48,230 nucleotides of DNA, taken from NCBI GenBank assembly GCA_029248185.1, contig JAQWJV010000050.1, forward strand, positions 1 to 48,230. Direction: 5' to 3'. The notes under the pieces were generated by a model. It did not search any database. It was given only the letters and a program-made list of their open reading frames with translations, and was not told the DNA's origin. This stretch comes from Flavobacteriaceae bacterium. Lineage in GTDB: Bacteria; Bacteroidota; Bacteroidia; Flavobacteriales; Flavobacteriaceae. Of the stretch, positions 1-48,230 are shown in pieces (positions within the stretch are counted from its first letter, which is position 1; every line of letters begins with the position of its first letter). The position numbers and the translations under genes were made by a program.

Positions 1-304
1 TTTCTTTTTCTGGGAGGGCCTCATAAATTTTTATTGATCGTTTTAGATAATCCAATGCAGCTGCATCTAATCCCATATTACTTAGAATTTCACCAATAGC
101 TCCAAAAGCTTGTTGAATTTCATTATTAGGCTTTGTATCTAAGACTATATTACTGAACTGGATTCCATATTCAAGTGCAAGAGTTGGATTAATTTGTTTA
201 TACTTGATAATCGAGTCTCTTAGTTGACTGCTATCTTGAGAATAAGCAAAACATATAGTTAGAAATATAAAAAGAAAGTATCTAAACAATTTTAGCTATT
301 TCAT
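1..304 (-). pseudogene. TPR protein, 5' end only, stop codon at codon 3
   Basis: The minus strand from 304 reads ATG AAA TAG, then stays open from 295 to the window edge. The residues after the stop form a hydrophobic signal peptide (FRYFLFIFLTICFAYSQ) followed by a helical, TPR-like region (ALDYLKRSIKIYEAL). The natural start would be the ATG at 302-304, so the TAG at 296-298 either kills the gene or forces a TTG start at 287-289 with a shorter signal. The protein probably belongs to the exported or membrane-anchored TPR regulators or sensors common in Bacteroidota, but the rest lies outside the window. A LuxR-type HTH tail of such a protein lies just upstream (1003-1230), so this may be one of a pair of paralogues. 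The TPR call is moderate and the start problem is directly visible. Confidence 0.5.
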
Positions 305-362
305 TAAATATAAGAATATCATAATAGATAACGAAAATATCAGAAGAATTTGAAAAAATTCT

Positions 363-515
363 CTAAAGTTCAATTCTAGCTTTTTTTTTTATAAAATTTT
401 CTTTTTCTTCATAGAATTCCTCTTTTGAATAAGTCCTCCCGTTAAAAAAAATTGATTTTACATTTTCAGGGAAATCTAATTCAAAAACGTGATTATGATT
501 ATACTGTTTGCTCAT
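363..515 (-). CDS. 50-residue hypothetical ORF
   Basis: A short minus-strand frame starts at ATG 513-515 and ends at TAG 363-365. It encodes 50 residues, highly charged, with a lysine-rich end. The body (DFPENVKSIFFNGRTYSKEE) has natural-looking composition and no low-complexity start. Ten consecutive A residues (T10 on plus at 381-390) encode the lysines near the C-terminus and could be a slippage site. I recognise no family. It sits among decayed fragments, so it may be a remnant rather than a working gene. Confidence 0.3.
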   Translation of the reverse strand: MSKQYNHNHVFELDFPENVKSIFFNGRTYSKEEFYEEKENFIKKKARIEL

Positions 516-692
516 AATTAATTATTTATAGACAAAACTACCCTTTTGATTGTGAAGGTTTTAATTATATGTTACTGCAAAATTACTGCGATTTGAATTT
601 TTTATTTTTAATTTATTGAAGAAAATTTTACTGCTTTCTGACACCCATGGTCACTTAGATAAAAAAATAATAGGCTATATTTCCAAGGCCGA

Positions 693-896
693 CTAAGTTT
701 GACATGCGCGAGAGTCTTCTTCACTTGCTGTTGACTGCTCAATAGAATTAAATTTAGTAGGAAGTCTGTTAATTATAAAAGCATCCTTTGATTTAATGTC
801 TTCAACGACAGAAGAAAAGAGTTGATCAGGAAGTAAGAAATACCCCCAAGTGACCACACTACCTTGAAAAAATAAAGTGCCGCTTGCAACAATAAA
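693..896 (-). pseudogene. unidentified remnant frame
   Basis: A 67-codon open stretch on the minus strand, closed by TAG at 693-695 and preceded in frame by TAG at 897-899. It has no ATG at its start. The composition looks protein-like: a hydrophobic beginning (FIVASGTLFFQGSVVTW) and a hydrophilic acidic tail. A further in-frame stop lies just upstream, so it reads as a broken 3' end of a lost gene. An overlapping ORF in another frame (773-970) starts with ATG but has no better support. No family recognised. Confidence 0.2.
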
Positions 897-1002
897 CTAA
901 AAAGCAAGAAAGATTGATGCCTATAAAAAGATATTATTCGCCCTAAAAGTTTGGATTTAGTTAAATACATAAAATAGCGTTTGACAAATTTTGACTTCGT
1001 TT

Positions 1003-1230
1003 TTAACCCATTTTCTTTCTAACCCCAGATCTTAGATTATCAAGAGTGCTTTTTGAAATATTCATTTGTTTGAGGACTTCTTCATTTGAAAAACCCATCC
1101 TCAAATACATGCACATCTTTAACTCACTATAGGTGAATTTTCCATAGTTGATAACCAAATTTTTTGTGAAATTTGGATAAGTTGTGGCGAAAATAATTTC
1201 AAATTGATGTTCTGTTTTCACGATACACAT
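1003..1230 (-). pseudogene. C-terminal LuxR-type HTH fragment of a TPR regulator
   Basis: The 75-residue frame consists of a short lead and a GerE/LuxR-like helix-turn-helix: FTYSELKMCMYLRMGFSNEE, then a recognition-helix region (NISKSTLDNLRSGVRKKMG). In Bacteroidota this module sits at the C-terminus of exported TPR proteins, where the sequence before the HTH carries an F-x-x-x-(Y/F)P-x-F motif. That motif is present here (FATTYPNF), with nothing left of the TPR and transmembrane parts. An in-frame TAG lies three codons before the ATG. It is either a stand-alone small DNA-binding protein or, more likely, the remaining tail of a deleted regulator. The HTH call is firm and the functional state is uncertain. 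Confidence 0.55.
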
Positions 1231-1525
1231 TAATAACTATACACGAAAGTATGTTGATGATTTGACAAATTCCAGTAAAAAGTAAGATTGAAGTAATAAT
1301 GTATTGATGTTTTTAATTGCACCACAGCCAGGGTAAAGCCAGAAAGTTTAAGGGTAGTTATACAGTGAAAATAAATGAGTTTATGTACTGAACAGTTAAC
1401 AGAATATATATTTGGAGTTTAGATATCTTCTGTTATGTTAAAGGAGATTTATGTCTGAATAATAATTGTGAAGTATTAATTCAGATCTTGTTTTTGGAGA
1501 AATCTAAATTATTTAGATCATTTAA
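1231..1525. other. intergenic stretch, nothing assigned
   Basis: AT-rich non-coding sequence between the HTH fragment and the 3' end of the symporter gene. I see no convincing hairpin terminator, RNA gene or ORF in it. Confidence 0.5.
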
Positions 1526-3067
1526 TTAATGAAATAAAACATGGACAATAATAAGGCTGATTAATAAAAATATGCCCAAAAATTTACTTCTTAATGAGGA
1601 AGTTACAATTAATCCTTTTAAAGAACTTATCCGACCTATATTTGAAATCAAAGCAATACACAGTCCACAAAAAATCACAAAGAAAGCCCTAACAAAATAA
1701 TTCATTTCAGGAAAAATATACTGAAGTAAAAAATTTAAGGGTAGGGTGAGGAAAAAGGCAACAAGAATTACTTTTTGCTTTGGCTTTACCAATAAAATAC
1801 CACTACATATTAAGACAACAATTCCACAATTGACATAATAACGAAGATTATTTAAAGTATGAGTGAAAGCAGAATTTGTATCTTCAAATTTTAGGTATAA
1901 TAAAACTAAACCCATTATCAAACCAGATATCAAACTAATTATTATAGCCTTTCTACCAGAATTTATTTTCTGCTCATCTGTAGCATTTTTATTAAAGTAC
2001 TTTGAATAAATATCAATAGACCAAAGAGTAGCTAATGAATTAAAAGTAGAGTCTACTGTACTCATTAATGAGGCAAATAATCCGCATAAAACTATTGCTT
2101 TGATCCCGACAGGTAAATAGGTTTTAACCAAGTAGGGAAAAGCTAAATCTGGATCTCCTAAGCTGTCACCAAGCATACCGTACAAAGCAATTCCAGGGAT
2201 TACAATTATAAAAGCCATTAGATATTTAATTAATCCTCCCAACATTAATCCTGATTGAGCATGTGCTAAATTTTTTGCTGCGATCGCTCGTTGCATTACT
2301 GTTTGATTAGCACACCAGTAATTGATATTTAAGAAGAAGAGTCCAAACAAATGAGTCCATGGAAGAGTTGGATGATCTGCAGCTAGGTGAAGATGCATTT
2401 TTTCGGGAGTCTTTATGTAGAGCTGCTCCCATCCACCCAATTGATTCAATGCTATATAACATACTATTGACCCACCAAATAATAATATTAAAAATTGAAT
2501 GATATCCGTTTTAACAACAGAACTAAGCCCACCAAAATATGTATAAATAGCAGAGAAAATTCCTAGAAATAAAATAAGTATTCCAATTCGAGTTACTCGA
2601 TCTTCGTGAATTAAAGAGAGTTCTTTACCAAAAACCATGTCTGCAGCATATGCCCCCCAAAACAAAGCTGCTCCTAATGTTACTGTTGAAAATAAAATTA
2701 TATTACTCAACGAATAAAAGAGTGCAATTTTTTCACCTAATCTATTTTTAATAAAATCTGTAATTGTAATGATTTTCTCTTTTAAAAAAAGGGGTACAAA
2801 AACAAAGCTAGCTATCAAAATTCCCTGAATCGCATTTATTTCTAGATTAGCTTGTGCTAAACCATAGAGATAAGCTGATCCCATCATCCCTAAAAATTGA
2901 TATCCATTTATATTTGTTGCTATGGTAGATAATGCGATGGAATACCATTTCAAGTTTCGATTACTTAAAAAGTAAGCCTCAGCGCTAGTGTTTTTATTTA
3001 CTTTCCCCCTTAAGGCAACACTCATTATAAGAATAAAATAAAAAAGAACTATTGCAAAATCTATCAT
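1526..3067 (-). CDS. sodium:solute symporter (SSS/SGLT family)
   Basis: A 513-residue polytopic inner-membrane protein with about 13-14 hydrophobic segments, the usual length of the SSS family. Family marks include the FGGLSSVVKTDIIQF stretch (about 178-192), the NQTVMQRAIAAKNLAHAQ stretch (about 254-271), and SLMSTVDSTFNS (333-344), which holds the Ser/Thr residues typical of the sodium site. It probably imports a small organic solute with sodium. The substrate cannot be read from sequence. Its start lies 4 bases after the stop of the SsuD-like gene (3072-4208), so the two are almost certainly co-transcribed. That suggests the transporter brings in the monooxygenase's substrate, perhaps an organosulfonate. 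Confidence 0.85.
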   Translation of the reverse strand: MIDFAIVLFYFILIMSVALRGKVNKNTSAEAYFLSNRNLKWYSIALSTIATNINGYQFLGMMGSAYLYGLAQANLEINAIQGILIASFVFVPLFLKEKIITITDFIKNRLGEKIALFYSLSNIILFSTVTLGAALFWGAYAADMVFGKELSLIHEDRVTRIGILILFLGIFSAIYTYFGGLSSVVKTDIIQFLILLFGGSIVCYIALNQLGGWEQLYIKTPEKMHLHLAADHPTLPWTHLFGLFFLNINYWCANQTVMQRAIAAKNLAHAQSGLMLGGLIKYLMAFIIVIPGIALYGMLGDSLGDPDLAFPYLVKTYLPVGIKAIVLCGLFASLMSTVDSTFNSLATLWSIDIYSKYFNKNATDEQKINSGRKAIIISLISGLIMGLVLLYLKFEDTNSAFTHTLNNLRYYVNCGIVVLICSGILLVKPKQKVILVAFFLTLPLNFLLQYIFPEMNYFVRAFFVIFCGLCIALISNIGRISSLKGLIVTSSLRSKFLGIFLLISLIIVHVLFH

Positions 3068-3071
3068 CTAA

Positions 3072-4208
3072 TTATATTCTTGGTCCCTTTCCTAGGGGAG
3101 TTTTTGGTTCTGTTTGTGGAACTCTGCCTAAAACTTCTGGGAGACTTATGTTTTTTAGTTTTGGCAGTACATACTTTGCAAATAATTCACATTCTTGTTG
3201 ATGTGGATATCCTGATAGGATAAAGGCATGGATTCCCATATCCATATAACACTTTAATTTATCATATACCTGGTCTGGATTTCCAACTATAGCGGCTCCA
3301 CACCCTGAACGTGCAAGACCGATTCCTGTCCATAAAAAGGGTTCCGCATAATAGTCTTGATCTGAAATGTTTCTTAAATTAGATTGCATTGATACTCCAA
3401 GAGATTTAGAGTCTTGTGCTCTATTTTTAATATCCTTTCCCAAATCCAAATCAAGTCTAGAAATCAAAGAATCTGCGTAAGATTTAGCCTCTTGTTCTGT
3501 TTCCCTAACTATAACATGAACTCGTAGTCCAAATTGTAAAGTGCGCTTGTATTTTACTGCTTTAGAACGCATATTAGAAATCATGTTCTGTAGTTTTACT
3601 TCAGTGTCAGGCCACATAAGATATACATCACAAAATTCTGCACAAAGTTCAACACCTTCGGGTGAATATCCTCCAAAATACAAAAGTGGACCTCCATTTT
3701 GCTGATATGGTTTCACTGGTTTAGATGGTAGCTTAAAGTTATAAAATGAACCTTTAAAATTTATTTCGTCTTGTGTCCAAGCTTGTTTTAAAATTTGAAT
3801 TACTTCTCTAGATCGAGCATAACGCTCTGAAGAAGGAAGTTTATCGCCAGGTAAATCAGAAGAAATAATATTAATTGTTAATCGTCCTTTTAAAATATGA
3901 TCTAAAGTCGCCAGCGTTCTTGCTAACATAGGAGGGTGAACTTCTCCACAACGGATCGCTGCTAAAAAATTAATTTTTTCAGTGATAGGAGCCATAGCAG
4001 CAACATAACTGAGGGTGTCTTGTCCTACCTGATAAGAAGAAGGACACAAAACATTTGAATAGCCGAGTTGATCTGCTGTTTTTACAATTTGTGAAGTATT
4101 TTCCCAACTACTCTTAAATTTAATGTCTCTTGCACCAAGAAATTCATCATCTCCATCACAAATGGGAGCAAACCAAGAAATTTCTGCTCCATTAATTATT
4201 TTACTCAT
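3072..4208 (-). CDS. SsuD-like FMNH2-dependent monooxygenase (LLM class)
   Basis: This 378-residue cytosolic enzyme matches the alkanesulfonate monooxygenase branch of the bacterial luciferase-like family in length (E. coli SsuD is 381) and across its length: ISWFAPICDGD at the N-terminus, INFLAAIRCGEVHPPMLART in the barrel, LTINIISSDLPGD, and LYFGGYSPEGVELCAE. Enzymes of this branch use FMNH2 and O2 to cleave a C-S bond, releasing sulfite and an aldehyde. They need a partner NAD(P)H:FMN reductase, and none is encoded nearby. The downstream symporter (1526-3067) is the only apparent partner. The substrate is unknown; an alkanesulfonate or a sulfosugar such as sulfoquinovose are both possible. 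Confidence 0.8.
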   Translation of the reverse strand: MSKIINGAEISWFAPICDGDDEFLGARDIKFKSSWENTSQIVKTADQLGYSNVLCPSSYQVGQDTLSYVAAMAPITEKINFLAAIRCGEVHPPMLARTLATLDHILKGRLTINIISSDLPGDKLPSSERYARSREVIQILKQAWTQDEINFKGSFYNFKLPSKPVKPYQQNGGPLLYFGGYSPEGVELCAEFCDVYLMWPDTEVKLQNMISNMRSKAVKYKRTLQFGLRVHVIVRETEQEAKSYADSLISRLDLDLGKDIKNRAQDSKSLGVSMQSNLRNISDQDYYAEPFLWTGIGLARSGCGAAIVGNPDQVYDKLKCYMDMGIHAFILSGYPHQQECELFAKYVLPKLKNISLPEVLGRVPQTEPKTPLGKGPRI

Positions 4209-4504
4209 TTGACTCTTCTATAGGGTTAAGGCATATTCCAAAATTTCAATTAAATAAGACTACTCGAGAGTTTTAATGATGAAATGTCATTGGAATTATT
4301 TGATTAATCATACTTCCAAGATATGAATAATAGGATGAAATCACAAAGGGAATGCTCACTTAGCCAAATAGCTGCCCCAAAAACGATATCCAATAAATAG
4401 AATGTTATTTACTATATACCAACACATAAGTATATGGATGATAAATCCACATATTATACTAGTATTTATACAGAGATAATGAATGAGTTTATAACGGGGA
4501 TTTT

Positions 4505-4666
4505 ATGCATTTTGCAGTTGGGACAATGGCTTTGATTAAATCAATAACCAAAATTCAAACCCATTCAAAAATAATTATTTCGTTAACTTTAGACTATTCC
4601 GTTTTCGCAATACTTTTTGGTTATGTTTTTAAAACTAACCCCTCTAATATAGAAAAGAAGGAATAA
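4505..4666 (+). pseudogene. possible DMT/EamA transporter C-terminal remnant
   Basis: A 53-codon plus-strand frame. The middle (LTLDYSVFAILFGYVF, then a polar NPSN turn) resembles the penultimate helix pair of EamA-type drug/metabolite transporters, where a Y-x-x-x-F-A-x-x-x-G-Y pattern is followed by G-E-x-P. The GE is replaced here by KT and the last helix is missing. The frame is open only from 4484 or so. Too short to be a working transporter. The family suggestion is weak. Confidence 0.22.
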
Positions 4667-4819
4667 AAACTAAAGCCAACAAATCATAAACTGCATTAAA
4701 ACCCAAATGCATCTGCAATGAGTAAAAGCATTATTAATGCAAATAAGAAAATGGATCAAAATACGATCACTTCTCAGCTCAGATATCTTTGAACGTGTTG
4801 ATTATTTGAATAAATAATA

Positions 4820-4854
4820 AAAGAAAAGCCCTCACATGCGGAGGGTATTTCTTT
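4820..4854 (-). terminator. Rho-independent terminator of the minus-strand uronate block
   Basis: A hairpin with arms AAAGAAA-a-GCCCTC and GAGGGT-a-TTTCTTT around a 7-base loop. Read on the minus strand it is followed by a T-rich tail (4825 down to about 4812). It lies about 120 bases beyond the stop of the DUF1080 gene at 4974 and fits as the end of that transcript. Confidence 0.7.
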
Positions 4855-4973
4855 CACTCCAATGGATAAATTAAATTCACTCTAACACATCGAAATCAGT
4901 GCCTTGAACTGAGATTCTAAACGATAGGGGCTTGTAAAAAGCAGCTAAAACTTAGACATCCATATAGGCAGCG

Positions 4974-5915
4974 CTATTGTGGAGTACGAATTGAAATATT
5001 TCTATACTCGACCGCTCCGTGATCTCCTTGCAACATAATTGGTCCGGGAGCCCCTTCATTGCTGTCTAAAGCACCTCCTGTGATCCCTGGGATGCTTTGA
5101 TCGTTGATGACCGTTTTACCATTAATCATGATGGTTACTCTTCGTCCAACTAGCGTAATGTCGAAAACTTGCCATTCTCCAGGTGGATTTGCAGCCATTT
5201 CATTCGGTGTTAAAAAACCATAAATAGCCCCAAAAAGAATTGAATTAGGGTCTTTACCATAACCGTCTTCAACCTGAACTTCATAACGTCCGCGCAGATA
5301 AATTCCCGAATTACTTCCTTTTGGATAACGAACCTCTAGATGCAATTGGAAATCTTCAAAAGTTTCATCGGTAACCAAATTACTTCCTGACGAAGTATTC
5401 TTTAAAACTCCGTCTTTTGCAATCCAATTGCTTTTATAAAGCTGATTTTCAGGATGCCATCCTTTAATGTTTTCACCATTAAAAAGAGATTTTGGTTTTC
5501 CGAAATTTACGGCCTCAGCTCTCACTAACTTGGGGGCTCTCACGCCCTCAAATGGATAGGCAATAGCATCACTTCCTAAAATAGTTCCTTTCAATTTTCC
5601 ATTCTCTAACTTTCCTGAGAAATGTAGATCTGTATTTCCATTCCATTGGGGTGGGATTGTAAAATCTATAATTCCATTGTGAAAATGTACTTCTGAAATC
5701 GGACGTGCACTCCCATTATATTCAACGAAATAACCTACTAAAGTACTTGACCCTGACAATACAACTTTAAGCCAAGATGGGGCAATATGATTTCCCATTT
5801 GAACATTTAAATCCCATTTTCCAATAATTGATTCTTTGTCTTGAGCTATAATATGATTACTAAACAAGAAAAACAGTACAATTAAGCGACTGCTGTTTTT
5901 AAGTGAATTTTTCAT
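4974..5915 (-). CDS. exported DUF1080 (3-keto-disaccharide hydrolase-like) protein
   Basis: 313 residues with a Sec signal peptide (about 1-24, ending FSNHIIAQ). Residues about 25-130 form a beta-rich N-terminal segment, and about 140-310 form the DUF1080 / PF06439 jelly-roll, with the family pattern LFNGENIKGWH, then the SGIYLRGRYEVQVED core and the closing GPIMLQGDHGAVEYRNI. PF06439 members of Bacteroidota have been shown to cleave 3-keto-glycosides made by Gfo/Idh dehydrogenases. That role here is inferred from family and context. It is the last gene of the minus-strand block, 35 bases after the DUF6503 gene and followed by the terminator at 4820-4854. It acts in the periplasm or outside the cell. 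Confidence 0.8.
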   Translation of the reverse strand: MKNSLKNSSRLIVLFFLFSNHIIAQDKESIIGKWDLNVQMGNHIAPSWLKVVLSGSSTLVGYFVEYNGSARPISEVHFHNGIIDFTIPPQWNGNTDLHFSGKLENGKLKGTILGSDAIAYPFEGVRAPKLVRAEAVNFGKPKSLFNGENIKGWHPENQLYKSNWIAKDGVLKNTSSGSNLVTDETFEDFQLHLEVRYPKGSNSGIYLRGRYEVQVEDGYGKDPNSILFGAIYGFLTPNEMAANPPGEWQVFDITLVGRRVTIMINGKTVINDQSIPGITGGALDSNEGAPGPIMLQGDHGAVEYRNISIRTPQ

Positions 5916-5950
5916 GTGTTTGATTTTAATAATTGATTAATTTATGAACC

Positions 5951-6664
5951 TTAATTGGATACACTAAGGTAATCTGTAGCTAAATATTTATTGTCTTTAT
6001 TGTAATACCAAGACCTATCTTTTGGCATTTTAATTCCATTTACCATTAACTCATTTTCCAAAACAATATACTCCCCATCATTCTTAGCCTCCTCATGAAA
6101 AAATTGATAGCGTCGAAGTTGATAGGTGTTTTTATCAAGATAAAAATACCACGTATCTCCTCCTGTTTCTGGTTCATAAGTTACTTTTAAAACCCAATAA
6201 GAAATACCATCAATTTCCTGCTCTAGCACGGAGTTAGCTAATCTTGTTCCTGGATCTTTTAGCTTCATTGGAAGTCCATACAAATAGGTGTAATAATCTT
6301 TATACATCGAAGCCCTTTCACAGCTAAGGCGATTCTTTTTGGCGATTGCTTCAGAAAAATCAGTAGTGCCATTGAAGGATAACAAACACTCTTGATTTTT
6401 AAGTTGAGAAATCAATTGGTTTCCCTCCACATCTACTGTTAAACGAAAAAAAGATTGATTAAAATCCAATTCAATTTTACTTTTACGGACAGGACGATTT
6501 GGACTTTTCATAGTAATAAAGAAGTTTCCCTTAAAACCATTCCATTTACCCTCAGGATCATGGTAAGCTATAGACCGATCCAATAAGTCTGAAGCAGTAA
6601 ACTCTTGTGCATAAGTTGCCATAAGGAGAAAAAAAACTGCAACTGAATAAATTATTTTTTTCAT
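5951..6664 (-). CDS. exported DUF6503-like protein
   Basis: 237 residues with a signal peptide (MKKIIYSVAVFFLLMATYAQ). The mature N-terminus LLDRSIAYHDPEGKW and the later DTWYFYLDKNTYQLRRYQF fit the DUF6503 family of Bacteroidota, whose beta-sheet fold recalls the lipoprotein carriers LolA/LolB. No catalytic motif is evident and the function is unknown. It sits between the PfkB kinase gene (39 bases upstream) and the DUF1080 gene (35 bases downstream) on the same strand, so it is probably part of that operon. A role in binding a lipid or hydrophobic glycoside in the periplasm is conceivable but unsupported. Confidence 0.65.
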   Translation of the reverse strand: MKKIIYSVAVFFLLMATYAQEFTASDLLDRSIAYHDPEGKWNGFKGNFFITMKSPNRPVRKSKIELDFNQSFFRLTVDVEGNQLISQLKNQECLLSFNGTTDFSEAIAKKNRLSCERASMYKDYYTYLYGLPMKLKDPGTRLANSVLEQEIDGISYWVLKVTYEPETGGDTWYFYLDKNTYQLRRYQFFHEEAKNDGEYIVLENELMVNGIKMPKDRSWYYNKDNKYLATDYLSVSN

Positions 6665-6703
6665 ATCTATGATATGATTGAAAATTAAATAAAATTAATT
6701 GAA

Positions 6704-7591
6704 TCAATCAGGGTGTACGAAAATTTTTAAATCTGATTTTGTAATTGTTGGATTTGCACCTTGGCTTGCCGCAACTAAAGCTCCCATTCCACAGGCATTA
6801 TTGAGGGTTGATTGAATGTCATCTCCCTCTACTAAGCCCAATACTAATGTAGCTAAAAAAGAATCGCCAGCACCTACCGTATCCACGACTTTAATTTTAT
6901 ATCCACTATTAAAATACCAGGTGCCAAAGTGTAACAAGACAGCTCCATGCATTCCGAGAGTAACACAAATAATTTGGGTCTTTGTTTTTTTGGCAATAAA
7001 CTCCATGTGCTGATTCAATGAATTAAAAGGAGATCCCATTTGTGTCGCAATGTCATACAATTCATCATCATTAAATTTGAGCATATCGGCAGCTTGCATC
7101 AATTCATTCAGTGTTTCCATGTCATAAAAAGGAGGGCGAAGATTCAAATCAAAAACACTAAATTTTGACACCTTTAAGAAGGATTGTAATGCCTTTTTTG
7201 AAGCTGCTCTTGCCGCCAAACTTCCAAAAACAAATGCTTCAGCATCTCGAACAGTCTTTATTGCAACTGCATTGGCTTCGATAAAGTCCCAAGCTGCATC
7301 TTCAGCCATTTCATATTGAGCAGAGCCTCCTTCATCTAAAGTTACAAACACCTTCCCTGTTTCATGTAAATGATCCTGTTGAATAAACGCTGATGACAAT
7401 CCTTGATTTTCTACTTGAATGAGTATTGCATTACCCAATTCGTCTTGACCAACTCGGCTAATGAATGACACTTTACCACCAAGACTAAAGAGTGTATTCG
7501 CTACATTGAAAGGTGCACCCCCCAACATTTTTCCAGTAGGAAACAAATCCCATAGAATTTCGCCAAAGCAAATTATGTTTTTAGCAGACAT
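6704..7591 (-). CDS. PfkB-family sugar kinase, fructokinase-like
   Basis: 295 residues, normal for ribokinase/PfkB enzymes. It has the N-terminal sugar-binding pattern CFGEILWDLFPTGKMLGGAP with the following FNVA, and the C-terminal anion-hole/catalytic signature VDTVGAGDSF, where the Asp is the catalytic base. ICVTLGMHGAVL is the typical strand before the nucleotide site. The overall look is closest to fructokinases, distinct from the 2-keto-3-deoxygluconate kinase at 16658. In this island it would phosphorylate a ketose released with the uronate, which is inference. An exact TAnnTTTG element at 7609-7616 suggests its own promoter, which would matter because the upstream neighbour is a gene remnant. 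Confidence 0.8.
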   Translation of the reverse strand: MSAKNIICFGEILWDLFPTGKMLGGAPFNVANTLFSLGGKVSFISRVGQDELGNAILIQVENQGLSSAFIQQDHLHETGKVFVTLDEGGSAQYEMAEDAAWDFIEANAVAIKTVRDAEAFVFGSLAARAASKKALQSFLKVSKFSVFDLNLRPPFYDMETLNELMQAADMLKFNDDELYDIATQMGSPFNSLNQHMEFIAKKTKTQIICVTLGMHGAVLLHFGTWYFNSGYKIKVVDTVGAGDSFLATLVLGLVEGDDIQSTLNNACGMGALVAASQGANPTITKSDLKIFVHPD

Positions 7592-7608
7592 TGAAATTAT
7601 TTAATATT

Positions 7609-7616
7609 CAAAAATA
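7609..7616 (-). promoter_or_regulatory. TAnnTTTG -7 element before the PfkB kinase gene
   Basis: The minus strand reads TATTTTTG, an exact match to the Bacteroidota -7 consensus, 17 bases before the kinase start at 7591. The -33 region is poor, so this is only a candidate. Confidence 0.35.
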
Positions 7617-7631
7617 TATTAATCTTTAAAC

Positions 7632-7814
7632 TTAAAGAAATTTAAAATTATAGGAAATGGAAACCAAAGCACCTCGCAAAACTGAAAGCTCGTAAGCTCC
7701 TAAAGGGCTACCTTTAAAAACATCGCCATCTTCTGAACCAAGACGTTGTGTGTAATAGATATTAAAGGGGTTTCGTCTACCATATAAATTGTAAACGGTA
7801 AAAGTCCAATCGCG
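7632..7814 (-). pseudogene. C-terminal end of a TonB-dependent receptor
   Basis: Sixty codons on the minus strand end with TAA at 7632-7634. They read like the last beta-strands of a TonB-dependent outer-membrane receptor: FTVYNLYGRRNPFNIYY, then LSVLRGALVSISYNFKF and an aromatic-rich terminus. An in-frame TAG at 7815-7817 and the loss of homology upstream mark a break point. The rest of the receptor, normally 700-1000 residues, is gone. The fragment abuts the ThuA fragment on the other strand, pointing to a single deletion through both genes. It shows that the island once had its own outer-membrane importer. Confidence 0.75.
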
Positions 7815-8237
7815 CTACATTCTGCTTCGGGATCTGAAAGAGATTGGCCATGGTATTGGTCCCTTTTAGGAGGGACTTTTGAACGCCATGCCCCTTTCCA
7901 AACCTTTAGTGTAAATGTAATTGACTCCTCCCATCCCTCTACAAAAAACTTAAAACAACGCTTTGAAGTTACAGATGAATGTTATTTTTTAAAAAAAATA
8001 AATCCAGATATTCATGTCCTTTTAGCTGCTGATCTAACTACAGTAAATGATCCCAAATTAGAGTCTTTTCCTTCAGATAATTTTTATAATAGTTTTCCAA
8101 TTGCTTGGTATCACAATTTTGAAGGAGGTCGACAATGGTATAGTTCATTGGGACACAGCAAGGAAAGCTATGCTCTTGAATTTTTTCAAAATCATTTGGA
8201 AGGAGGACTCAAATACCTACTTCAATTAAATGATTAA
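7812..8237 (+). pseudogene. ThuA-domain protein, C-terminal two thirds only
   Basis: A 141-codon open frame on the plus strand without a single Met, ending TAA at 8235-8237. It matches the ThuA (PF06283) fold: LHSASGSERDWPWYWSLLGG at the start, the HPST and DECYF motifs in the middle, and PIAWYHNFEGGRQWYSSLGH near the end, all family hallmarks. The 5' part with the nucleophile-like turn is missing and no start codon remains. ThuA proteins act with ThuB-type Gfo/Idh enzymes in 3-keto-disaccharide metabolism, so this remnant ties the island to that chemistry. It ends one base from the stop of the NIPSNAP gene. Confidence 0.8.
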
Positions 8238-8238
8238 A

Positions 8239-8982
8239 TTATAATTGAGAATATGCTAAGGGCTTTAAAAAAGTACGCTTAATGTCAGAAACAGTATTGG
8301 CATATTCAGGAAGTTTAGAAATACGTTTCCATTCAGGGTGTTCAATAAATTTATTCCAATTAGCATTGCGTTCTTCCATGTCTTTGAAGGATAGCATATA
8401 GGTCAATGCAGGCATCAATGGTCCAGACACTTGACTTCCAAAGAAGACAGCATGCAAACCTGTTTCCTCAAAAATGGTAAGTTCTCCATCATTAAACATA
8501 TCCGTCTTTCTGTCTACTGCATTTTCACTGTAGCCTTCGTAGGTTCTCAATTCAAACAATTGGGAGCCTTCAGCAGGTTTTACCATTTGAGGTAATCCAT
8601 CAAACGCAAAATAGAACGAACTACTATATCGTGTATAAACTTTTTTTGAAATAGGAATTGCATCATATACTTTCTTGTCACTTTGATAGGTTTTATCGCT
8701 GTTCATTTCATTTAAAACCTTTTCATAATGTGAAACTCCTTTGTAAGGAATTAAAAGTACTACTTGCTTAGGCGTTGGATCTCCTAAAGCTTCAAAAACA
8801 CCTATGTTTTCAACTCCGTTTCGATTTAATACTGGCAACAATGTTGATGACAAATAGTCATGTAACTCAGCTTCCGACCCGTTAAAGGGGATGGTATAGG
8901 TTCTTAATTCGTAATATTCTTTTTGACCAAAAACAAATGTTGAAAATAGTAGTAACAGTGGAATAAAATAATTTCTAAACAT
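8239..8982 (-). CDS. exported NIPSNAP-family protein
   Basis: 247 residues with a Sec signal peptide (MFRNYFIPLLLLFSTFVFGQ). Two NIPSNAP-like (dimeric alpha-beta barrel) repeats are visible: one from about 22, opening with YYELRTYTIPF, and one from about 140, opening with LFELRTYEGYSENA, each followed by the predicted four-strand pattern. NIPSNAP proteins have no settled enzymatic role. Exported versions recur next to Gfo/Idh and DUF1080 genes in Bacteroidota and Planctomycetota sugar clusters, from general knowledge of such clusters. It lies 132 bases downstream of uxuA on the same strand and may have its own promoter. Confidence 0.8.
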   Translation of the reverse strand: MFRNYFIPLLLLFSTFVFGQKEYYELRTYTIPFNGSEAELHDYLSSTLLPVLNRNGVENIGVFEALGDPTPKQVVLLIPYKGVSHYEKVLNEMNSDKTYQSDKKVYDAIPISKKVYTRYSSSFYFAFDGLPQMVKPAEGSQLFELRTYEGYSENAVDRKTDMFNDGELTIFEETGLHAVFFGSQVSGPLMPALTYMLSFKDMEERNANWNKFIEHPEWKRISKLPEYANTVSDIKRTFLKPLAYSQL

Positions 8983-9114
8983 AGATGATATAATTAATTT
9001 AATAGAAAGGTAAATATAAGATTAATAATAAAAGTACTTTGTCTTTTTTCGTATTGCCTTTTTTTATTTTTCCAACAAAAAGATTTTAAGTTCACGCTTA
9101 ATCCTCCCAACGAC

Positions 9115-10293
9115 TTAAAGGTCACTTCTGCTAATTCCCAATGCTAATCCTCTCAATTCAGCTAATCCTCTGAGCCTTCCAATTGCAGAATAACCCGGGT
9201 TGGTTGTTTTATTTAAATCATCCAACATTTGATGCCCATGATCAGGGCGCATGGGTATTTCCCAATCAATACGGCCTATGGCCTTACGTCTTTTTTCTTC
9301 TTGTAAAGCCGCTTTTACCATTGCATACATATCGACATCTCCTTCAAGGTGATTTGCCTCAAAAAAATTGCCTTTTTCATCTCTTTGTGTACTTCGAAAA
9401 TGAAGAAAGTGTATTCGTTCTGCATGATTAATAAACATTTCCAAAAGATCATTATCGGCTCTTACACCAAAAGAACCCGTACAAAATGTTAATCCATTGT
9501 TCAGGGAGGGGACGGCACTAAAGAGGGCTTCAATATCCGATGCAGTGCTTACAACTCTTGGTATTCCAAAAAGGGAGTGAGGGGGATCATCTGGATGAAT
9601 ACACAGCTTGACATTACAAGCTTCAGCAGTTGGTATTATAGCAGCTAAAAACTGTATCAAATGACTCCGTAAAGTATCCTGATCCAAATGGGAATAAGCC
9701 TCAATTCGTTGATTGAATTCTTCCATTGTATAGCCTTCCTCTGCTCCAGGTAAACCTGCGATTATACTCTTTGTTAAGGATTTGACTTCAATCTCTTCAA
9801 GCGATTCATAATACCGTTTTGCAGCTTCAATTTGTAGTGAGGAATAATCTTCTGTAGCGCGATTTCTTTTTACTACATATAAATCAAAAGCTCGTAGCGC
9901 GTCAATTTCAAAGGAAAGTGCAGTAGATCCATCCACTAAGGTTTTATATAAATGCGTTCGAGTCCAATCTAATACGGGCATAAAGTTGTAACAAACTGTA
10001 TAAATTCCACAGCTTGCTAGATTCTTGAGTGTTGATTTATAATTTTCAATGTACCGCTCGTAATCTCCAATCCGCTGTTTGATGTCCTCATGAATCGGCA
10101 CCGACTCTACTACTGCCCATTTTAAACCTGCATTTTGAATAAGTGTTTGGTGGATTTTAATGGCGTCAATACTCCAAACTGCTCCATTGGGAACATCGTG
10201 AAGAGCAGACACAATTGTTGTAGCACCTGCTTGACGTATTGCAGATAAAGGCACTGCATCTTGGGGACCATACCATCTAAAAGATTCTTTCAT
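9115..10293 (-). CDS. uxuA: D-mannonate dehydratase
   Basis: Converts D-mannonate to 2-keto-3-deoxy-D-gluconate, the committed step of the glucuronate branch, in the cytosol. At 392 residues it matches E. coli UxuA (394). The N-terminus FRWYGPQD and the metal-binding HPDDPP motif at 233-238 with the following PRVVST, then LTFCTGSFG and HFRS near the C-terminus, are diagnostic. It follows the SDR fructuronate reductase gene by 9 bases, so the substrate-forming and substrate-using enzymes are translated side by side. The start was taken at the ATG 10291-10293, since the family begins at this point. Confidence 0.95.
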   Translation of the reverse strand: MKESFRWYGPQDAVPLSAIRQAGATTIVSALHDVPNGAVWSIDAIKIHQTLIQNAGLKWAVVESVPIHEDIKQRIGDYERYIENYKSTLKNLASCGIYTVCYNFMPVLDWTRTHLYKTLVDGSTALSFEIDALRAFDLYVVKRNRATEDYSSLQIEAAKRYYESLEEIEVKSLTKSIIAGLPGAEEGYTMEEFNQRIEAYSHLDQDTLRSHLIQFLAAIIPTAEACNVKLCIHPDDPPHSLFGIPRVVSTASDIEALFSAVPSLNNGLTFCTGSFGVRADNDLLEMFINHAERIHFLHFRSTQRDEKGNFFEANHLEGDVDMYAMVKAALQEEKRRKAIGRIDWEIPMRPDHGHQMLDDLNKTTNPGYSAIGRLRGLAELRGLALGISRSDL

Positions 10294-10302
10294 ATCAATA
10301 CA

Positions 10303-11106
10303 TTAAACTCCTGAAAAAGCACTAAACCCTCCATCAATCGGCAGAACAATTCCGGTTACAAAACTTGCGCTATCGCTACATAAAAAGTGAATCGCTCCAT
10401 TGAGTTCTTCTGCTTTTCCAAAGCGTTTCATTGGAGTATTTTGGATGATTTTTTCACCACGCTCTGTATAGCTACCGTCTTCATTTAAAAGTAATTTTTG
10501 ATTCTGTTTACCAATAAAAAATCCAGGAGAAATAGCATTGACTCGAATTCCATCTCCAAATTTGAGTGCCATCTCAACAGCCATCCATCGTGTGAAATTT
10601 TCCATTGCTGCCTTCGCTGCAGAATACCCTACCACCCGAGTGAGGGCACGATCAACAGCCATAGAAGAATAATTAACAATTGCACCTTTTCCCTTCATAC
10701 TCATGGATTTTCCAAAAACTAGGGAAGGCAAAACAGTCCCTTTAAGATTCAAATTGATCACTTCATCAAAATCAGGGACAGACATATCAAAAATGGATTG
10801 ATCCTCCATGATCACGGCGCCTGGAAGATTTCCTCCTACCGCATTGATCAATACATCAATTTGACCAAACTGATCTATAATTTTGTTGTTTGTCTGTTTT
10901 AAGTCCTTTTCATCCATTACATCTACGACAAAGGCTGCAGCAACTGTTAAAGGAGTTAGTTTCTCCAAAAGCGCATCTAAAATTGATTGGTTTCTACCTA
11001 ATACAATGACTTTTGCCTTTGCATGGGCTAGACTTAAAGCTAAACTCCCCCCAAGTGTGCCTGTAGCTCCTGTGAGTACAATTACTTTATTTTGAAGTGA
11101 AAACAT
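10303..11106 (-). CDS. uxuB: D-fructuronate reductase, SDR type
   Basis: A 267-residue classical short-chain dehydrogenase: NAD(P)-binding TGATGTLGG at 12-20, the NAVGG motif near 88-92, Ser at about 147, and the catalytic YSAAK at 161-165. Position alone (9 bases on each side between a Gfo/Idh gene and uxuA) supports reduction of D-fructuronate to D-mannonate. The same SDR-type enzyme is used by Bacillus (UxuB/YjmF) and many Bacteroidota in place of the long-chain E. coli UxuB. The C-terminal GIVLPIDGGFSAFSGV is typical of this subgroup. The gluconate 5-dehydrogenase branch of the SDR family looks similar, so the specificity is inferred from context. Confidence 0.82.
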   Translation of the reverse strand: MFSLQNKVIVLTGATGTLGGSLALSLAHAKAKVIVLGRNQSILDALLEKLTPLTVAAAFVVDVMDEKDLKQTNNKIIDQFGQIDVLINAVGGNLPGAVIMEDQSIFDMSVPDFDEVINLNLKGTVLPSLVFGKSMSMKGKGAIVNYSSMAVDRALTRVVGYSAAKAAMENFTRWMAVEMALKFGDGIRVNAISPGFFIGKQNQKLLLNEDGSYTERGEKIIQNTPMKRFGKAEELNGAIHFLCSDSASFVTGIVLPIDGGFSAFSGV

Positions 11107-11115
11107 ATTATAGTT

Positions 11116-12309
11116 CTAAAAATTATAGGACGAATCCCAATAGATTGTTTTATTTTGATCCATAGCACGAATCCCCATATCTACAGCAAATGCCGTTTTT
11201 GATCCAGAAATGACATCAGACAAAGGCGCTTTAGAGTTCACAATAGAATCTCGAAAATCTTCAAGGGCTTGCTGAGTAGGGTCAATATGAGCGAAATCTA
11301 ATGGAATACCTTTTCCTGCTTCCCAATTCGTTGTAGCTCCTGAAACACCATCTACATCACCATACTCTTTCTTGAAGGAACCTTCAGGATAAAACCAGGC
11401 TTTAGCATAATCCAAAACCATTGTTCCTTTATCTCCCATGACATGAATTTTATAGTCGTCTTTTGCATTTCCTGTCAAACAGGTATAACTTGCTTTTACC
11501 CCATTGGGATAGGCATAAATGACATGGGTATTATCATAGGTTTCTCTTCCGTCTTTCCAGTAGTCTATTCCGCCAAAACCAGTAACTTTTTCTGGATGAG
11601 AATCAAACAGCCAATTGGCAAAATCAATTTGATGAGAACTAAGCTCTGCTAACAAACCGAAGGAGTATTCTCGATACATTCTCCAATTAATTTGTCTTTC
11701 GAATTTTTGATCAGGAACGGGTCTTCTCCAATTTCCATTACGATTCCACTGAGCTCTGATACCATTTACTTTTCCAATTTTACCCCCTTGAATTAACTCA
11801 ACTGCATGTGAATATAATCTAGAACTGTGGTATTGATGGCCCGTTTGAAATATTTTTTTAGGGTTAGTCAAAACTTTGTTGACCAATTGGACGGTATCCT
11901 TAGCCCCTTTTACCATCGTTTTTTCACAATAAACATGCACATTGGCATCCACAGCCTCAGTAGTAATTTGGGCATGCATACTCAAAGGTGTGCTAATAAT
12001 CACTGCATCCAATTCTTTGTTTTCGAGAAGATCCAAATGACGAATATAGGTCTTCGCTTTAGGGGCGATTTGAGAAGCTTCCTTTAATCGGAAAGGTAGC
12101 GTGTCGCACAAAGCTACCATCGATACTCCCTCTATTTTAGAAAGAATACGCATCAAACCCATCCCCCGACTTCCCGTTCCAATAATTCCTATCCGAACTG
12201 TATTTAAACGTTTTAAATCAAGAATTGAAAATCCACTTTTTGGGTAAGCCAGAGAGGCAGAGAGTAGGGTTGCAGCTGTGCCTATAAATTGCCTCCTGTC
12301 ATTTTTCAT
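11116..12309 (-). CDS. Gfo/Idh/MocA oxidoreductase with Tat-like signal
   Basis: 397 residues. The N-terminus MKNDRRQFIGTAATLLSA is a twin-arginine-like signal, so it is probably exported folded with its nicotinamide cofactor. The Rossmann motif GIIGTGSRG lies at 41-49. The usual EKP motif is CEKT (128-131), a variant seen in part of the family. The GFO/IDH C-terminal domain follows, with a likely catalytic His in the SSHQIDFANW segment. It probably oxidises or reduces a sugar or glycoside hydroxyl, and C3 oxidation would match the ThuB and AFR-like relatives. It is the first gene of the minus-strand block, divergent from the DUF1080 gene at 12454, with a candidate promoter at 12332-12363. 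Confidence 0.82.
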   Translation of the reverse strand: MKNDRRQFIGTAATLLSASLAYPKSGFSILDLKRLNTVRIGIIGTGSRGMGLMRILSKIEGVSMVALCDTLPFRLKEASQIAPKAKTYIRHLDLLENKELDAVIISTPLSMHAQITTEAVDANVHVYCEKTMVKGAKDTVQLVNKVLTNPKKIFQTGHQYHSSRLYSHAVELIQGGKIGKVNGIRAQWNRNGNWRRPVPDQKFERQINWRMYREYSFGLLAELSSHQIDFANWLFDSHPEKVTGFGGIDYWKDGRETYDNTHVIYAYPNGVKASYTCLTGNAKDDYKIHVMGDKGTMVLDYAKAWFYPEGSFKKEYGDVDGVSGATTNWEAGKGIPLDFAHIDPTQQALEDFRDSIVNSKAPLSDVISGSKTAFAVDMGIRAMDQNKTIYWDSSYNF

Positions 12310-12331
12310 TTGTTTTAAAAATTTTGATTTA

Positions 12332-12363
12332 TAAAAGTATTAGAAATCTAGAATTCATTACAA
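12332..12363 (-). promoter_or_regulatory. candidate promoter of the minus-strand uronate block
   Basis: On the minus strand, TTG (12361-12363) is separated by 21 bases from TACTTTTA (12332-12339), near the Bacteroidota -33 TTTG / -7 TAnnTTTG arrangement. It lies 22 bases before the Gfo/Idh start. The -7 has one mismatch. Confidence 0.35.
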
Positions 12364-12453
12364 CTTTAAAAAAGTTTATATTCGTTAATAATGAGCTTTC
12401 AATATAACAAAATGAATTTAGAAGTAAATACTCAACCTATCCTATTTTACTCA

Positions 12454-13845
12454 ATGGAACTATTTTTAAGAAAATTGTGTCCATTGATACTGTTTATTTG
12501 TTTAATAACATCTAACCCCATAGTAGCTCAAAATGCACAATGGGAAATGTTATTTGAAGAAGATACCCTTGATGCTTTTGAGCAACTAAATGGTGATGCT
12601 GCCTTTAATATAAACAAGGGAGTGTTGGTCGGTGTTTCCAAACTTAATACCCCAAATAGTTTTTTGGCCACCAAAAAAAGATATTCCGATTTTATACTCG
12701 AATTTGAAGTCATGATTGACAACGGATTAAATTCTGGTGTGCAATTTAGAAGCAATAGATATCCTGAATTCAAAAATGGTAGAGTCCATGGGTATCAATG
12801 TGAAATTGAAACCAGTTCCAGAAAATGGGCTGGAGGAATTTATGATGAAGCGCGTCGTGGATGGTTGTATCCTATGACCAGAAATCCAAAGGGTCAAGAT
12901 GCATTCAAAACAGGAGAATGGAATCATTATCGTATTGAAGCGATTGGAAGTTCTATTAAAACGTATATTAATGGTATTCAATGTGCAAATTTAGTAGATG
13001 ATTTAACATCAGAGGGTTTTATAGCTTTTCAAGTACATAGCATCAATAACAAAGAAGAGGATGGAAAAAAAGTACGCTGGAGAAATATAAAGATAATGAC
13101 CCAGAACTTGGAAAAATTTAAAACCCCAACCGCAACTCATGCAGATGAAATTAGTTATTTAAACAATACACTCACTCCCAACGAAGTTCGAAAAGGTTAT
13201 CGATTATTATGGGATGGAAAAACTACGCAAGGTTGGAAAAGTGCAAATAAATCCAGTTTCCCAAAAAAAGGCTGGCTGATTCAGGAAGGAAGTCTCATCG
13301 TGGAAGCCTCAATGGGATTGGAATCTGAAAACGGAGGAGATATTGTTACCCAAGAAACTTTTTCCGATTTTGAATTGAGTGTTGATTTTAAGCTTACCAA
13401 AGGAGCTAATAGTGGTATCAAATACTTTGTCAACACAATATTAAACAAAGGAAAAGGATCTGCTATTGGATTGGAATTTCAGGTTTTAGATGATCGTAAT
13501 CATCCCGATGCAAAGCAAGGGAAAAATGGTAATCGAACCGTAGGTTCTTTATACGATTTAATCCGTGCAGAAAATCAAACTACTGGAGGAAGAGGGAAAA
13601 ATTTCAAAGGAATTAACACTTGGAATAACGCTCGAATTGTAGTCAAAGACAGTCATGTTGAACACTGGCTGAACCATGTACTAGTCGTTTCATACGATCG
13701 ACACAGCCAAGCTTTTCAAGCATTAGTTGAAAAAAGTAAATATGAAAAATGGGAAGGTTTTGGAACTTGGGCACAAGGTCATATTCTTCTCCAAGACCAC
13801 GGTGATCAGGTGGCCTTTAAAAACATCAAAATCAAAGAATTTTAA
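12454..13845 (+). CDS. exported protein with two DUF1080 domains
   Basis: From the chosen start the protein has 463 residues. The ATG at 12454 gives a clean signal peptide (MELFLRKLCPLILFICLITS, cut after VAQ); the longer frame from 12391 would put 21 polar residues before it. Two PF06439-like domains follow. The first (about 30-220) has a short EDTLDAFEQLNG opening and the SGVQFRSNRY core. The second (about 245-460) opens with LLWDGKTTQGWKS and has SGIKYFVN, LEFQVLDD and the closing GHILLQDHGDQVAFKNIKI. It would cleave 3-keto-glycosides outside the inner membrane if the family chemistry holds. It heads the plus-strand block, 12 bases before a Tat-signal Gfo/Idh gene, an arrangement that supports a working pair. 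Confidence 0.82.
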   Translation: MELFLRKLCPLILFICLITSNPIVAQNAQWEMLFEEDTLDAFEQLNGDAAFNINKGVLVGVSKLNTPNSFLATKKRYSDFILEFEVMIDNGLNSGVQFRSNRYPEFKNGRVHGYQCEIETSSRKWAGGIYDEARRGWLYPMTRNPKGQDAFKTGEWNHYRIEAIGSSIKTYINGIQCANLVDDLTSEGFIAFQVHSINNKEEDGKKVRWRNIKIMTQNLEKFKTPTATHADEISYLNNTLTPNEVRKGYRLLWDGKTTQGWKSANKSSFPKKGWLIQEGSLIVEASMGLESENGGDIVTQETFSDFELSVDFKLTKGANSGIKYFVNTILNKGKGSAIGLEFQVLDDRNHPDAKQGKNGNRTVGSLYDLIRAENQTTGGRGKNFKGINTWNNARIVVKDSHVEHWLNHVLVVSYDRHSQAFQALVEKSKYEKWEGFGTWAQGHILLQDHGDQVAFKNIKIKEF

Positions 13846-13857
13846 ACAACAAACATC

Positions 13858-15219
13858 ATGGATAGTACTAGAAGAAATTTTATTAAAAAAACAAGCTTAG
13901 CAACAGGAGCACTAGGCCTAGGAATCACCTCTTCAATGAGTGCCAAAAGCTATCGTAAAATACTCGGTGCAAATGATCGTGTCAGAGTAGGAATTATTGG
14001 TTTCTCAAATCGCTGTAAACATTCCCTTATTCCGGCATTTACGAATCATCAAGAAAAAATGAATTTTGAATTGGTGGGGGTTTCTGATATTTGGAATCGG
14101 AGAAGAGAAGAAGGTGCGGATTATCTCAAACAAAAAACGGGAAATAAAGCTATAAAATACAGAAACAACGAAGAACTATATGAAAAGAATGATGTTGATG
14201 CTGTGATCATTTCTACAGCCGATTTTCAACATGCGCTGCATACTGTTCAAGCAGCCAATGCAAAAAAAGACGCCTATGTTGAAAAGCCTTTTGCTGAAAC
14301 CATGGAAGATGCGCGTGTGGGACGAAAGGCTGTTGAAGAATCTGGAATTGTTTTTCAAATTGGTTCTCAAAGAAGAAGTGGACGGAACTATCATGCCGCC
14401 AATAAATTCATTAAAGAAGGAAAATTTGGAGACCTCGTAATGGTTGAAATGAGTTGGAATGTAAATCAACCTGGACGCTGGAGACTCCCCCAATTGACAA
14501 AAGAAATTCGAGAATCAGATACCGACTGGAAACGATACTTAATGAATCGTCCTTATGAAGCTTGGGACCCCCGAAAATATCTTGAATATCGTCTTTTCTG
14601 GCCCTATTCCTCAGGAATTCCCGGACAGTGGATGTCTCATCAAATTGACACCGTTCATTGGTTTTCAGGCTTGAATCACCCAAGAAGTGTAGCTGCTAAT
14701 GGAGGTATCTATTTATGGAAAGACGGTAGAAAAAACTATGACACCATGACTTCTGTTTTTGATTACGGACCCGCTGATGATTTAGATAGCGGCTTTCAAG
14801 TGGTTTACTCATCACGCTTTACCAATTCAGCCTGGGGTACAAAAGAAATCTATTACTCCAATGGAGGTGAATTAAACCTTCAAACCAATAAGGTAACACC
14901 CAATGGGGGATTAAAAAATCGTCAAGCCAAAGCAATGGGCATGGAAGCTAATTTATTACCAGAATCTAATTTGTCTGATATTTCTACAAAGATTGTCACC
15001 TCTGCAAATACAGGGGTGGATAACATGACCTCTATGCACATGCTCAACTGGATGGAGTGTGTTCGAAGTAGAAAACAAACCAATGGTCCAATTGAAGCTG
15101 GATATAACCATTCTATTGCCAACATTATGACTACAGCTGCATTAAGAACTGGTTTAAAAGCCACATTTGATGAAACAACTCAAAATGTAATTGTGGGAGG
15201 TAAGGTTTTTCAGTATTAA
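13858..15219 (+). CDS. Tat-exported Gfo/Idh/MocA oxidoreductase
   Basis: 453 residues. A twin-arginine signal (TRRNFIKKTSLATGALGLG, 4-22) leads into the Rossmann motif VGIIG at 44-48 and the canonical EKP at 142-144. The substrate domain carries GSQRRSGRNYHAA and WMSHQIDTVHWF, whose Lys and His residues are typical of exported family members in Planctomycetota and Bacteroidota. Such proteins usually hold NAD(P) tightly and exchange hydride between two sugars. It is probably the partner of the DUF1080 protein just upstream (12-base gap), oxidising a glycoside at C3 before elimination or hydrolysis. That role is inferred. Confidence 0.85.
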   Translation: MDSTRRNFIKKTSLATGALGLGITSSMSAKSYRKILGANDRVRVGIIGFSNRCKHSLIPAFTNHQEKMNFELVGVSDIWNRRREEGADYLKQKTGNKAIKYRNNEELYEKNDVDAVIISTADFQHALHTVQAANAKKDAYVEKPFAETMEDARVGRKAVEESGIVFQIGSQRRSGRNYHAANKFIKEGKFGDLVMVEMSWNVNQPGRWRLPQLTKEIRESDTDWKRYLMNRPYEAWDPRKYLEYRLFWPYSSGIPGQWMSHQIDTVHWFSGLNHPRSVAANGGIYLWKDGRKNYDTMTSVFDYGPADDLDSGFQVVYSSRFTNSAWGTKEIYYSNGGELNLQTNKVTPNGGLKNRQAKAMGMEANLLPESNLSDISTKIVTSANTGVDNMTSMHMLNWMECVRSRKQTNGPIEAGYNHSIANIMTTAALRTGLKATFDETTQNVIVGGKVFQY

Positions 15220-15247
15220 ACTTCATAATATTCTAGCTATACATTAA

Positions 15248-16645
15248 ATGAAAAATTTAATTCACAACAATTTCTTACTCGAAAATAAATACGCTGAATT
15301 ACTGTATCATGAATATGCCAAAACCTTACCCATAATAGATTACCACAATCATTTATCACCCAAAGCAATTGCTGAAGACCAACGTTTTGAAAACATTACT
15401 GAAGTTTGGATTGCAGGAGACCATTATAAATGGAGGGCGATGCGTACTTTGGGAGTTAATGAAAAATACATCACGGGAGATTCCTCTGATGAAGAAAAGT
15501 TTAATCATTGGGCAAAAACCTTACCTTTTACCTTAAGAAATCCACTTCATCACTGGTCTCAACTTGAATTAGCACGCTATTTTAATGAATTTGAATTATT
15601 AACTCCTGATAATGCGCAAAGAATTTATCAAGACACCAAGGCGCAAATACAAACTGCAAATTTCTCAGCAAGAAACTTGTTGACTCAAATGAATGTGAAA
15701 GTGCTTTGTACCACTGAAGATCCAATTGACACGCTTGAACATCATCAACAGTTAATTAAATCTAATTTTACTGTTAAAGTAAGTACGGCCTTTCGTCCAG
15801 ATAAATCCATTCTTATAAGAAATCCAGACTATAATGATTATATAGATTTATTGTCTATAGCTGCTTGTATTGAAATTTCTGACTACGATGATTTATTACA
15901 AGCCTTAGAAAAACGCATCTCTTTTTTTCATGATAACAGATGTCGCCTTTCCGATCATGGATTAACTCATGTACCCTATAAAATTACTGATCGTGCAACT
16001 GTAAAAAAGATTTTTGCTAAACGAAGAGCTGGAAAAAAAGTATCCCCCCTTGAGGAAGAACAATTCCAAACCGCCATTTTATTGTTTCTAGGAGAGCAAT
16101 ACCACAAAAAAGGTTGGGTGCAACAATTTCATTTAGGAGCCATGCGCAATAACAATACGCGTATGTTACTACAATTAGGCCCAGATACCGGATGGGATTC
16201 CATTGGAAACTATCCAATAGCACATGATCTTTCTCGTTTTTTAGATCAATTAGACACCCACAATCAGTTAAGCAAAACTATTTTGTATAACTTAAACCCG
16301 AGTGACAATGAAATGATGGCGACCATGATTGGAAACTTCAACGATGGATCATTAAAAGGAAAAATCCAATGGGGTTCGGGATGGTGGTTTTTAGATCAAT
16401 TAGACGGTATGACGAATCAAATCAACACTTTATCCAATATGGGGCTCATAAGTTGTTTTATTGGAATGTTAACCGATTCAAGAAGTTTTTTATCATTCCC
16501 GCGGCATGAATATTTCAGACGTTTATTATGCAATATTTTTGGGAATGAAATTGAAAAAGGAATACTTCCCAATGATCCTAAATGGATCGGGAAAATTATT
16601 TCTGATATTAGTTTTTATAACGCAAAAGAATATTTTAATTATTGA
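15248..16645 (+). CDS. uxaC: glucuronate/galacturonate isomerase
   Basis: Interconverts D-glucuronate with D-fructuronate and D-galacturonate with D-tagaturonate, the first intracellular step for both hexuronates. Length 465 (E. coli UxaC 470). Amidohydrolase-type metal motif IIDYHNHLSPKAIAED near 29-44, and the C-terminal GWDSIGNYPIAHDLSRFLD and GSGWWFLDQLDGM segments that define the UxaC family. It lies 28 bases after the Gfo/Idh gene and 12 bases before kdgK, clearly in one transcript. The enzyme serves both arms of the divergent island. Confidence 0.96.
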   Translation: MKNLIHNNFLLENKYAELLYHEYAKTLPIIDYHNHLSPKAIAEDQRFENITEVWIAGDHYKWRAMRTLGVNEKYITGDSSDEEKFNHWAKTLPFTLRNPLHHWSQLELARYFNEFELLTPDNAQRIYQDTKAQIQTANFSARNLLTQMNVKVLCTTEDPIDTLEHHQQLIKSNFTVKVSTAFRPDKSILIRNPDYNDYIDLLSIAACIEISDYDDLLQALEKRISFFHDNRCRLSDHGLTHVPYKITDRATVKKIFAKRRAGKKVSPLEEEQFQTAILLFLGEQYHKKGWVQQFHLGAMRNNNTRMLLQLGPDTGWDSIGNYPIAHDLSRFLDQLDTHNQLSKTILYNLNPSDNEMMATMIGNFNDGSLKGKIQWGSGWWFLDQLDGMTNQINTLSNMGLISCFIGMLTDSRSFLSFPRHEYFRRLLCNIFGNEIEKGILPNDPKWIGKIISDISFYNAKEYFNY

Positions 16646-16657
16646 TTAAGACTAAAC

Positions 16658-17698
16658 ATGAATAAAGTTGTAACATTTGGTGAGATCATGCTTCGCCTTT
16701 CACCTCCAGGATTTTTAAGATTTTCACAAACAAATTCTTTTGATGTTGTTTATGGAGGTGGGGAATCAAATGTAGCTGTTTCCCTCGCCAACTTCGGTAT
16801 CGATGTAGATTTCGTTTCCCGATTACCCCAGAACGATTTGGGAGATTGTGCTTTAATGGAACTGCGAAAACGAGGAGTTAATACACAAAACATACTGCGT
16901 GGAGGGGATCGCCTTGGGATCTATTTTTTAGAAACCGGAGCCGTCAGTAGAGGAAGTAAAGTGGTTTATGATCGAGCGCATTCTTCTGTTTCTGAAATCC
17001 AACCCAAAATGGTAAACTGGAAAAAAGTATTTGAAGGAGTTCAGTGGTTCCACTGGACAGGGATCACACCTGCTATTTCCCAGAGTGCTGCTGACACCTG
17101 CCTTGAGGCAGTTAAGATTGCAAGTTCGCTAGGAATTACCATCTCTACTGATTTAAATTATCGTGCAAAACTTTGGAAATACGGAGGAGATCGTGAAGCA
17201 ATAATGACAGAACTCACCTCCTATTGCGATATTATTCTAGGAAATGAAGAAGATGCCGAAATGCATTTTGGCATCCAACCCGAAGGTTTAGACATCACCA
17301 CACAAGGGAATGAAGTAAAGGCGAGTGCTTTTCTTTCCGTATGTCAACAAATGATGGAAAAATTTCCAAAAGCTAAAAAAGTCATTACAACCTTGAGAGG
17401 ATCTATTTCAGCTTCGCAGAATACTTGGGCAGGAGTGCTCTACGACGGAAATATAATGTACGAAAGCCCTCAATATCAGATCACAGATATTGTTGATCGT
17501 GTTGGGGGAGGTGATTCCTTTATGGGAGGGCTCATTTATGGCTTGCTTACCTATCCTGAGAATGATCAAAATGCCTTAAACTTTGCCGTTGCAGCCTCTT
17601 GTTTAAAACACACAATAAAAGGTGATGCTAACTTAGTCAGCATCGCAGAAGTAGAAAAATTAATGAGCGGGGATGCCTCAGGCAGAGTAGCTCGATAA
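16658..17698 (+). CDS. kdgK: 2-keto-3-deoxygluconate kinase
   Basis: Phosphorylates KDG, the common product of UxuA and UxaA, to KDPG using ATP. 346 residues of the PfkB family, with MLRLSPPG and GGGESNVAVSLANFG at the sugar-binding N-terminus and the catalytic DRVGGGDSFMGGL near the C-terminus (Asp base in GGGDSF). It differs clearly from the fructokinase-like PfkB protein at 6704. The next gene is the KDPG aldolase, 8 bases away, which makes the kinase assignment nearly certain. The MLRLSPP opening is typical of Bacteroidota KDG kinases. Confidence 0.93.
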   Translation: MNKVVTFGEIMLRLSPPGFLRFSQTNSFDVVYGGGESNVAVSLANFGIDVDFVSRLPQNDLGDCALMELRKRGVNTQNILRGGDRLGIYFLETGAVSRGSKVVYDRAHSSVSEIQPKMVNWKKVFEGVQWFHWTGITPAISQSAADTCLEAVKIASSLGITISTDLNYRAKLWKYGGDREAIMTELTSYCDIILGNEEDAEMHFGIQPEGLDITTQGNEVKASAFLSVCQQMMEKFPKAKKVITTLRGSISASQNTWAGVLYDGNIMYESPQYQITDIVDRVGGGDSFMGGLIYGLLTYPENDQNALNFAVAASCLKHTIKGDANLVSIAEVEKLMSGDASGRVAR

Positions 17699-17706
17699 AA
17701 AAAAGT

Positions 17707-18372
17707 ATGGCACAATTTACAAGATTACAAGTAATCGATCAAATGCAAAAAACAGGCTTGGTTCCTCTTTTTTATCATCCAGATATTTTAATTGCTAAAC
17801 AGGTACTTCAAGCTTGTTATGAGGGTGGAGCAAGACTGCTTGAATTTACACATCGAGGGGATTTCGCTCATGAGGTATTTCGAGATCTTATCATTTTTGC
17901 TCAAGAACAGCTTCCTGAAATGATATTAGGGGTTGGCTCTATTACAGACGCTGCTTGTGCAAGTGATTATATAAAAAACGGAGCTAACTTTGTGGTAACT
18001 CCTGTTTTTAGAGAGGATATCGCCATTGTATGCAACCGTAGAAAAGTACTTTGGTCTCCTGGTTGCGGAACCCTAACAGAAATTGCAATCGCTGAAGAAC
18101 GCGGAGCAGAAATTGTAAAACTATTTCCAGGCAGTGTTTATGGTCCTGAATTTGTTAAAGCCATAAAAGGACCTCAACCCTGGACGAATATTATGCCTAC
18201 AGGAGGAGTAACTACCGCTCCTGATAATTTAAAAAGCTGGTTTGATGCAGGAGTTAGTTGTGTGGGCATGGGATCCAAGTTAATTTCAAAAGAAATTATT
18301 GAGAAAAAAGATTTTGGAACGTTAAAAACCACGGTAAATGAAGTTCTTAAATGTATCCAAAAATTAAAATAG
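17707..18372 (+). CDS. eda: 2-keto-3-deoxy-6-phosphogluconate aldolase
   Basis: Splits KDPG into pyruvate and glyceraldehyde 3-phosphate, closing the pathway. 221 residues, a class I aldolase with catalytic Glu in EFTHRG (E46) and the Schiff-base Lys in IVKLFPGS (K138). GVGSITD, VTPVF, SPGCGT and MPTGGV complete the phosphate-binding barrel. The sequence belongs to the Bacteroidota type, which is slightly longer than the 213-residue E. coli Eda. It is 6 bases upstream of the TRAP solute-binding protein gene, so catabolism and uptake are one transcript. Confidence 0.94.
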   Translation: MAQFTRLQVIDQMQKTGLVPLFYHPDILIAKQVLQACYEGGARLLEFTHRGDFAHEVFRDLIIFAQEQLPEMILGVGSITDAACASDYIKNGANFVVTPVFREDIAIVCNRRKVLWSPGCGTLTEIAIAEERGAEIVKLFPGSVYGPEFVKAIKGPQPWTNIMPTGGVTTAPDNLKSWFDAGVSCVGMGSKLISKEIIEKKDFGTLKTTVNEVLKCIQKLK

Positions 18373-18378
18373 CGCCTT

Positions 18379-19353
18379 ATGAAACCGCAGCTCTTTTTTC
18401 TTGCTCTAATTTTCTTTGTCATCTCATGTTCGGGTGAATCTAAAATACGGGTGATTCGTTTGGGTCACGGTTTGGATATAACACATTCTGTTCACCAAGC
18501 CATGCTCAAAGCGGATGAATACCTTAATGAAAATTCAAAAGGTAAAATGCGGATTCAAATTTATCCCAACCAACAATTAGGTAGCGAAAGAGAATGTTTA
18601 GAGTTACTACAAATAGGAAGCTTAGACATGACTAAAGTTTCAGGTGCAGTTATGGAAAATTTCGCTCCCAACATGCGGATTTTTGGTCTTCCTTTTCTTT
18701 TTGATGACAAAGAACATTTGTTTCGAGTGTTAGATGGACCCATTGGAAAATCATTGTTAAAAGAAGGAGAAAATTATTGGCTTAAGGGTCTAGGATATTA
18801 TGACTCAGGAAGCCGGAGTTTTTACACTCGTGATCGTCCAATCAACACTCCCAAAGATCTTGAAGGTTTGAAAATTAGAGTTCAAGAAAGTGCTTCTGCT
18901 TTTGAAATGGTCAAACAACTGGGGGGCTCACCTACTCCCATTTCTTGGGGTGAATTATACACTTCCATTCAACAAGGTGTAGTTGATGCCGCCGAAAATA
19001 ATCCTCCAAGCTTTTATCTTTCAAGACACTACGAAGTATGTAAATATTATAGTATTGATGAGCATACCATGATCCCTGACATCCTTTTGGCAAGTACGCA
19101 CTTATGGAATCGTCTGAGCCAACAAGAACAAACGTGGCTCCAAGAAGCACTTGATCGATCCATTCTGGACCAAAGAAGACTATGGACCATTTCTGAGAAC
19201 GAATCCTTACAGGCTGTAATTGATGCAGGCGTCAAAGTTACATATCCAGAAAAAAGCACTTTTCAAGAAGCAACCAAAACCATGTACGAGGACTTCAAAA
19301 AAAATCCTGCAATCGCCAGTTTAATTGATCAGATACAGAATGAAAAAAATTAG
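18379..19353 (+). CDS. TRAP transporter solute-binding lipoprotein (DctP type)
   Basis: 324 residues. The N-terminus MKPQLFFLALIFFVISC ends in a lipobox with Cys17, so it should be lipid-anchored in the periplasm rather than free. The DctP/SiaP fold is shown by GSERECLELLQIGSLDM, the GLKIRVQES motif (163-171), whose Arg167 binds the substrate carboxylate in this family, and DAAENNPPSF. Related DctP proteins bind hexuronates, which fits its place directly after eda and before UxaB/UxaA. It captures the acid sugar for the DctQM pair encoded next. The dctQ start overlaps its last codons by 14 bases. Confidence 0.9.
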   Translation: MKPQLFFLALIFFVISCSGESKIRVIRLGHGLDITHSVHQAMLKADEYLNENSKGKMRIQIYPNQQLGSERECLELLQIGSLDMTKVSGAVMENFAPNMRIFGLPFLFDDKEHLFRVLDGPIGKSLLKEGENYWLKGLGYYDSGSRSFYTRDRPINTPKDLEGLKIRVQESASAFEMVKQLGGSPTPISWGELYTSIQQGVVDAAENNPPSFYLSRHYEVCKYYSIDEHTMIPDILLASTHLWNRLSQQEQTWLQEALDRSILDQRRLWTISENESLQAVIDAGVKVTYPEKSTFQEATKTMYEDFKKNPAIASLIDQIQNEKN

Positions 19354-19798
19354 AACTCAAGTTGATCGCTTTGTTGGGAAACTACTGGTACTTATCTTAG
19401 GTATTATGGTAATTAATGTATTATGGCAAGTATTTAGCAGATATTTCACCGATAACCCAAGCTCGTTTACAGATGAATTAGCACGATATTTAATGATGTG
19501 GTTGGGCATACTTGGGGCAGCATATGTTGGAGGAAGAAATGAACATGTTGCCATTGACTTTTTTGCCAAAAAAACTAGTCCTAAAATACAAAAGTGGCTA
19601 AAAGGGTTGATCTCACTGAGTATTATCACTTTTGCGTCACTAGGATTTGTTATTGGTGGAGGTCGGCTGGTATACATCACAATGAAATTACAGCAATATT
19701 CCCCATCCCTTCAAATTCCACTTGCCTTGGTTTACGCTGTTGTACCCATTAGCGGATTACTCCTCATTTTTTATAAAATCACTCCAAACTCAGAATAA
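19340..19798 (+). CDS. TRAP transporter small membrane subunit (DctQ type)
   Basis: 152 residues from the ATG at 19340, which gives MKKIRTQVDRF. A longer reading from 19325 adds only five residues and is less likely. Four hydrophobic segments are visible, with the DctQ features VNVLWQVFSRY, the LARYLMMWLGILGAAY stretch, and VAIDFF in the second half. It bridges the lipoprotein DctP and the large DctM subunit in the inner membrane. Its start overlaps the dctP end by 14 bases, and its stop is 3 bases before dctM, so translation of the three subunits is coupled. Confidence 0.9.
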   Translation: MKKIRTQVDRFVGKLLVLILGIMVINVLWQVFSRYFTDNPSSFTDELARYLMMWLGILGAAYVGGRNEHVAIDFFAKKTSPKIQKWLKGLISLSIITFASLGFVIGGGRLVYITMKLQQYSPSLQIPLALVYAVVPISGLLLIFYKITPNSE

Positions 19799-19801
19799 GT
19801 C

Positions 19802-21097
19802 ATGGAAATATTACCCGTTATTATCCTTGTTTTAAGTTTTATATTTTTTATCAGTATTGGTACACCGGTGGCTTGGAGTATCGCCCTTTCATCACTGCTT
19901 ACAATTATAGTTTCCATCCCCATGCTACCGGCAGTTACAACCATAGCTCAAAGAATGGCCACAGGACTCGATAGCTTTGCATTATTAGCCATTCCTTTTT
20001 TTATTCTTTCTGGGCAACTTATGACGCATGGCGGAATTGCTGATCGATTGATTGGATTTGCAAAAACAATTGTTGGCGCTTTCCCCGGTGGGTTGGCTCT
20101 AATTAATATTATTTCGGCGATGCTTATGGGAGCCATTGCTGGCTCTGCCATGGCCTCAGCATCGGCTATGGGGAGTATTCTAGGCCCAGAAATGGAAAAG
20201 GAGGGGTATGCAAAAGAATACGGGGCAGCTGTAAATATAACCTCAGCAACTATTGGTCTTATTATCCCACCGAGTAATGTACTTATTGTCTATTCATTAG
20301 CCAGTGGGGGCGTCTCCATAGCAGCCTTGTTTTTAGCAGGCTATATTCCGGGTATAATAACGGGGATCTTTCTTATGATTGTAGCTGGTATTTGGGCAAA
20401 AAAACATCATTACAAGACCTTTGAAAGGAGTTCCGTTAAAGAAATTTTCAGGACGTTTATTACTGCATTTCCAAGTTTATTATTACTCTTTATTGTTATT
20501 GGTGGAATTGTCTCCGGTTTTTTCACTGCTACGGAAGCGTCGGCAATCGCAGTGCTGTACACCCTTATTTTGGGAGTTGTTTATAAAGAAATTAAACTAG
20601 ATGACCTTCCTAAAATTTTACTTGAATCTGCAAAAACAAGTGCTGTAGTCATGCTTCTCATTGCCGCTTCCATGAGCATGTCTTGGGTTATGTCTTATGA
20701 AAATATTCCCCAAAATCTGAGTGATTTTTTATTGAATATTAGCGATAATAAAATCATCATTTTACTGATCATAAATTTTTTACTTCTTTTTGTGGGCGTA
20801 TTCATGGATATGACTCCAGCAGTTTTAATCTTCACTCCTATTTTTTTGCCTGTAGTCAAAACATTGGGAATTGATCCTATACAATTCGGAATCATTATGG
20901 TCCTCAATCTTTGCATAGGGTTGTGTACTCCACCGGTAGGTTCCGTATTATTTGTCGGAATTGGAATTGCAAAGACGAGTATTGAAAAAGTAATTCGCCC
21001 TTTACTCCCTATGTTTTTCGCAATGGTTTTTGCATTAATCTTAATAACATTTATCCCACAAATCACCTTGTGGTTACCCCAAATATTTGATTTTTAA
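19802..21097 (+). CDS. TRAP transporter large permease (DctM type)
   Basis: 431 residues with about 12 hydrophobic segments, the standard DctM length. It is the sodium-driven channel subunit of the tripartite system. Family motifs include FILSGQLMTHGGIADRLIGFA, the GSAMASASAMGSILGPEM loop, the TIGLIIPPSNVLIVYSLASG helix break, and the C-terminal NLCIGLCTPPVGSVLFVG re-entrant motif. With DctP and DctQ it should import hexuronates against a gradient. A TRAP importer inside a Bacteroidota uronate locus is less usual than an MFS hexuronate permease. Confidence 0.93.
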   Translation: MEILPVIILVLSFIFFISIGTPVAWSIALSSLLTIIVSIPMLPAVTTIAQRMATGLDSFALLAIPFFILSGQLMTHGGIADRLIGFAKTIVGAFPGGLALINIISAMLMGAIAGSAMASASAMGSILGPEMEKEGYAKEYGAAVNITSATIGLIIPPSNVLIVYSLASGGVSIAALFLAGYIPGIITGIFLMIVAGIWAKKHHYKTFERSSVKEIFRTFITAFPSLLLLFIVIGGIVSGFFTATEASAIAVLYTLILGVVYKEIKLDDLPKILLESAKTSAVVMLLIAASMSMSWVMSYENIPQNLSDFLLNISDNKIIILLIINFLLLFVGVFMDMTPAVLIFTPIFLPVVKTLGIDPIQFGIIMVLNLCIGLCTPPVGSVLFVGIGIAKTSIEKVIRPLLPMFFAMVFALILITFIPQITLWLPQIFDF

Positions 21098-21121
21098 TAG
21101 AATTTAATTTCAGAAATATCC

Positions 21122-22549
21122 GTGAATTTTAACGCTAATTTAAACATAAGAATTCTACAATTTGGAGAAGGCAATTTCCTAAGAGCTTTTATTGGTGATT
21201 TAGTTGACGAATTAAATTCTAAGACTATTTTCAATGGAGGGATTGTGGTTGTGCAACCTATTCCTAAGGGTTTGGTTAATCTTATTGAAAGTCAAAAAGG
21301 AGTTTATACTTTATTTTTAAATGGAATTGAAAATGGAGAAACGATTCAGAGGCATAAAAGAATAGATTCTATAGTGGCTTGTAATAACCCTTATGAAGAC
21401 TTTTCCTCTTTTTTAAAATTAGCCCATATTGATTCTTTTCATTTCATCGTATCCAATACGACAGAAGCTGGAATTACTTATGACCCTGATGATCAATTTC
21501 TAGATCGTCCTCCTAATAGTTTCCCCGCAAAACTAACCCGATGGCTTTGGGAACGATGGTTTCATTTTCAGGGAAATAAAAATGCAGGGGTTTCCATTAT
21601 TCCGTGTGAATTAATTAACAATAATGCCGATACACTAAAAGAAATTATTTTTAAATATGTCAAAGTTTGGGCATTAGAATCCGCCTTTTCCGATTGGTTA
21701 AAAAATACTTGCACTTTTCACAACTCTTTAGTCGATCGAATTGTTAGAGGGTATCCAAAAGAAAATGAAGCATCTTTTAAGTCATTGACATCATTTAACG
21801 ATCAATTGATGGTGGTTGCTGAACCATTTTTTCAATGGGTGATCGAAGGGAATGAGAAAATTAAAGCAAAACTCCCGCTAAGCAATATTGACTTGCAGGT
21901 AAAAATAGTTGAAAATATACAATCTTACCGAACTAGGAAGGTTCGTATTTTAAATGGTGCACACACTTCTATTGTTTCACTTTCCCTATTATATGGAAAT
22001 AGTACTGTTTTAGAAACTATGGAAAATGAGTTTACAAAAAACTTTATTAAAGCTGCTGTATTCGAGGAAATTGTACCGTACTTGGAAGGAGATATCTCAG
22101 AAGGAGGTCGCTTTGCAAATGCAGTATTTGAAAGATTCAAAAACCCTTTTGTCGATCATTATTTAGAAAGTATAGTACTAAATTCAATATCAAAATTTAA
22201 AGTTAGGGTTCTACCCAGTATACTAATATACAATCAAGTAACGGGTAAACAACCCCTTTATTTATCTTTTGCATTTGCCTGTTTGATTCGTTTCTACAAA
22301 AGAACTTGGGAAGGAAAAAAATTACCCATACAGGAGAATCCAAATCAAAGTGCTATTTTTATTTCTGCTTGGAATAACGAAAATATTCACAATACTGTTG
22401 TGGATATATTAAAAGAACAGCAACTTTGGGATCAAGATTTGAGCTTAGACACAGAACTAGTAAATCTTATAGAAACTGCATTAATTGCAGTAGAATTAGA
22501 GGGAATTGAAAAAGGATTTCAAACCTATTTAAAAGCACAACAACAATGA
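21122..22549 (+). CDS. uxaB: tagaturonate (altronate) oxidoreductase
   Basis: Reduces D-tagaturonate to D-altronate with NADH in the galacturonate arm. 475 residues of the long-chain mannitol-dehydrogenase family (E. coli UxaB 483). The Rossmann entry ILQFGEGNFLRAF is near 11-23. The catalytic K-x4-N-x2-H pattern is K273, N278, H281 in KVRILNGAH. The start is a GTG at 21122; no ATG is available between the preceding in-frame stop (21098) and the conserved FGEGNF segment. Its end overlaps uxaA by 4 bases (ATGA), so the two are coupled. Fructuronate reductases of the same family are similar, but the uxaA neighbour decides the call. Confidence 0.9.
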   Translation: MNFNANLNIRILQFGEGNFLRAFIGDLVDELNSKTIFNGGIVVVQPIPKGLVNLIESQKGVYTLFLNGIENGETIQRHKRIDSIVACNNPYEDFSSFLKLAHIDSFHFIVSNTTEAGITYDPDDQFLDRPPNSFPAKLTRWLWERWFHFQGNKNAGVSIIPCELINNNADTLKEIIFKYVKVWALESAFSDWLKNTCTFHNSLVDRIVRGYPKENEASFKSLTSFNDQLMVVAEPFFQWVIEGNEKIKAKLPLSNIDLQVKIVENIQSYRTRKVRILNGAHTSIVSLSLLYGNSTVLETMENEFTKNFIKAAVFEEIVPYLEGDISEGGRFANAVFERFKNPFVDHYLESIVLNSISKFKVRVLPSILIYNQVTGKQPLYLSFAFACLIRFYKRTWEGKKLPIQENPNQSAIFISAWNNENIHNTVVDILKEQQLWDQDLSLDTELVNLIETALIAVELEGIEKGFQTYLKAQQQ

Positions 22550-24174
22550 GTATACCTGCACAAGCTTTACAAATTAATTCCAATGATAATGTGGCAGTTG
22601 CGCTCATTGATATCTCAAATAACACATCAATTCATCTGGGTTCAGAAAAAATCATTGCGCAAGAAGAAATACCTATCAAACATAAATTGGCTCTAATAGA
22701 TCTTGATAAAGGGATGTCAATCTACATGTACGGAGTTTTGGTTGGAAAAGCCACTGAATACATCCCTAAGGGTGGGCTTTTAACTACAGAAAATGTGATT
22801 CATCAAACCGAAAAAGTAAAGGAGAAAAATAGAGATTCTCCCTGGAAAGCTCCCGATGTTTCCAGATGGAAAGATCGAACTTTTATGGGATATCATCGCT
22901 CGGATGGACAAGTAGGAACGGATAATATTTGGCTCTTTTTCCCTTTAGTTTTTTGCGAAAATAGAAACATTCAAACGCTTAAGACTATTTTTGAAAAGGA
23001 ATTTGATCGCCCAAAAAAAGATCCAAATCAACAACTTTTAAGTAATCTAATTAACGGAAAAGAAGACAATCCAAAAAAATCGATTCCTGAAAATGAGCCA
23101 AAAAAACACCCTTTAAATAATATTAAAGTACGATTCATTACCCATCAAGGAGGCTGTGGTGGAACAAGACAAGATGCAGATTCATTAGCCCGATTATTGG
23201 CGGGTTATGTGAATAACCCCAATGTTGCTGGAGCTACAGTCTTGAGTTTGGGATGCCAACATTTAGAAGTTAAATTATTTGAAACTGCTTTAAAAGAAAT
23301 CAATCCTTCTTTTGACAAGCCAATCCTAATGTACGATCAACAAAAGTTAGGGACTACAGAAAACTTTTTAAGCACCATAATTACGGACTCATTTAAAGCC
23401 ATAAAAAAGGCAAATTCAATTGAACGCAAAGATGCTCCCCTTGATAAACTCACTATTGGATTGGAGTGCGGAGGATCCGACGGATTTTCTGGAATTACAG
23501 CCAATCCTACTTTAGGGAGAGTGAGTGACCTTTTGGCTGCTCTTGGTGGAAAAACAATCTTATCTGAATTTCCTGAATTGTGTGGCGTAGAACAAGAAAT
23601 TGCCAATCGATGTGAAACGAAGATTCTAGCCAATAAATTCCTTTCATTGATGAATCAATATGAGAGTACTGCAATTAGAGCTGGTTCTGGTTTTGATATG
23701 AATCCTTCGCCAGGAAACATCAAAGACGGGCTGATTACCGATGCCATAAAATCTGCTGGAGCAGCAAAAAAATCTGGAAATTCTCCAATTCGTGATATTT
23801 TAGATTATACAGAATATGTCAAAGAAAAAGGGGTTTCACTACTCTGTACTCCTGGAAATGATGTTGAAAGCACTACGGCTATGGCAGGGTCTGGAGCGAA
23901 TGTGATTTTGTTTACAACAGGATTGGGTACACCCACAGGAAATCCGATAACTCCCGTAATTAAAATTGCCACTAATACAAGCTTAGCAGAAAAAATGCCC
24001 GATATCATCGATTTTAATTGTGGAACGATGATTACAGAAAACCATGATTTGGAAACCCTAGGGGATCTTCTCTTAGAACAAATTATCCAAACTGCAAGTG
24101 GAACAAAACAAACAAAAACCTCAATATTAAAACAGCAAGACTTTATTCCATGGAAGAGAGGGGTGTCTTTATAA
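22546..24174 (+). CDS. uxaA: altronate dehydratase
   Basis: Dehydrates D-altronate to KDG. 542 residues, longer than E. coli UxaA (495). An N-terminal SAF-type domain (about 1-90) leads to the catalytic module with FMGYHRSDGQVGTDNIW, the GGCGGTRQDA loop, the LECGGSDGFSGITANP segment and GTPTGNPITPVIKIATN, the iron-binding core of the family. A lysine-rich insert at about 155-190 (KKDPNQQ to PKKHPLNN) separates the early beta-sheet from the core and accounts for part of the extra length. It is the last gene of the plus-strand block. No clear terminator follows. Confidence 0.93.
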   Translation: MSIPAQALQINSNDNVAVALIDISNNTSIHLGSEKIIAQEEIPIKHKLALIDLDKGMSIYMYGVLVGKATEYIPKGGLLTTENVIHQTEKVKEKNRDSPWKAPDVSRWKDRTFMGYHRSDGQVGTDNIWLFFPLVFCENRNIQTLKTIFEKEFDRPKKDPNQQLLSNLINGKEDNPKKSIPENEPKKHPLNNIKVRFITHQGGCGGTRQDADSLARLLAGYVNNPNVAGATVLSLGCQHLEVKLFETALKEINPSFDKPILMYDQQKLGTTENFLSTIITDSFKAIKKANSIERKDAPLDKLTIGLECGGSDGFSGITANPTLGRVSDLLAALGGKTILSEFPELCGVEQEIANRCETKILANKFLSLMNQYESTAIRAGSGFDMNPSPGNIKDGLITDAIKSAGAAKKSGNSPIRDILDYTEYVKEKGVSLLCTPGNDVESTTAMAGSGANVILFTTGLGTPTGNPITPVIKIATNTSLAEKMPDIIDFNCGTMITENHDLETLGDLLLEQIIQTASGTKQTKTSILKQQDFIPWKRGVSL

Positions 24175-24226
24175 CAAAAATGTAATAAAATAAAAAACCT
24201 CAACTCACTTTAAAAACAGCATTTAA

Positions 24227-24337
24227 ATAAGTAACTTTAAAATTGGAAGAGTTCCTGAATGGGAAACAACAAATATGCTCACTAAGTATGGTTTAACCAA
24301 CGCTGCATTAAAAATGGCTAGAGAGGAAACTAAGTAA
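24227..24337 (+). pseudogene. unidentified 36-codon 3' remnant
   Basis: Between uxaA and the DUF983 gene, one plus-strand frame is open for 36 codons and ends TAA at 24335-24337. It reads IGRVPEWETTNMLTKYGLTN followed by ALKMAREETK, with natural-looking composition. There is no start codon and a stop lies immediately upstream (24224-24226). I read it as the C-terminal tail of a lost gene but cannot name the family. Confidence 0.2.
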
Positions 24338-24368
24338 CCACAATCACACTAAATAATTATTGCTTTAA

Positions 24369-24376
24369 TACCTTTG
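24369..24376 (+). promoter_or_regulatory. TAnnTTTG -7 element before the DUF983 gene
   Basis: TACCTTTG matches the Bacteroidota -7 consensus exactly. A transcript starting 6-8 bases later would include the putative ATC start at 24391 and the ATG at 24454. No good -33 element is visible. Confidence 0.3.
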
Positions 24377-24453
24377 AAAAAAGAACTAAAATCAAAAAGA
24401 CTAAAATCTACAGCCTCCTTTTTTTAAAATCCCCAAGATGCAGAGAGGGTAAA

Positions 24454-24783
24454 ATGCTAGTGTCGCATCCTTACAATATCTCTAAATTTAATAAGGTTAA
24501 AGAGCATTGCGACCATTGTCAATTAAAATTTAAAATTGAACCCAGCTTTTTCTATGGATCCATGTATGTTTCCTATGGCTTAGGAGTGGGAATTAGTATT
24601 GCACTTTATATCATTCAGCTTTTGATGGGATTAGACCTTGGAATGATTCCTGTTTTTATTCTGATCACCACATCTTTAATTCTATTAATGCCCTATATCA
24701 ATGCCCTCTCAAAAATCATTTGGGCCAACTTTTTTTTTCGATATGATCCCTCCTTCAAATCAAAGAAAAACAAAATTGATTAG
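24454..24783 (+). CDS. DUF983 membrane protein, start codon apparently lost
   Basis: 109 residues from the first ATG. Two transmembrane helices (about 38-58 and 63-83) and the sequence EHCDHCQLKFKIEPSFFYGS mark the DUF983 family, small zinc-ribbon membrane proteins of unknown role. Family members normally begin earlier, with K-x-x-K-x-YS and a CPRC motif. That stretch is encoded here in frame upstream (24391-24453: KKTKIYSLLFLKSPRCREGK), but the expected ATG is ATC and the first Cys is Ser. So either a non-standard ATC start is used, or the annotated ATG yields a shortened protein without half of its zinc ribbon. Confidence 0.7.
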   Translation: MLVSHPYNISKFNKVKEHCDHCQLKFKIEPSFFYGSMYVSYGLGVGISIALYIIQLLMGLDLGMIPVFILITTSLILLMPYINALSKIIWANFFFRYDPSFKSKKNKID

Positions 24784-24788
24784 TTTTG
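24781..24788 (+). promoter_or_regulatory. TAnnTTTG -7 element before the decarboxylase gene
   Basis: TAGTTTTG matches the -7 consensus exactly and lies 22 bases before the ATG at 24811. It overlaps the stop codon of the DUF983 gene. Confidence 0.35.
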
Positions 24789-24810
24789 AGTCTTAAAAAA
24801 TCTATTGTCG

Positions 24811-26277
24811 ATGCAGGATGATCAAAACGGATTTCAATTTCAAGAGGTAAATCGAGAAGTAAGCCAACTTTTAGATCAATACATTAGAAACAGTAGAATA
24901 GGAAAAACACCTGTATTAAAACAACAAACCCCTGAAACTATTGCTGAAAAACTGAAGCTGGAATCAAATTTCATCAAAGGGTTTTCATCCATAGAAGACA
25001 TTAAAAGTTTTATTCTCAATTACCTTGACAACACCAATCATCTTAGAAACCCAAGATATATGGGACATCAAGTGGCTGTTCCTCAAGATCTATCTGGAAT
25101 TCCTGATTGGATTCACGGGAGTATCAACAATCCCAGTTCACTTTATGAAATGGGCCCTGCTGGAGCTACACTTGAAGCCTATATGATCAATTGGATGCTT
25201 TCTCAGTTGGGATGGTTTAAAGGAGATAATTTATATGATTTCAAACTCCATGAAAATAGTGGAAGTGGAATTTTAACTCATGGAGGGTCTATTGCTAATC
25301 TTTCTGCTTTGTCGGCTGCACGTGCTGCTATTGCACCTGAAGCTTGGACAGAAGGTTCCCCTAAAGATTTGGTGGTTATGGGACCCCGTACGTCCCACTA
25401 CTCCATTGCTCGTGCCATTTCGATTATGGGTATGGGGAAAAACGCTTTTGTTCCCGTTCCAGTAGATGAAAATGAGGTTCTCGTTACATCCGCTTTAGAA
25501 GAAGTGTATCAAGAACAAATCAAACAAGGCAAACGAGTGATGGCTGTAGTTGCAAATGCCTGTGCAACATCTACAGGTTTGTTTGATGATTTAGAGGCTA
25601 CAGCAGATTTTTGTGAAAGGCATAAACTCTGGTATCATGTTGATGGAGCCCATGGAGCCGTTGCACTTTTATCAAAAACAGATAAGGAAAAAGTTAGGGG
25701 AATTGAGCGAGCAGACTCTCTCATATGGGATGCTCACAAAATGATGCGAGTCCCTGCTCTATGTACTGCGGTCCTTTACAAAAATTATAATTCTCAAGTG
25801 AACTCCTTCCAACAAAAAGGAAGCTATGTATTCCATGAAGGCGATGTTATTGGAATGGATTCTATGCCTTTTACAGTGGAATGCACCAAATCTGCTTTGG
25901 GGACAAAACTGTATTGGAGCTTTGCTTTAGAAGGTGAAAAAGCCATTTCTAATTTTGTTTCAAATAGCTTCCAGATGGCAAGGGAGTTGTATCATTACCT
26001 AAACAATCATCCTGATTTTTATTGCCCTTATTTTCCCGAATCAAATATTTTATGCTTTCAATATCGCCCTGATTTAATATCAGACCAACAACAATTAGAA
26101 TTGCGGTATCAACTCATTGAAACCGGTGATTTCTATATCACTTCTTGTGAAGTTGATGGAAAAAGATTTTTAAGAACGGTTCTTATGAATCCTTTATCTC
26201 AGGAAAAAGATTTCATTGCAATGGCTGAAAAAATTAAAACCATTGCCCATAGAATTATAGAGAATTCAAAAGAATAG
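24811..26277 (+). CDS. group II pyridoxal-phosphate-dependent decarboxylase
   Basis: 488 residues from the ATG at 24811; a TTG two codons earlier is an unlikely start. It is a fold-type I PLP enzyme of the glutamate/aromatic-amino-acid decarboxylase group. The cofactor Asp lies in YHVDGAHGAV and the Schiff-base Lys is K310 in WDAHKMMRVPA. HENSGSGILTHGGSIANLSA is the phosphate-binding stretch. It would decarboxylate an L-amino acid to an amine in the cytosol. The Asp-, 2,4-diaminobutyrate- and aromatic-specific members cannot be told apart by eye. No biosynthetic partners are nearby, so the pathway is open. Confidence 0.85.
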   Translation: MQDDQNGFQFQEVNREVSQLLDQYIRNSRIGKTPVLKQQTPETIAEKLKLESNFIKGFSSIEDIKSFILNYLDNTNHLRNPRYMGHQVAVPQDLSGIPDWIHGSINNPSSLYEMGPAGATLEAYMINWMLSQLGWFKGDNLYDFKLHENSGSGILTHGGSIANLSALSAARAAIAPEAWTEGSPKDLVVMGPRTSHYSIARAISIMGMGKNAFVPVPVDENEVLVTSALEEVYQEQIKQGKRVMAVVANACATSTGLFDDLEATADFCERHKLWYHVDGAHGAVALLSKTDKEKVRGIERADSLIWDAHKMMRVPALCTAVLYKNYNSQVNSFQQKGSYVFHEGDVIGMDSMPFTVECTKSALGTKLYWSFALEGEKAISNFVSNSFQMARELYHYLNNHPDFYCPYFPESNILCFQYRPDLISDQQQLELRYQLIETGDFYITSCEVDGKRFLRTVLMNPLSQEKDFIAMAEKIKTIAHRIIENSKE

Positions 26278-26314
26278 GAAATAAAAAATGTAGAATATGG
26301 ACTTTTAAAATGAT

Positions 26315-26322
26315 TACATTTG
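26315..26322 (+). promoter_or_regulatory. TAnnTTTG -7 element before the MscS-type gene
   Basis: TACATTTG matches the Bacteroidota -7 consensus exactly and ends 22 bases before the ATG at 26345. The -33 region is not obvious. Confidence 0.4.
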
Positions 26323-26344
26323 AATCCCAATACCTTTTTAAATT

Positions 26345-27589
26345 ATGAATAGAATTATTGAATTTTTTGTTTCGTTATTGACTCAACATGGGTTTAACGC
26401 TTTCTGGGCTGCTCTAGTGAGTCAAGTTTTACTTGTTATAGTTTTACTTGTTTTAAGCGGTTTAATCTATTGGATTTCGAAGAATATAATCATCAGTCTG
26501 TTCAATAAAATTTCTCGAAATACTAAAACCCATTTTGATGATATTCTAATAAAAAACAAAGCCGCAACACGGCTTTCTTATTTATTTCCAAACTTGTTTT
26601 TATATCAATTTCTCCCCGAAATCTTCTCAGAATATGAAACAATTGCTGCACTTCTAAAGAATATTCTTGAGGCGTTCACCATAATAATCGTCATCAATTT
26701 AGTTCGAGCGCTACTGAAAACTATAAGAGATTATAGTAAAACCTTCCCCTCATTTAAAGATAAGCCCATAGATAGTTATATTCAGGTAGTCATGATTTTT
26801 CTTTGGTTTATTGGAGGAATTTTAATTTTATCTGTACTTACAGGAAAAGATATCGGCACCTTTTTAACTACATTGGGTGCTTTGTCCGCAGTATTACTTT
26901 TTGTTTTTAAAGACACCATCCTGGGCTTGGTAGCAAGTGTTCAAATTACTGTAAATGATACAGTTCGAATTGGAGATTGGATTACAATGCCTGGAAATAA
27001 CGCCGATGGTGACGTGATCTCCATTAGCCTATCGGCGGTCCAAATTCAGAACTTTGATAAAACTATTACAACCATTCCAACTTATAAGCTGCTTTCGGAT
27101 GCCTTCATTAATTGGAGAGGAATGAGTGACTCCGAGGGGAGGAGAATCAAACGTTCCCTATTAATCAAAATTAGTAGTATCCGATTTTTAGAACCAAAAG
27201 AACTCCTTGAAATTGAAAAAATAGAACGTATCAAAGCTTTCATCAAAAAAAGAAAAGTGGAAATAGAAGCTTCAAATGAGAAGGAGAAAAATGACAAAAA
27301 ACTCCTAATCAACGGAAGAAACTTCACCAACTTAGGATTATTTCGAAATTATACCGAAGCGTATTTGGAAGAACATCCTATGATCAACCCAAACATGACC
27401 ATTATGTGCAGACAGCTTTCCCCAACCTCACAAGGAATTCCGTTGGAAATCTATGTGTTTTCCATTGATAAAGATTGGAAAAATTACGAGCATATTGCAG
27501 CTGATATTTTTGATCACTTGTTGGCAGCTACAAAATATTTTGACTTGGAATGTTTTGAACTATCCCCAAATATTACATCAAAAGTATAG
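26345..27589 (+). CDS. MscS-family mechanosensitive channel (YbdG-like)
   Basis: 414 residues: about five hydrophobic helices in the first 190 residues, then the MscS beta-domain. The pore-lining helix region (GTFLTTLGALSAVLLFVFKD) and VQITVNDTVRIGDWI are the family's signature. The C-terminal half (LINGRNFTNLGLFRNYTEAY) matches the longer YbdG/YnaI-like branch. It should release ions and solutes from the cytoplasm on hypo-osmotic shock. It is a single gene with its own -7 element and a strong terminator after it. Confidence 0.87.
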   Translation: MNRIIEFFVSLLTQHGFNAFWAALVSQVLLVIVLLVLSGLIYWISKNIIISLFNKISRNTKTHFDDILIKNKAATRLSYLFPNLFLYQFLPEIFSEYETIAALLKNILEAFTIIIVINLVRALLKTIRDYSKTFPSFKDKPIDSYIQVVMIFLWFIGGILILSVLTGKDIGTFLTTLGALSAVLLFVFKDTILGLVASVQITVNDTVRIGDWITMPGNNADGDVISISLSAVQIQNFDKTITTIPTYKLLSDAFINWRGMSDSEGRRIKRSLLIKISSIRFLEPKELLEIEKIERIKAFIKKRKVEIEASNEKEKNDKKLLINGRNFTNLGLFRNYTEAYLEEHPMINPNMTIMCRQLSPTSQGIPLEIYVFSIDKDWKNYEHIAADIFDHLLAATKYFDLECFELSPNITSKV

Positions 27590-27604
27590 GTGTTTAAAGA
27601 CACA

Positions 27605-27636
27605 AAAAAAGGCTGTTTATCAAAACAGCCTTTTTT
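27605..27636. terminator. bidirectional Rho-independent terminator
   Basis: GGCTGTTT and AAACAGCC form an 8-base stem around ATCA, flanked by A6-7 on one side and T6 on the other. It can stop the MscS-type gene (plus) and the convergent BNR-propeller gene (minus). Confidence 0.88.
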
Positions 27637-27663
27637 ATACTTATTTTTTAGTTAATTCATGCC

Positions 27664-30600
27664 TTACCCATTAATATGGGGTGCCCCTGCCGCATCAAGA
27701 GCTTTCTCGATCGGAAGAATAATAGCATCCAATGCGGAAACTTTTCCTCTAATTATTTCAAGTGTTTCTTTCGCATTCATAAAACTCTTTTTATGAACTC
27801 CCGTAGGACCATAACTATTTTCCATTCCATTCATTGCATTGTATAAATAGTTTTGTAATCCTGCTGGATTCCGTTCACCAATCTCACTCCGTGATGGACT
27901 TCCAGAAAGCATCTTTTGAATTGCAGTGATTTCTTTATCTAAAGAAGCTAACTGACCTTCAATTGATCCCGGAGTAATATTCGCTCTTGACAAAGCTACT
28001 TTCAGTGCTTTATACTTCTTGGTACTTTGTCTGAGTTCATCTTGTACAGCATTGATTTCCTTTAGCAAGCTTGTGAGTGATTTACGGAAAGAATCGTAAT
28101 CGGAATAACTAGCTCCTTTTAAAACTCCCTCTCTGATCGGGTTTACTTGAAAGGCTAAGGGTCCATCTAATAGTGAAACCTTTCCTTCTTTCTCAAGATG
28201 AAGGCTGGCAAAATACTTTCCAGGAATGGCCATAGCGCCTCCACCATAGCGTCTTCTGGATGAACCATCACTCGAAATAGCAAAAGGATTAAAATGTGTT
28301 AAATCCCAAGCAATACGATGACTTCCTTTTGAAGCTTTCTGAGAAACTTTGTTAATAATATTTCCTGCTTCATCTTCTAGGGTTAAAATCACTTTTGCTT
28401 CTGACTCGCTTGCTTCAGCATCAACAGCATCCCAACCTGGAAAGGGTATATCTGCATTTTTTAATTTCTTCTCCTTCGCTTTTCTGAGTTGCTTTTGAGA
28501 TTTGTAATCATCAGCCAAATGATAGGTAAATACCGCACCAAATTCTGGGTTTTTAGCAAAATAGTAATCCGCTCCAGTATTTCCTAGATTACTTCTAGGA
28601 ACAAACCATTTAGCAGGTCGAGGGGGAAATAACTTCCCTTTTTGTGCTAAATTACTTTCCGTAAAGTCTCGCAGGGCAGAATAGTCATCCAATACAAAAA
28701 ATCCTCTACCAAAAGAAGCCGCAACTAAATCATTTTCACGTTTTTGAATTGTTATATCGCGAAAAGAAATGGTGGGTGTTCCTGGGAGTTTTTGCCATGA
28801 ATCTCCACCGTTTAACGAGCTATACACTCCGTATTCAGTGGCAGCAAAAAGTAAATTTTTATTTACATGATCTTGTACCAACCTCCATACAAGGGTACGT
28901 TTAGGAATGTTATTCGCAATAGATTTCCAGGTCATTCCTTTGTCCGTACTTTTAAATAAATAAGGATTAAAATCCCCTTCTTTATGATTGTCTAAGGCAA
29001 CATATACCGTATTTGCATCGTATAAATCAGCTTTGATATCATTGACAAAAGAACGATTCGGTAAACCCAAAAGTGTAACGGGAATACTACGCCAAGTTTC
29101 ACCTGCATTTTCAGAAACTTGAATAAATCCATCGTCAGTTCCGGCGTAAAGTAAGCCTTCCTGAACCGGAGATTCTGCTATAGAAGTAATGGTGTTGTAA
29201 TTTGACATGGCTCCGACATCCCACGCATTATCCCAACTTTGTTGACGTCCCATAATGGGAAGTGTAATTCTATCTTCGTTTCGGGTTAAGTCCCCAGAGA
29301 TAGGTTCCCAATCATCTCCTCTACTCTCTGATTTCCACACACGATATGAGGCAAAATACAAACGTGCAGGATTATGCGGACTTACCAAAATTGGAGCGTC
29401 CCAATTAAAACGTTCATGAGGTTCGCCAACACCTGCTTGGGGTTGGATAGAAACCTGCTCTCCAGTAGTTAAATCTATTCTGTGAAGTCCACCCTGTTGA
29501 GTTTCTGCATAAATGATATCGTTGTAAACAGGGTCTGTAGCCGATTGGTGTCCATCAGCAAATAAGGTTTTATACCAATGTTTATTGGCGATTCCTTCAC
29601 GTTCATCTGTGGCAGAGGGTCCTCCTGCAGATCCGTTATCTTGTGTCCCACCAAAAATATGATAAAAAGGGGCCGCATTATTTACAGCTACTTTATAAAA
29701 TTGTGTCAAAGGAAGGTTTTTGATATATCTCCACGTTTTCGCAGCATCAAAACTCTCATAAATTCCAGCATCCGTTCCTAACATGATATAATTCGGATCA
29801 TCTTTTTTAAATACGATTGCATGATTGTCAGAATGCTTATTACGTTCAGGTAATTGTGCAAAGGTTTTTCCACCATCGTTTGAAGTCAAAACACGGACAT
29901 TCATCAAATACAAACGATCAAATTCATGTGGGCTTGCATATAACTCCTGATAATAATGGGGACCTGTTCCTCCAGAAACCGTATTTGACATCTTTGTCCA
30001 AGACTCCCCACGATTAGAAGAACGATAGACTGCTCCATTAGTACGGTCTAACTCAATAGCAGCATAAACAACATCCGGTTGTTGAGGAGAAATCGTGATT
30101 CCAATCTTACCCATATTAGAAGTGGGCAAACCTGTAGATAATTTTTTCCAAGTGATTCCACCATCATCTGAGCGGTGAATTCCAGAGCCTGGACCTCCAC
30201 CCATTAAAGCGGCTACAGTACGATGTCTATCCCAAGTGGCGGCATAAAGTATTTGAGGGTTTCTAGGGTCAATCATAATATCAGTTGCCCCTGTCCATTC
30301 ATTATTTCCTAAAACGCGCTTCCAGTTTTTGCCTCCATCGGTAGTTTTATACAAACCTCTTTCGCCTCCTTTATTCCATAATGGACCTTGAACAGCTACC
30401 CAAACCACATCGGAATTGTCTGGATGAACGATGATTTCTGAAATATGCTCAGAGTTTTTTAAACCCATATTCTTCCAAGTCTTACCGTCGTCAGTACTTT
30501 TGTAAATTCCATCACCATAAGCAACATGACGCCCACCTACGTTTTCACCTGACCCTACCCAAACCGTGGAAGGGTTGCTTGGGTCTAGTGTAATACAGCC

Positions 30601-30897
30601 CGTAGAATAGGTTGACTGATCATCAAAAATAGGAGTCCAAGTCGTACCCGCATTTTCTGTTTTCCAGACACCTCCTGATCCAACAGCAACATACCAAACG
30701 TTTTCATTCTCTGGATGAGTAACAATGTCTGCAATTCTACCCGATAAAAAAGCAGGCCCTATATTTCTGAATTTGAAAGCATCTAAAGAAAGTTCTTTGG
30801 CTTCCGCTTTTTTATTTTTTTGTTTACGTTGTGCTTCTATTCCTTGAACTGGAAAGATCAATAAAGCACCTATAATTGACATGAATAAAGATTTCAT
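27664..30897 (-). CDS. exported sortilin/VPS10-like BNR-propeller protein
   Basis: 1077 residues from the ATG at 30895-30897, which opens directly on a signal peptide (MKSLFMSIIGALLIFPVQG); the frame from 30930 adds 11 non-signal residues. About ten Asp-box/BNR repeats are visible in the first 720 residues, for example STDDGKTW, TTDGGKNW, SDDGGITW and STDKGMTW, giving one or two beta-propellers of the VPS10/sialidase-like kind. A linker, a beta-rich region and a C-terminal helical segment follow. These proteins are abundant in Bacteroidota and often annotated as glycosyl hydrolases without evidence. The true function is unknown. It is divergent from the metalloprotease gene at 31012. Confidence 0.82.
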   Translation of the reverse strand: MKSLFMSIIGALLIFPVQGIEAQRKQKNKKAEAKELSLDAFKFRNIGPAFLSGRIADIVTHPENENVWYVAVGSGGVWKTENAGTTWTPIFDDQSTYSTGCITLDPSNPSTVWVGSGENVGGRHVAYGDGIYKSTDDGKTWKNMGLKNSEHISEIIVHPDNSDVVWVAVQGPLWNKGGERGLYKTTDGGKNWKRVLGNNEWTGATDIMIDPRNPQILYAATWDRHRTVAALMGGGPGSGIHRSDDGGITWKKLSTGLPTSNMGKIGITISPQQPDVVYAAIELDRTNGAVYRSSNRGESWTKMSNTVSGGTGPHYYQELYASPHEFDRLYLMNVRVLTSNDGGKTFAQLPERNKHSDNHAIVFKKDDPNYIMLGTDAGIYESFDAAKTWRYIKNLPLTQFYKVAVNNAAPFYHIFGGTQDNGSAGGPSATDEREGIANKHWYKTLFADGHQSATDPVYNDIIYAETQQGGLHRIDLTTGEQVSIQPQAGVGEPHERFNWDAPILVSPHNPARLYFASYRVWKSESRGDDWEPISGDLTRNEDRITLPIMGRQQSWDNAWDVGAMSNYNTITSIAESPVQEGLLYAGTDDGFIQVSENAGETWRSIPVTLLGLPNRSFVNDIKADLYDANTVYVALDNHKEGDFNPYLFKSTDKGMTWKSIANNIPKRTLVWRLVQDHVNKNLLFAATEYGVYSSLNGGDSWQKLPGTPTISFRDITIQKRENDLVAASFGRGFFVLDDYSALRDFTESNLAQKGKLFPPRPAKWFVPRSNLGNTGADYYFAKNPEFGAVFTYHLADDYKSQKQLRKAKEKKLKNADIPFPGWDAVDAEASESEAKVILTLEDEAGNIINKVSQKASKGSHRIAWDLTHFNPFAISSDGSSRRRYGGGAMAIPGKYFASLHLEKEGKVSLLDGPLAFQVNPIREGVLKGASYSDYDSFRKSLTSLLKEINAVQDELRQSTKKYKALKVALSRANITPGSIEGQLASLDKEITAIQKMLSGSPSRSEIGERNPAGLQNYLYNAMNGMENSYGPTGVHKKSFMNAKETLEIIRGKVSALDAIILPIEKALDAAGAPHING

Positions 30898-31011
30898 TTG
30901 CAAAATTTTTATGTTATTAATAAGTAACAATGTACACTTTTATTTATTTGGAACTTTTATTCTTTTTAATCTTTTTTTTAGAACTTGCTATTTTAAGTTT
31001 AATCCACAGAA

Positions 31012-33354
31012 ATGAAAAAAAATAACCTCATACTACTTGTTAGCTTGCTGCACTTAGCAACATTTATTTCAGCGCAAAACTCCAAAAAAGAGAGTACCCT
31101 AAAACCCATTGACTCTTTAACGCAAAAAATGCAAAAACATTCTGGATTGATAACCTCTTATCATGAAGATGACAAAGTGTATTTTGAACTTTCAGATTCT
31201 CTTTTGGAAAAAGATTTACTCATGGTCACTCGCTTTGTTCAACTTCCTACCAATTATCAGGCCTATATTAATGCTGGATCCAAAACGGGACAACAGCTCA
31301 TTCATTTTAAGAAAAAAGGAAAACAAATTTTATTAACCCAAGAGAGTTATGTAAACATAGCCGATGAGCAGGACCCCATCTCTTTGAGTGTGAAACTGAA
31401 TAACTTCCCTCCTATTTTAGCAGCCTTTACCATTGAGAACATTGAAGAAAATCGATATTTAATTGATGTAAGTTCCTATTTTAACAATGACTCTCCTGGC
31501 TTTAACATCCTTAGAAAAAGTTTGAAAAAACAGTATAATATGGGAAGTAATGACAGTAAAAGAAGTTTTATAGATTCGGTAAAATCATTCCCTCAAAATA
31601 TTGAAATCAGACACACACTCACCTATAGTTTAACGAGTCCCCCCAGAGGAAACTTCACCAACACCATGAGCTTTCAGGTAAACCATTCGATTATTGCCTT
31701 ACCCGAAACCCCCTTGCCCATTCGATATGCTGATGAGAGAGTGGGATGGTTTAGTTTGAAAAAATACAATTACAGCTCCGAGGCTTTAAAATCGGACGAA
31801 ATTAAAATCATTCGAAGATGGCGGCTTGAGCCTTCCGATAGAGAAGCCTACAATCGAGGAGAGTTGGTTGATCCAATCAAACCCATCGTTTATTATCTAG
31901 ATCCTGCTACCCCCTTGAAATGGCGTCCTTATTTCAAAAAAGGAATTAAAGATTGGGCAGTTGTTTTCGAAAAGGCCGGTTTTAAAAATGCAATAATTGC
32001 TAAAGACCCCCCAACTAAGGAAGAAGATCCTGACTTTAGTCCCGAAGACATTCGCTATTCAACGGTTCGATATGTGGCTAGCACTACACGAAACGCCACT
32101 GGACCCAGTGTTTCAGACCCTAGAAGTGGAGAAATTATTGAAAGTGATATCATTTGGTATCATAATCATTTACGTTCCTATCGCAATCGTTACTTATTGG
32201 AAACGGGTGCAGCAAATCCAAAAGCAAGGAATCTGAATACGCCCAAAGAAGAAATTGGAGAGATGATGCGAAGGGTCATTTCGCATGAAGTCGGTCATGC
32301 TTTGGGATTACCACATAATATGAAAGCCAGCTCGGCCTATGTAGTAGACTCACTTCGTTCAGGAGATTTTACTCAAAAAATGGGAATTGCTACGACCATT
32401 ATGGACTATGCTCGGTTTAATTATGTTGCACAACCGGGAGATGAAAACATTCGCTTTGTTCGTCAGTTAGGTCCCTATGACGACTATGCTATTGAATGGG
32501 GATATCGTTATTTTTCTGATCAAACCCCTGAAAGTGAAAAAGTGCTATTGAATGAAATGGTGGATCAAAAGAGCATGAATCCAATGTATATGTTTGGATC
32601 GAGGGGAAATGATCCCGATACCCAAACAGAAAATATTGGAGATGATCCCATTAAAGCAAGTGAATATGGATTGAAGAATTTAAAAATTGTTGCTGAAAAT
32701 CTCGATGCGTGGACAACTACTGAAGGGCAAACCTATACAGATTTAAATGAACTGTATAACGAAATGGTAAGTGTATATCGAAGATATATTTATCATGTCA
32801 TTCGAATGATAGGAGGTGTTAATGAGACACTCATGAACAAAGGACAAGAGAATATTCCCTATAAAAATTTAGATCAAGAAGCTCAAAAAAAGGCTTTAAG
32901 TTTCTTGAATATACACTTATGGACTACACCCAGTTGGTTAATGCAAAAAGCTCTAATTTCAAAGATCAAAGAAGAAGGAGGATTAATACGAATACAAAAC
33001 CTGCAGTTGAGTGCATTAAATAGAATTCTGAGTGTAGGTAATTTAAACAGAATTCTTTCTTCCCGGACCACACTAATGGGAAAAGGTCTTTATCCTGATG
33101 AAATTTTAAATCAATTCTTTAATCAGTTTTTTATTCAACCGCGTGAACTAGATGATTCTTTTAAAACGCTTCAGATACGGTTTACAGAGAAAATTCTTGA
33201 GCTTTCAATAGAGGATGAACTCAACCCAAAAATTAAAAGTAGCTTGGAGGCAATCAAAAAAGAGCTACACCGTATTGCAAAAAAGAAAAGTAAAATAGAA
33301 ACTAAAGGAGACAAAAATCATTATCTCTACCTCAAGAAGTTAACCGCAGAATAA
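31012..33354 (+). CDS. exported zinc-dependent metalloprotease (DUF5117/DUF4953 type)
   Basis: 780 residues with a signal peptide (MKKNNLILLVSLLHLATFIS, then AQ). DUF5118/DUF5117-like regions occupy roughly 30-390. The zinc site is HEVGHALGLPHN, with His425, Glu426, His429 and His435, the extended HExxHxxGxxH form of metzincin-like enzymes. The Met after it (TTIMDYARFN) may be the Met-turn. The C-terminal DUF4953-like part follows. It degrades or processes proteins in the periplasm or outside; the substrate is unknown. It shares an intergenic region of about 110 bases with the divergent BNR-propeller gene, an association that may be functional. Confidence 0.85.
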   Translation: MKKNNLILLVSLLHLATFISAQNSKKESTLKPIDSLTQKMQKHSGLITSYHEDDKVYFELSDSLLEKDLLMVTRFVQLPTNYQAYINAGSKTGQQLIHFKKKGKQILLTQESYVNIADEQDPISLSVKLNNFPPILAAFTIENIEENRYLIDVSSYFNNDSPGFNILRKSLKKQYNMGSNDSKRSFIDSVKSFPQNIEIRHTLTYSLTSPPRGNFTNTMSFQVNHSIIALPETPLPIRYADERVGWFSLKKYNYSSEALKSDEIKIIRRWRLEPSDREAYNRGELVDPIKPIVYYLDPATPLKWRPYFKKGIKDWAVVFEKAGFKNAIIAKDPPTKEEDPDFSPEDIRYSTVRYVASTTRNATGPSVSDPRSGEIIESDIIWYHNHLRSYRNRYLLETGAANPKARNLNTPKEEIGEMMRRVISHEVGHALGLPHNMKASSAYVVDSLRSGDFTQKMGIATTIMDYARFNYVAQPGDENIRFVRQLGPYDDYAIEWGYRYFSDQTPESEKVLLNEMVDQKSMNPMYMFGSRGNDPDTQTENIGDDPIKASEYGLKNLKIVAENLDAWTTTEGQTYTDLNELYNEMVSVYRRYIYHVIRMIGGVNETLMNKGQENIPYKNLDQEAQKKALSFLNIHLWTTPSWLMQKALISKIKEEGGLIRIQNLQLSALNRILSVGNLNRILSSRTTLMGKGLYPDEILNQFFNQFFIQPRELDDSFKTLQIRFTEKILELSIEDELNPKIKSSLEAIKKELHRIAKKKSKIETKGDKNHYLYLKKLTAE

Positions 33355-33451
33355 ATCAGACAGACCTGTTCTTGATTTTAACAAAAACAACTTCTATTGC
33401 AACCTTTTAGATCCCAGTTGCGTCTATATTAAAAGAACACAAAAAACCGAG

Positions 33452-34012
33452 TTGAAAGTAAGGTCTTTATATCCCAATGACATAAAACTGATAGAGCAAT
33501 CTAAATCTAATGATCGGATGGCTCAGAAAGAGTTGTATGACAAGTATGCATCCAAAATGCTCAGTGTTTGCCGTTATTATGTTAAAGACATACAACATGC
33601 AGAGGACCTCCTTATGCAGGGGTTTTTAAAAGCCTTCACGCATTTAGAACAGTTTGGAAGAACAGAAAATTTTGAAGGATGGTTGAGAAAAATTATGGTT
33701 CGAGAAGCATTGAGTTTTTTAAGAAAGAAAAATCAATTGGTCTTTAGTGATGAGGACTATACCTTTCAGAATATCTCTTCCCCCCCCGCTGCTGATCTTT
33801 CGGTGGAACATCTTCAAAATTTGATTGATCAACTTCCCGAAAACCAAAAAGTTGTATTTATTCTCTATGCAATTGAAGGGTACTCACATAAAGAGATCTC
33901 GGCAGAATTAAAGATTCCAATAGGTACTTCAAAATCCTATTTGTCACGTGGAAGAAACAGTTTACAAAAACAAATTAGAACCTCCTATTTAAAAAAAAAT
34001 GAAAGCATCTAA
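33452..34012 (+). CDS. ECF-type RNA polymerase sigma factor
   Basis: 186 residues. Region 2 (about 20-90) has LYDKYASKMLSVCRYYVKD, the AEDLLMQGFLKAFTHLEQF recognition stretch and EGWLRKIM. Region 4 (about 125-178) has LPENQKVVFILYAIEGYSHKEIS with the HTH and ISRGRNSL-like end (LSRGRNSLQ). The start is TTG at 33452; the first in-frame ATG (about codon 22) would cut into region 2. The inter-region linker contains eight consecutive C at 33780-33787, and the gene ends in A9, both slippage-prone. It overlaps the next gene, a likely regulator of its activity, by 14 bases. Confidence 0.9.
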   Translation: MKVRSLYPNDIKLIEQSKSNDRMAQKELYDKYASKMLSVCRYYVKDIQHAEDLLMQGFLKAFTHLEQFGRTENFEGWLRKIMVREALSFLRKKNQLVFSDEDYTFQNISSPPAADLSVEHLQNLIDQLPENQKVVFILYAIEGYSHKEISAELKIPIGTSKSYLSRGRNSLQKQIRTSYLKKNESI

Positions 34013-34691
34013 AACCGAACTGTTTTTGAAAGCCAAATTAGAGGCTCGAAAAATAACACCGTCTCCTGAAATTTGGGAAGAATTGGAAAAAAAACTACCC
34101 CAAAAAAAGAAGTCAAAATTGATCATCCTTCGCTATGCTGCCATAGCAATACTGATTTTGGGAAGCGTTTCGTATTTTTACCCAGAAGCTCCCAATGGAT
34201 TACAACCCAGTGATCCTAGTGAAAAAATTGTTTTTGAGGCGATAGAACCTCTGCAGCAGGATAACTCTCAACCTGAAATAAAAGAAACTTCTGGATTTGT
34301 TACAATACCGAAACAATTCCAGCTTACGGCTCCGTCAAAAAAAGGCTTACAACCTTTTTTGATCCAAAATAAACAAATCCGTATCACTACGGATTTTTCA
34401 AAAATCAATATTCCAAAGATTGAATTAAAAAAAGAGAGTCAACTGTTAAATGATAGCTTACTCAGTTTAGAGACAGATGAATTAATTCGTTTGGCATTTG
34501 ACGCTTTAAAGAAAAATAAAAGTGAGGCCGCACGACAAAAAGAAAGAGCCTTAGTTCTCCTTTTAGACATTGAAGATGAACTCATGTCCGAAACCTCACT
34601 CAAACATCGCGTCTTTGACATCCTAAAAAACAGCTACTCTAAGATAAAAGTAGCTACCAACGAATCCACTACAAATTACCCAAAACAATAA
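33999..34691 (+). CDS. single-pass membrane protein, likely anti-sigma factor
   Basis: 230 residues: a cytoplasmic N-terminal part (about 1-44, LKAKLEARKITPSPEIWEEL), one membrane helix (about 45-62, IILRYAAIAILILGSVSYFY), and a periplasmic Pro/Lys-rich region. The N-terminal length and the 14-base overlap with the ECF sigma gene argue for an anti-sigma role, although no zinc-binding ZAS motif (HxxxCxxC) is present. It is followed within 5 bases by the GIN-domain gene. The family is not one I can name, so the role rests on context. Confidence 0.6.
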   Translation: MKASKTELFLKAKLEARKITPSPEIWEELEKKLPQKKKSKLIILRYAAIAILILGSVSYFYPEAPNGLQPSDPSEKIVFEAIEPLQQDNSQPEIKETSGFVTIPKQFQLTAPSKKGLQPFLIQNKQIRITTDFSKINIPKIELKKESQLLNDSLLSLETDELIRLAFDALKKNKSEAARQKERALVLLLDIEDELMSETSLKHRVFDILKNSYSKIKVATNESTTNYPKQ

Positions 34692-34695
34692 ACTC

Positions 34696-35481
34696 ATGAA
34701 GCTTTCCTATACATACCACTCGATTACACTCTTGCTTATCCTTTTTACCTTGAGTAGTGTAAATCTAATTCATTCCCAAAACGACTCTTCAGACTTTTTT
34801 TTAAGTCCAAATTCAATTGAAATTGGTGATTTCAATGAGTTAAAGGTTTATTCGGGAATCATTGTCAATCTCATTCCTTCCGATGAAAATAGATTGGAAA
34901 TTTATGGAGATCGTTATGGAGGAATCATTGCAAAAGAAAAAGGAAACACCCTAAAGATTAAAATGCGCCTCAGTGAATTAATACATTATAATAATGCCTA
35001 TGTAGACCTGTATTATAAACAAGCGTTGAACAGTATAAAACTTCATCAAGGAGCGAGAGTTGACTCAAAGCGCCCTTTGAAAAACAATAAAATGGTAATC
35101 AAAGTTCACGAAGGAGCTTCCTTTAAGGGGGAAATTAAAGCGATGCAATTGATTAGCAGGGCGAGAACAGGTGGCTCAATAACACTTTATGGAAAAGTAA
35201 AAGAACACCAACTTCGCATTAGTTCAGGAGGAATCTGTGAGGCCGAAGATTTAATTACAGAATATTCTGATGTTAAGATATTTGCAGGAGGAAACGCAGA
35301 CATCTATTCTGAGAATAATATCGACGCTCAAGTATCCATGGGAGGAGAAATTAGGATTATAGGAAATCCAAAAAAGGTGTATGCGAGAAGAACCATTGCA
35401 GGAGAAATATACCGTGGAAACTCATTTACAAGAGGTAATAAAAGGCATTATAGATTTCGAACGAATAAAAACTATAACTGA
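34696..35481 (+). CDS. exported GIN-domain (DUF2807) protein
   Basis: 261 residues with a signal peptide (about 1-27, ending NLIHSQ). FNELKVYSGIIVNLIPSDEN opens the DUF2807 / head-GIN domain, followed by repeating beta-strands with periodic Gly (MVIKVHEGASF, LRISSGGICEAEDL, VSMGGEIRIIG), as in the parallel beta-helix of the family. Function unknown; such proteins often lie next to ECF sigma factors in Bacteroidota. It is encoded 5 bases after the putative anti-sigma gene and may be a cell-surface output or sensor of that system. Confidence 0.8.
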   Translation: MKLSYTYHSITLLLILFTLSSVNLIHSQNDSSDFFLSPNSIEIGDFNELKVYSGIIVNLIPSDENRLEIYGDRYGGIIAKEKGNTLKIKMRLSELIHYNNAYVDLYYKQALNSIKLHQGARVDSKRPLKNNKMVIKVHEGASFKGEIKAMQLISRARTGGSITLYGKVKEHQLRISSGGICEAEDLITEYSDVKIFAGGNADIYSENNIDAQVSMGGEIRIIGNPKKVYARRTIAGEIYRGNSFTRGNKRHYRFRTNKNYN

Positions 35482-35508
35482 ATTTTTCATTTCATCTAAA
35501 TCATTTTT

Positions 35509-36531
35509 ATGAAGATATTTAAACTACTTTTTTCATTTCTATTGCTTCTCTCCTTTTTGACAAGTTCAGCACAAGAAGCTAGAAATCAATATTTAAACGA
35601 ACGTTTAGCAAAAGAAAAACAAACTATTTTAGAAAAAGAACGGGAACTGCTCAAATTGCAAATCAAAGAAATAAACGAGCAGTTAATTCAAGAAAAAATA
35701 ACCCCTTTTGAAGCCGATAGTCTCAAATTATTATATGCGGAACAAACGGCTAAAGAAATTGAAGAAAAATATTTAGCTAAAGAAACTGAACTCTATCAAG
35801 AGGAGAAGAAACCTAATTTTGAAACTACAAACTCAAAAAATACTGAGACTAGAATTTCCTACATAAAACGAAGAAGAGATAATCATTATCTGCAGAGTGA
35901 TCTTGTATTTGCCTTAGGCTTAAATCAGTTATTGGAGGAGAATATTCTCTTAGAGGATACTCGATTTGAATTTATAAAATCTTGGTTTGCAGAGGTGGGT
36001 TGGTCTTGGAAAACCAATATAATTCCAAATTCAGGCTTGCTCAATCTGAGATACGGAGTCTCCATTCAAATAAATTCGCTCAGTCCAAAAGACAATCAAG
36101 TGTTTTATGATGAAAATGGGCAAGTAAATTTAAGACCCTATGATACCGAATTGAATCGAAATAAATTGATTTATAGTAATCTAGTTTTTCCCATTCATTT
36201 GGAGCTTGGATCAAGAAGGAAACACGTTTCAGGCTACAGTCAGAATGGAAGTTATATTCAAAACACATACAACAGTAACGCAATTATTATTGGTGCTGGA
36301 TTTTATGGAGGATTTAATATCCAAAGTAAACTAAAATTAAAAGGCCCTGAAATCAAAGAAAAAATCGATCCTAACCTAAATTTTAATGATCTTATTTATG
36401 GGGTAAGTGGCTATGTTTCATTACCCAAACTCTTTACGCTTTATGGTAAGATAGATCTTTCTACCCTCTTTAAGGAGCAAACTTATTTACAGCAAAATAT
36501 TTCTTTAGGTTTCCGATTTGATATTGATTAA
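35509..36531 (+). CDS. outer-membrane beta-barrel protein with coiled-coil region
   Basis: 340 residues. A signal peptide (ending FLTSSAQ) is followed by a charged coiled-coil (about 25-110, rich in Glu, Lys and Leu) and, from about 125, alternating hydrophobic strands rich in Tyr, Asn and Gly. The C-terminus ends with aromatic strands (ISLGFRFDID), as outer-membrane barrels do. No family name is certain. It is the last gene of the sigma/anti-sigma/GIN cassette, and its TAA stop overlaps the stop of the arginase-like gene on the other strand in a shared TTAA. Confidence 0.6.
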   Translation: MKIFKLLFSFLLLLSFLTSSAQEARNQYLNERLAKEKQTILEKERELLKLQIKEINEQLIQEKITPFEADSLKLLYAEQTAKEIEEKYLAKETELYQEEKKPNFETTNSKNTETRISYIKRRRDNHYLQSDLVFALGLNQLLEENILLEDTRFEFIKSWFAEVGWSWKTNIIPNSGLLNLRYGVSIQINSLSPKDNQVFYDENGQVNLRPYDTELNRNKLIYSNLVFPIHLELGSRRKHVSGYSQNGSYIQNTYNSNAIIIGAGFYGGFNIQSKLKLKGPEIKEKIDPNLNFNDLIYGVSGYVSLPKLFTLYGKIDLSTLFKEQTYLQQNISLGFRFDID

Positions 36532-37463
36532 AACAGTGCATCAAGTACTTCAAAGGCTGCCTCAGCCATACGATTCCCTTTGTGATCAAGTAATGGATTA
36601 ATTTCACATACCTCCAATGCAACAAGTTTACCACTCGCGCGAATCCCTTGAATGATGGCAATAACCTCTTTGGGGTCAAAGCCTTTTGAAACAGGCGTTC
36701 CTGTTCCATAAGAAATTAAATCACAATCTAAAGCATCCACATCAAAAGTAATGTAAATCATATCTACTTCCGATAATCGTGACAATGCTTCTAGAATGCA
36801 AACTTCTACGGAACGGTGGCGCACTTCGTGAACGGGATAGTTTTTAATAGCACAACGATCAATAATTACGTCTTCTTGGTATTCGGTATCCCGAACGCCA
36901 AAATAAATCAAATGCTCTGGGCGAAGGATGGGAGAAACCGTTCCCATATGTTTCATTTGCTCCCAATCAGCAATCGTTTCCGGGCTGACGGAATTAATCT
37001 TTTGATCTGCGTTATCATGACCTAAAGCTGCAGCAAGTGGCATGCCATGAACATTACCCGAGGGAGAACTAAAAGGAGTATGTAAATCCGCATGCGCATC
37101 AATCCAAATGACTCCTATCGTTTGCTCTGGGTAGGCACTCTTAATTCCTGCCAAGGATCCTAAGGCAGAGGAATGATCTCCCGATAAAATCAGAGGAAAC
37201 TGTTTTTGTTCAAGCGTTTCTTTTGTTGCAGTCTTTAATCGCTCACATTGATCAACAACGAATTTAATCCGTTTTGCAGTGGTGTTTTTAACTTTGTTAT
37301 AAACCGTTTCATTATGCGTTTGAATATCAACAAAAGCATACCGATTAAAAAAATCGTGTCCAGAATTTATCGCAGCAATCTCCAGCGCATCAATTCCCAT
37401 ATCTGACCCACGTGTTCCCGCACCTATATCGGATCTATTTTTAAGAATTTTAATCTCGTTCAT
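36528..37463 (-). CDS. arginase / agmatinase-family ureohydrolase
   Basis: 311 residues from the ATG at 37461-37463; a frame from 37520 adds 19 residues that no relative would have. The manganese ligands are in SGDHSS, the IDAHADLHTP motif and FDVDALDCDL, and HGMPLAAALG and SYGTGTPVSKGF complete the family pattern. Arginase (L-arginine to ornithine and urea) is the most likely activity; formimidoylglutamase or agmatinase cannot be excluded by eye. An exact TAnnTTTG element lies at 37494-37501. It is convergent with the barrel-protein gene, with stops overlapping by 4 bases. Confidence 0.85.
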   Translation of the reverse strand: MNEIKILKNRSDIGAGTRGSDMGIDALEIAAINSGHDFFNRYAFVDIQTHNETVYNKVKNTTAKRIKFVVDQCERLKTATKETLEQKQFPLILSGDHSSALGSLAGIKSAYPEQTIGVIWIDAHADLHTPFSSPSGNVHGMPLAAALGHDNADQKINSVSPETIADWEQMKHMGTVSPILRPEHLIYFGVRDTEYQEDVIIDRCAIKNYPVHEVRHRSVEVCILEALSRLSEVDMIYITFDVDALDCDLISYGTGTPVSKGFDPKEVIAIIQGIRASGKLVALEVCEINPLLDHKGNRMAEAAFEVLDALF

Positions 37464-37493
37464 AAAAAATAGGTTTTGTTTTAAAAATTCATT

Positions 37494-37501
37494 CAAATTT
37501 A
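37494..37501 (-). promoter_or_regulatory. TAnnTTTG -7 element before the arginase-like gene
   Basis: The minus strand reads TAAATTTG, an exact -7 match, about 30 bases before the ATG at 37463. It lies in the 86-base gap shared with the divergent TerB gene. Confidence 0.38.
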
Positions 37502-37549
37502 AACTTATTGCCAATTCCATTTTTTATCTTAGGCAAAAATATTTTTCAC

Positions 37550-37969
37550 ATGTCTTTTTCTGATTTATACACGTCCGGATTCAAATCGCGTAATCGAGAC
37601 CATTTTGCAGCAATTGTAAGAATCGCTCTTGCCGATGGAGTTATTTCTTCTGAAGAAGAAGCCTTTATTAATCGTACTGCTATCAACTTAGAAATCGAAG
37701 AAAACGAAGTTGAAGAAATCAAAGCTAATATTGATGCTTATCCCATCAGCCCTCCAGCGACCGAGCTACGTCGCCTGGAACGTTTGTATGACTTAACCCG
37801 GATGGTTCTCGCAGATCATATCACAGATTCTGCTGAAGAGAAATTAATGCACCGTTTAATTATCGGTTTAGGATTTCCTTCAGCCGACGCAGCGCAAATC
37901 GTTGAAAAATCAATTGTAGAAATCAATAAAGGAAGTGATGAAGAGGCATTTGTAGCTTCTTTTCTTTAA
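37550..37969 (+). CDS. TerB-like protein
   Basis: 139 residues from the ATG at 37550; the frame from 37508 adds 14 residues without support. The region from about 15 to 130 is all-helical with the TerB/co-chaperone-like pattern AAIVRIALADGVISSEEEAF and VLADHITDSAEEKLMHRLI, two acidic DG/D-type segments typical of the tellurite-resistance TerB fold. Role unknown in Bacteroidota; probably a cytosolic metal-binding protein. Its stop shares TTAA with the convergent small membrane protein gene. Confidence 0.78.
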   Translation: MSFSDLYTSGFKSRNRDHFAAIVRIALADGVISSEEEAFINRTAINLEIEENEVEEIKANIDAYPISPPATELRRLERLYDLTRMVLADHITDSAEEKLMHRLIIGLGFPSADAAQIVEKSIVEINKGSDEEAFVASFL

Positions 37970-38169
37970 TTCTTCATTTTTCCTTTTAAAACAATCGCTT
38001 CTCCCACTAGGGCAATACCACTATTAAATACAACTAGTGCTACTGTACCCAAATAAAACCAACCAAAAACGTTTTGAAACTTGTATATAATAGCCTCACC
38101 CAACAGGGAGAGTCCTAGTCCAAGGAGCAAAAGCCCAACTACGGAATAAATCCACCACTTCTTTTTCAT
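37966..38169 (-). CDS. small two-helix membrane protein
   Basis: 67 residues: two hydrophobic helices (about 7-28 and 38-60) with conserved-looking Gly and Glu (LLGEAIIYKF, ALVGEAIVLKG), and basic ends. The near repetition of xxGEAI in both helices suggests a duplicated helix. No family recognised. It lies at the end of the minus-strand run that includes the cytochrome biogenesis gene and overlaps the TerB stop by 4 bases. Confidence 0.6.
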   Translation of the reverse strand: MKKKWWIYSVVGLLLLGLGLSLLGEAIIYKFQNVFGWFYLGTVALVVFNSGIALVGEAIVLKGKMKN

Positions 38170-38249
38170 ATACTAAAATTTAAATTTAAAAGAGACCTTA
38201 ATTCACCCCCTTCAAGGGAAAGAAATTCTCATTATATAAAAGTATCATT

Positions 38250-38690
38250 TTATTTTCTTGGAAGAAAGTCGGTAATCGTATAGCCAATTTCCTCATCAGC
38301 AATCATTTCGCTGATATCAAAATAGATGTAGGTTGGAAAACCGTATGTGGGATCAAATTCTAAATTCTCTTGGACTGGATTTTCCTTTTGACGCTCTTTG
38401 ATATACTCAAAAAAGTCATCAAATGTCATATAGGTTTCATATTCTAAATCTGTATAGGCTATACCATTGACCGATTCAATTTGATTATTTTTCACCACTA
38501 TTGATTTTGGGCGCGTATAGTCTACAATACAAAAGCATGATATTTGCAATGTAAACGCATACTCAGTAATTCCTTGCTTTTTCCATTTTTGTTCTTGTTG
38601 TGAAACCTCATCTTCTGGAATTACTTCTGTATTTTTTGTGCAATTCAAAAAAATAAAAAGAATAAAAAAGGGGGCGAAATATAATTTCAT
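38250..38690 (-). CDS. DUF6174-like lipoprotein
   Basis: 146 residues with a lipoprotein signal (MKLYFAPFFILFIFLNC, lipobox Cys17). The domain with WKKQGITEYAFTLQISCFC, the IDYTRP-like segment and FDPTYGFPTYIYFD matches the small DUF6174 family, where the paired Cys and the YGFPxxI motif are conserved. Function unknown. It lies 29 bases downstream of the large cytochrome c biogenesis gene. Confidence 0.7.
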   Translation of the reverse strand: MKLYFAPFFILFIFLNCTKNTEVIPEDEVSQQEQKWKKQGITEYAFTLQISCFCIVDYTRPKSIVVKNNQIESVNGIAYTDLEYETYMTFDDFFEYIKERQKENPVQENLEFDPTYGFPTYIYFDISEMIADEEIGYTITDFLPRK

Positions 38691-38719
38691 TTTACTGTTT
38701 TAGAAACTAATTACAAGAA

Positions 38720-41700
38720 CTATGATTCGCTTTTTCCATACAGCACTTTCGATTTAAAATAAGAAGCGATTCCTAAAATAGTGACAATTACAACTGCATA
38801 GTAGATAAAATTAGGAGTTATTATTTTATCTCCACTTGCATAAGAATGCAAACCTACGAGATAAAAATTTACACCGAAATAAGTCATTAAAATACTTGCA
38901 AAGGCAACCACACTCATGAGGTTAAAAATCCAAGCTCCACGTAGACCTGGAATGAGACGAATATGAATCACAAAAGCATAAACCATAATACTAATCAAAG
39001 CCCATGTTTCTTTAGGGTCCCAACCCCAATAACGCCCCCAACTTTCATTGGCCCACATACCTCCCAAAAAGTTACCTATGGTAAGCATAATTAATCCGAC
39101 CGTGATTGCGAGTTCATTTATGATGGTTAGCTCTTTAATCTGGAGTTTAAGTTTTTGCTTGTTGGTTTTATTTGCCATCAACATTAACAGGAGTGAGACT
39201 CCACCAATAATCATCCCTAATGCAAAGGGACCATAACTCCCAACAATCACAGCCACGTGAATCATTAACCAATAACTATCTAAAACAGGTACCAAATTCG
39301 CAATTGCTGGATCCATCCAATTCCAATGCGCTATCATTAATATCATTCCGGCAACAAATGCAGTAGATGCCATCGTCAAGGCGGATTTTCTTCCAAAGGC
39401 TAAACCAAAAAACTGTGTAGCCCAAGCTACATATATCATGGATTCATAAGCATCACTCCAGGGGGCATGACCTGAAATATACCAACGGACGATCAATCCT
39501 GCTGTATGCAATAGAAAAAGCAATACTAAAATGAACTTAAACCCCTTGACCAGAACTGAAATGACTTTGTTGGATTTAAAAATTTGAAGAATTAAAATAA
39601 TAAAAAATAAAGTTCCCGCATAGATATACCAACTGTATAATTTTTTGAAAATATCGTACTTATTATATGTAATTTCTGCTTTTACACGATCTTCTGATGG
39701 TAAAACTTCACTTCCAAACTTTTTTTGAAATCCATAAATACTTTCTAATAAATTATCTGCTTGATCATAATCTTTATCTTGCTGGGCTAAACGCAGGGAT
39801 TGAAAATAAAGCGGCAGAATATTTCGTACATAAAGTGAATCCTTAGCTGTAAAATTTGCCTCATTTAATTCCGGGAACGAAACCCACTTATTATTCTCAT
39901 CATTAGGTAAAGGAAAAATGCGCATGATTTTCCCCTCTAAAGCCGAATACAATAAATTCACTCTTCGATCTAATTCTATAAAGTCTTTCTGAAACTGATT
40001 AGGCACTGAAGCTCTGTAGGCTGCTTCCAATTGAGGGGCTAGTTTGTAATTCCCTTCTTGATCAAAAAAGGAGAGCAAGGGTGCGTATTCCGCTTTTTTT
40101 CTAAAAATGGACTCTTTTAATTGAATCCCAACTAGCTTACGAATACTATCGTTACCTCGCTTTAAATAAATCAAGGGCACATTGTACCATACCGCAGGAT
40201 TATTCATTATGGACAATAAGACTTGATCTGAATTTAACCCTTTGTAGGTATCACTCTTGCTTACCTTCCGAAGTAATTCAGAAGAAAAGGTATTGGTGGG
40301 CTTCATTCTTCCTCCAGCATCTTGGATGATCAGTTGTCCAAATTTTTCAGCATGCTCTAATGAAAAAGCATCGGCTTGAATGATCGAGTCAAAGTCAATT
40401 GCACTTTTTTGTTCATGCACATGTTCTTGGGCTTGGAGCGAGAATCCGGATATTCCAAAAAGAATCAAACCGATCGTGAGGGCTTTTTTCTTTGCGCTTA
40501 TTTTCTCCAAAGACTTGGATAAATCTTTAAAACGGGTTTTTCCAATAAAGAAAATACCAATCATACTCAAATAAAGCAACATGTATCCTGCATAAGTAAT
40601 CCATGTTCCCCATCGATCGTGATTGACCGATAGAATTGTTCCCTTTTCATCGGGATTAAACGAAGCCTGAAAAAAACGATAGCCACGATGATCTAAAACA
40701 TGATTCATGTAAATGTCGTAATCAAATGGGGCTTGATCTTCTACTGTCACTTTACTCATAAATGAAGAATAACTCTTTTCAGTACCAGGATACTTTTCAG
40801 CAATAAAGTCATTCAATTTGATGGCAAAAGGAAGCTCCATTGGCAAAGAACCGAATTGTAAATAAAAGTCTAATCCCCCTACCGTAATCTGTTTGGGATC
40901 AATCGTTGAACCTTTTCCTCCCAGTAAAGTGATCCTTGCTGTTTTTCCTTGTGACTCAACTTCCAGTTGGAGTGCATTTTGAATGGATTCACTCGGCTCC
41001 TCAGACTTAATGATATCAAACTTTCCTCGGAGTGCTGGCTCTGGAATTACAAACTGAAAATTAGGTAAAGTGTATAAAGAACGTAATTGCAAAGGAGTAT
41101 CTGTCTCAGCTTCAATGGCTCCTTGAAATTGATCCGCCATGCGCATAAACTGCCCTGCAAAAGGAGAATTTATAGTATACACACCGTTCTCTAATCGAAT
41201 ATTTATCGCTCCCTCTTGAGGTCGATTGAGTGTGAATAATATATTATGAATATTAGCAATATCCCCTTCTTTCAAATAGTGATCATGACGATTCCCATTT
41301 CCGGCTTCAACGATTTTTAAATAGCGCTCTCCTGTTTCGTCTAAGACTAAGCCCTCAGTTGCATTTTCTATAAAATCAACATACGAAATACTAAAATCTT
41401 GACCGTTAAAATCATTTTCCCATCGGAAGGTATTGTCCACATGTTCAGAAAGAAGTAAATCGCTTTCAAGCTTCTTTCTTCTTGGTTCCCCGTCAATTTG
41501 ACCATCAACAAAAACGGTGAGGTACGTTTTTTCGGACAAAAACTGTTTTTCAGTTACTCCCTCTCGGATCGGCATCATCCCCTCATAACCGATGTATCGG
41601 GTTACAAAAGCCCCCATTAATATGAGTAAAAAAGAAAGATGAATCATTAGAACTGCCCATTTTTCCTTTTTAAACAATCTGTATTTAAAAATATTTCCAA

Positions 41701-41887
41701 TAAAATTGATCGCCATAAAAACCATCAAAAGTTCAAACCACCAAGCGTTATAAATCCAAATTTTGGCAGTATCTGTGCTGTACCAACTTTCAATAAAAGT
41801 TCCAAAGGCCATAGCCGTTGGATATAAAATAAAAAGGATTGCAGTAAGCCGGGTGGAAAAAAGAATTTTAAACAGTGGGTGTTTCAT
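38720..41887 (-). CDS. ccsBA: fused ResB-CcsA cytochrome c biogenesis protein
   Basis: 1055 residues from the ATG at 41885-41887 (a GTG lies one codon earlier). The N-terminal part has the ResB/CcsB layout: three early helices, a long periplasmic domain to about 435, and a fourth helix. The C-terminal part is CcsA-like, with about eight helices and the haem-handling tryptophan-rich motif WGRYWGWDPKETW at about 945-965. Such fusions export haem and attach it to apocytochrome c at the cell surface in Bacteroidota. A region of about 250 residues between the two parts (about 490-740, including the FGQLIIQDAGGRMKPTNTF segment) is periplasmic and typical of this phylum. Confidence 0.9.
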   Translation of the reverse strand: MKHPLFKILFSTRLTAILFILYPTAMAFGTFIESWYSTDTAKIWIYNAWWFELLMVFMAINFIGNIFKYRLFKKEKWAVLMIHLSFLLILMGAFVTRYIGYEGMMPIREGVTEKQFLSEKTYLTVFVDGQIDGEPRRKKLESDLLLSEHVDNTFRWENDFNGQDFSISYVDFIENATEGLVLDETGERYLKIVEAGNGNRHDHYLKEGDIANIHNILFTLNRPQEGAINIRLENGVYTINSPFAGQFMRMADQFQGAIEAETDTPLQLRSLYTLPNFQFVIPEPALRGKFDIIKSEEPSESIQNALQLEVESQGKTARITLLGGKGSTIDPKQITVGGLDFYLQFGSLPMELPFAIKLNDFIAEKYPGTEKSYSSFMSKVTVEDQAPFDYDIYMNHVLDHRGYRFFQASFNPDEKGTILSVNHDRWGTWITYAGYMLLYLSMIGIFFIGKTRFKDLSKSLEKISAKKKALTIGLILFGISGFSLQAQEHVHEQKSAIDFDSIIQADAFSLEHAEKFGQLIIQDAGGRMKPTNTFSSELLRKVSKSDTYKGLNSDQVLLSIMNNPAVWYNVPLIYLKRGNDSIRKLVGIQLKESIFRKKAEYAPLLSFFDQEGNYKLAPQLEAAYRASVPNQFQKDFIELDRRVNLLYSALEGKIMRIFPLPNDENNKWVSFPELNEANFTAKDSLYVRNILPLYFQSLRLAQQDKDYDQADNLLESIYGFQKKFGSEVLPSEDRVKAEITYNKYDIFKKLYSWYIYAGTLFFIILILQIFKSNKVISVLVKGFKFILVLLFLLHTAGLIVRWYISGHAPWSDAYESMIYVAWATQFFGLAFGRKSALTMASTAFVAGMILMIAHWNWMDPAIANLVPVLDSYWLMIHVAVIVGSYGPFALGMIIGGVSLLLMLMANKTNKQKLKLQIKELTIINELAITVGLIMLTIGNFLGGMWANESWGRYWGWDPKETWALISIMVYAFVIHIRLIPGLRGAWIFNLMSVVAFASILMTYFGVNFYLVGLHSYASGDKIITPNFIYYAVVIVTILGIASYFKSKVLYGKSES

Positions 41888-41953
41888 CACAAATCATCTT
41901 CATTAGAGCAACAAAGATACAGTTTGTGGAAAAATAGCACCCTCTTTTTAAGA

Positions 41954-42238
41954 TTAAAAAGTCAAATTTATTGCGAGTAAAACAATTTGAATCAACATTC
42001 CATAAAAGAAAAAACCAAAGGTCACTTTTCGAGGCATTTGTCCTAAGACGGAGGCTAAATATCCCATAGAGGCAGCAACACAAATTGTGAGCTGAATAAA
42101 ATTAAGGGGGCCTAAACCTGACCGAGTGAGATAATAAACAACAAAGGATCCTGTACAGGCTAAAATAATGATCGCTGCAGGGATTAAAAGATAGAATTTA
42201 CTGACATAAAAACGTTCGATGACGGTATATAATTTCAT
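41954..42238 (-). CDS. small three-helix membrane protein
   Basis: 94 residues with three hydrophobic helices (about 14-35, 45-65 and 73-92). It starts 66 bases upstream of the cytochrome biogenesis gene on the same strand and probably shares its transcript. No family is recognised; a role in cytochrome c maturation would be a guess from position only. Confidence 0.55.
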   Translation of the reverse strand: MKLYTVIERFYVSKFYLLIPAAIIILACTGSFVVYYLTRSGLGPLNFIQLTICVAASMGYLASVLGQMPRKVTFGFFFYGMLIQIVLLAINLTF

Positions 42239-42759
42239 GGGTTAAGATTTGGTTTCATAAAATTAAATAAAACAAGGCTAACTTTTAGGACATGCTTCAA
42301 AAAGTTTAAAATAAAATGACTCCCTATATTTTACGATCGATTCTTGGCTACCGCTGCACGATCACCTCAAAAAGAGCATCAAACGTTTCAAACCAATAGT
42401 TTAGCCAAAGTGCAAAGCTTCTATGGCATAATTGCTTTCAGCGATTACTTCTTGGTATTTCTGGATTGGATTTCCTTTAAATTTTGCTGCGAAAAATACT
42501 TTCGCTTCCTAAAAATCAGTAACGTATTCTAAATAACTTGGCCAATCAGCTTTGGTTCTCTTAAAAATAGGTCTCAAAAAATCATCCGTTCATTTTTAAT
42601 GTTATTTTTGAGCGTCATGAAGATTGAGAATTTGAGGATAACAGGACATTCAAAGTTATTATACCCTCATTAACTTTCCAGACTTCAATTGAAATTAACA
42701 TTTTAATCAAGGTTCCTTTCTGCAGGCTCAACTAGGTTTAGTATTTTTACATTCTGACT
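42239..42759. other. 521-base intergenic region with a gene remnant
   Basis: It separates the divergent small-membrane-protein gene (starting at 42238, minus) and the DUF2520 gene (starting at 42760, plus), so promoters for both should be here. The middle holds a decayed minus-strand frame (42401-42589). No RNA gene or terminator is visible. Confidence 0.5.
42401..42589 (-). pseudogene. unidentified 3' gene remnant with an internal stop
   Basis: One minus-strand frame runs 63 codons with a single internal TAG, ending TAA at 42401-42403. Both halves look protein-like: FLRPIFKRTKADWPSYLEYV before the stop and FFAAKFKGNPIQKYQEVIAE then SNYAIEALHFG after it. There is no start codon and a stop lies upstream. 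I read it as a dead C-terminal piece of a former gene, family unknown. Confidence 0.4.
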
Positions 42760-43515
42760 ATGAAAATAACATTACTTGGCGCAGGAAAACTAGGAAAACA
42801 ATTGTATCGTGCTTTTGTTAATACTCCTGAAATTAATCTTGTACAATGGTATGATCGCTCTGCACTTTCAAAAGAAAGTCCTGAAGGAATCCCAATAATA
42901 ACTTCTCTTTCTGAAATTCAAGAAACGAATCTTTATCTCCTTTCCATTTCTGATGATGCCTTAGTTGAAGTTGCCAATAAGTTACCGTCAACAAGCTTTG
43001 TCGTTCATACTGCAGGAAGTGTTCCCATGGATGCTATTCCCCAAAAAAGAAGAGGCGTCTTTTATCCATTACAAAGTTTTAGTGAAAATCAAGTAATTGA
43101 CTTTTCAACAATCCCAATTGGCATTGAATCTACAGATGAAAAAGATACTGCCATGCTCATGCAACTTGCCCATCTCATGGGAGGAAGGCCACAAAACCTA
43201 TCTTCCAACCAAAGAGAAACGCTTCATTTGTCTGCTGTTTTGGTCAATAATTTTACAAATCACTTACTTACCCATGCTGCAAAGTTATGTGCATCACAAA
43301 ATCTCTCGTTTGAGCTCTTACGCCCCTTACTAATTGAAACGGTTCGAAAAACAGAGCAACTAAAGCCACATGAAGCACAAACAGGGCCTGCCCTCAGAAA
43401 TGATCAAAAAACAATCCATCGGCATTTAGAACGTATTTATGATCCTGCATTAAAAAATATTTACAAAACACTTACAACTTCCATTCAAACTTATTACGAA
43501 AATGAAAAACTATAA
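42760..43515 (+). CDS. Rossmann-like and DUF2520 domain protein
   Basis: 251 residues. N-terminal Rossmann-type motif LLGAGKLGKQL (4-14) and a later NNFTNHLLTHAA helix. The C-terminal DUF2520 part (about 120-245) includes SNQRETLHLSAVLVNNFTNH and LRPLLIETVRK, as in the family that resembles pyrroline-5-carboxylate and ketopantoate reductases. The reaction is not known. Its end overlaps the KdsC-like gene by 14 bases, so both are coupled and probably share a function in envelope sugar metabolism or housekeeping. Confidence 0.83.
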   Translation: MKITLLGAGKLGKQLYRAFVNTPEINLVQWYDRSALSKESPEGIPIITSLSEIQETNLYLLSISDDALVEVANKLPSTSFVVHTAGSVPMDAIPQKRRGVFYPLQSFSENQVIDFSTIPIGIESTDEKDTAMLMQLAHLMGGRPQNLSSNQRETLHLSAVLVNNFTNHLLTHAAKLCASQNLSFELLRPLLIETVRKTEQLKPHEAQTGPALRNDQKTIHRHLERIYDPALKNIYKTLTTSIQTYYENEKL

Positions 43516-44026
43516 AAACTTCCTCCCTCATATCAAGACTTTCATTTTTGATGTAGATGGCGTACTTACTGATGGTAAAATATTAATTACCAATGAAGGG
43601 GAGCTATTACGCTCCTTTGATACCAAAGATGGCTATGCCATGAAATGTGCATTGGTCCAAGGTTACAAAATAGTGATCATTACCGGAGGAAGAAATCAAG
43701 GAGTAGAAGACCGATTTAAAGAACTTGGCGTCTTTGATATTTATATGGGCGCTCATCATAAAATAGATGCTTACCAAGACCTTATGGATAATTATGATTT
43801 AGATCCAGAGACTATTCTTTATGTTGGAGACGATATCCCCGACATCCCCGTCATGGAAAAAGTGGGTCTGGGCTGTTGCCCCTCCGATGCCGTTTCCGAC
43901 GTAAAGGCCATGGCAAATTATGTCTCACATAAGAAAGGCGGAGAAGGTTGTGTTAGAGAAATTATAGAACAAGTACTGCGTGTTCAAGGTAAATGGCGTT
44001 TGGACTTAGGTGCTGGAAAAGATTAA
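43502..44026 (+). CDS. kdsC: KdsC-like HAD phosphatase (KDO 8-phosphate phosphatase)
   Basis: 174 residues, a C0-cap HAD hydrolase with nucleophile motif FDVDGVLTDGK (Asp17, Asp19), the GYAMKCALVQGYKIVIITGG segment, and the metal-binding GDDIPDIPVMEKVGL. This matches the KdsC group, which removes phosphate from KDO 8-phosphate in lipopolysaccharide synthesis. The same fold also serves sialic acid and other sugar phosphates. Its start overlaps DUF2520 by 14 bases, and the maf gene follows at once (TAATATG). Confidence 0.82.
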   Translation: MKNYKNFLPHIKTFIFDVDGVLTDGKILITNEGELLRSFDTKDGYAMKCALVQGYKIVIITGGRNQGVEDRFKELGVFDIYMGAHHKIDAYQDLMDNYDLDPETILYVGDDIPDIPVMEKVGLGCCPSDAVSDVKAMANYVSHKKGGEGCVREIIEQVLRVQGKWRLDLGAGKD

Positions 44027-44027
44027 T

Positions 44028-44612
44028 ATGGATACCCACGGTTATACAATTATACTTGCATCTGGCTCCCCTAGAAGGCAACATTTTTTTGAGGAAATGG
44101 GAATTCCTTTTTCTAAAAAAGTAATCCCTGTGGCTGAAGATTACCCTGAAAGTTTGAAAAATACTGAAATTGCTCAATACATTGTAAAGCAAAAGGCAGC
44201 TCCTTTTAAAGCATTGGTTAAAGAAAATGAAATCATTATCACAGCAGATACAATTGTATGGAACAAGAATAAATGTCTGGGTAAACCTGTAGATGCCCAA
44301 GATGCAACTCAAATCCTTCAATCACTATCCAACACCACCCATCAAGTAATTACTGCTGTAGGTTTTTTACAAAAAGACAAATGGGAATGCATCCATGAAG
44401 TTTCTGAAGTTACTTTTGGCCCCCTCAGTGAAGAAACAATTCAAAGCTACATTCAAACCGGATCGCCGATGGATAAGGCAGGTGCTTATGGCATTCAAGA
44501 CTCCTTTGGCACCTTAAATATAACCTCCATTTCAGGGAGCTATACCAACATCATTGGACTTCCTGTTGCACAAGTTTTAAAGAAAATCAAAGAAATTATT
44601 AAGAATAAATAA
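44028..44612 (+). CDS. Maf-family nucleotide pyrophosphatase
   Basis: 194 residues from the ATG at 44028, one base after the kdsC stop; the earlier ATG-like start at 44010 overlaps kdsC without support. The N-terminal LASGSPRRQHFFEEMG, the ADTIVW motif and DKAGAYGIQDS are Maf hallmarks. These enzymes hydrolyse non-canonical or modified nucleoside triphosphates such as dTTP, UTP or m7GTP, by subtype, and are linked to septum regulation. The subtype is not decided here. Confidence 0.9.
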   Translation: MDTHGYTIILASGSPRRQHFFEEMGIPFSKKVIPVAEDYPESLKNTEIAQYIVKQKAAPFKALVKENEIIITADTIVWNKNKCLGKPVDAQDATQILQSLSNTTHQVITAVGFLQKDKWECIHEVSEVTFGPLSEETIQSYIQTGSPMDKAGAYGIQDSFGTLNITSISGSYTNIIGLPVAQVLKKIKEIIKNK

Positions 44613-44643
44613 TATTTTTAAAAAATCCCAATATCTTCAACTA

Positions 44644-45516
44644 ATGAAACATTTACTTCTTTTTATCTCCTTTATTTTGATGGGGTGTCAAACTCAAGAA
44701 AAAAAAGAGGACAGCACTAGCTTGCCTCTTTCTAAGGCTTTCAAAAGCTACTGGTTTGATGGAACTGCTGAGTTGAGCAGTTATCAATTAATGCAATCTC
44801 GTTATGGCACTCCCCGGGAAGGCCATGCCGTTTTGATATATGTTACCGAAGATTTCTTAGTCAAAGAGCAAGTCAAAGCCAATAAAAAATCGGAAGCCTC
44901 GCAAATGGTTTTAAAATTAAATCGTACCAAAAAATTTAATACTGGAATTTACCCATACTCCATCATGTCTAGTGTGTTTTCCAAACTAAGACAAAAAAAA
45001 CCTTTGGCAAAAATCACTACTTCGGTGCAAGAATGGTGTGGACAAGCTTATACCCAATTGAATAGAAAAGAACGTTTAGAGATTTCAAGTCATTCCTATT
45101 TTGAAGGAGAAGCAGATCAAGACCTTTCTCTTGAAGATACATTAACGGAAGATGAACTTTGGAATTGGATACGAACGCAATCCAATCGACTACCTGTGGG
45201 AACACTGGAAATCATTCCTTCTCTTGAGTACATTCGATTAAAACACAAACCCATTAAGGCCTACAATGCCGTTGGGAGTTTGGAAACAAGCCCTGATTTC
45301 ATCACCTATCAGCTCACCTATGCTGAATTGAATCGACAACTTTCCATTTCTTTTTCAAAAGAATTCCCTCATCAAATTTTAGGGTGGGAAGAAAAAGACT
45401 TGAAAAATCCAGAGCAAATTACCACCGCCAAAAGAATTAAATCCCTTAAATTACCCTATTGGACATTAAACCGCTTGGGAGATGAACGCTTCAGAGATTC
45501 TTTAGGTTTAAAATAG
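44644..45516 (+). CDS. septum-region lipoprotein of unknown function
   Basis: 290 residues with a lipoprotein signal (MKHLLLFISFILMGC, lipobox Cys15). The remainder is soluble with many beta-strands, for example YGTPREGHAVLIYVTEDFL, VLKLNRTKKFNTGIYPYSIM and VQEWCGQAYTQLNRK. It is common in Flavobacteriia, often near maf, but has no named function that I recognise. It is 31 bases after maf and 5 bases before the PIG-L gene, so it is part of the same transcript. Confidence 0.65.
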   Translation: MKHLLLFISFILMGCQTQEKKEDSTSLPLSKAFKSYWFDGTAELSSYQLMQSRYGTPREGHAVLIYVTEDFLVKEQVKANKKSEASQMVLKLNRTKKFNTGIYPYSIMSSVFSKLRQKKPLAKITTSVQEWCGQAYTQLNRKERLEISSHSYFEGEADQDLSLEDTLTEDELWNWIRTQSNRLPVGTLEIIPSLEYIRLKHKPIKAYNAVGSLETSPDFITYQLTYAELNRQLSISFSKEFPHQILGWEEKDLKNPEQITTAKRIKSLKLPYWTLNRLGDERFRDSLGLK

Positions 45517-45521
45517 ATTAA

Positions 45522-47978
45522 ATGAAAAAGATCCGCTTTTTATTCCTGCTTTTCCTAGTACAAAATACACTCGCTCAAAGCAGTGCAGCAATTTACAAAC
45601 AACTCAAAAAATTAAATACACTAGGTTCTGTACTTTATGTTGCGGCACATCCAGATGATGAAAACACCCGTCTGATTTCCTTATTTTCAAATCAATACAA
45701 TTACAATACCGCATACCTATCCATGACACGTGGAGACGGGGGACAGAATTTAATTGGTACGGAATTAAGAGAAAGTTTAGGACTGATTCGTACCCAAGAA
45801 CTTTTGGAAGCTAGAAAATTGGATGGTGGACAGCAATTTTTTACTACTGCAAATGATTTTGGGTATTCCAAGCATCCCGACGAAACTCTGGCCATTTGGA
45901 ACAAAGAAGAAATTTTAGCACAAATAGTATATCGAATTCGTGCGTTTCAACCGGACATCATCATTCATCGTTTCGATCACAGAACCCCAGGAAGTACTCA
46001 CGGACATCACAGTAGTTCTGCCCTATTGAGTAAGCTTGCTTTTGATTTGGCAGCAGATCCCAAAGCCTATCCCGAACAGCTAAAAACAGTTTCACTTTGG
46101 CAACCCAAAAGACAATTTTACAATACCTCTTGGTGGGCCTATGGGAGTCGAGAAAAATTTGAACAAGCAGACAAAACCAACATGATTACGGTAGAAAGTA
46201 ATCCCATGGATTTGGTATTGGGTCGTTCCAATGCTGAAGTTGCTGCCAAAAGCAGAAGTCAGCACAAGTCACAAGGGTTTGGAAGTAGTCCGAGCTTGGG
46301 AAGCCAGAAAGAATATTTAGAACTCATCAACGGCACTCCCTTGGACAGCAACGATCCTTTTTCAGGGATCAACACCCAGTGGAGTCGTATTGCTGGAGGA
46401 GAACCCATTGGTAAGATGGTGGAAAAAGTCCTCTCCGATTTTGATTTAGAAAAACCCTATGCCAGTGTATCCCAACTCTTAATGATTTTCAAAAAAATCC
46501 AAGCTCTAGAAGATTCCCACTGGAGAAAAATTAAATTAGGAGAAGTCAAACGTATCCTTCAAAATTGTTTGGGACTGCGCTTGCAATTCAACACCAATCA
46601 ACCTACAGGAGTTGCAAACACCAACGTATCCATCAACCTAAAAGCGTTTAATCCCAGTCCAGTTAGCGTTTTCCTTACGAAAATAGAGGGCATTAGCTCT
46701 TTAAAGGTAAATCAAAAGTTAACTTCAAATGATGCTTGGGAAAAAAGACAAAGCATTCGTTTACCCCAAACCCAAACCACTCCGTATTGGTTATTAGAAA
46801 AAGGAGATATGGGAAATTATAAAGTGAGCAATGAAGCATTCAAAGGTCTACCTGAAACCCCTAATTCCATTCAAGCTAGGTTTCATTTGACTGTGGAAGG
46901 GACTCCGCTGCAATTCGTCGTTCCCCTGAGCTACAGAGCGACCGATCGTGTGCTAGGAGAAGTAGTAGAAGCTTTTCAGTTAGTTCCCAAAATCACAACA
47001 CAGCTCAATGAAAGTGTTGTCTTTTTCAATGACGATAGTGCCAAAAAAGTTCGATTGTCTGTTACCGCTCATGCAGCCAATGCTAAAGGGACTGTAAGTT
47101 TATGCGCTCCAGAAAACTGGGAAATTAGTCCGAGTTCACAAAATTTTAATTTAACTAGGGCAGGGACTTCTCAGGAGTTTAGCTTTGAGGTCACACCTCC
47201 AAAAGGAACTGCAACCGGAATTTTCAGTGCCCTGGCAACCCTCGGAGAGAAAAGTTATAGTATGCAATTGCAGGAGATAGACTATCCACATATTTCAAAA
47301 CAATATTTAGTTTCCCCCAACGAAACCAAAGCCGTGAAAATCAATCTCAAATCCAAAGTAGATCACATCGCTTATCTCAAAGGAGCTGGAGATAAAGTTG
47401 CAGAAAGCTTACGAAATATCGGGATTCAAGTTACTGAATTTGAAACTGCAAACTTACGTTTAGAAAATCTCAAAAACTTCCCTACCCTGGTCGTTGGGAT
47501 TCGGGCTTTTAACGTGTATAAAGACCTTGCTTTTAAAAATAAAATTCTTTGGGAGTTTGTCGAACAAGGAGGGACCCTTATTGTTCAATACAACACCAGT
47601 CGTGGATTTGACGGAAATATTGCAGGCCCCTATCCCATAAGCTTTTCAAGAGATCGAGTAACCGATGAACATGCAACAGTGACAGTCTTGAAACCTGAGC
47701 ATCCGATCTTCAATAGTCCAAATGAAATTACATCCACCGATTTTGAAGGATGGGTGCAAGAACGAGGCTTGTATTTTTCAAGTTCTTGGGATCCGGCTTA
47801 CGAACCTTTATTGTCCATGCAAGACAAAGGAGAATCACCAAAGAAAGGAAGTCTTCTGGTTGCAGACTATGGCCAAGGAAAGTTTATTTTTACTGGGCTT
47901 AGCTTTTTTAGAGAATTACCTGCTGGTGTTCCTGGAGCTTATCGTTTGATGGCGAACCTAATTTCTTATGGACAATGA
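45522..47978 (+). CDS. exported PIG-L/LmbE-type deacetylase with accessory domains
   Basis: 818 residues with a signal peptide (ending NTLAQ). The N-terminal PIG-L domain (about 30-300) has the zinc site AAHPDDE at 41-47 and GDGGQNLIG, ELRESLGLIRTQELLEA and the RPD-like RFDHRTPGSTHGHHSS, where the His residues complete the metal site. A beta-rich region (about 340-590, with Ig-like strands) and a glutamine-amidotransferase-like C-terminal region (about 590-818) follow. PIG-L enzymes deacetylate N-acetylglucosamine-containing molecules. In Bacteroidota this long form occurs with symporters, as here: a 28-residue ORF and an SSS gene follow, overlapping by single bases. Confidence 0.85.
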   Translation: MKKIRFLFLLFLVQNTLAQSSAAIYKQLKKLNTLGSVLYVAAHPDDENTRLISLFSNQYNYNTAYLSMTRGDGGQNLIGTELRESLGLIRTQELLEARKLDGGQQFFTTANDFGYSKHPDETLAIWNKEEILAQIVYRIRAFQPDIIIHRFDHRTPGSTHGHHSSSALLSKLAFDLAADPKAYPEQLKTVSLWQPKRQFYNTSWWAYGSREKFEQADKTNMITVESNPMDLVLGRSNAEVAAKSRSQHKSQGFGSSPSLGSQKEYLELINGTPLDSNDPFSGINTQWSRIAGGEPIGKMVEKVLSDFDLEKPYASVSQLLMIFKKIQALEDSHWRKIKLGEVKRILQNCLGLRLQFNTNQPTGVANTNVSINLKAFNPSPVSVFLTKIEGISSLKVNQKLTSNDAWEKRQSIRLPQTQTTPYWLLEKGDMGNYKVSNEAFKGLPETPNSIQARFHLTVEGTPLQFVVPLSYRATDRVLGEVVEAFQLVPKITTQLNESVVFFNDDSAKKVRLSVTAHAANAKGTVSLCAPENWEISPSSQNFNLTRAGTSQEFSFEVTPPKGTATGIFSALATLGEKSYSMQLQEIDYPHISKQYLVSPNETKAVKINLKSKVDHIAYLKGAGDKVAESLRNIGIQVTEFETANLRLENLKNFPTLVVGIRAFNVYKDLAFKNKILWEFVEQGGTLIVQYNTSRGFDGNIAGPYPISFSRDRVTDEHATVTVLKPEHPIFNSPNEITSTDFEGWVQERGLYFSSSWDPAYEPLLSMQDKGESPKKGSLLVADYGQGKFIFTGLSFFRELPAGVPGAYRLMANLISYGQ

Positions 47979-48061
47979 AGCGATCTACCTATGTTATATT
48001 AATTCTGATGAATCTACTCTACTGGATCGGTTTCTATCAATTTATGAGCACCTATAGCTAA
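47975..48061 (+). CDS. 28-residue membrane microprotein
   Basis: A short frame starts with ATG at 47975-47977, overlapping the PIG-L stop (ATGA), and ends TAA at 48059-48061, overlapping the start of the symporter gene (TAATG). It codes a single hydrophobic helix (YVILILMNLLYWIGFYQF) with a basic start (MKRS) and a short polar end. The tight overlap on both sides argues for real translational coupling rather than chance. No family recognised; it may be a small subunit of the symporter. Confidence 0.55.
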   Translation: MKRSTYVILILMNLLYWIGFYQFMSTYS

Positions 48062-48230
48062 TGCAGATACTGGATTGGATCATATTAGGGGCTACCTTAG
48101 CTTTTATCGTATTGTATGGCGTATGGAAGAACAACAGCCATCAGAACATTAAAGAATACCTAAAAGGAGGAAATGAAGCGCGTTGGTGGACTGTTGGTTT
48201 GTCCGTCATGGCTACTCAGGCAAGTGCGAT
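48061..48230 (+). CDS. sodium:solute symporter (SSS), N-terminal part
   Basis: The first 56 codons are in the window. ILDWIILGATLAFIVLYGVW forms the first helix, followed by the family's EYLKGGNEARWWTVGLSVMATQAS, which leads into the second helix with the sodium-site Gln/Ala/Ser region. The protein continues beyond the window. It is coupled to the 28-residue ORF and the PIG-L gene, so it may import the sugar that PIG-L exposes or releases. Confidence 0.85.
   Translation, partial: MQILDWIILGATLAFIVLYGVWKNNSHQNIKEYLKGGNEARWWTVGLSVMATQASA

Follow-up and report, generated by a model that had tools for sequence, protein, structure and literature searches.

Genes for a probable oxidative cleavage of glycosides and genes for glucuronate use appear, as far as genome comparisons can tell, to be linked in a real and repeated manner in marine relatives of the bacterium analyzed here. 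The window, a stretch of 48,230 nucleotides from a Flavobacteriaceae bacterium (assembly GCA_029248185.1, contig JAQWJV010000050.1), has as its core one divergent block, UxuA-UxuB-GFO_A on the reverse strand (9115-12309) and K2-GFO_B-UxaC-KdgK-KdgA-TRAP-UxaB-UxaA on the forward strand (12391-24174). The gaps between K2 and GFO_B (12 b) and between GFO_B and UxaC (28 b) are small and, together with the co-occurrence of these genes across genomes, they indicate that the arrangement exceeds chance. An earlier note on this DNA had proposed that exported Gfo/Idh and DUF1080 proteins release uronic acids through 3-keto chemistry, and its overall observation was partly confirmed.

Gene content of the island

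The ORFs were found where the earlier note had located them (Table 1). The full hexuronate pathway that it described (UxaC, UxuB, UxuA, UxaB, UxaA, KdgK, and KdgA) is present with a DctP/Q/M TRAP transporter, and so are the two DUF1080 proteins with three domains, one in K1 and two in K2; both proteins exceed the PF06439 cut-off of 26.8. The ThuA remnant, recovered by tblastn, and the NIPSNAP protein, which often adjoins UxuA within the genus, were likewise as described. A search of the bacterium's own genome returned a single UxaC match. UxaB was not seen in most readable islands of relatives, and UxaA is an optional branch found also in genomes G025, G012, and G023. No polysaccharide lyase or glycoside hydrolase family was detected in the 38 listed ORFs of at least 120 aa, DUF1080 itself aside, in agreement with the note. 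GH4 NAD-dependent glucuronidases are oxidative uronide cleavers, and no GH4 domain was found among the same 38 ORFs of the window.

Table 1. Features of the island and its flank in the window.
Feature	Coordinates	Strand	Basis
K1, single-domain DUF1080 protein	4974..5915	-	PF06439 154.5 bits
DUF6503 protein	5951..6664	-	domain match
PfkB fructokinase-like protein	6704..7591	-	domain match
TonB-dependent receptor remnant, last 58 residues	7638..7811	-	tblastn 79% id
ThuA remnant	~7812..8222	+	tblastn 56% id; starts at residue 133 of 274-aa homologue
NIPSNAP protein	8239..8982	-	PF07978
UxuA, mannonate dehydratase	9115..10293	-	PF03786 E 1.7e-124
UxuB-type SDR, D-mannonate oxidoreductase	10303..11106	-	NCBIfam PRK08277 347.8 bits, cut-off 281 exceeded
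GFO_A, predicted exported Gfo/Idh oxidoreductase	11116..12309	-	PF01408/PF22725/PF02894; RR signal; Foldseek 8TDI
K2, predicted exported, two DUF1080 (3keto-disac_hyd) domains	12391..13845	+	PF06439 273.6 bits
GFO_B, Tat-signal Gfo/Idh oxidoreductase	13858..15219	+	PF01408, TIGR01409
UxaC, uronate isomerase	15248..16645	+	PF02614 668.8 bits
KdgK, KDG kinase (PfkB family)	16658..17698	+	Pfam family and position; no NCBIfam cut-off passed
KdgA, KDPG aldolase	17707..18372	+	PF01081
DctP, TRAP solute-binding protein	18379..19353	+	PF03480; N-terminus lipoprotein-like by eye
DctQ	19325..19798	+	PF04290
DctM	19802..21097	+	PF06808
UxaB-type (mannitol dehydrogenase family) tagaturonate reductase	21122..22549	+	PF01232/PF08125; Pfam family and position only
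UxaA, altronate dehydratase	22546..24174	+	PF20629/PF04295

The slot at 7638-8222 is a deletion scar, since the ThuA remnant adjoins the remnant of a TonB-dependent receptor. The neighboring K1, DUF6503, and PfkB kinase genes (4974-7591) were considered as parts of the system and rejected, as they outlive the unit in relatives and look like bystanders. After loss of the unit, genomes G004 and G008 both keep DUF6503 and a K1 homologue, at variance with the role given to K1 in the earlier note, and PfkB was seen in G004 only. A genome-wide search of both found no match to K2 at E 1e-40, and all that is left of UxaC in them is a C-terminal fragment. Because pieces of UxaC, DctP, and UxuA remain in G008, there was probably more than one deletion. 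Co-loss is weak evidence for a shared function because adjacent genes can be deleted together. Genome G006, considered as a case of truncated K2, was discarded; its contig ends inside K2.

Recurrence of the gene group

The outcome that the earlier note had regarded as fatal to its idea was co-occurrence restricted to this strain. UxaC, GFO_A, and K2 were instead found to co-occur across 149 genomes of the family, where Gfo/Idh, DUF1080, and hexuronate catabolism genes form a recurring unit and adjoin one another in several distinct orders. UxaC is present in 39 of 41 genomes with K2 versus 16 of 108 without it (Fisher 1.5e-20) and in all 23 genomes with GFO_A (Fisher 3e-12), values that ignore the kinship among these related genomes. 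All 23 also hold K2 somewhere. Every named GFO_A genome (20/20) has UxaC, even in the absence of a nearby uxu gene. In 9 of the 149 genomes, one of them (G215) of the own-genus type, K2 and UxaC are no more than 10 kb apart. Within the genus, 24 genomes were searched and 17 had UxaC, 3 of them on broken contigs; K2 and GFO_B or GFO_B2 share an island with UxaC in 14/14 judgeable genomes. UxaC and K2 may both be markers of polysaccharide degraders with large genomes.

Among the best 80 of 305 GFO_A relatives, uxu genes or K2 accompany GFO_A in 76 loci. Fifty of the loci in this set, found by GFO_A alone, lie outside the own-genus clade; UxuA/UxaC occur in 29 of them and K2 in 33, with 19 having K2 without UxuA/UxaC, 15 having uxu genes but lacking K2 in the visible part of the locus (in some cases a short contig), and two having neither. 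GFO_A is located immediately before UxuB both in the own genus and in those 15 loci. When K2 and the uronate label were mapped on a GFO_A tree of 79 loci plus the window (L081 was too short and was left out), 7 and 9 changes were counted and independent pairs were not significant (median p 1), a result partly limited by the locus ends.

The gene between K2 and UxaC is exchangeable. A GFO_B orthologue of at least 83% identity exists in 10 of 36 same-genus genomes, and in other relatives the slot is occupied by a different Gfo/Idh, GFO_B2, with 25-31% identity to GFO_B. Many genera carry K2-GFO_B2-GFO_A as a unit of three genes, and in two genera a GH115 gene and SusCD adjoin the triad (Pfam was run on locus L137 only). 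The K2-GFO_B cassette of G005 and G016 adjoins rhamnose-type genes; both genomes keep UxuA-UxuB-GFO_A and MIOX and show no UxaC.

The oxidoreductases and K2 compared with known systems

The earlier note described GFO_A and GFO_B as a Tat-signal pair. RR-type signals are kept in the aligned same-genus sequences (10 and 9 rows, respectively) and GFO_B matches TIGR01409, which agrees with that description; among 39 wider GFO_A sequences only the first arginine never varies, and RK stands in place of RR at some loci. TatC is present in the genome and K2 has, by eye, a hydrophobic N-terminal segment, so both dehydrogenase and DUF1080 protein are predicted to be exported.

Foldseek ranks the P2B11 glucuronide-3-dehydrogenase (8TDI) first for GFO_A, with a full-length match of E 4.4e-24 and 20% identity. 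The ranking is close to a tie with myo-inositol, sialate, and sulfoquinovose enzymes, rank 3 being an inositol dehydrogenase with E 8.5e-24, and by sequence profile 8TDI comes only fifth. Against the NCBIfam BT_2158_fam glycoside 3-dehydrogenase equivalog (cut-off 750), GFO_A and GFO_B score far below, with 74.7 and 82.7 bits, and GFO_B2 reaches 159.5 bits.

K2 has the same two-domain build as BT3469 (4JQT), a putative glycosyl hydrolase by PDB title, and shares 56% identity with it. Its second domain is about 35% identical to BT2157 and matches PDB structures titled 3-keto-glycoside eliminase/hydratase, titles that do not support plain hydrolysis as the DUF1080 step. BT2157 is described as a 3-ketotrehalose hydrolase in the accessible portion of PMC9007349. 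A DUF1080 domain alone is no proof of 3-keto chemistry, because another characterized member, THTE_1561, is reported there as an ordinary endo-xanthanase/lichenase (PMC9007349). Raffinose-family sugars are reported to support growth without defect after deletion of BT2157 or BT2158 (PMC11501099, accessible portion). For one organism that has a glucuronate pathway, DUF1080 cleavage of the xanthan backbone has been proposed (PMC5673643, in part).

Among the closest known systems is BT2156-BT2160 of Bacteroides thetaiotaomicron and its relatives (by title, PDB 8TDA, 8V31, 8RR2, and 9FBE), which also combines exported Gfo/Idh with a DUF1080 eliminase/hydratase. We take the dehydrogenase PDB entries to belong to the 3-keto glycan breakdown by BT2156-BT2160 (presumably Nasseri et al. 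2024). The window differs in that its Gfo/Idh proteins fall far below the BT_2158/BT_2159 family cut-offs, in having the two-domain K2, a hexuronate pathway, and a TRAP carrier in one block, and in lacking a TIM-barrel isomerase-like partner, UxuA aside. For Caulobacter, a route in which C3 is oxidized in the periplasm before a DUF1080 protein acts has been proposed and backed by fitness data, but the lactose 3-dehydrogenase LacABC is a membrane-bound three-part enzyme and the substrate is neutral (PMC9007349, in part). The window holds all enzymes of the classical hexuronate pathway (UxaC-UxuAB/UxaAB-Kdg) with TRAP uptake; in L167, a relative at the level of the order, UxaC adjoins what by eye are pectin-type genes, without K2 or GFO_A. 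Coupling of 3-keto/DUF1080 chemistry to hexuronate catabolism is not described in the accessible portions of the open-licence PMC literature searched (PMC9007349, PMC8563793, PMC12550630, PMC11668362, PMC7660916, PMC5673643, PMC10628242, and PMC11501099). Glucuronide 3-oxidation itself was already known from 8TDI, a structure released in 2024 under the title of glucuronide-3-dehydrogenase, and the strong novelty claim of the earlier note is not supported; the block is best read as C3 oxidation, elimination, and hydration, a pathway type already known, coupled to hexuronate catabolism. The earlier interpretation is partly supported: the recurring unit, the 3-keto-type homologues of K2, and the likeness of the TRAP binding protein to uronate binders speak for it, and K1 as a part, plain hydrolysis, and strong novelty lack support.

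Proposed route and other readings

We consider that a periplasmic oxidation-elimination-hydration route coupled to hexuronate catabolism has about an even chance of being correct. Its observed basis is the content and order of the genes, their conservation and co-occurrence, the export signals, and the fold. A Tat-exported Gfo/Idh (GFO_B, or GFO_B2 in other relatives) would oxidize C3 of the glycoside's sugar, and GFO_A would reduce the 3-keto-uronate back or carry out the oxidation. The hexuronate set free would most likely be D-glucuronate; the TRAP carrier would import it and UxaC, UxuB, UxuA, KdgK, and KdgA would degrade it, with UxaB/UxaA adding a galacturonate branch in the window strain. 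In favor of this route count the recurrence of the gene group, the eliminase/hydratase titles of the solved K2 homologues, the first-ranked fold match of GFO_A, the nearest kin of DctP, and the GH115 and SusCD neighbors. The low BT_2158_fam scores, the near-tied fold ranking, the outside loci with K2 or uxu genes alone or with neither, the arrangement in G005 and G016, MIOX, THTE_1561, the growth of the BT2157 and BT2158 deletion strains, the possible shared background of polysaccharide degraders, and the tree result weigh against it. We infer the direction of each Gfo/Idh step, the division of labor between the K2 domains, and the nature of the glycoside as a uronoside; the substrate may be a uronoside or a neutral glycoside. 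Import of the freed uronate, as the earlier note had it, agrees with the presence of DctP/Q/M and with the five best PDB sequences for DctP, four of which (4N8Y, 4N91, 4X8R, and 4MHF; the fifth is 4OVR) are reported as uronate binders (PMC11668362 and PMC7660916, in part), making uronate a candidate substrate.

MIOX is an alternative source of glucuronate that lay outside the view of the earlier note. It is unlikely, in our opinion, that the island makes glucuronate from myo-inositol via MIOX, with the exported Gfo/Idh and DUF1080 proteins freeing inositol, or inositol and glucuronate, from an inositol glycoside, and that the window strain lately lost MIOX. Of 23 same-genus genomes, 15 have a MIOX match above the cut-off, and MIOX is inside the island in at least 10 of those 15 (L048, L049, L050, L052, L054, L159, L160, L163, L169, and L174); it is on a different contig from the island in G011, and its position is not judgeable in G012, G018, G020, and G022. 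The own genome has no MIOX, yet its slot is the scar described above, where the near-identical relative L081 keeps ThuA and part of MIOX. Strong matches in 22 of the 149 family genomes (3 weak ones above the cut-off were left out) coincide with UxaC in 22/22 and K2 in 20/22, and among UxaC-positive genomes MIOX is associated with K2 (p 0.014) but not with GFO_A (p 0.58); of the 39 genomes that have both K2 and UxaC, 19 lack a strong MIOX. The order MIOX-SSF-UxaC-TRAP in Flagellimonas flava and the inositol dehydrogenases near the top of the GFO_A rankings fit the inositol route. The apparent lack of an export signal, by which MIOX is expected to act in the cytoplasm away from the exported GFO and K2, and the resemblance of the TRAP binding protein to uronate binders argue against it. 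Nothing on MIOX paired with uronate isomerase was found in the open-licence PMC literature.

A broad-specificity 3-keto glycoside system is improbable in our judgment; on this view an algal-polysaccharide degrader would keep the hexuronate genes nearby for the sake of shared regulation, and lyases and hydrolases elsewhere would free the uronates. The activity of related systems on several sugars (PMC9007349, in part), the rhamnose-type neighbors of the K2 cassette, the triad without nearby uxu genes in Eudoraea and others, and a GFO_A-uxu locus (L103) with GH88 and a heparinase-like lyase and without K2 are in its favor, while the tight K2-GFO_B-UxaC spacing, the repeated coupling in different orders, and the genome-wide tracking of UxaC by K2 count against it. 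It seems still harder to accept that GFO_A acts outside bond cleavage, interconverting uronate epimers or reducing a keto-uronate for the UxuB branch, with K2-GFO_B as a separate cassette. This would explain the 15 outside loci with GFO_A and uxu genes; the presence of K2 in all 23 GFO_A genomes and the K2-GFO_B2-GFO_A unit of many genera speak against it.

An extension of the oxidation-elimination-hydration route is possible, although we find it doubtful: a glucuronide-specific pathway, widespread in marine Flavobacteriaceae, would release glucuronate in the periplasm without lyase or glycosidase, the Gfo/Idh slot between K2 and UxaC would set the glycoside, and MIOX-bearing strains would consume both halves of glucuronosyl-inositol. 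If the coupling to hexuronate catabolism holds, a recently recognized mode of breaking glycosidic bonds would be tied, in marine bacteria, to the standard pathway for uronates, the lack of lyases and glycosidases near uronate genes would be no sign that uronides go unused, and cultured Allomuricauda, Flagellimonas, and Eudoraea would be the named strains to test. Glucuronosyl-inositol is a type of lipid head group.

Gene order in the window and its genome

The coupling of exported Gfo/Idh and DUF1080 proteins to hexuronate catabolism is genuine and recurrent, and putative oxidative release of uronides is the best single reading of it. The genes form two divergent runs whose starts are 81 b apart. 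The minus-strand run reads GFO_A (an exported Gfo/Idh), UxuB, UxuA and NIPSNAP, and the plus-strand run opposite reads K2 (an exported protein with two DUF1080 domains), GFO_B (a Tat-signal Gfo/Idh), UxaC, KdgK, KdgA, DctP, DctQ, DctM, UxaB and UxaA, with gaps of 12 b between K2 and GFO_B and 28 b between GFO_B and UxaC. The genes are as the earlier note described, apart from some corrections; its statement that lyases and glycoside hydrolases are missing agrees with the 38 ORFs of at least 120 aa, where no such family was matched, DUF1080 aside. The strain's own genome (1.91 Mb assembly, 53 contigs, about 89% complete) has TatC, one UxaC and six DUF1080 domains spread over five proteins.

At the scar, a plus-strand ThuA gene, truncated at residue 133 of a 274-aa homologue, meets the final 58 residues of a minus-strand TonB-dependent receptor. 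In L081, a near-identical relative, the 489 b before the junction match the window at 95.9%; past this point come ThuA and a C-terminal piece of MIOX (myo-inositol oxygenase), up to the contig end. Other relatives hold varying sets of MIOX, DUF4249, TonB receptor, ThuA or GH95 genes in this slot. Because of the cut remnants and the genes filling the slot in relatives, the window strain probably lost genes here, but the scar may instead be an assembly error.

Elsewhere in the window, a luciferase-like monooxygenase, kin to alkanesulfonate monooxygenase but under that cut-off, adjoins a sodium:solute symporter, and some short frames that by eye resemble a LuxR-like helix-turn-helix are possibly a decayed regulator.

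Coordinates of features in the window and in loci of relatives
Feature	Locus	Coordinates	Strand
Short frames, LuxR-like	window	1003-1325	-
Sodium:solute symporter	window	1526-3067	
Luciferase-like monooxygenase	window	3072-4208	
Scar (junction at about 7811/7812)	window	7638-8222	
Region of the two runs	window	8239-24174	-/+
GFO_A	window	11116-12309	-
K2 (PF06439)	window	12391-13845	+
GFO_B	window	13858-15219	+
Slot swap, compared with GFO_B	L056	10703-12034	
MIOX	L048	13948-14811	
Island fragments	L172	9970-12062	
Island fragments	L173	9896-10130	
Lyase-like and neighboring genes	L103	958-7185	
GH115	L137	1-2023	
GH115 homologue	L155	1-1861	

Recurrence among relatives

UxaC is near full length in 17 of the 24 same-genus genomes searched. 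In 14/14 with readable surroundings (the UxaC-positive G012, G018 and G022, with broken contigs, were left out), the UxaC-bearing island also holds K2 and, in the slot separating K2 from UxaC, either GFO_B or GFO_B2, another Gfo/Idh that is only 25-31% identical to it. GFO_A is in 13 of these islands; the G021 contig ends before its position. K2 occurs in 16/17 UxaC-holding vs 3/7 UxaC-less genomes (Fisher p 0.014). GFO_B orthologues (83-99% identity) were found in 10/36 same-genus genomes, and in eight of them genes for a DUF6807 protein and a third DUF1080 protein come after K2-GFO_B, then, where the contig extends, a LacI-type regulator and SusCD (Pfam on L043 only). These genes are absent from G025, as from the window strain, and G012 is unreadable. 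G005 and G016 carry the K2-GFO_B cassette beside rhamnose-type genes (named by eye); UxaC was not found in either genome, and both retain UxuA-UxuB-GFO_A and MIOX (loci L159, L160, L039 and L044). A second UxaC island in G024 has GFO_A and lacks K2. Two relatives have island genes reduced to fragments, UxaC, DctP and UxuA in one and UxaC and KdgK in the other.

The survey of DUF1080, Gfo/Idh and UxaC co-occurrence suggested in the earlier note extended the association beyond this strain. An even sample of 149 genomes from the family to which Eudoraea adriatica belongs had GFO_A in 23 and K2 in 41, both counted at E 1e-90 or better, and UxaC in 55. UxaC was found in 23/23 genomes with GFO_A vs 32/126 without, and in 39/41 with K2 vs 16/108 without, figures that take no account of kinship or lifestyle. 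K2 was present in all 23 GFO_A genomes. Counting pairs on a shared contig, K2 and UxaC were at most 10 kb apart in 9 genomes and at most 20 kb in 12. Among 15 order-level relatives searched, UxaC was found in two and K2 in none.

A scan with ten GFO_A queries, one genome per species, gave 305 relatives; the analysis covers the 80 best of them, each titled as a Bacteroidetes-group bacterium. GFO_A stands together with UxuA, UxaC or K2 in 76 of these 80 loci; none of the three was found within the stretch examined in L092, L109, L139 and L154. Fifty of the 80 lie outside the own-genus clade (UxuA/UxaC in 29, K2 in 33, both in 14, neither in 2). The orders found were K2-GFO_B2-GFO_A-UxuB-UxuA-UxaC-TRAP (L117, and L152 with one gene interposed), UxuA-UxaC-TRAP-K2-GFO_B2-GFO_A (L147, L150, L151), UxaC-K2-GFO_B2-GFO_A (L122, L124) and, in Muriicola (L180), K2-GFO_B-DUF6807-DUF1080-LacI opposite UxaC-TRAP. 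UxaC is present in 20/20 named genomes, including those with the K2-GFO_B2-GFO_A triad distant from the uxu genes.

In L103, a GFO_A-uxu-TRAP operon that has no DUF1080 gene is preceded by heparinase-like lyase, BNR_4, GH88 and PhoD-like genes. A GH115 gene (by Pfam, L137) and, in a second genus, its 61% identical homologue (L155) adjoin SusCD and the triad.

Protein comparisons and possible inositol use

K2 is 56% identical to BT3469 (4JQT), and its second domain about 35% to structures of the BT2157 type, whose titles read 3-keto-2-hydroxy-glucal hydratase and 3-keto-glycoside eliminase/hydratase. Predicted models had mean pLDDT of 86.6 (K2) and 82.3 (GFO_A). The first PDB fold match of the GFO_A model was P2B11 glucuronide-3-dehydrogenase (E 4.4e-24, 20% identity); since myo-inositol dehydrogenase, RgNanOx and sulfoquinovosidase-type enzymes rank close behind, this modelled match indicates the enzyme group, not the substrate. 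NCBIfam assigns neither GFO_A nor GFO_B as equivalog to any named 3-dehydrogenase. Among solved structures, DctP comes closest to 4N8Y and further uronate binders, whose bound sugars are reported in PMC11668362 and PMC7660916. The proposal that Gfo/Idh and DUF1080 proteins free uronic acids oxidatively gains from the repeated coupling to hexuronate genes; glucuronide 3-oxidation as such is already known, going by a solved-structure title.

The main rival to oxidative uronide release is that the hexuronate genes may also serve inositol use, with K2 tied to inositol glycosides. MIOX passed the cut-off in 15/23 same-genus genomes and lies inside the island in 10; it is on a different contig in G011, and its position could not be judged in G012, G018, G020 and G022, which stand outside the count of 10. 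The 22 strong MIOX matches in the 149-genome sample co-occur with UxaC in 22/22 and K2 in 20/22, and therefore a role in inositol use may exist as well. MIOX was not found in the strain's own, about 89% complete, assembly.

Loci with a bacterial MIOX gene within or next to a UxaC island include L048, L163, L169, L174 and L192, and Flagellimonas flava has the arrangement MIOX-SSF-UxaC-TRAP.
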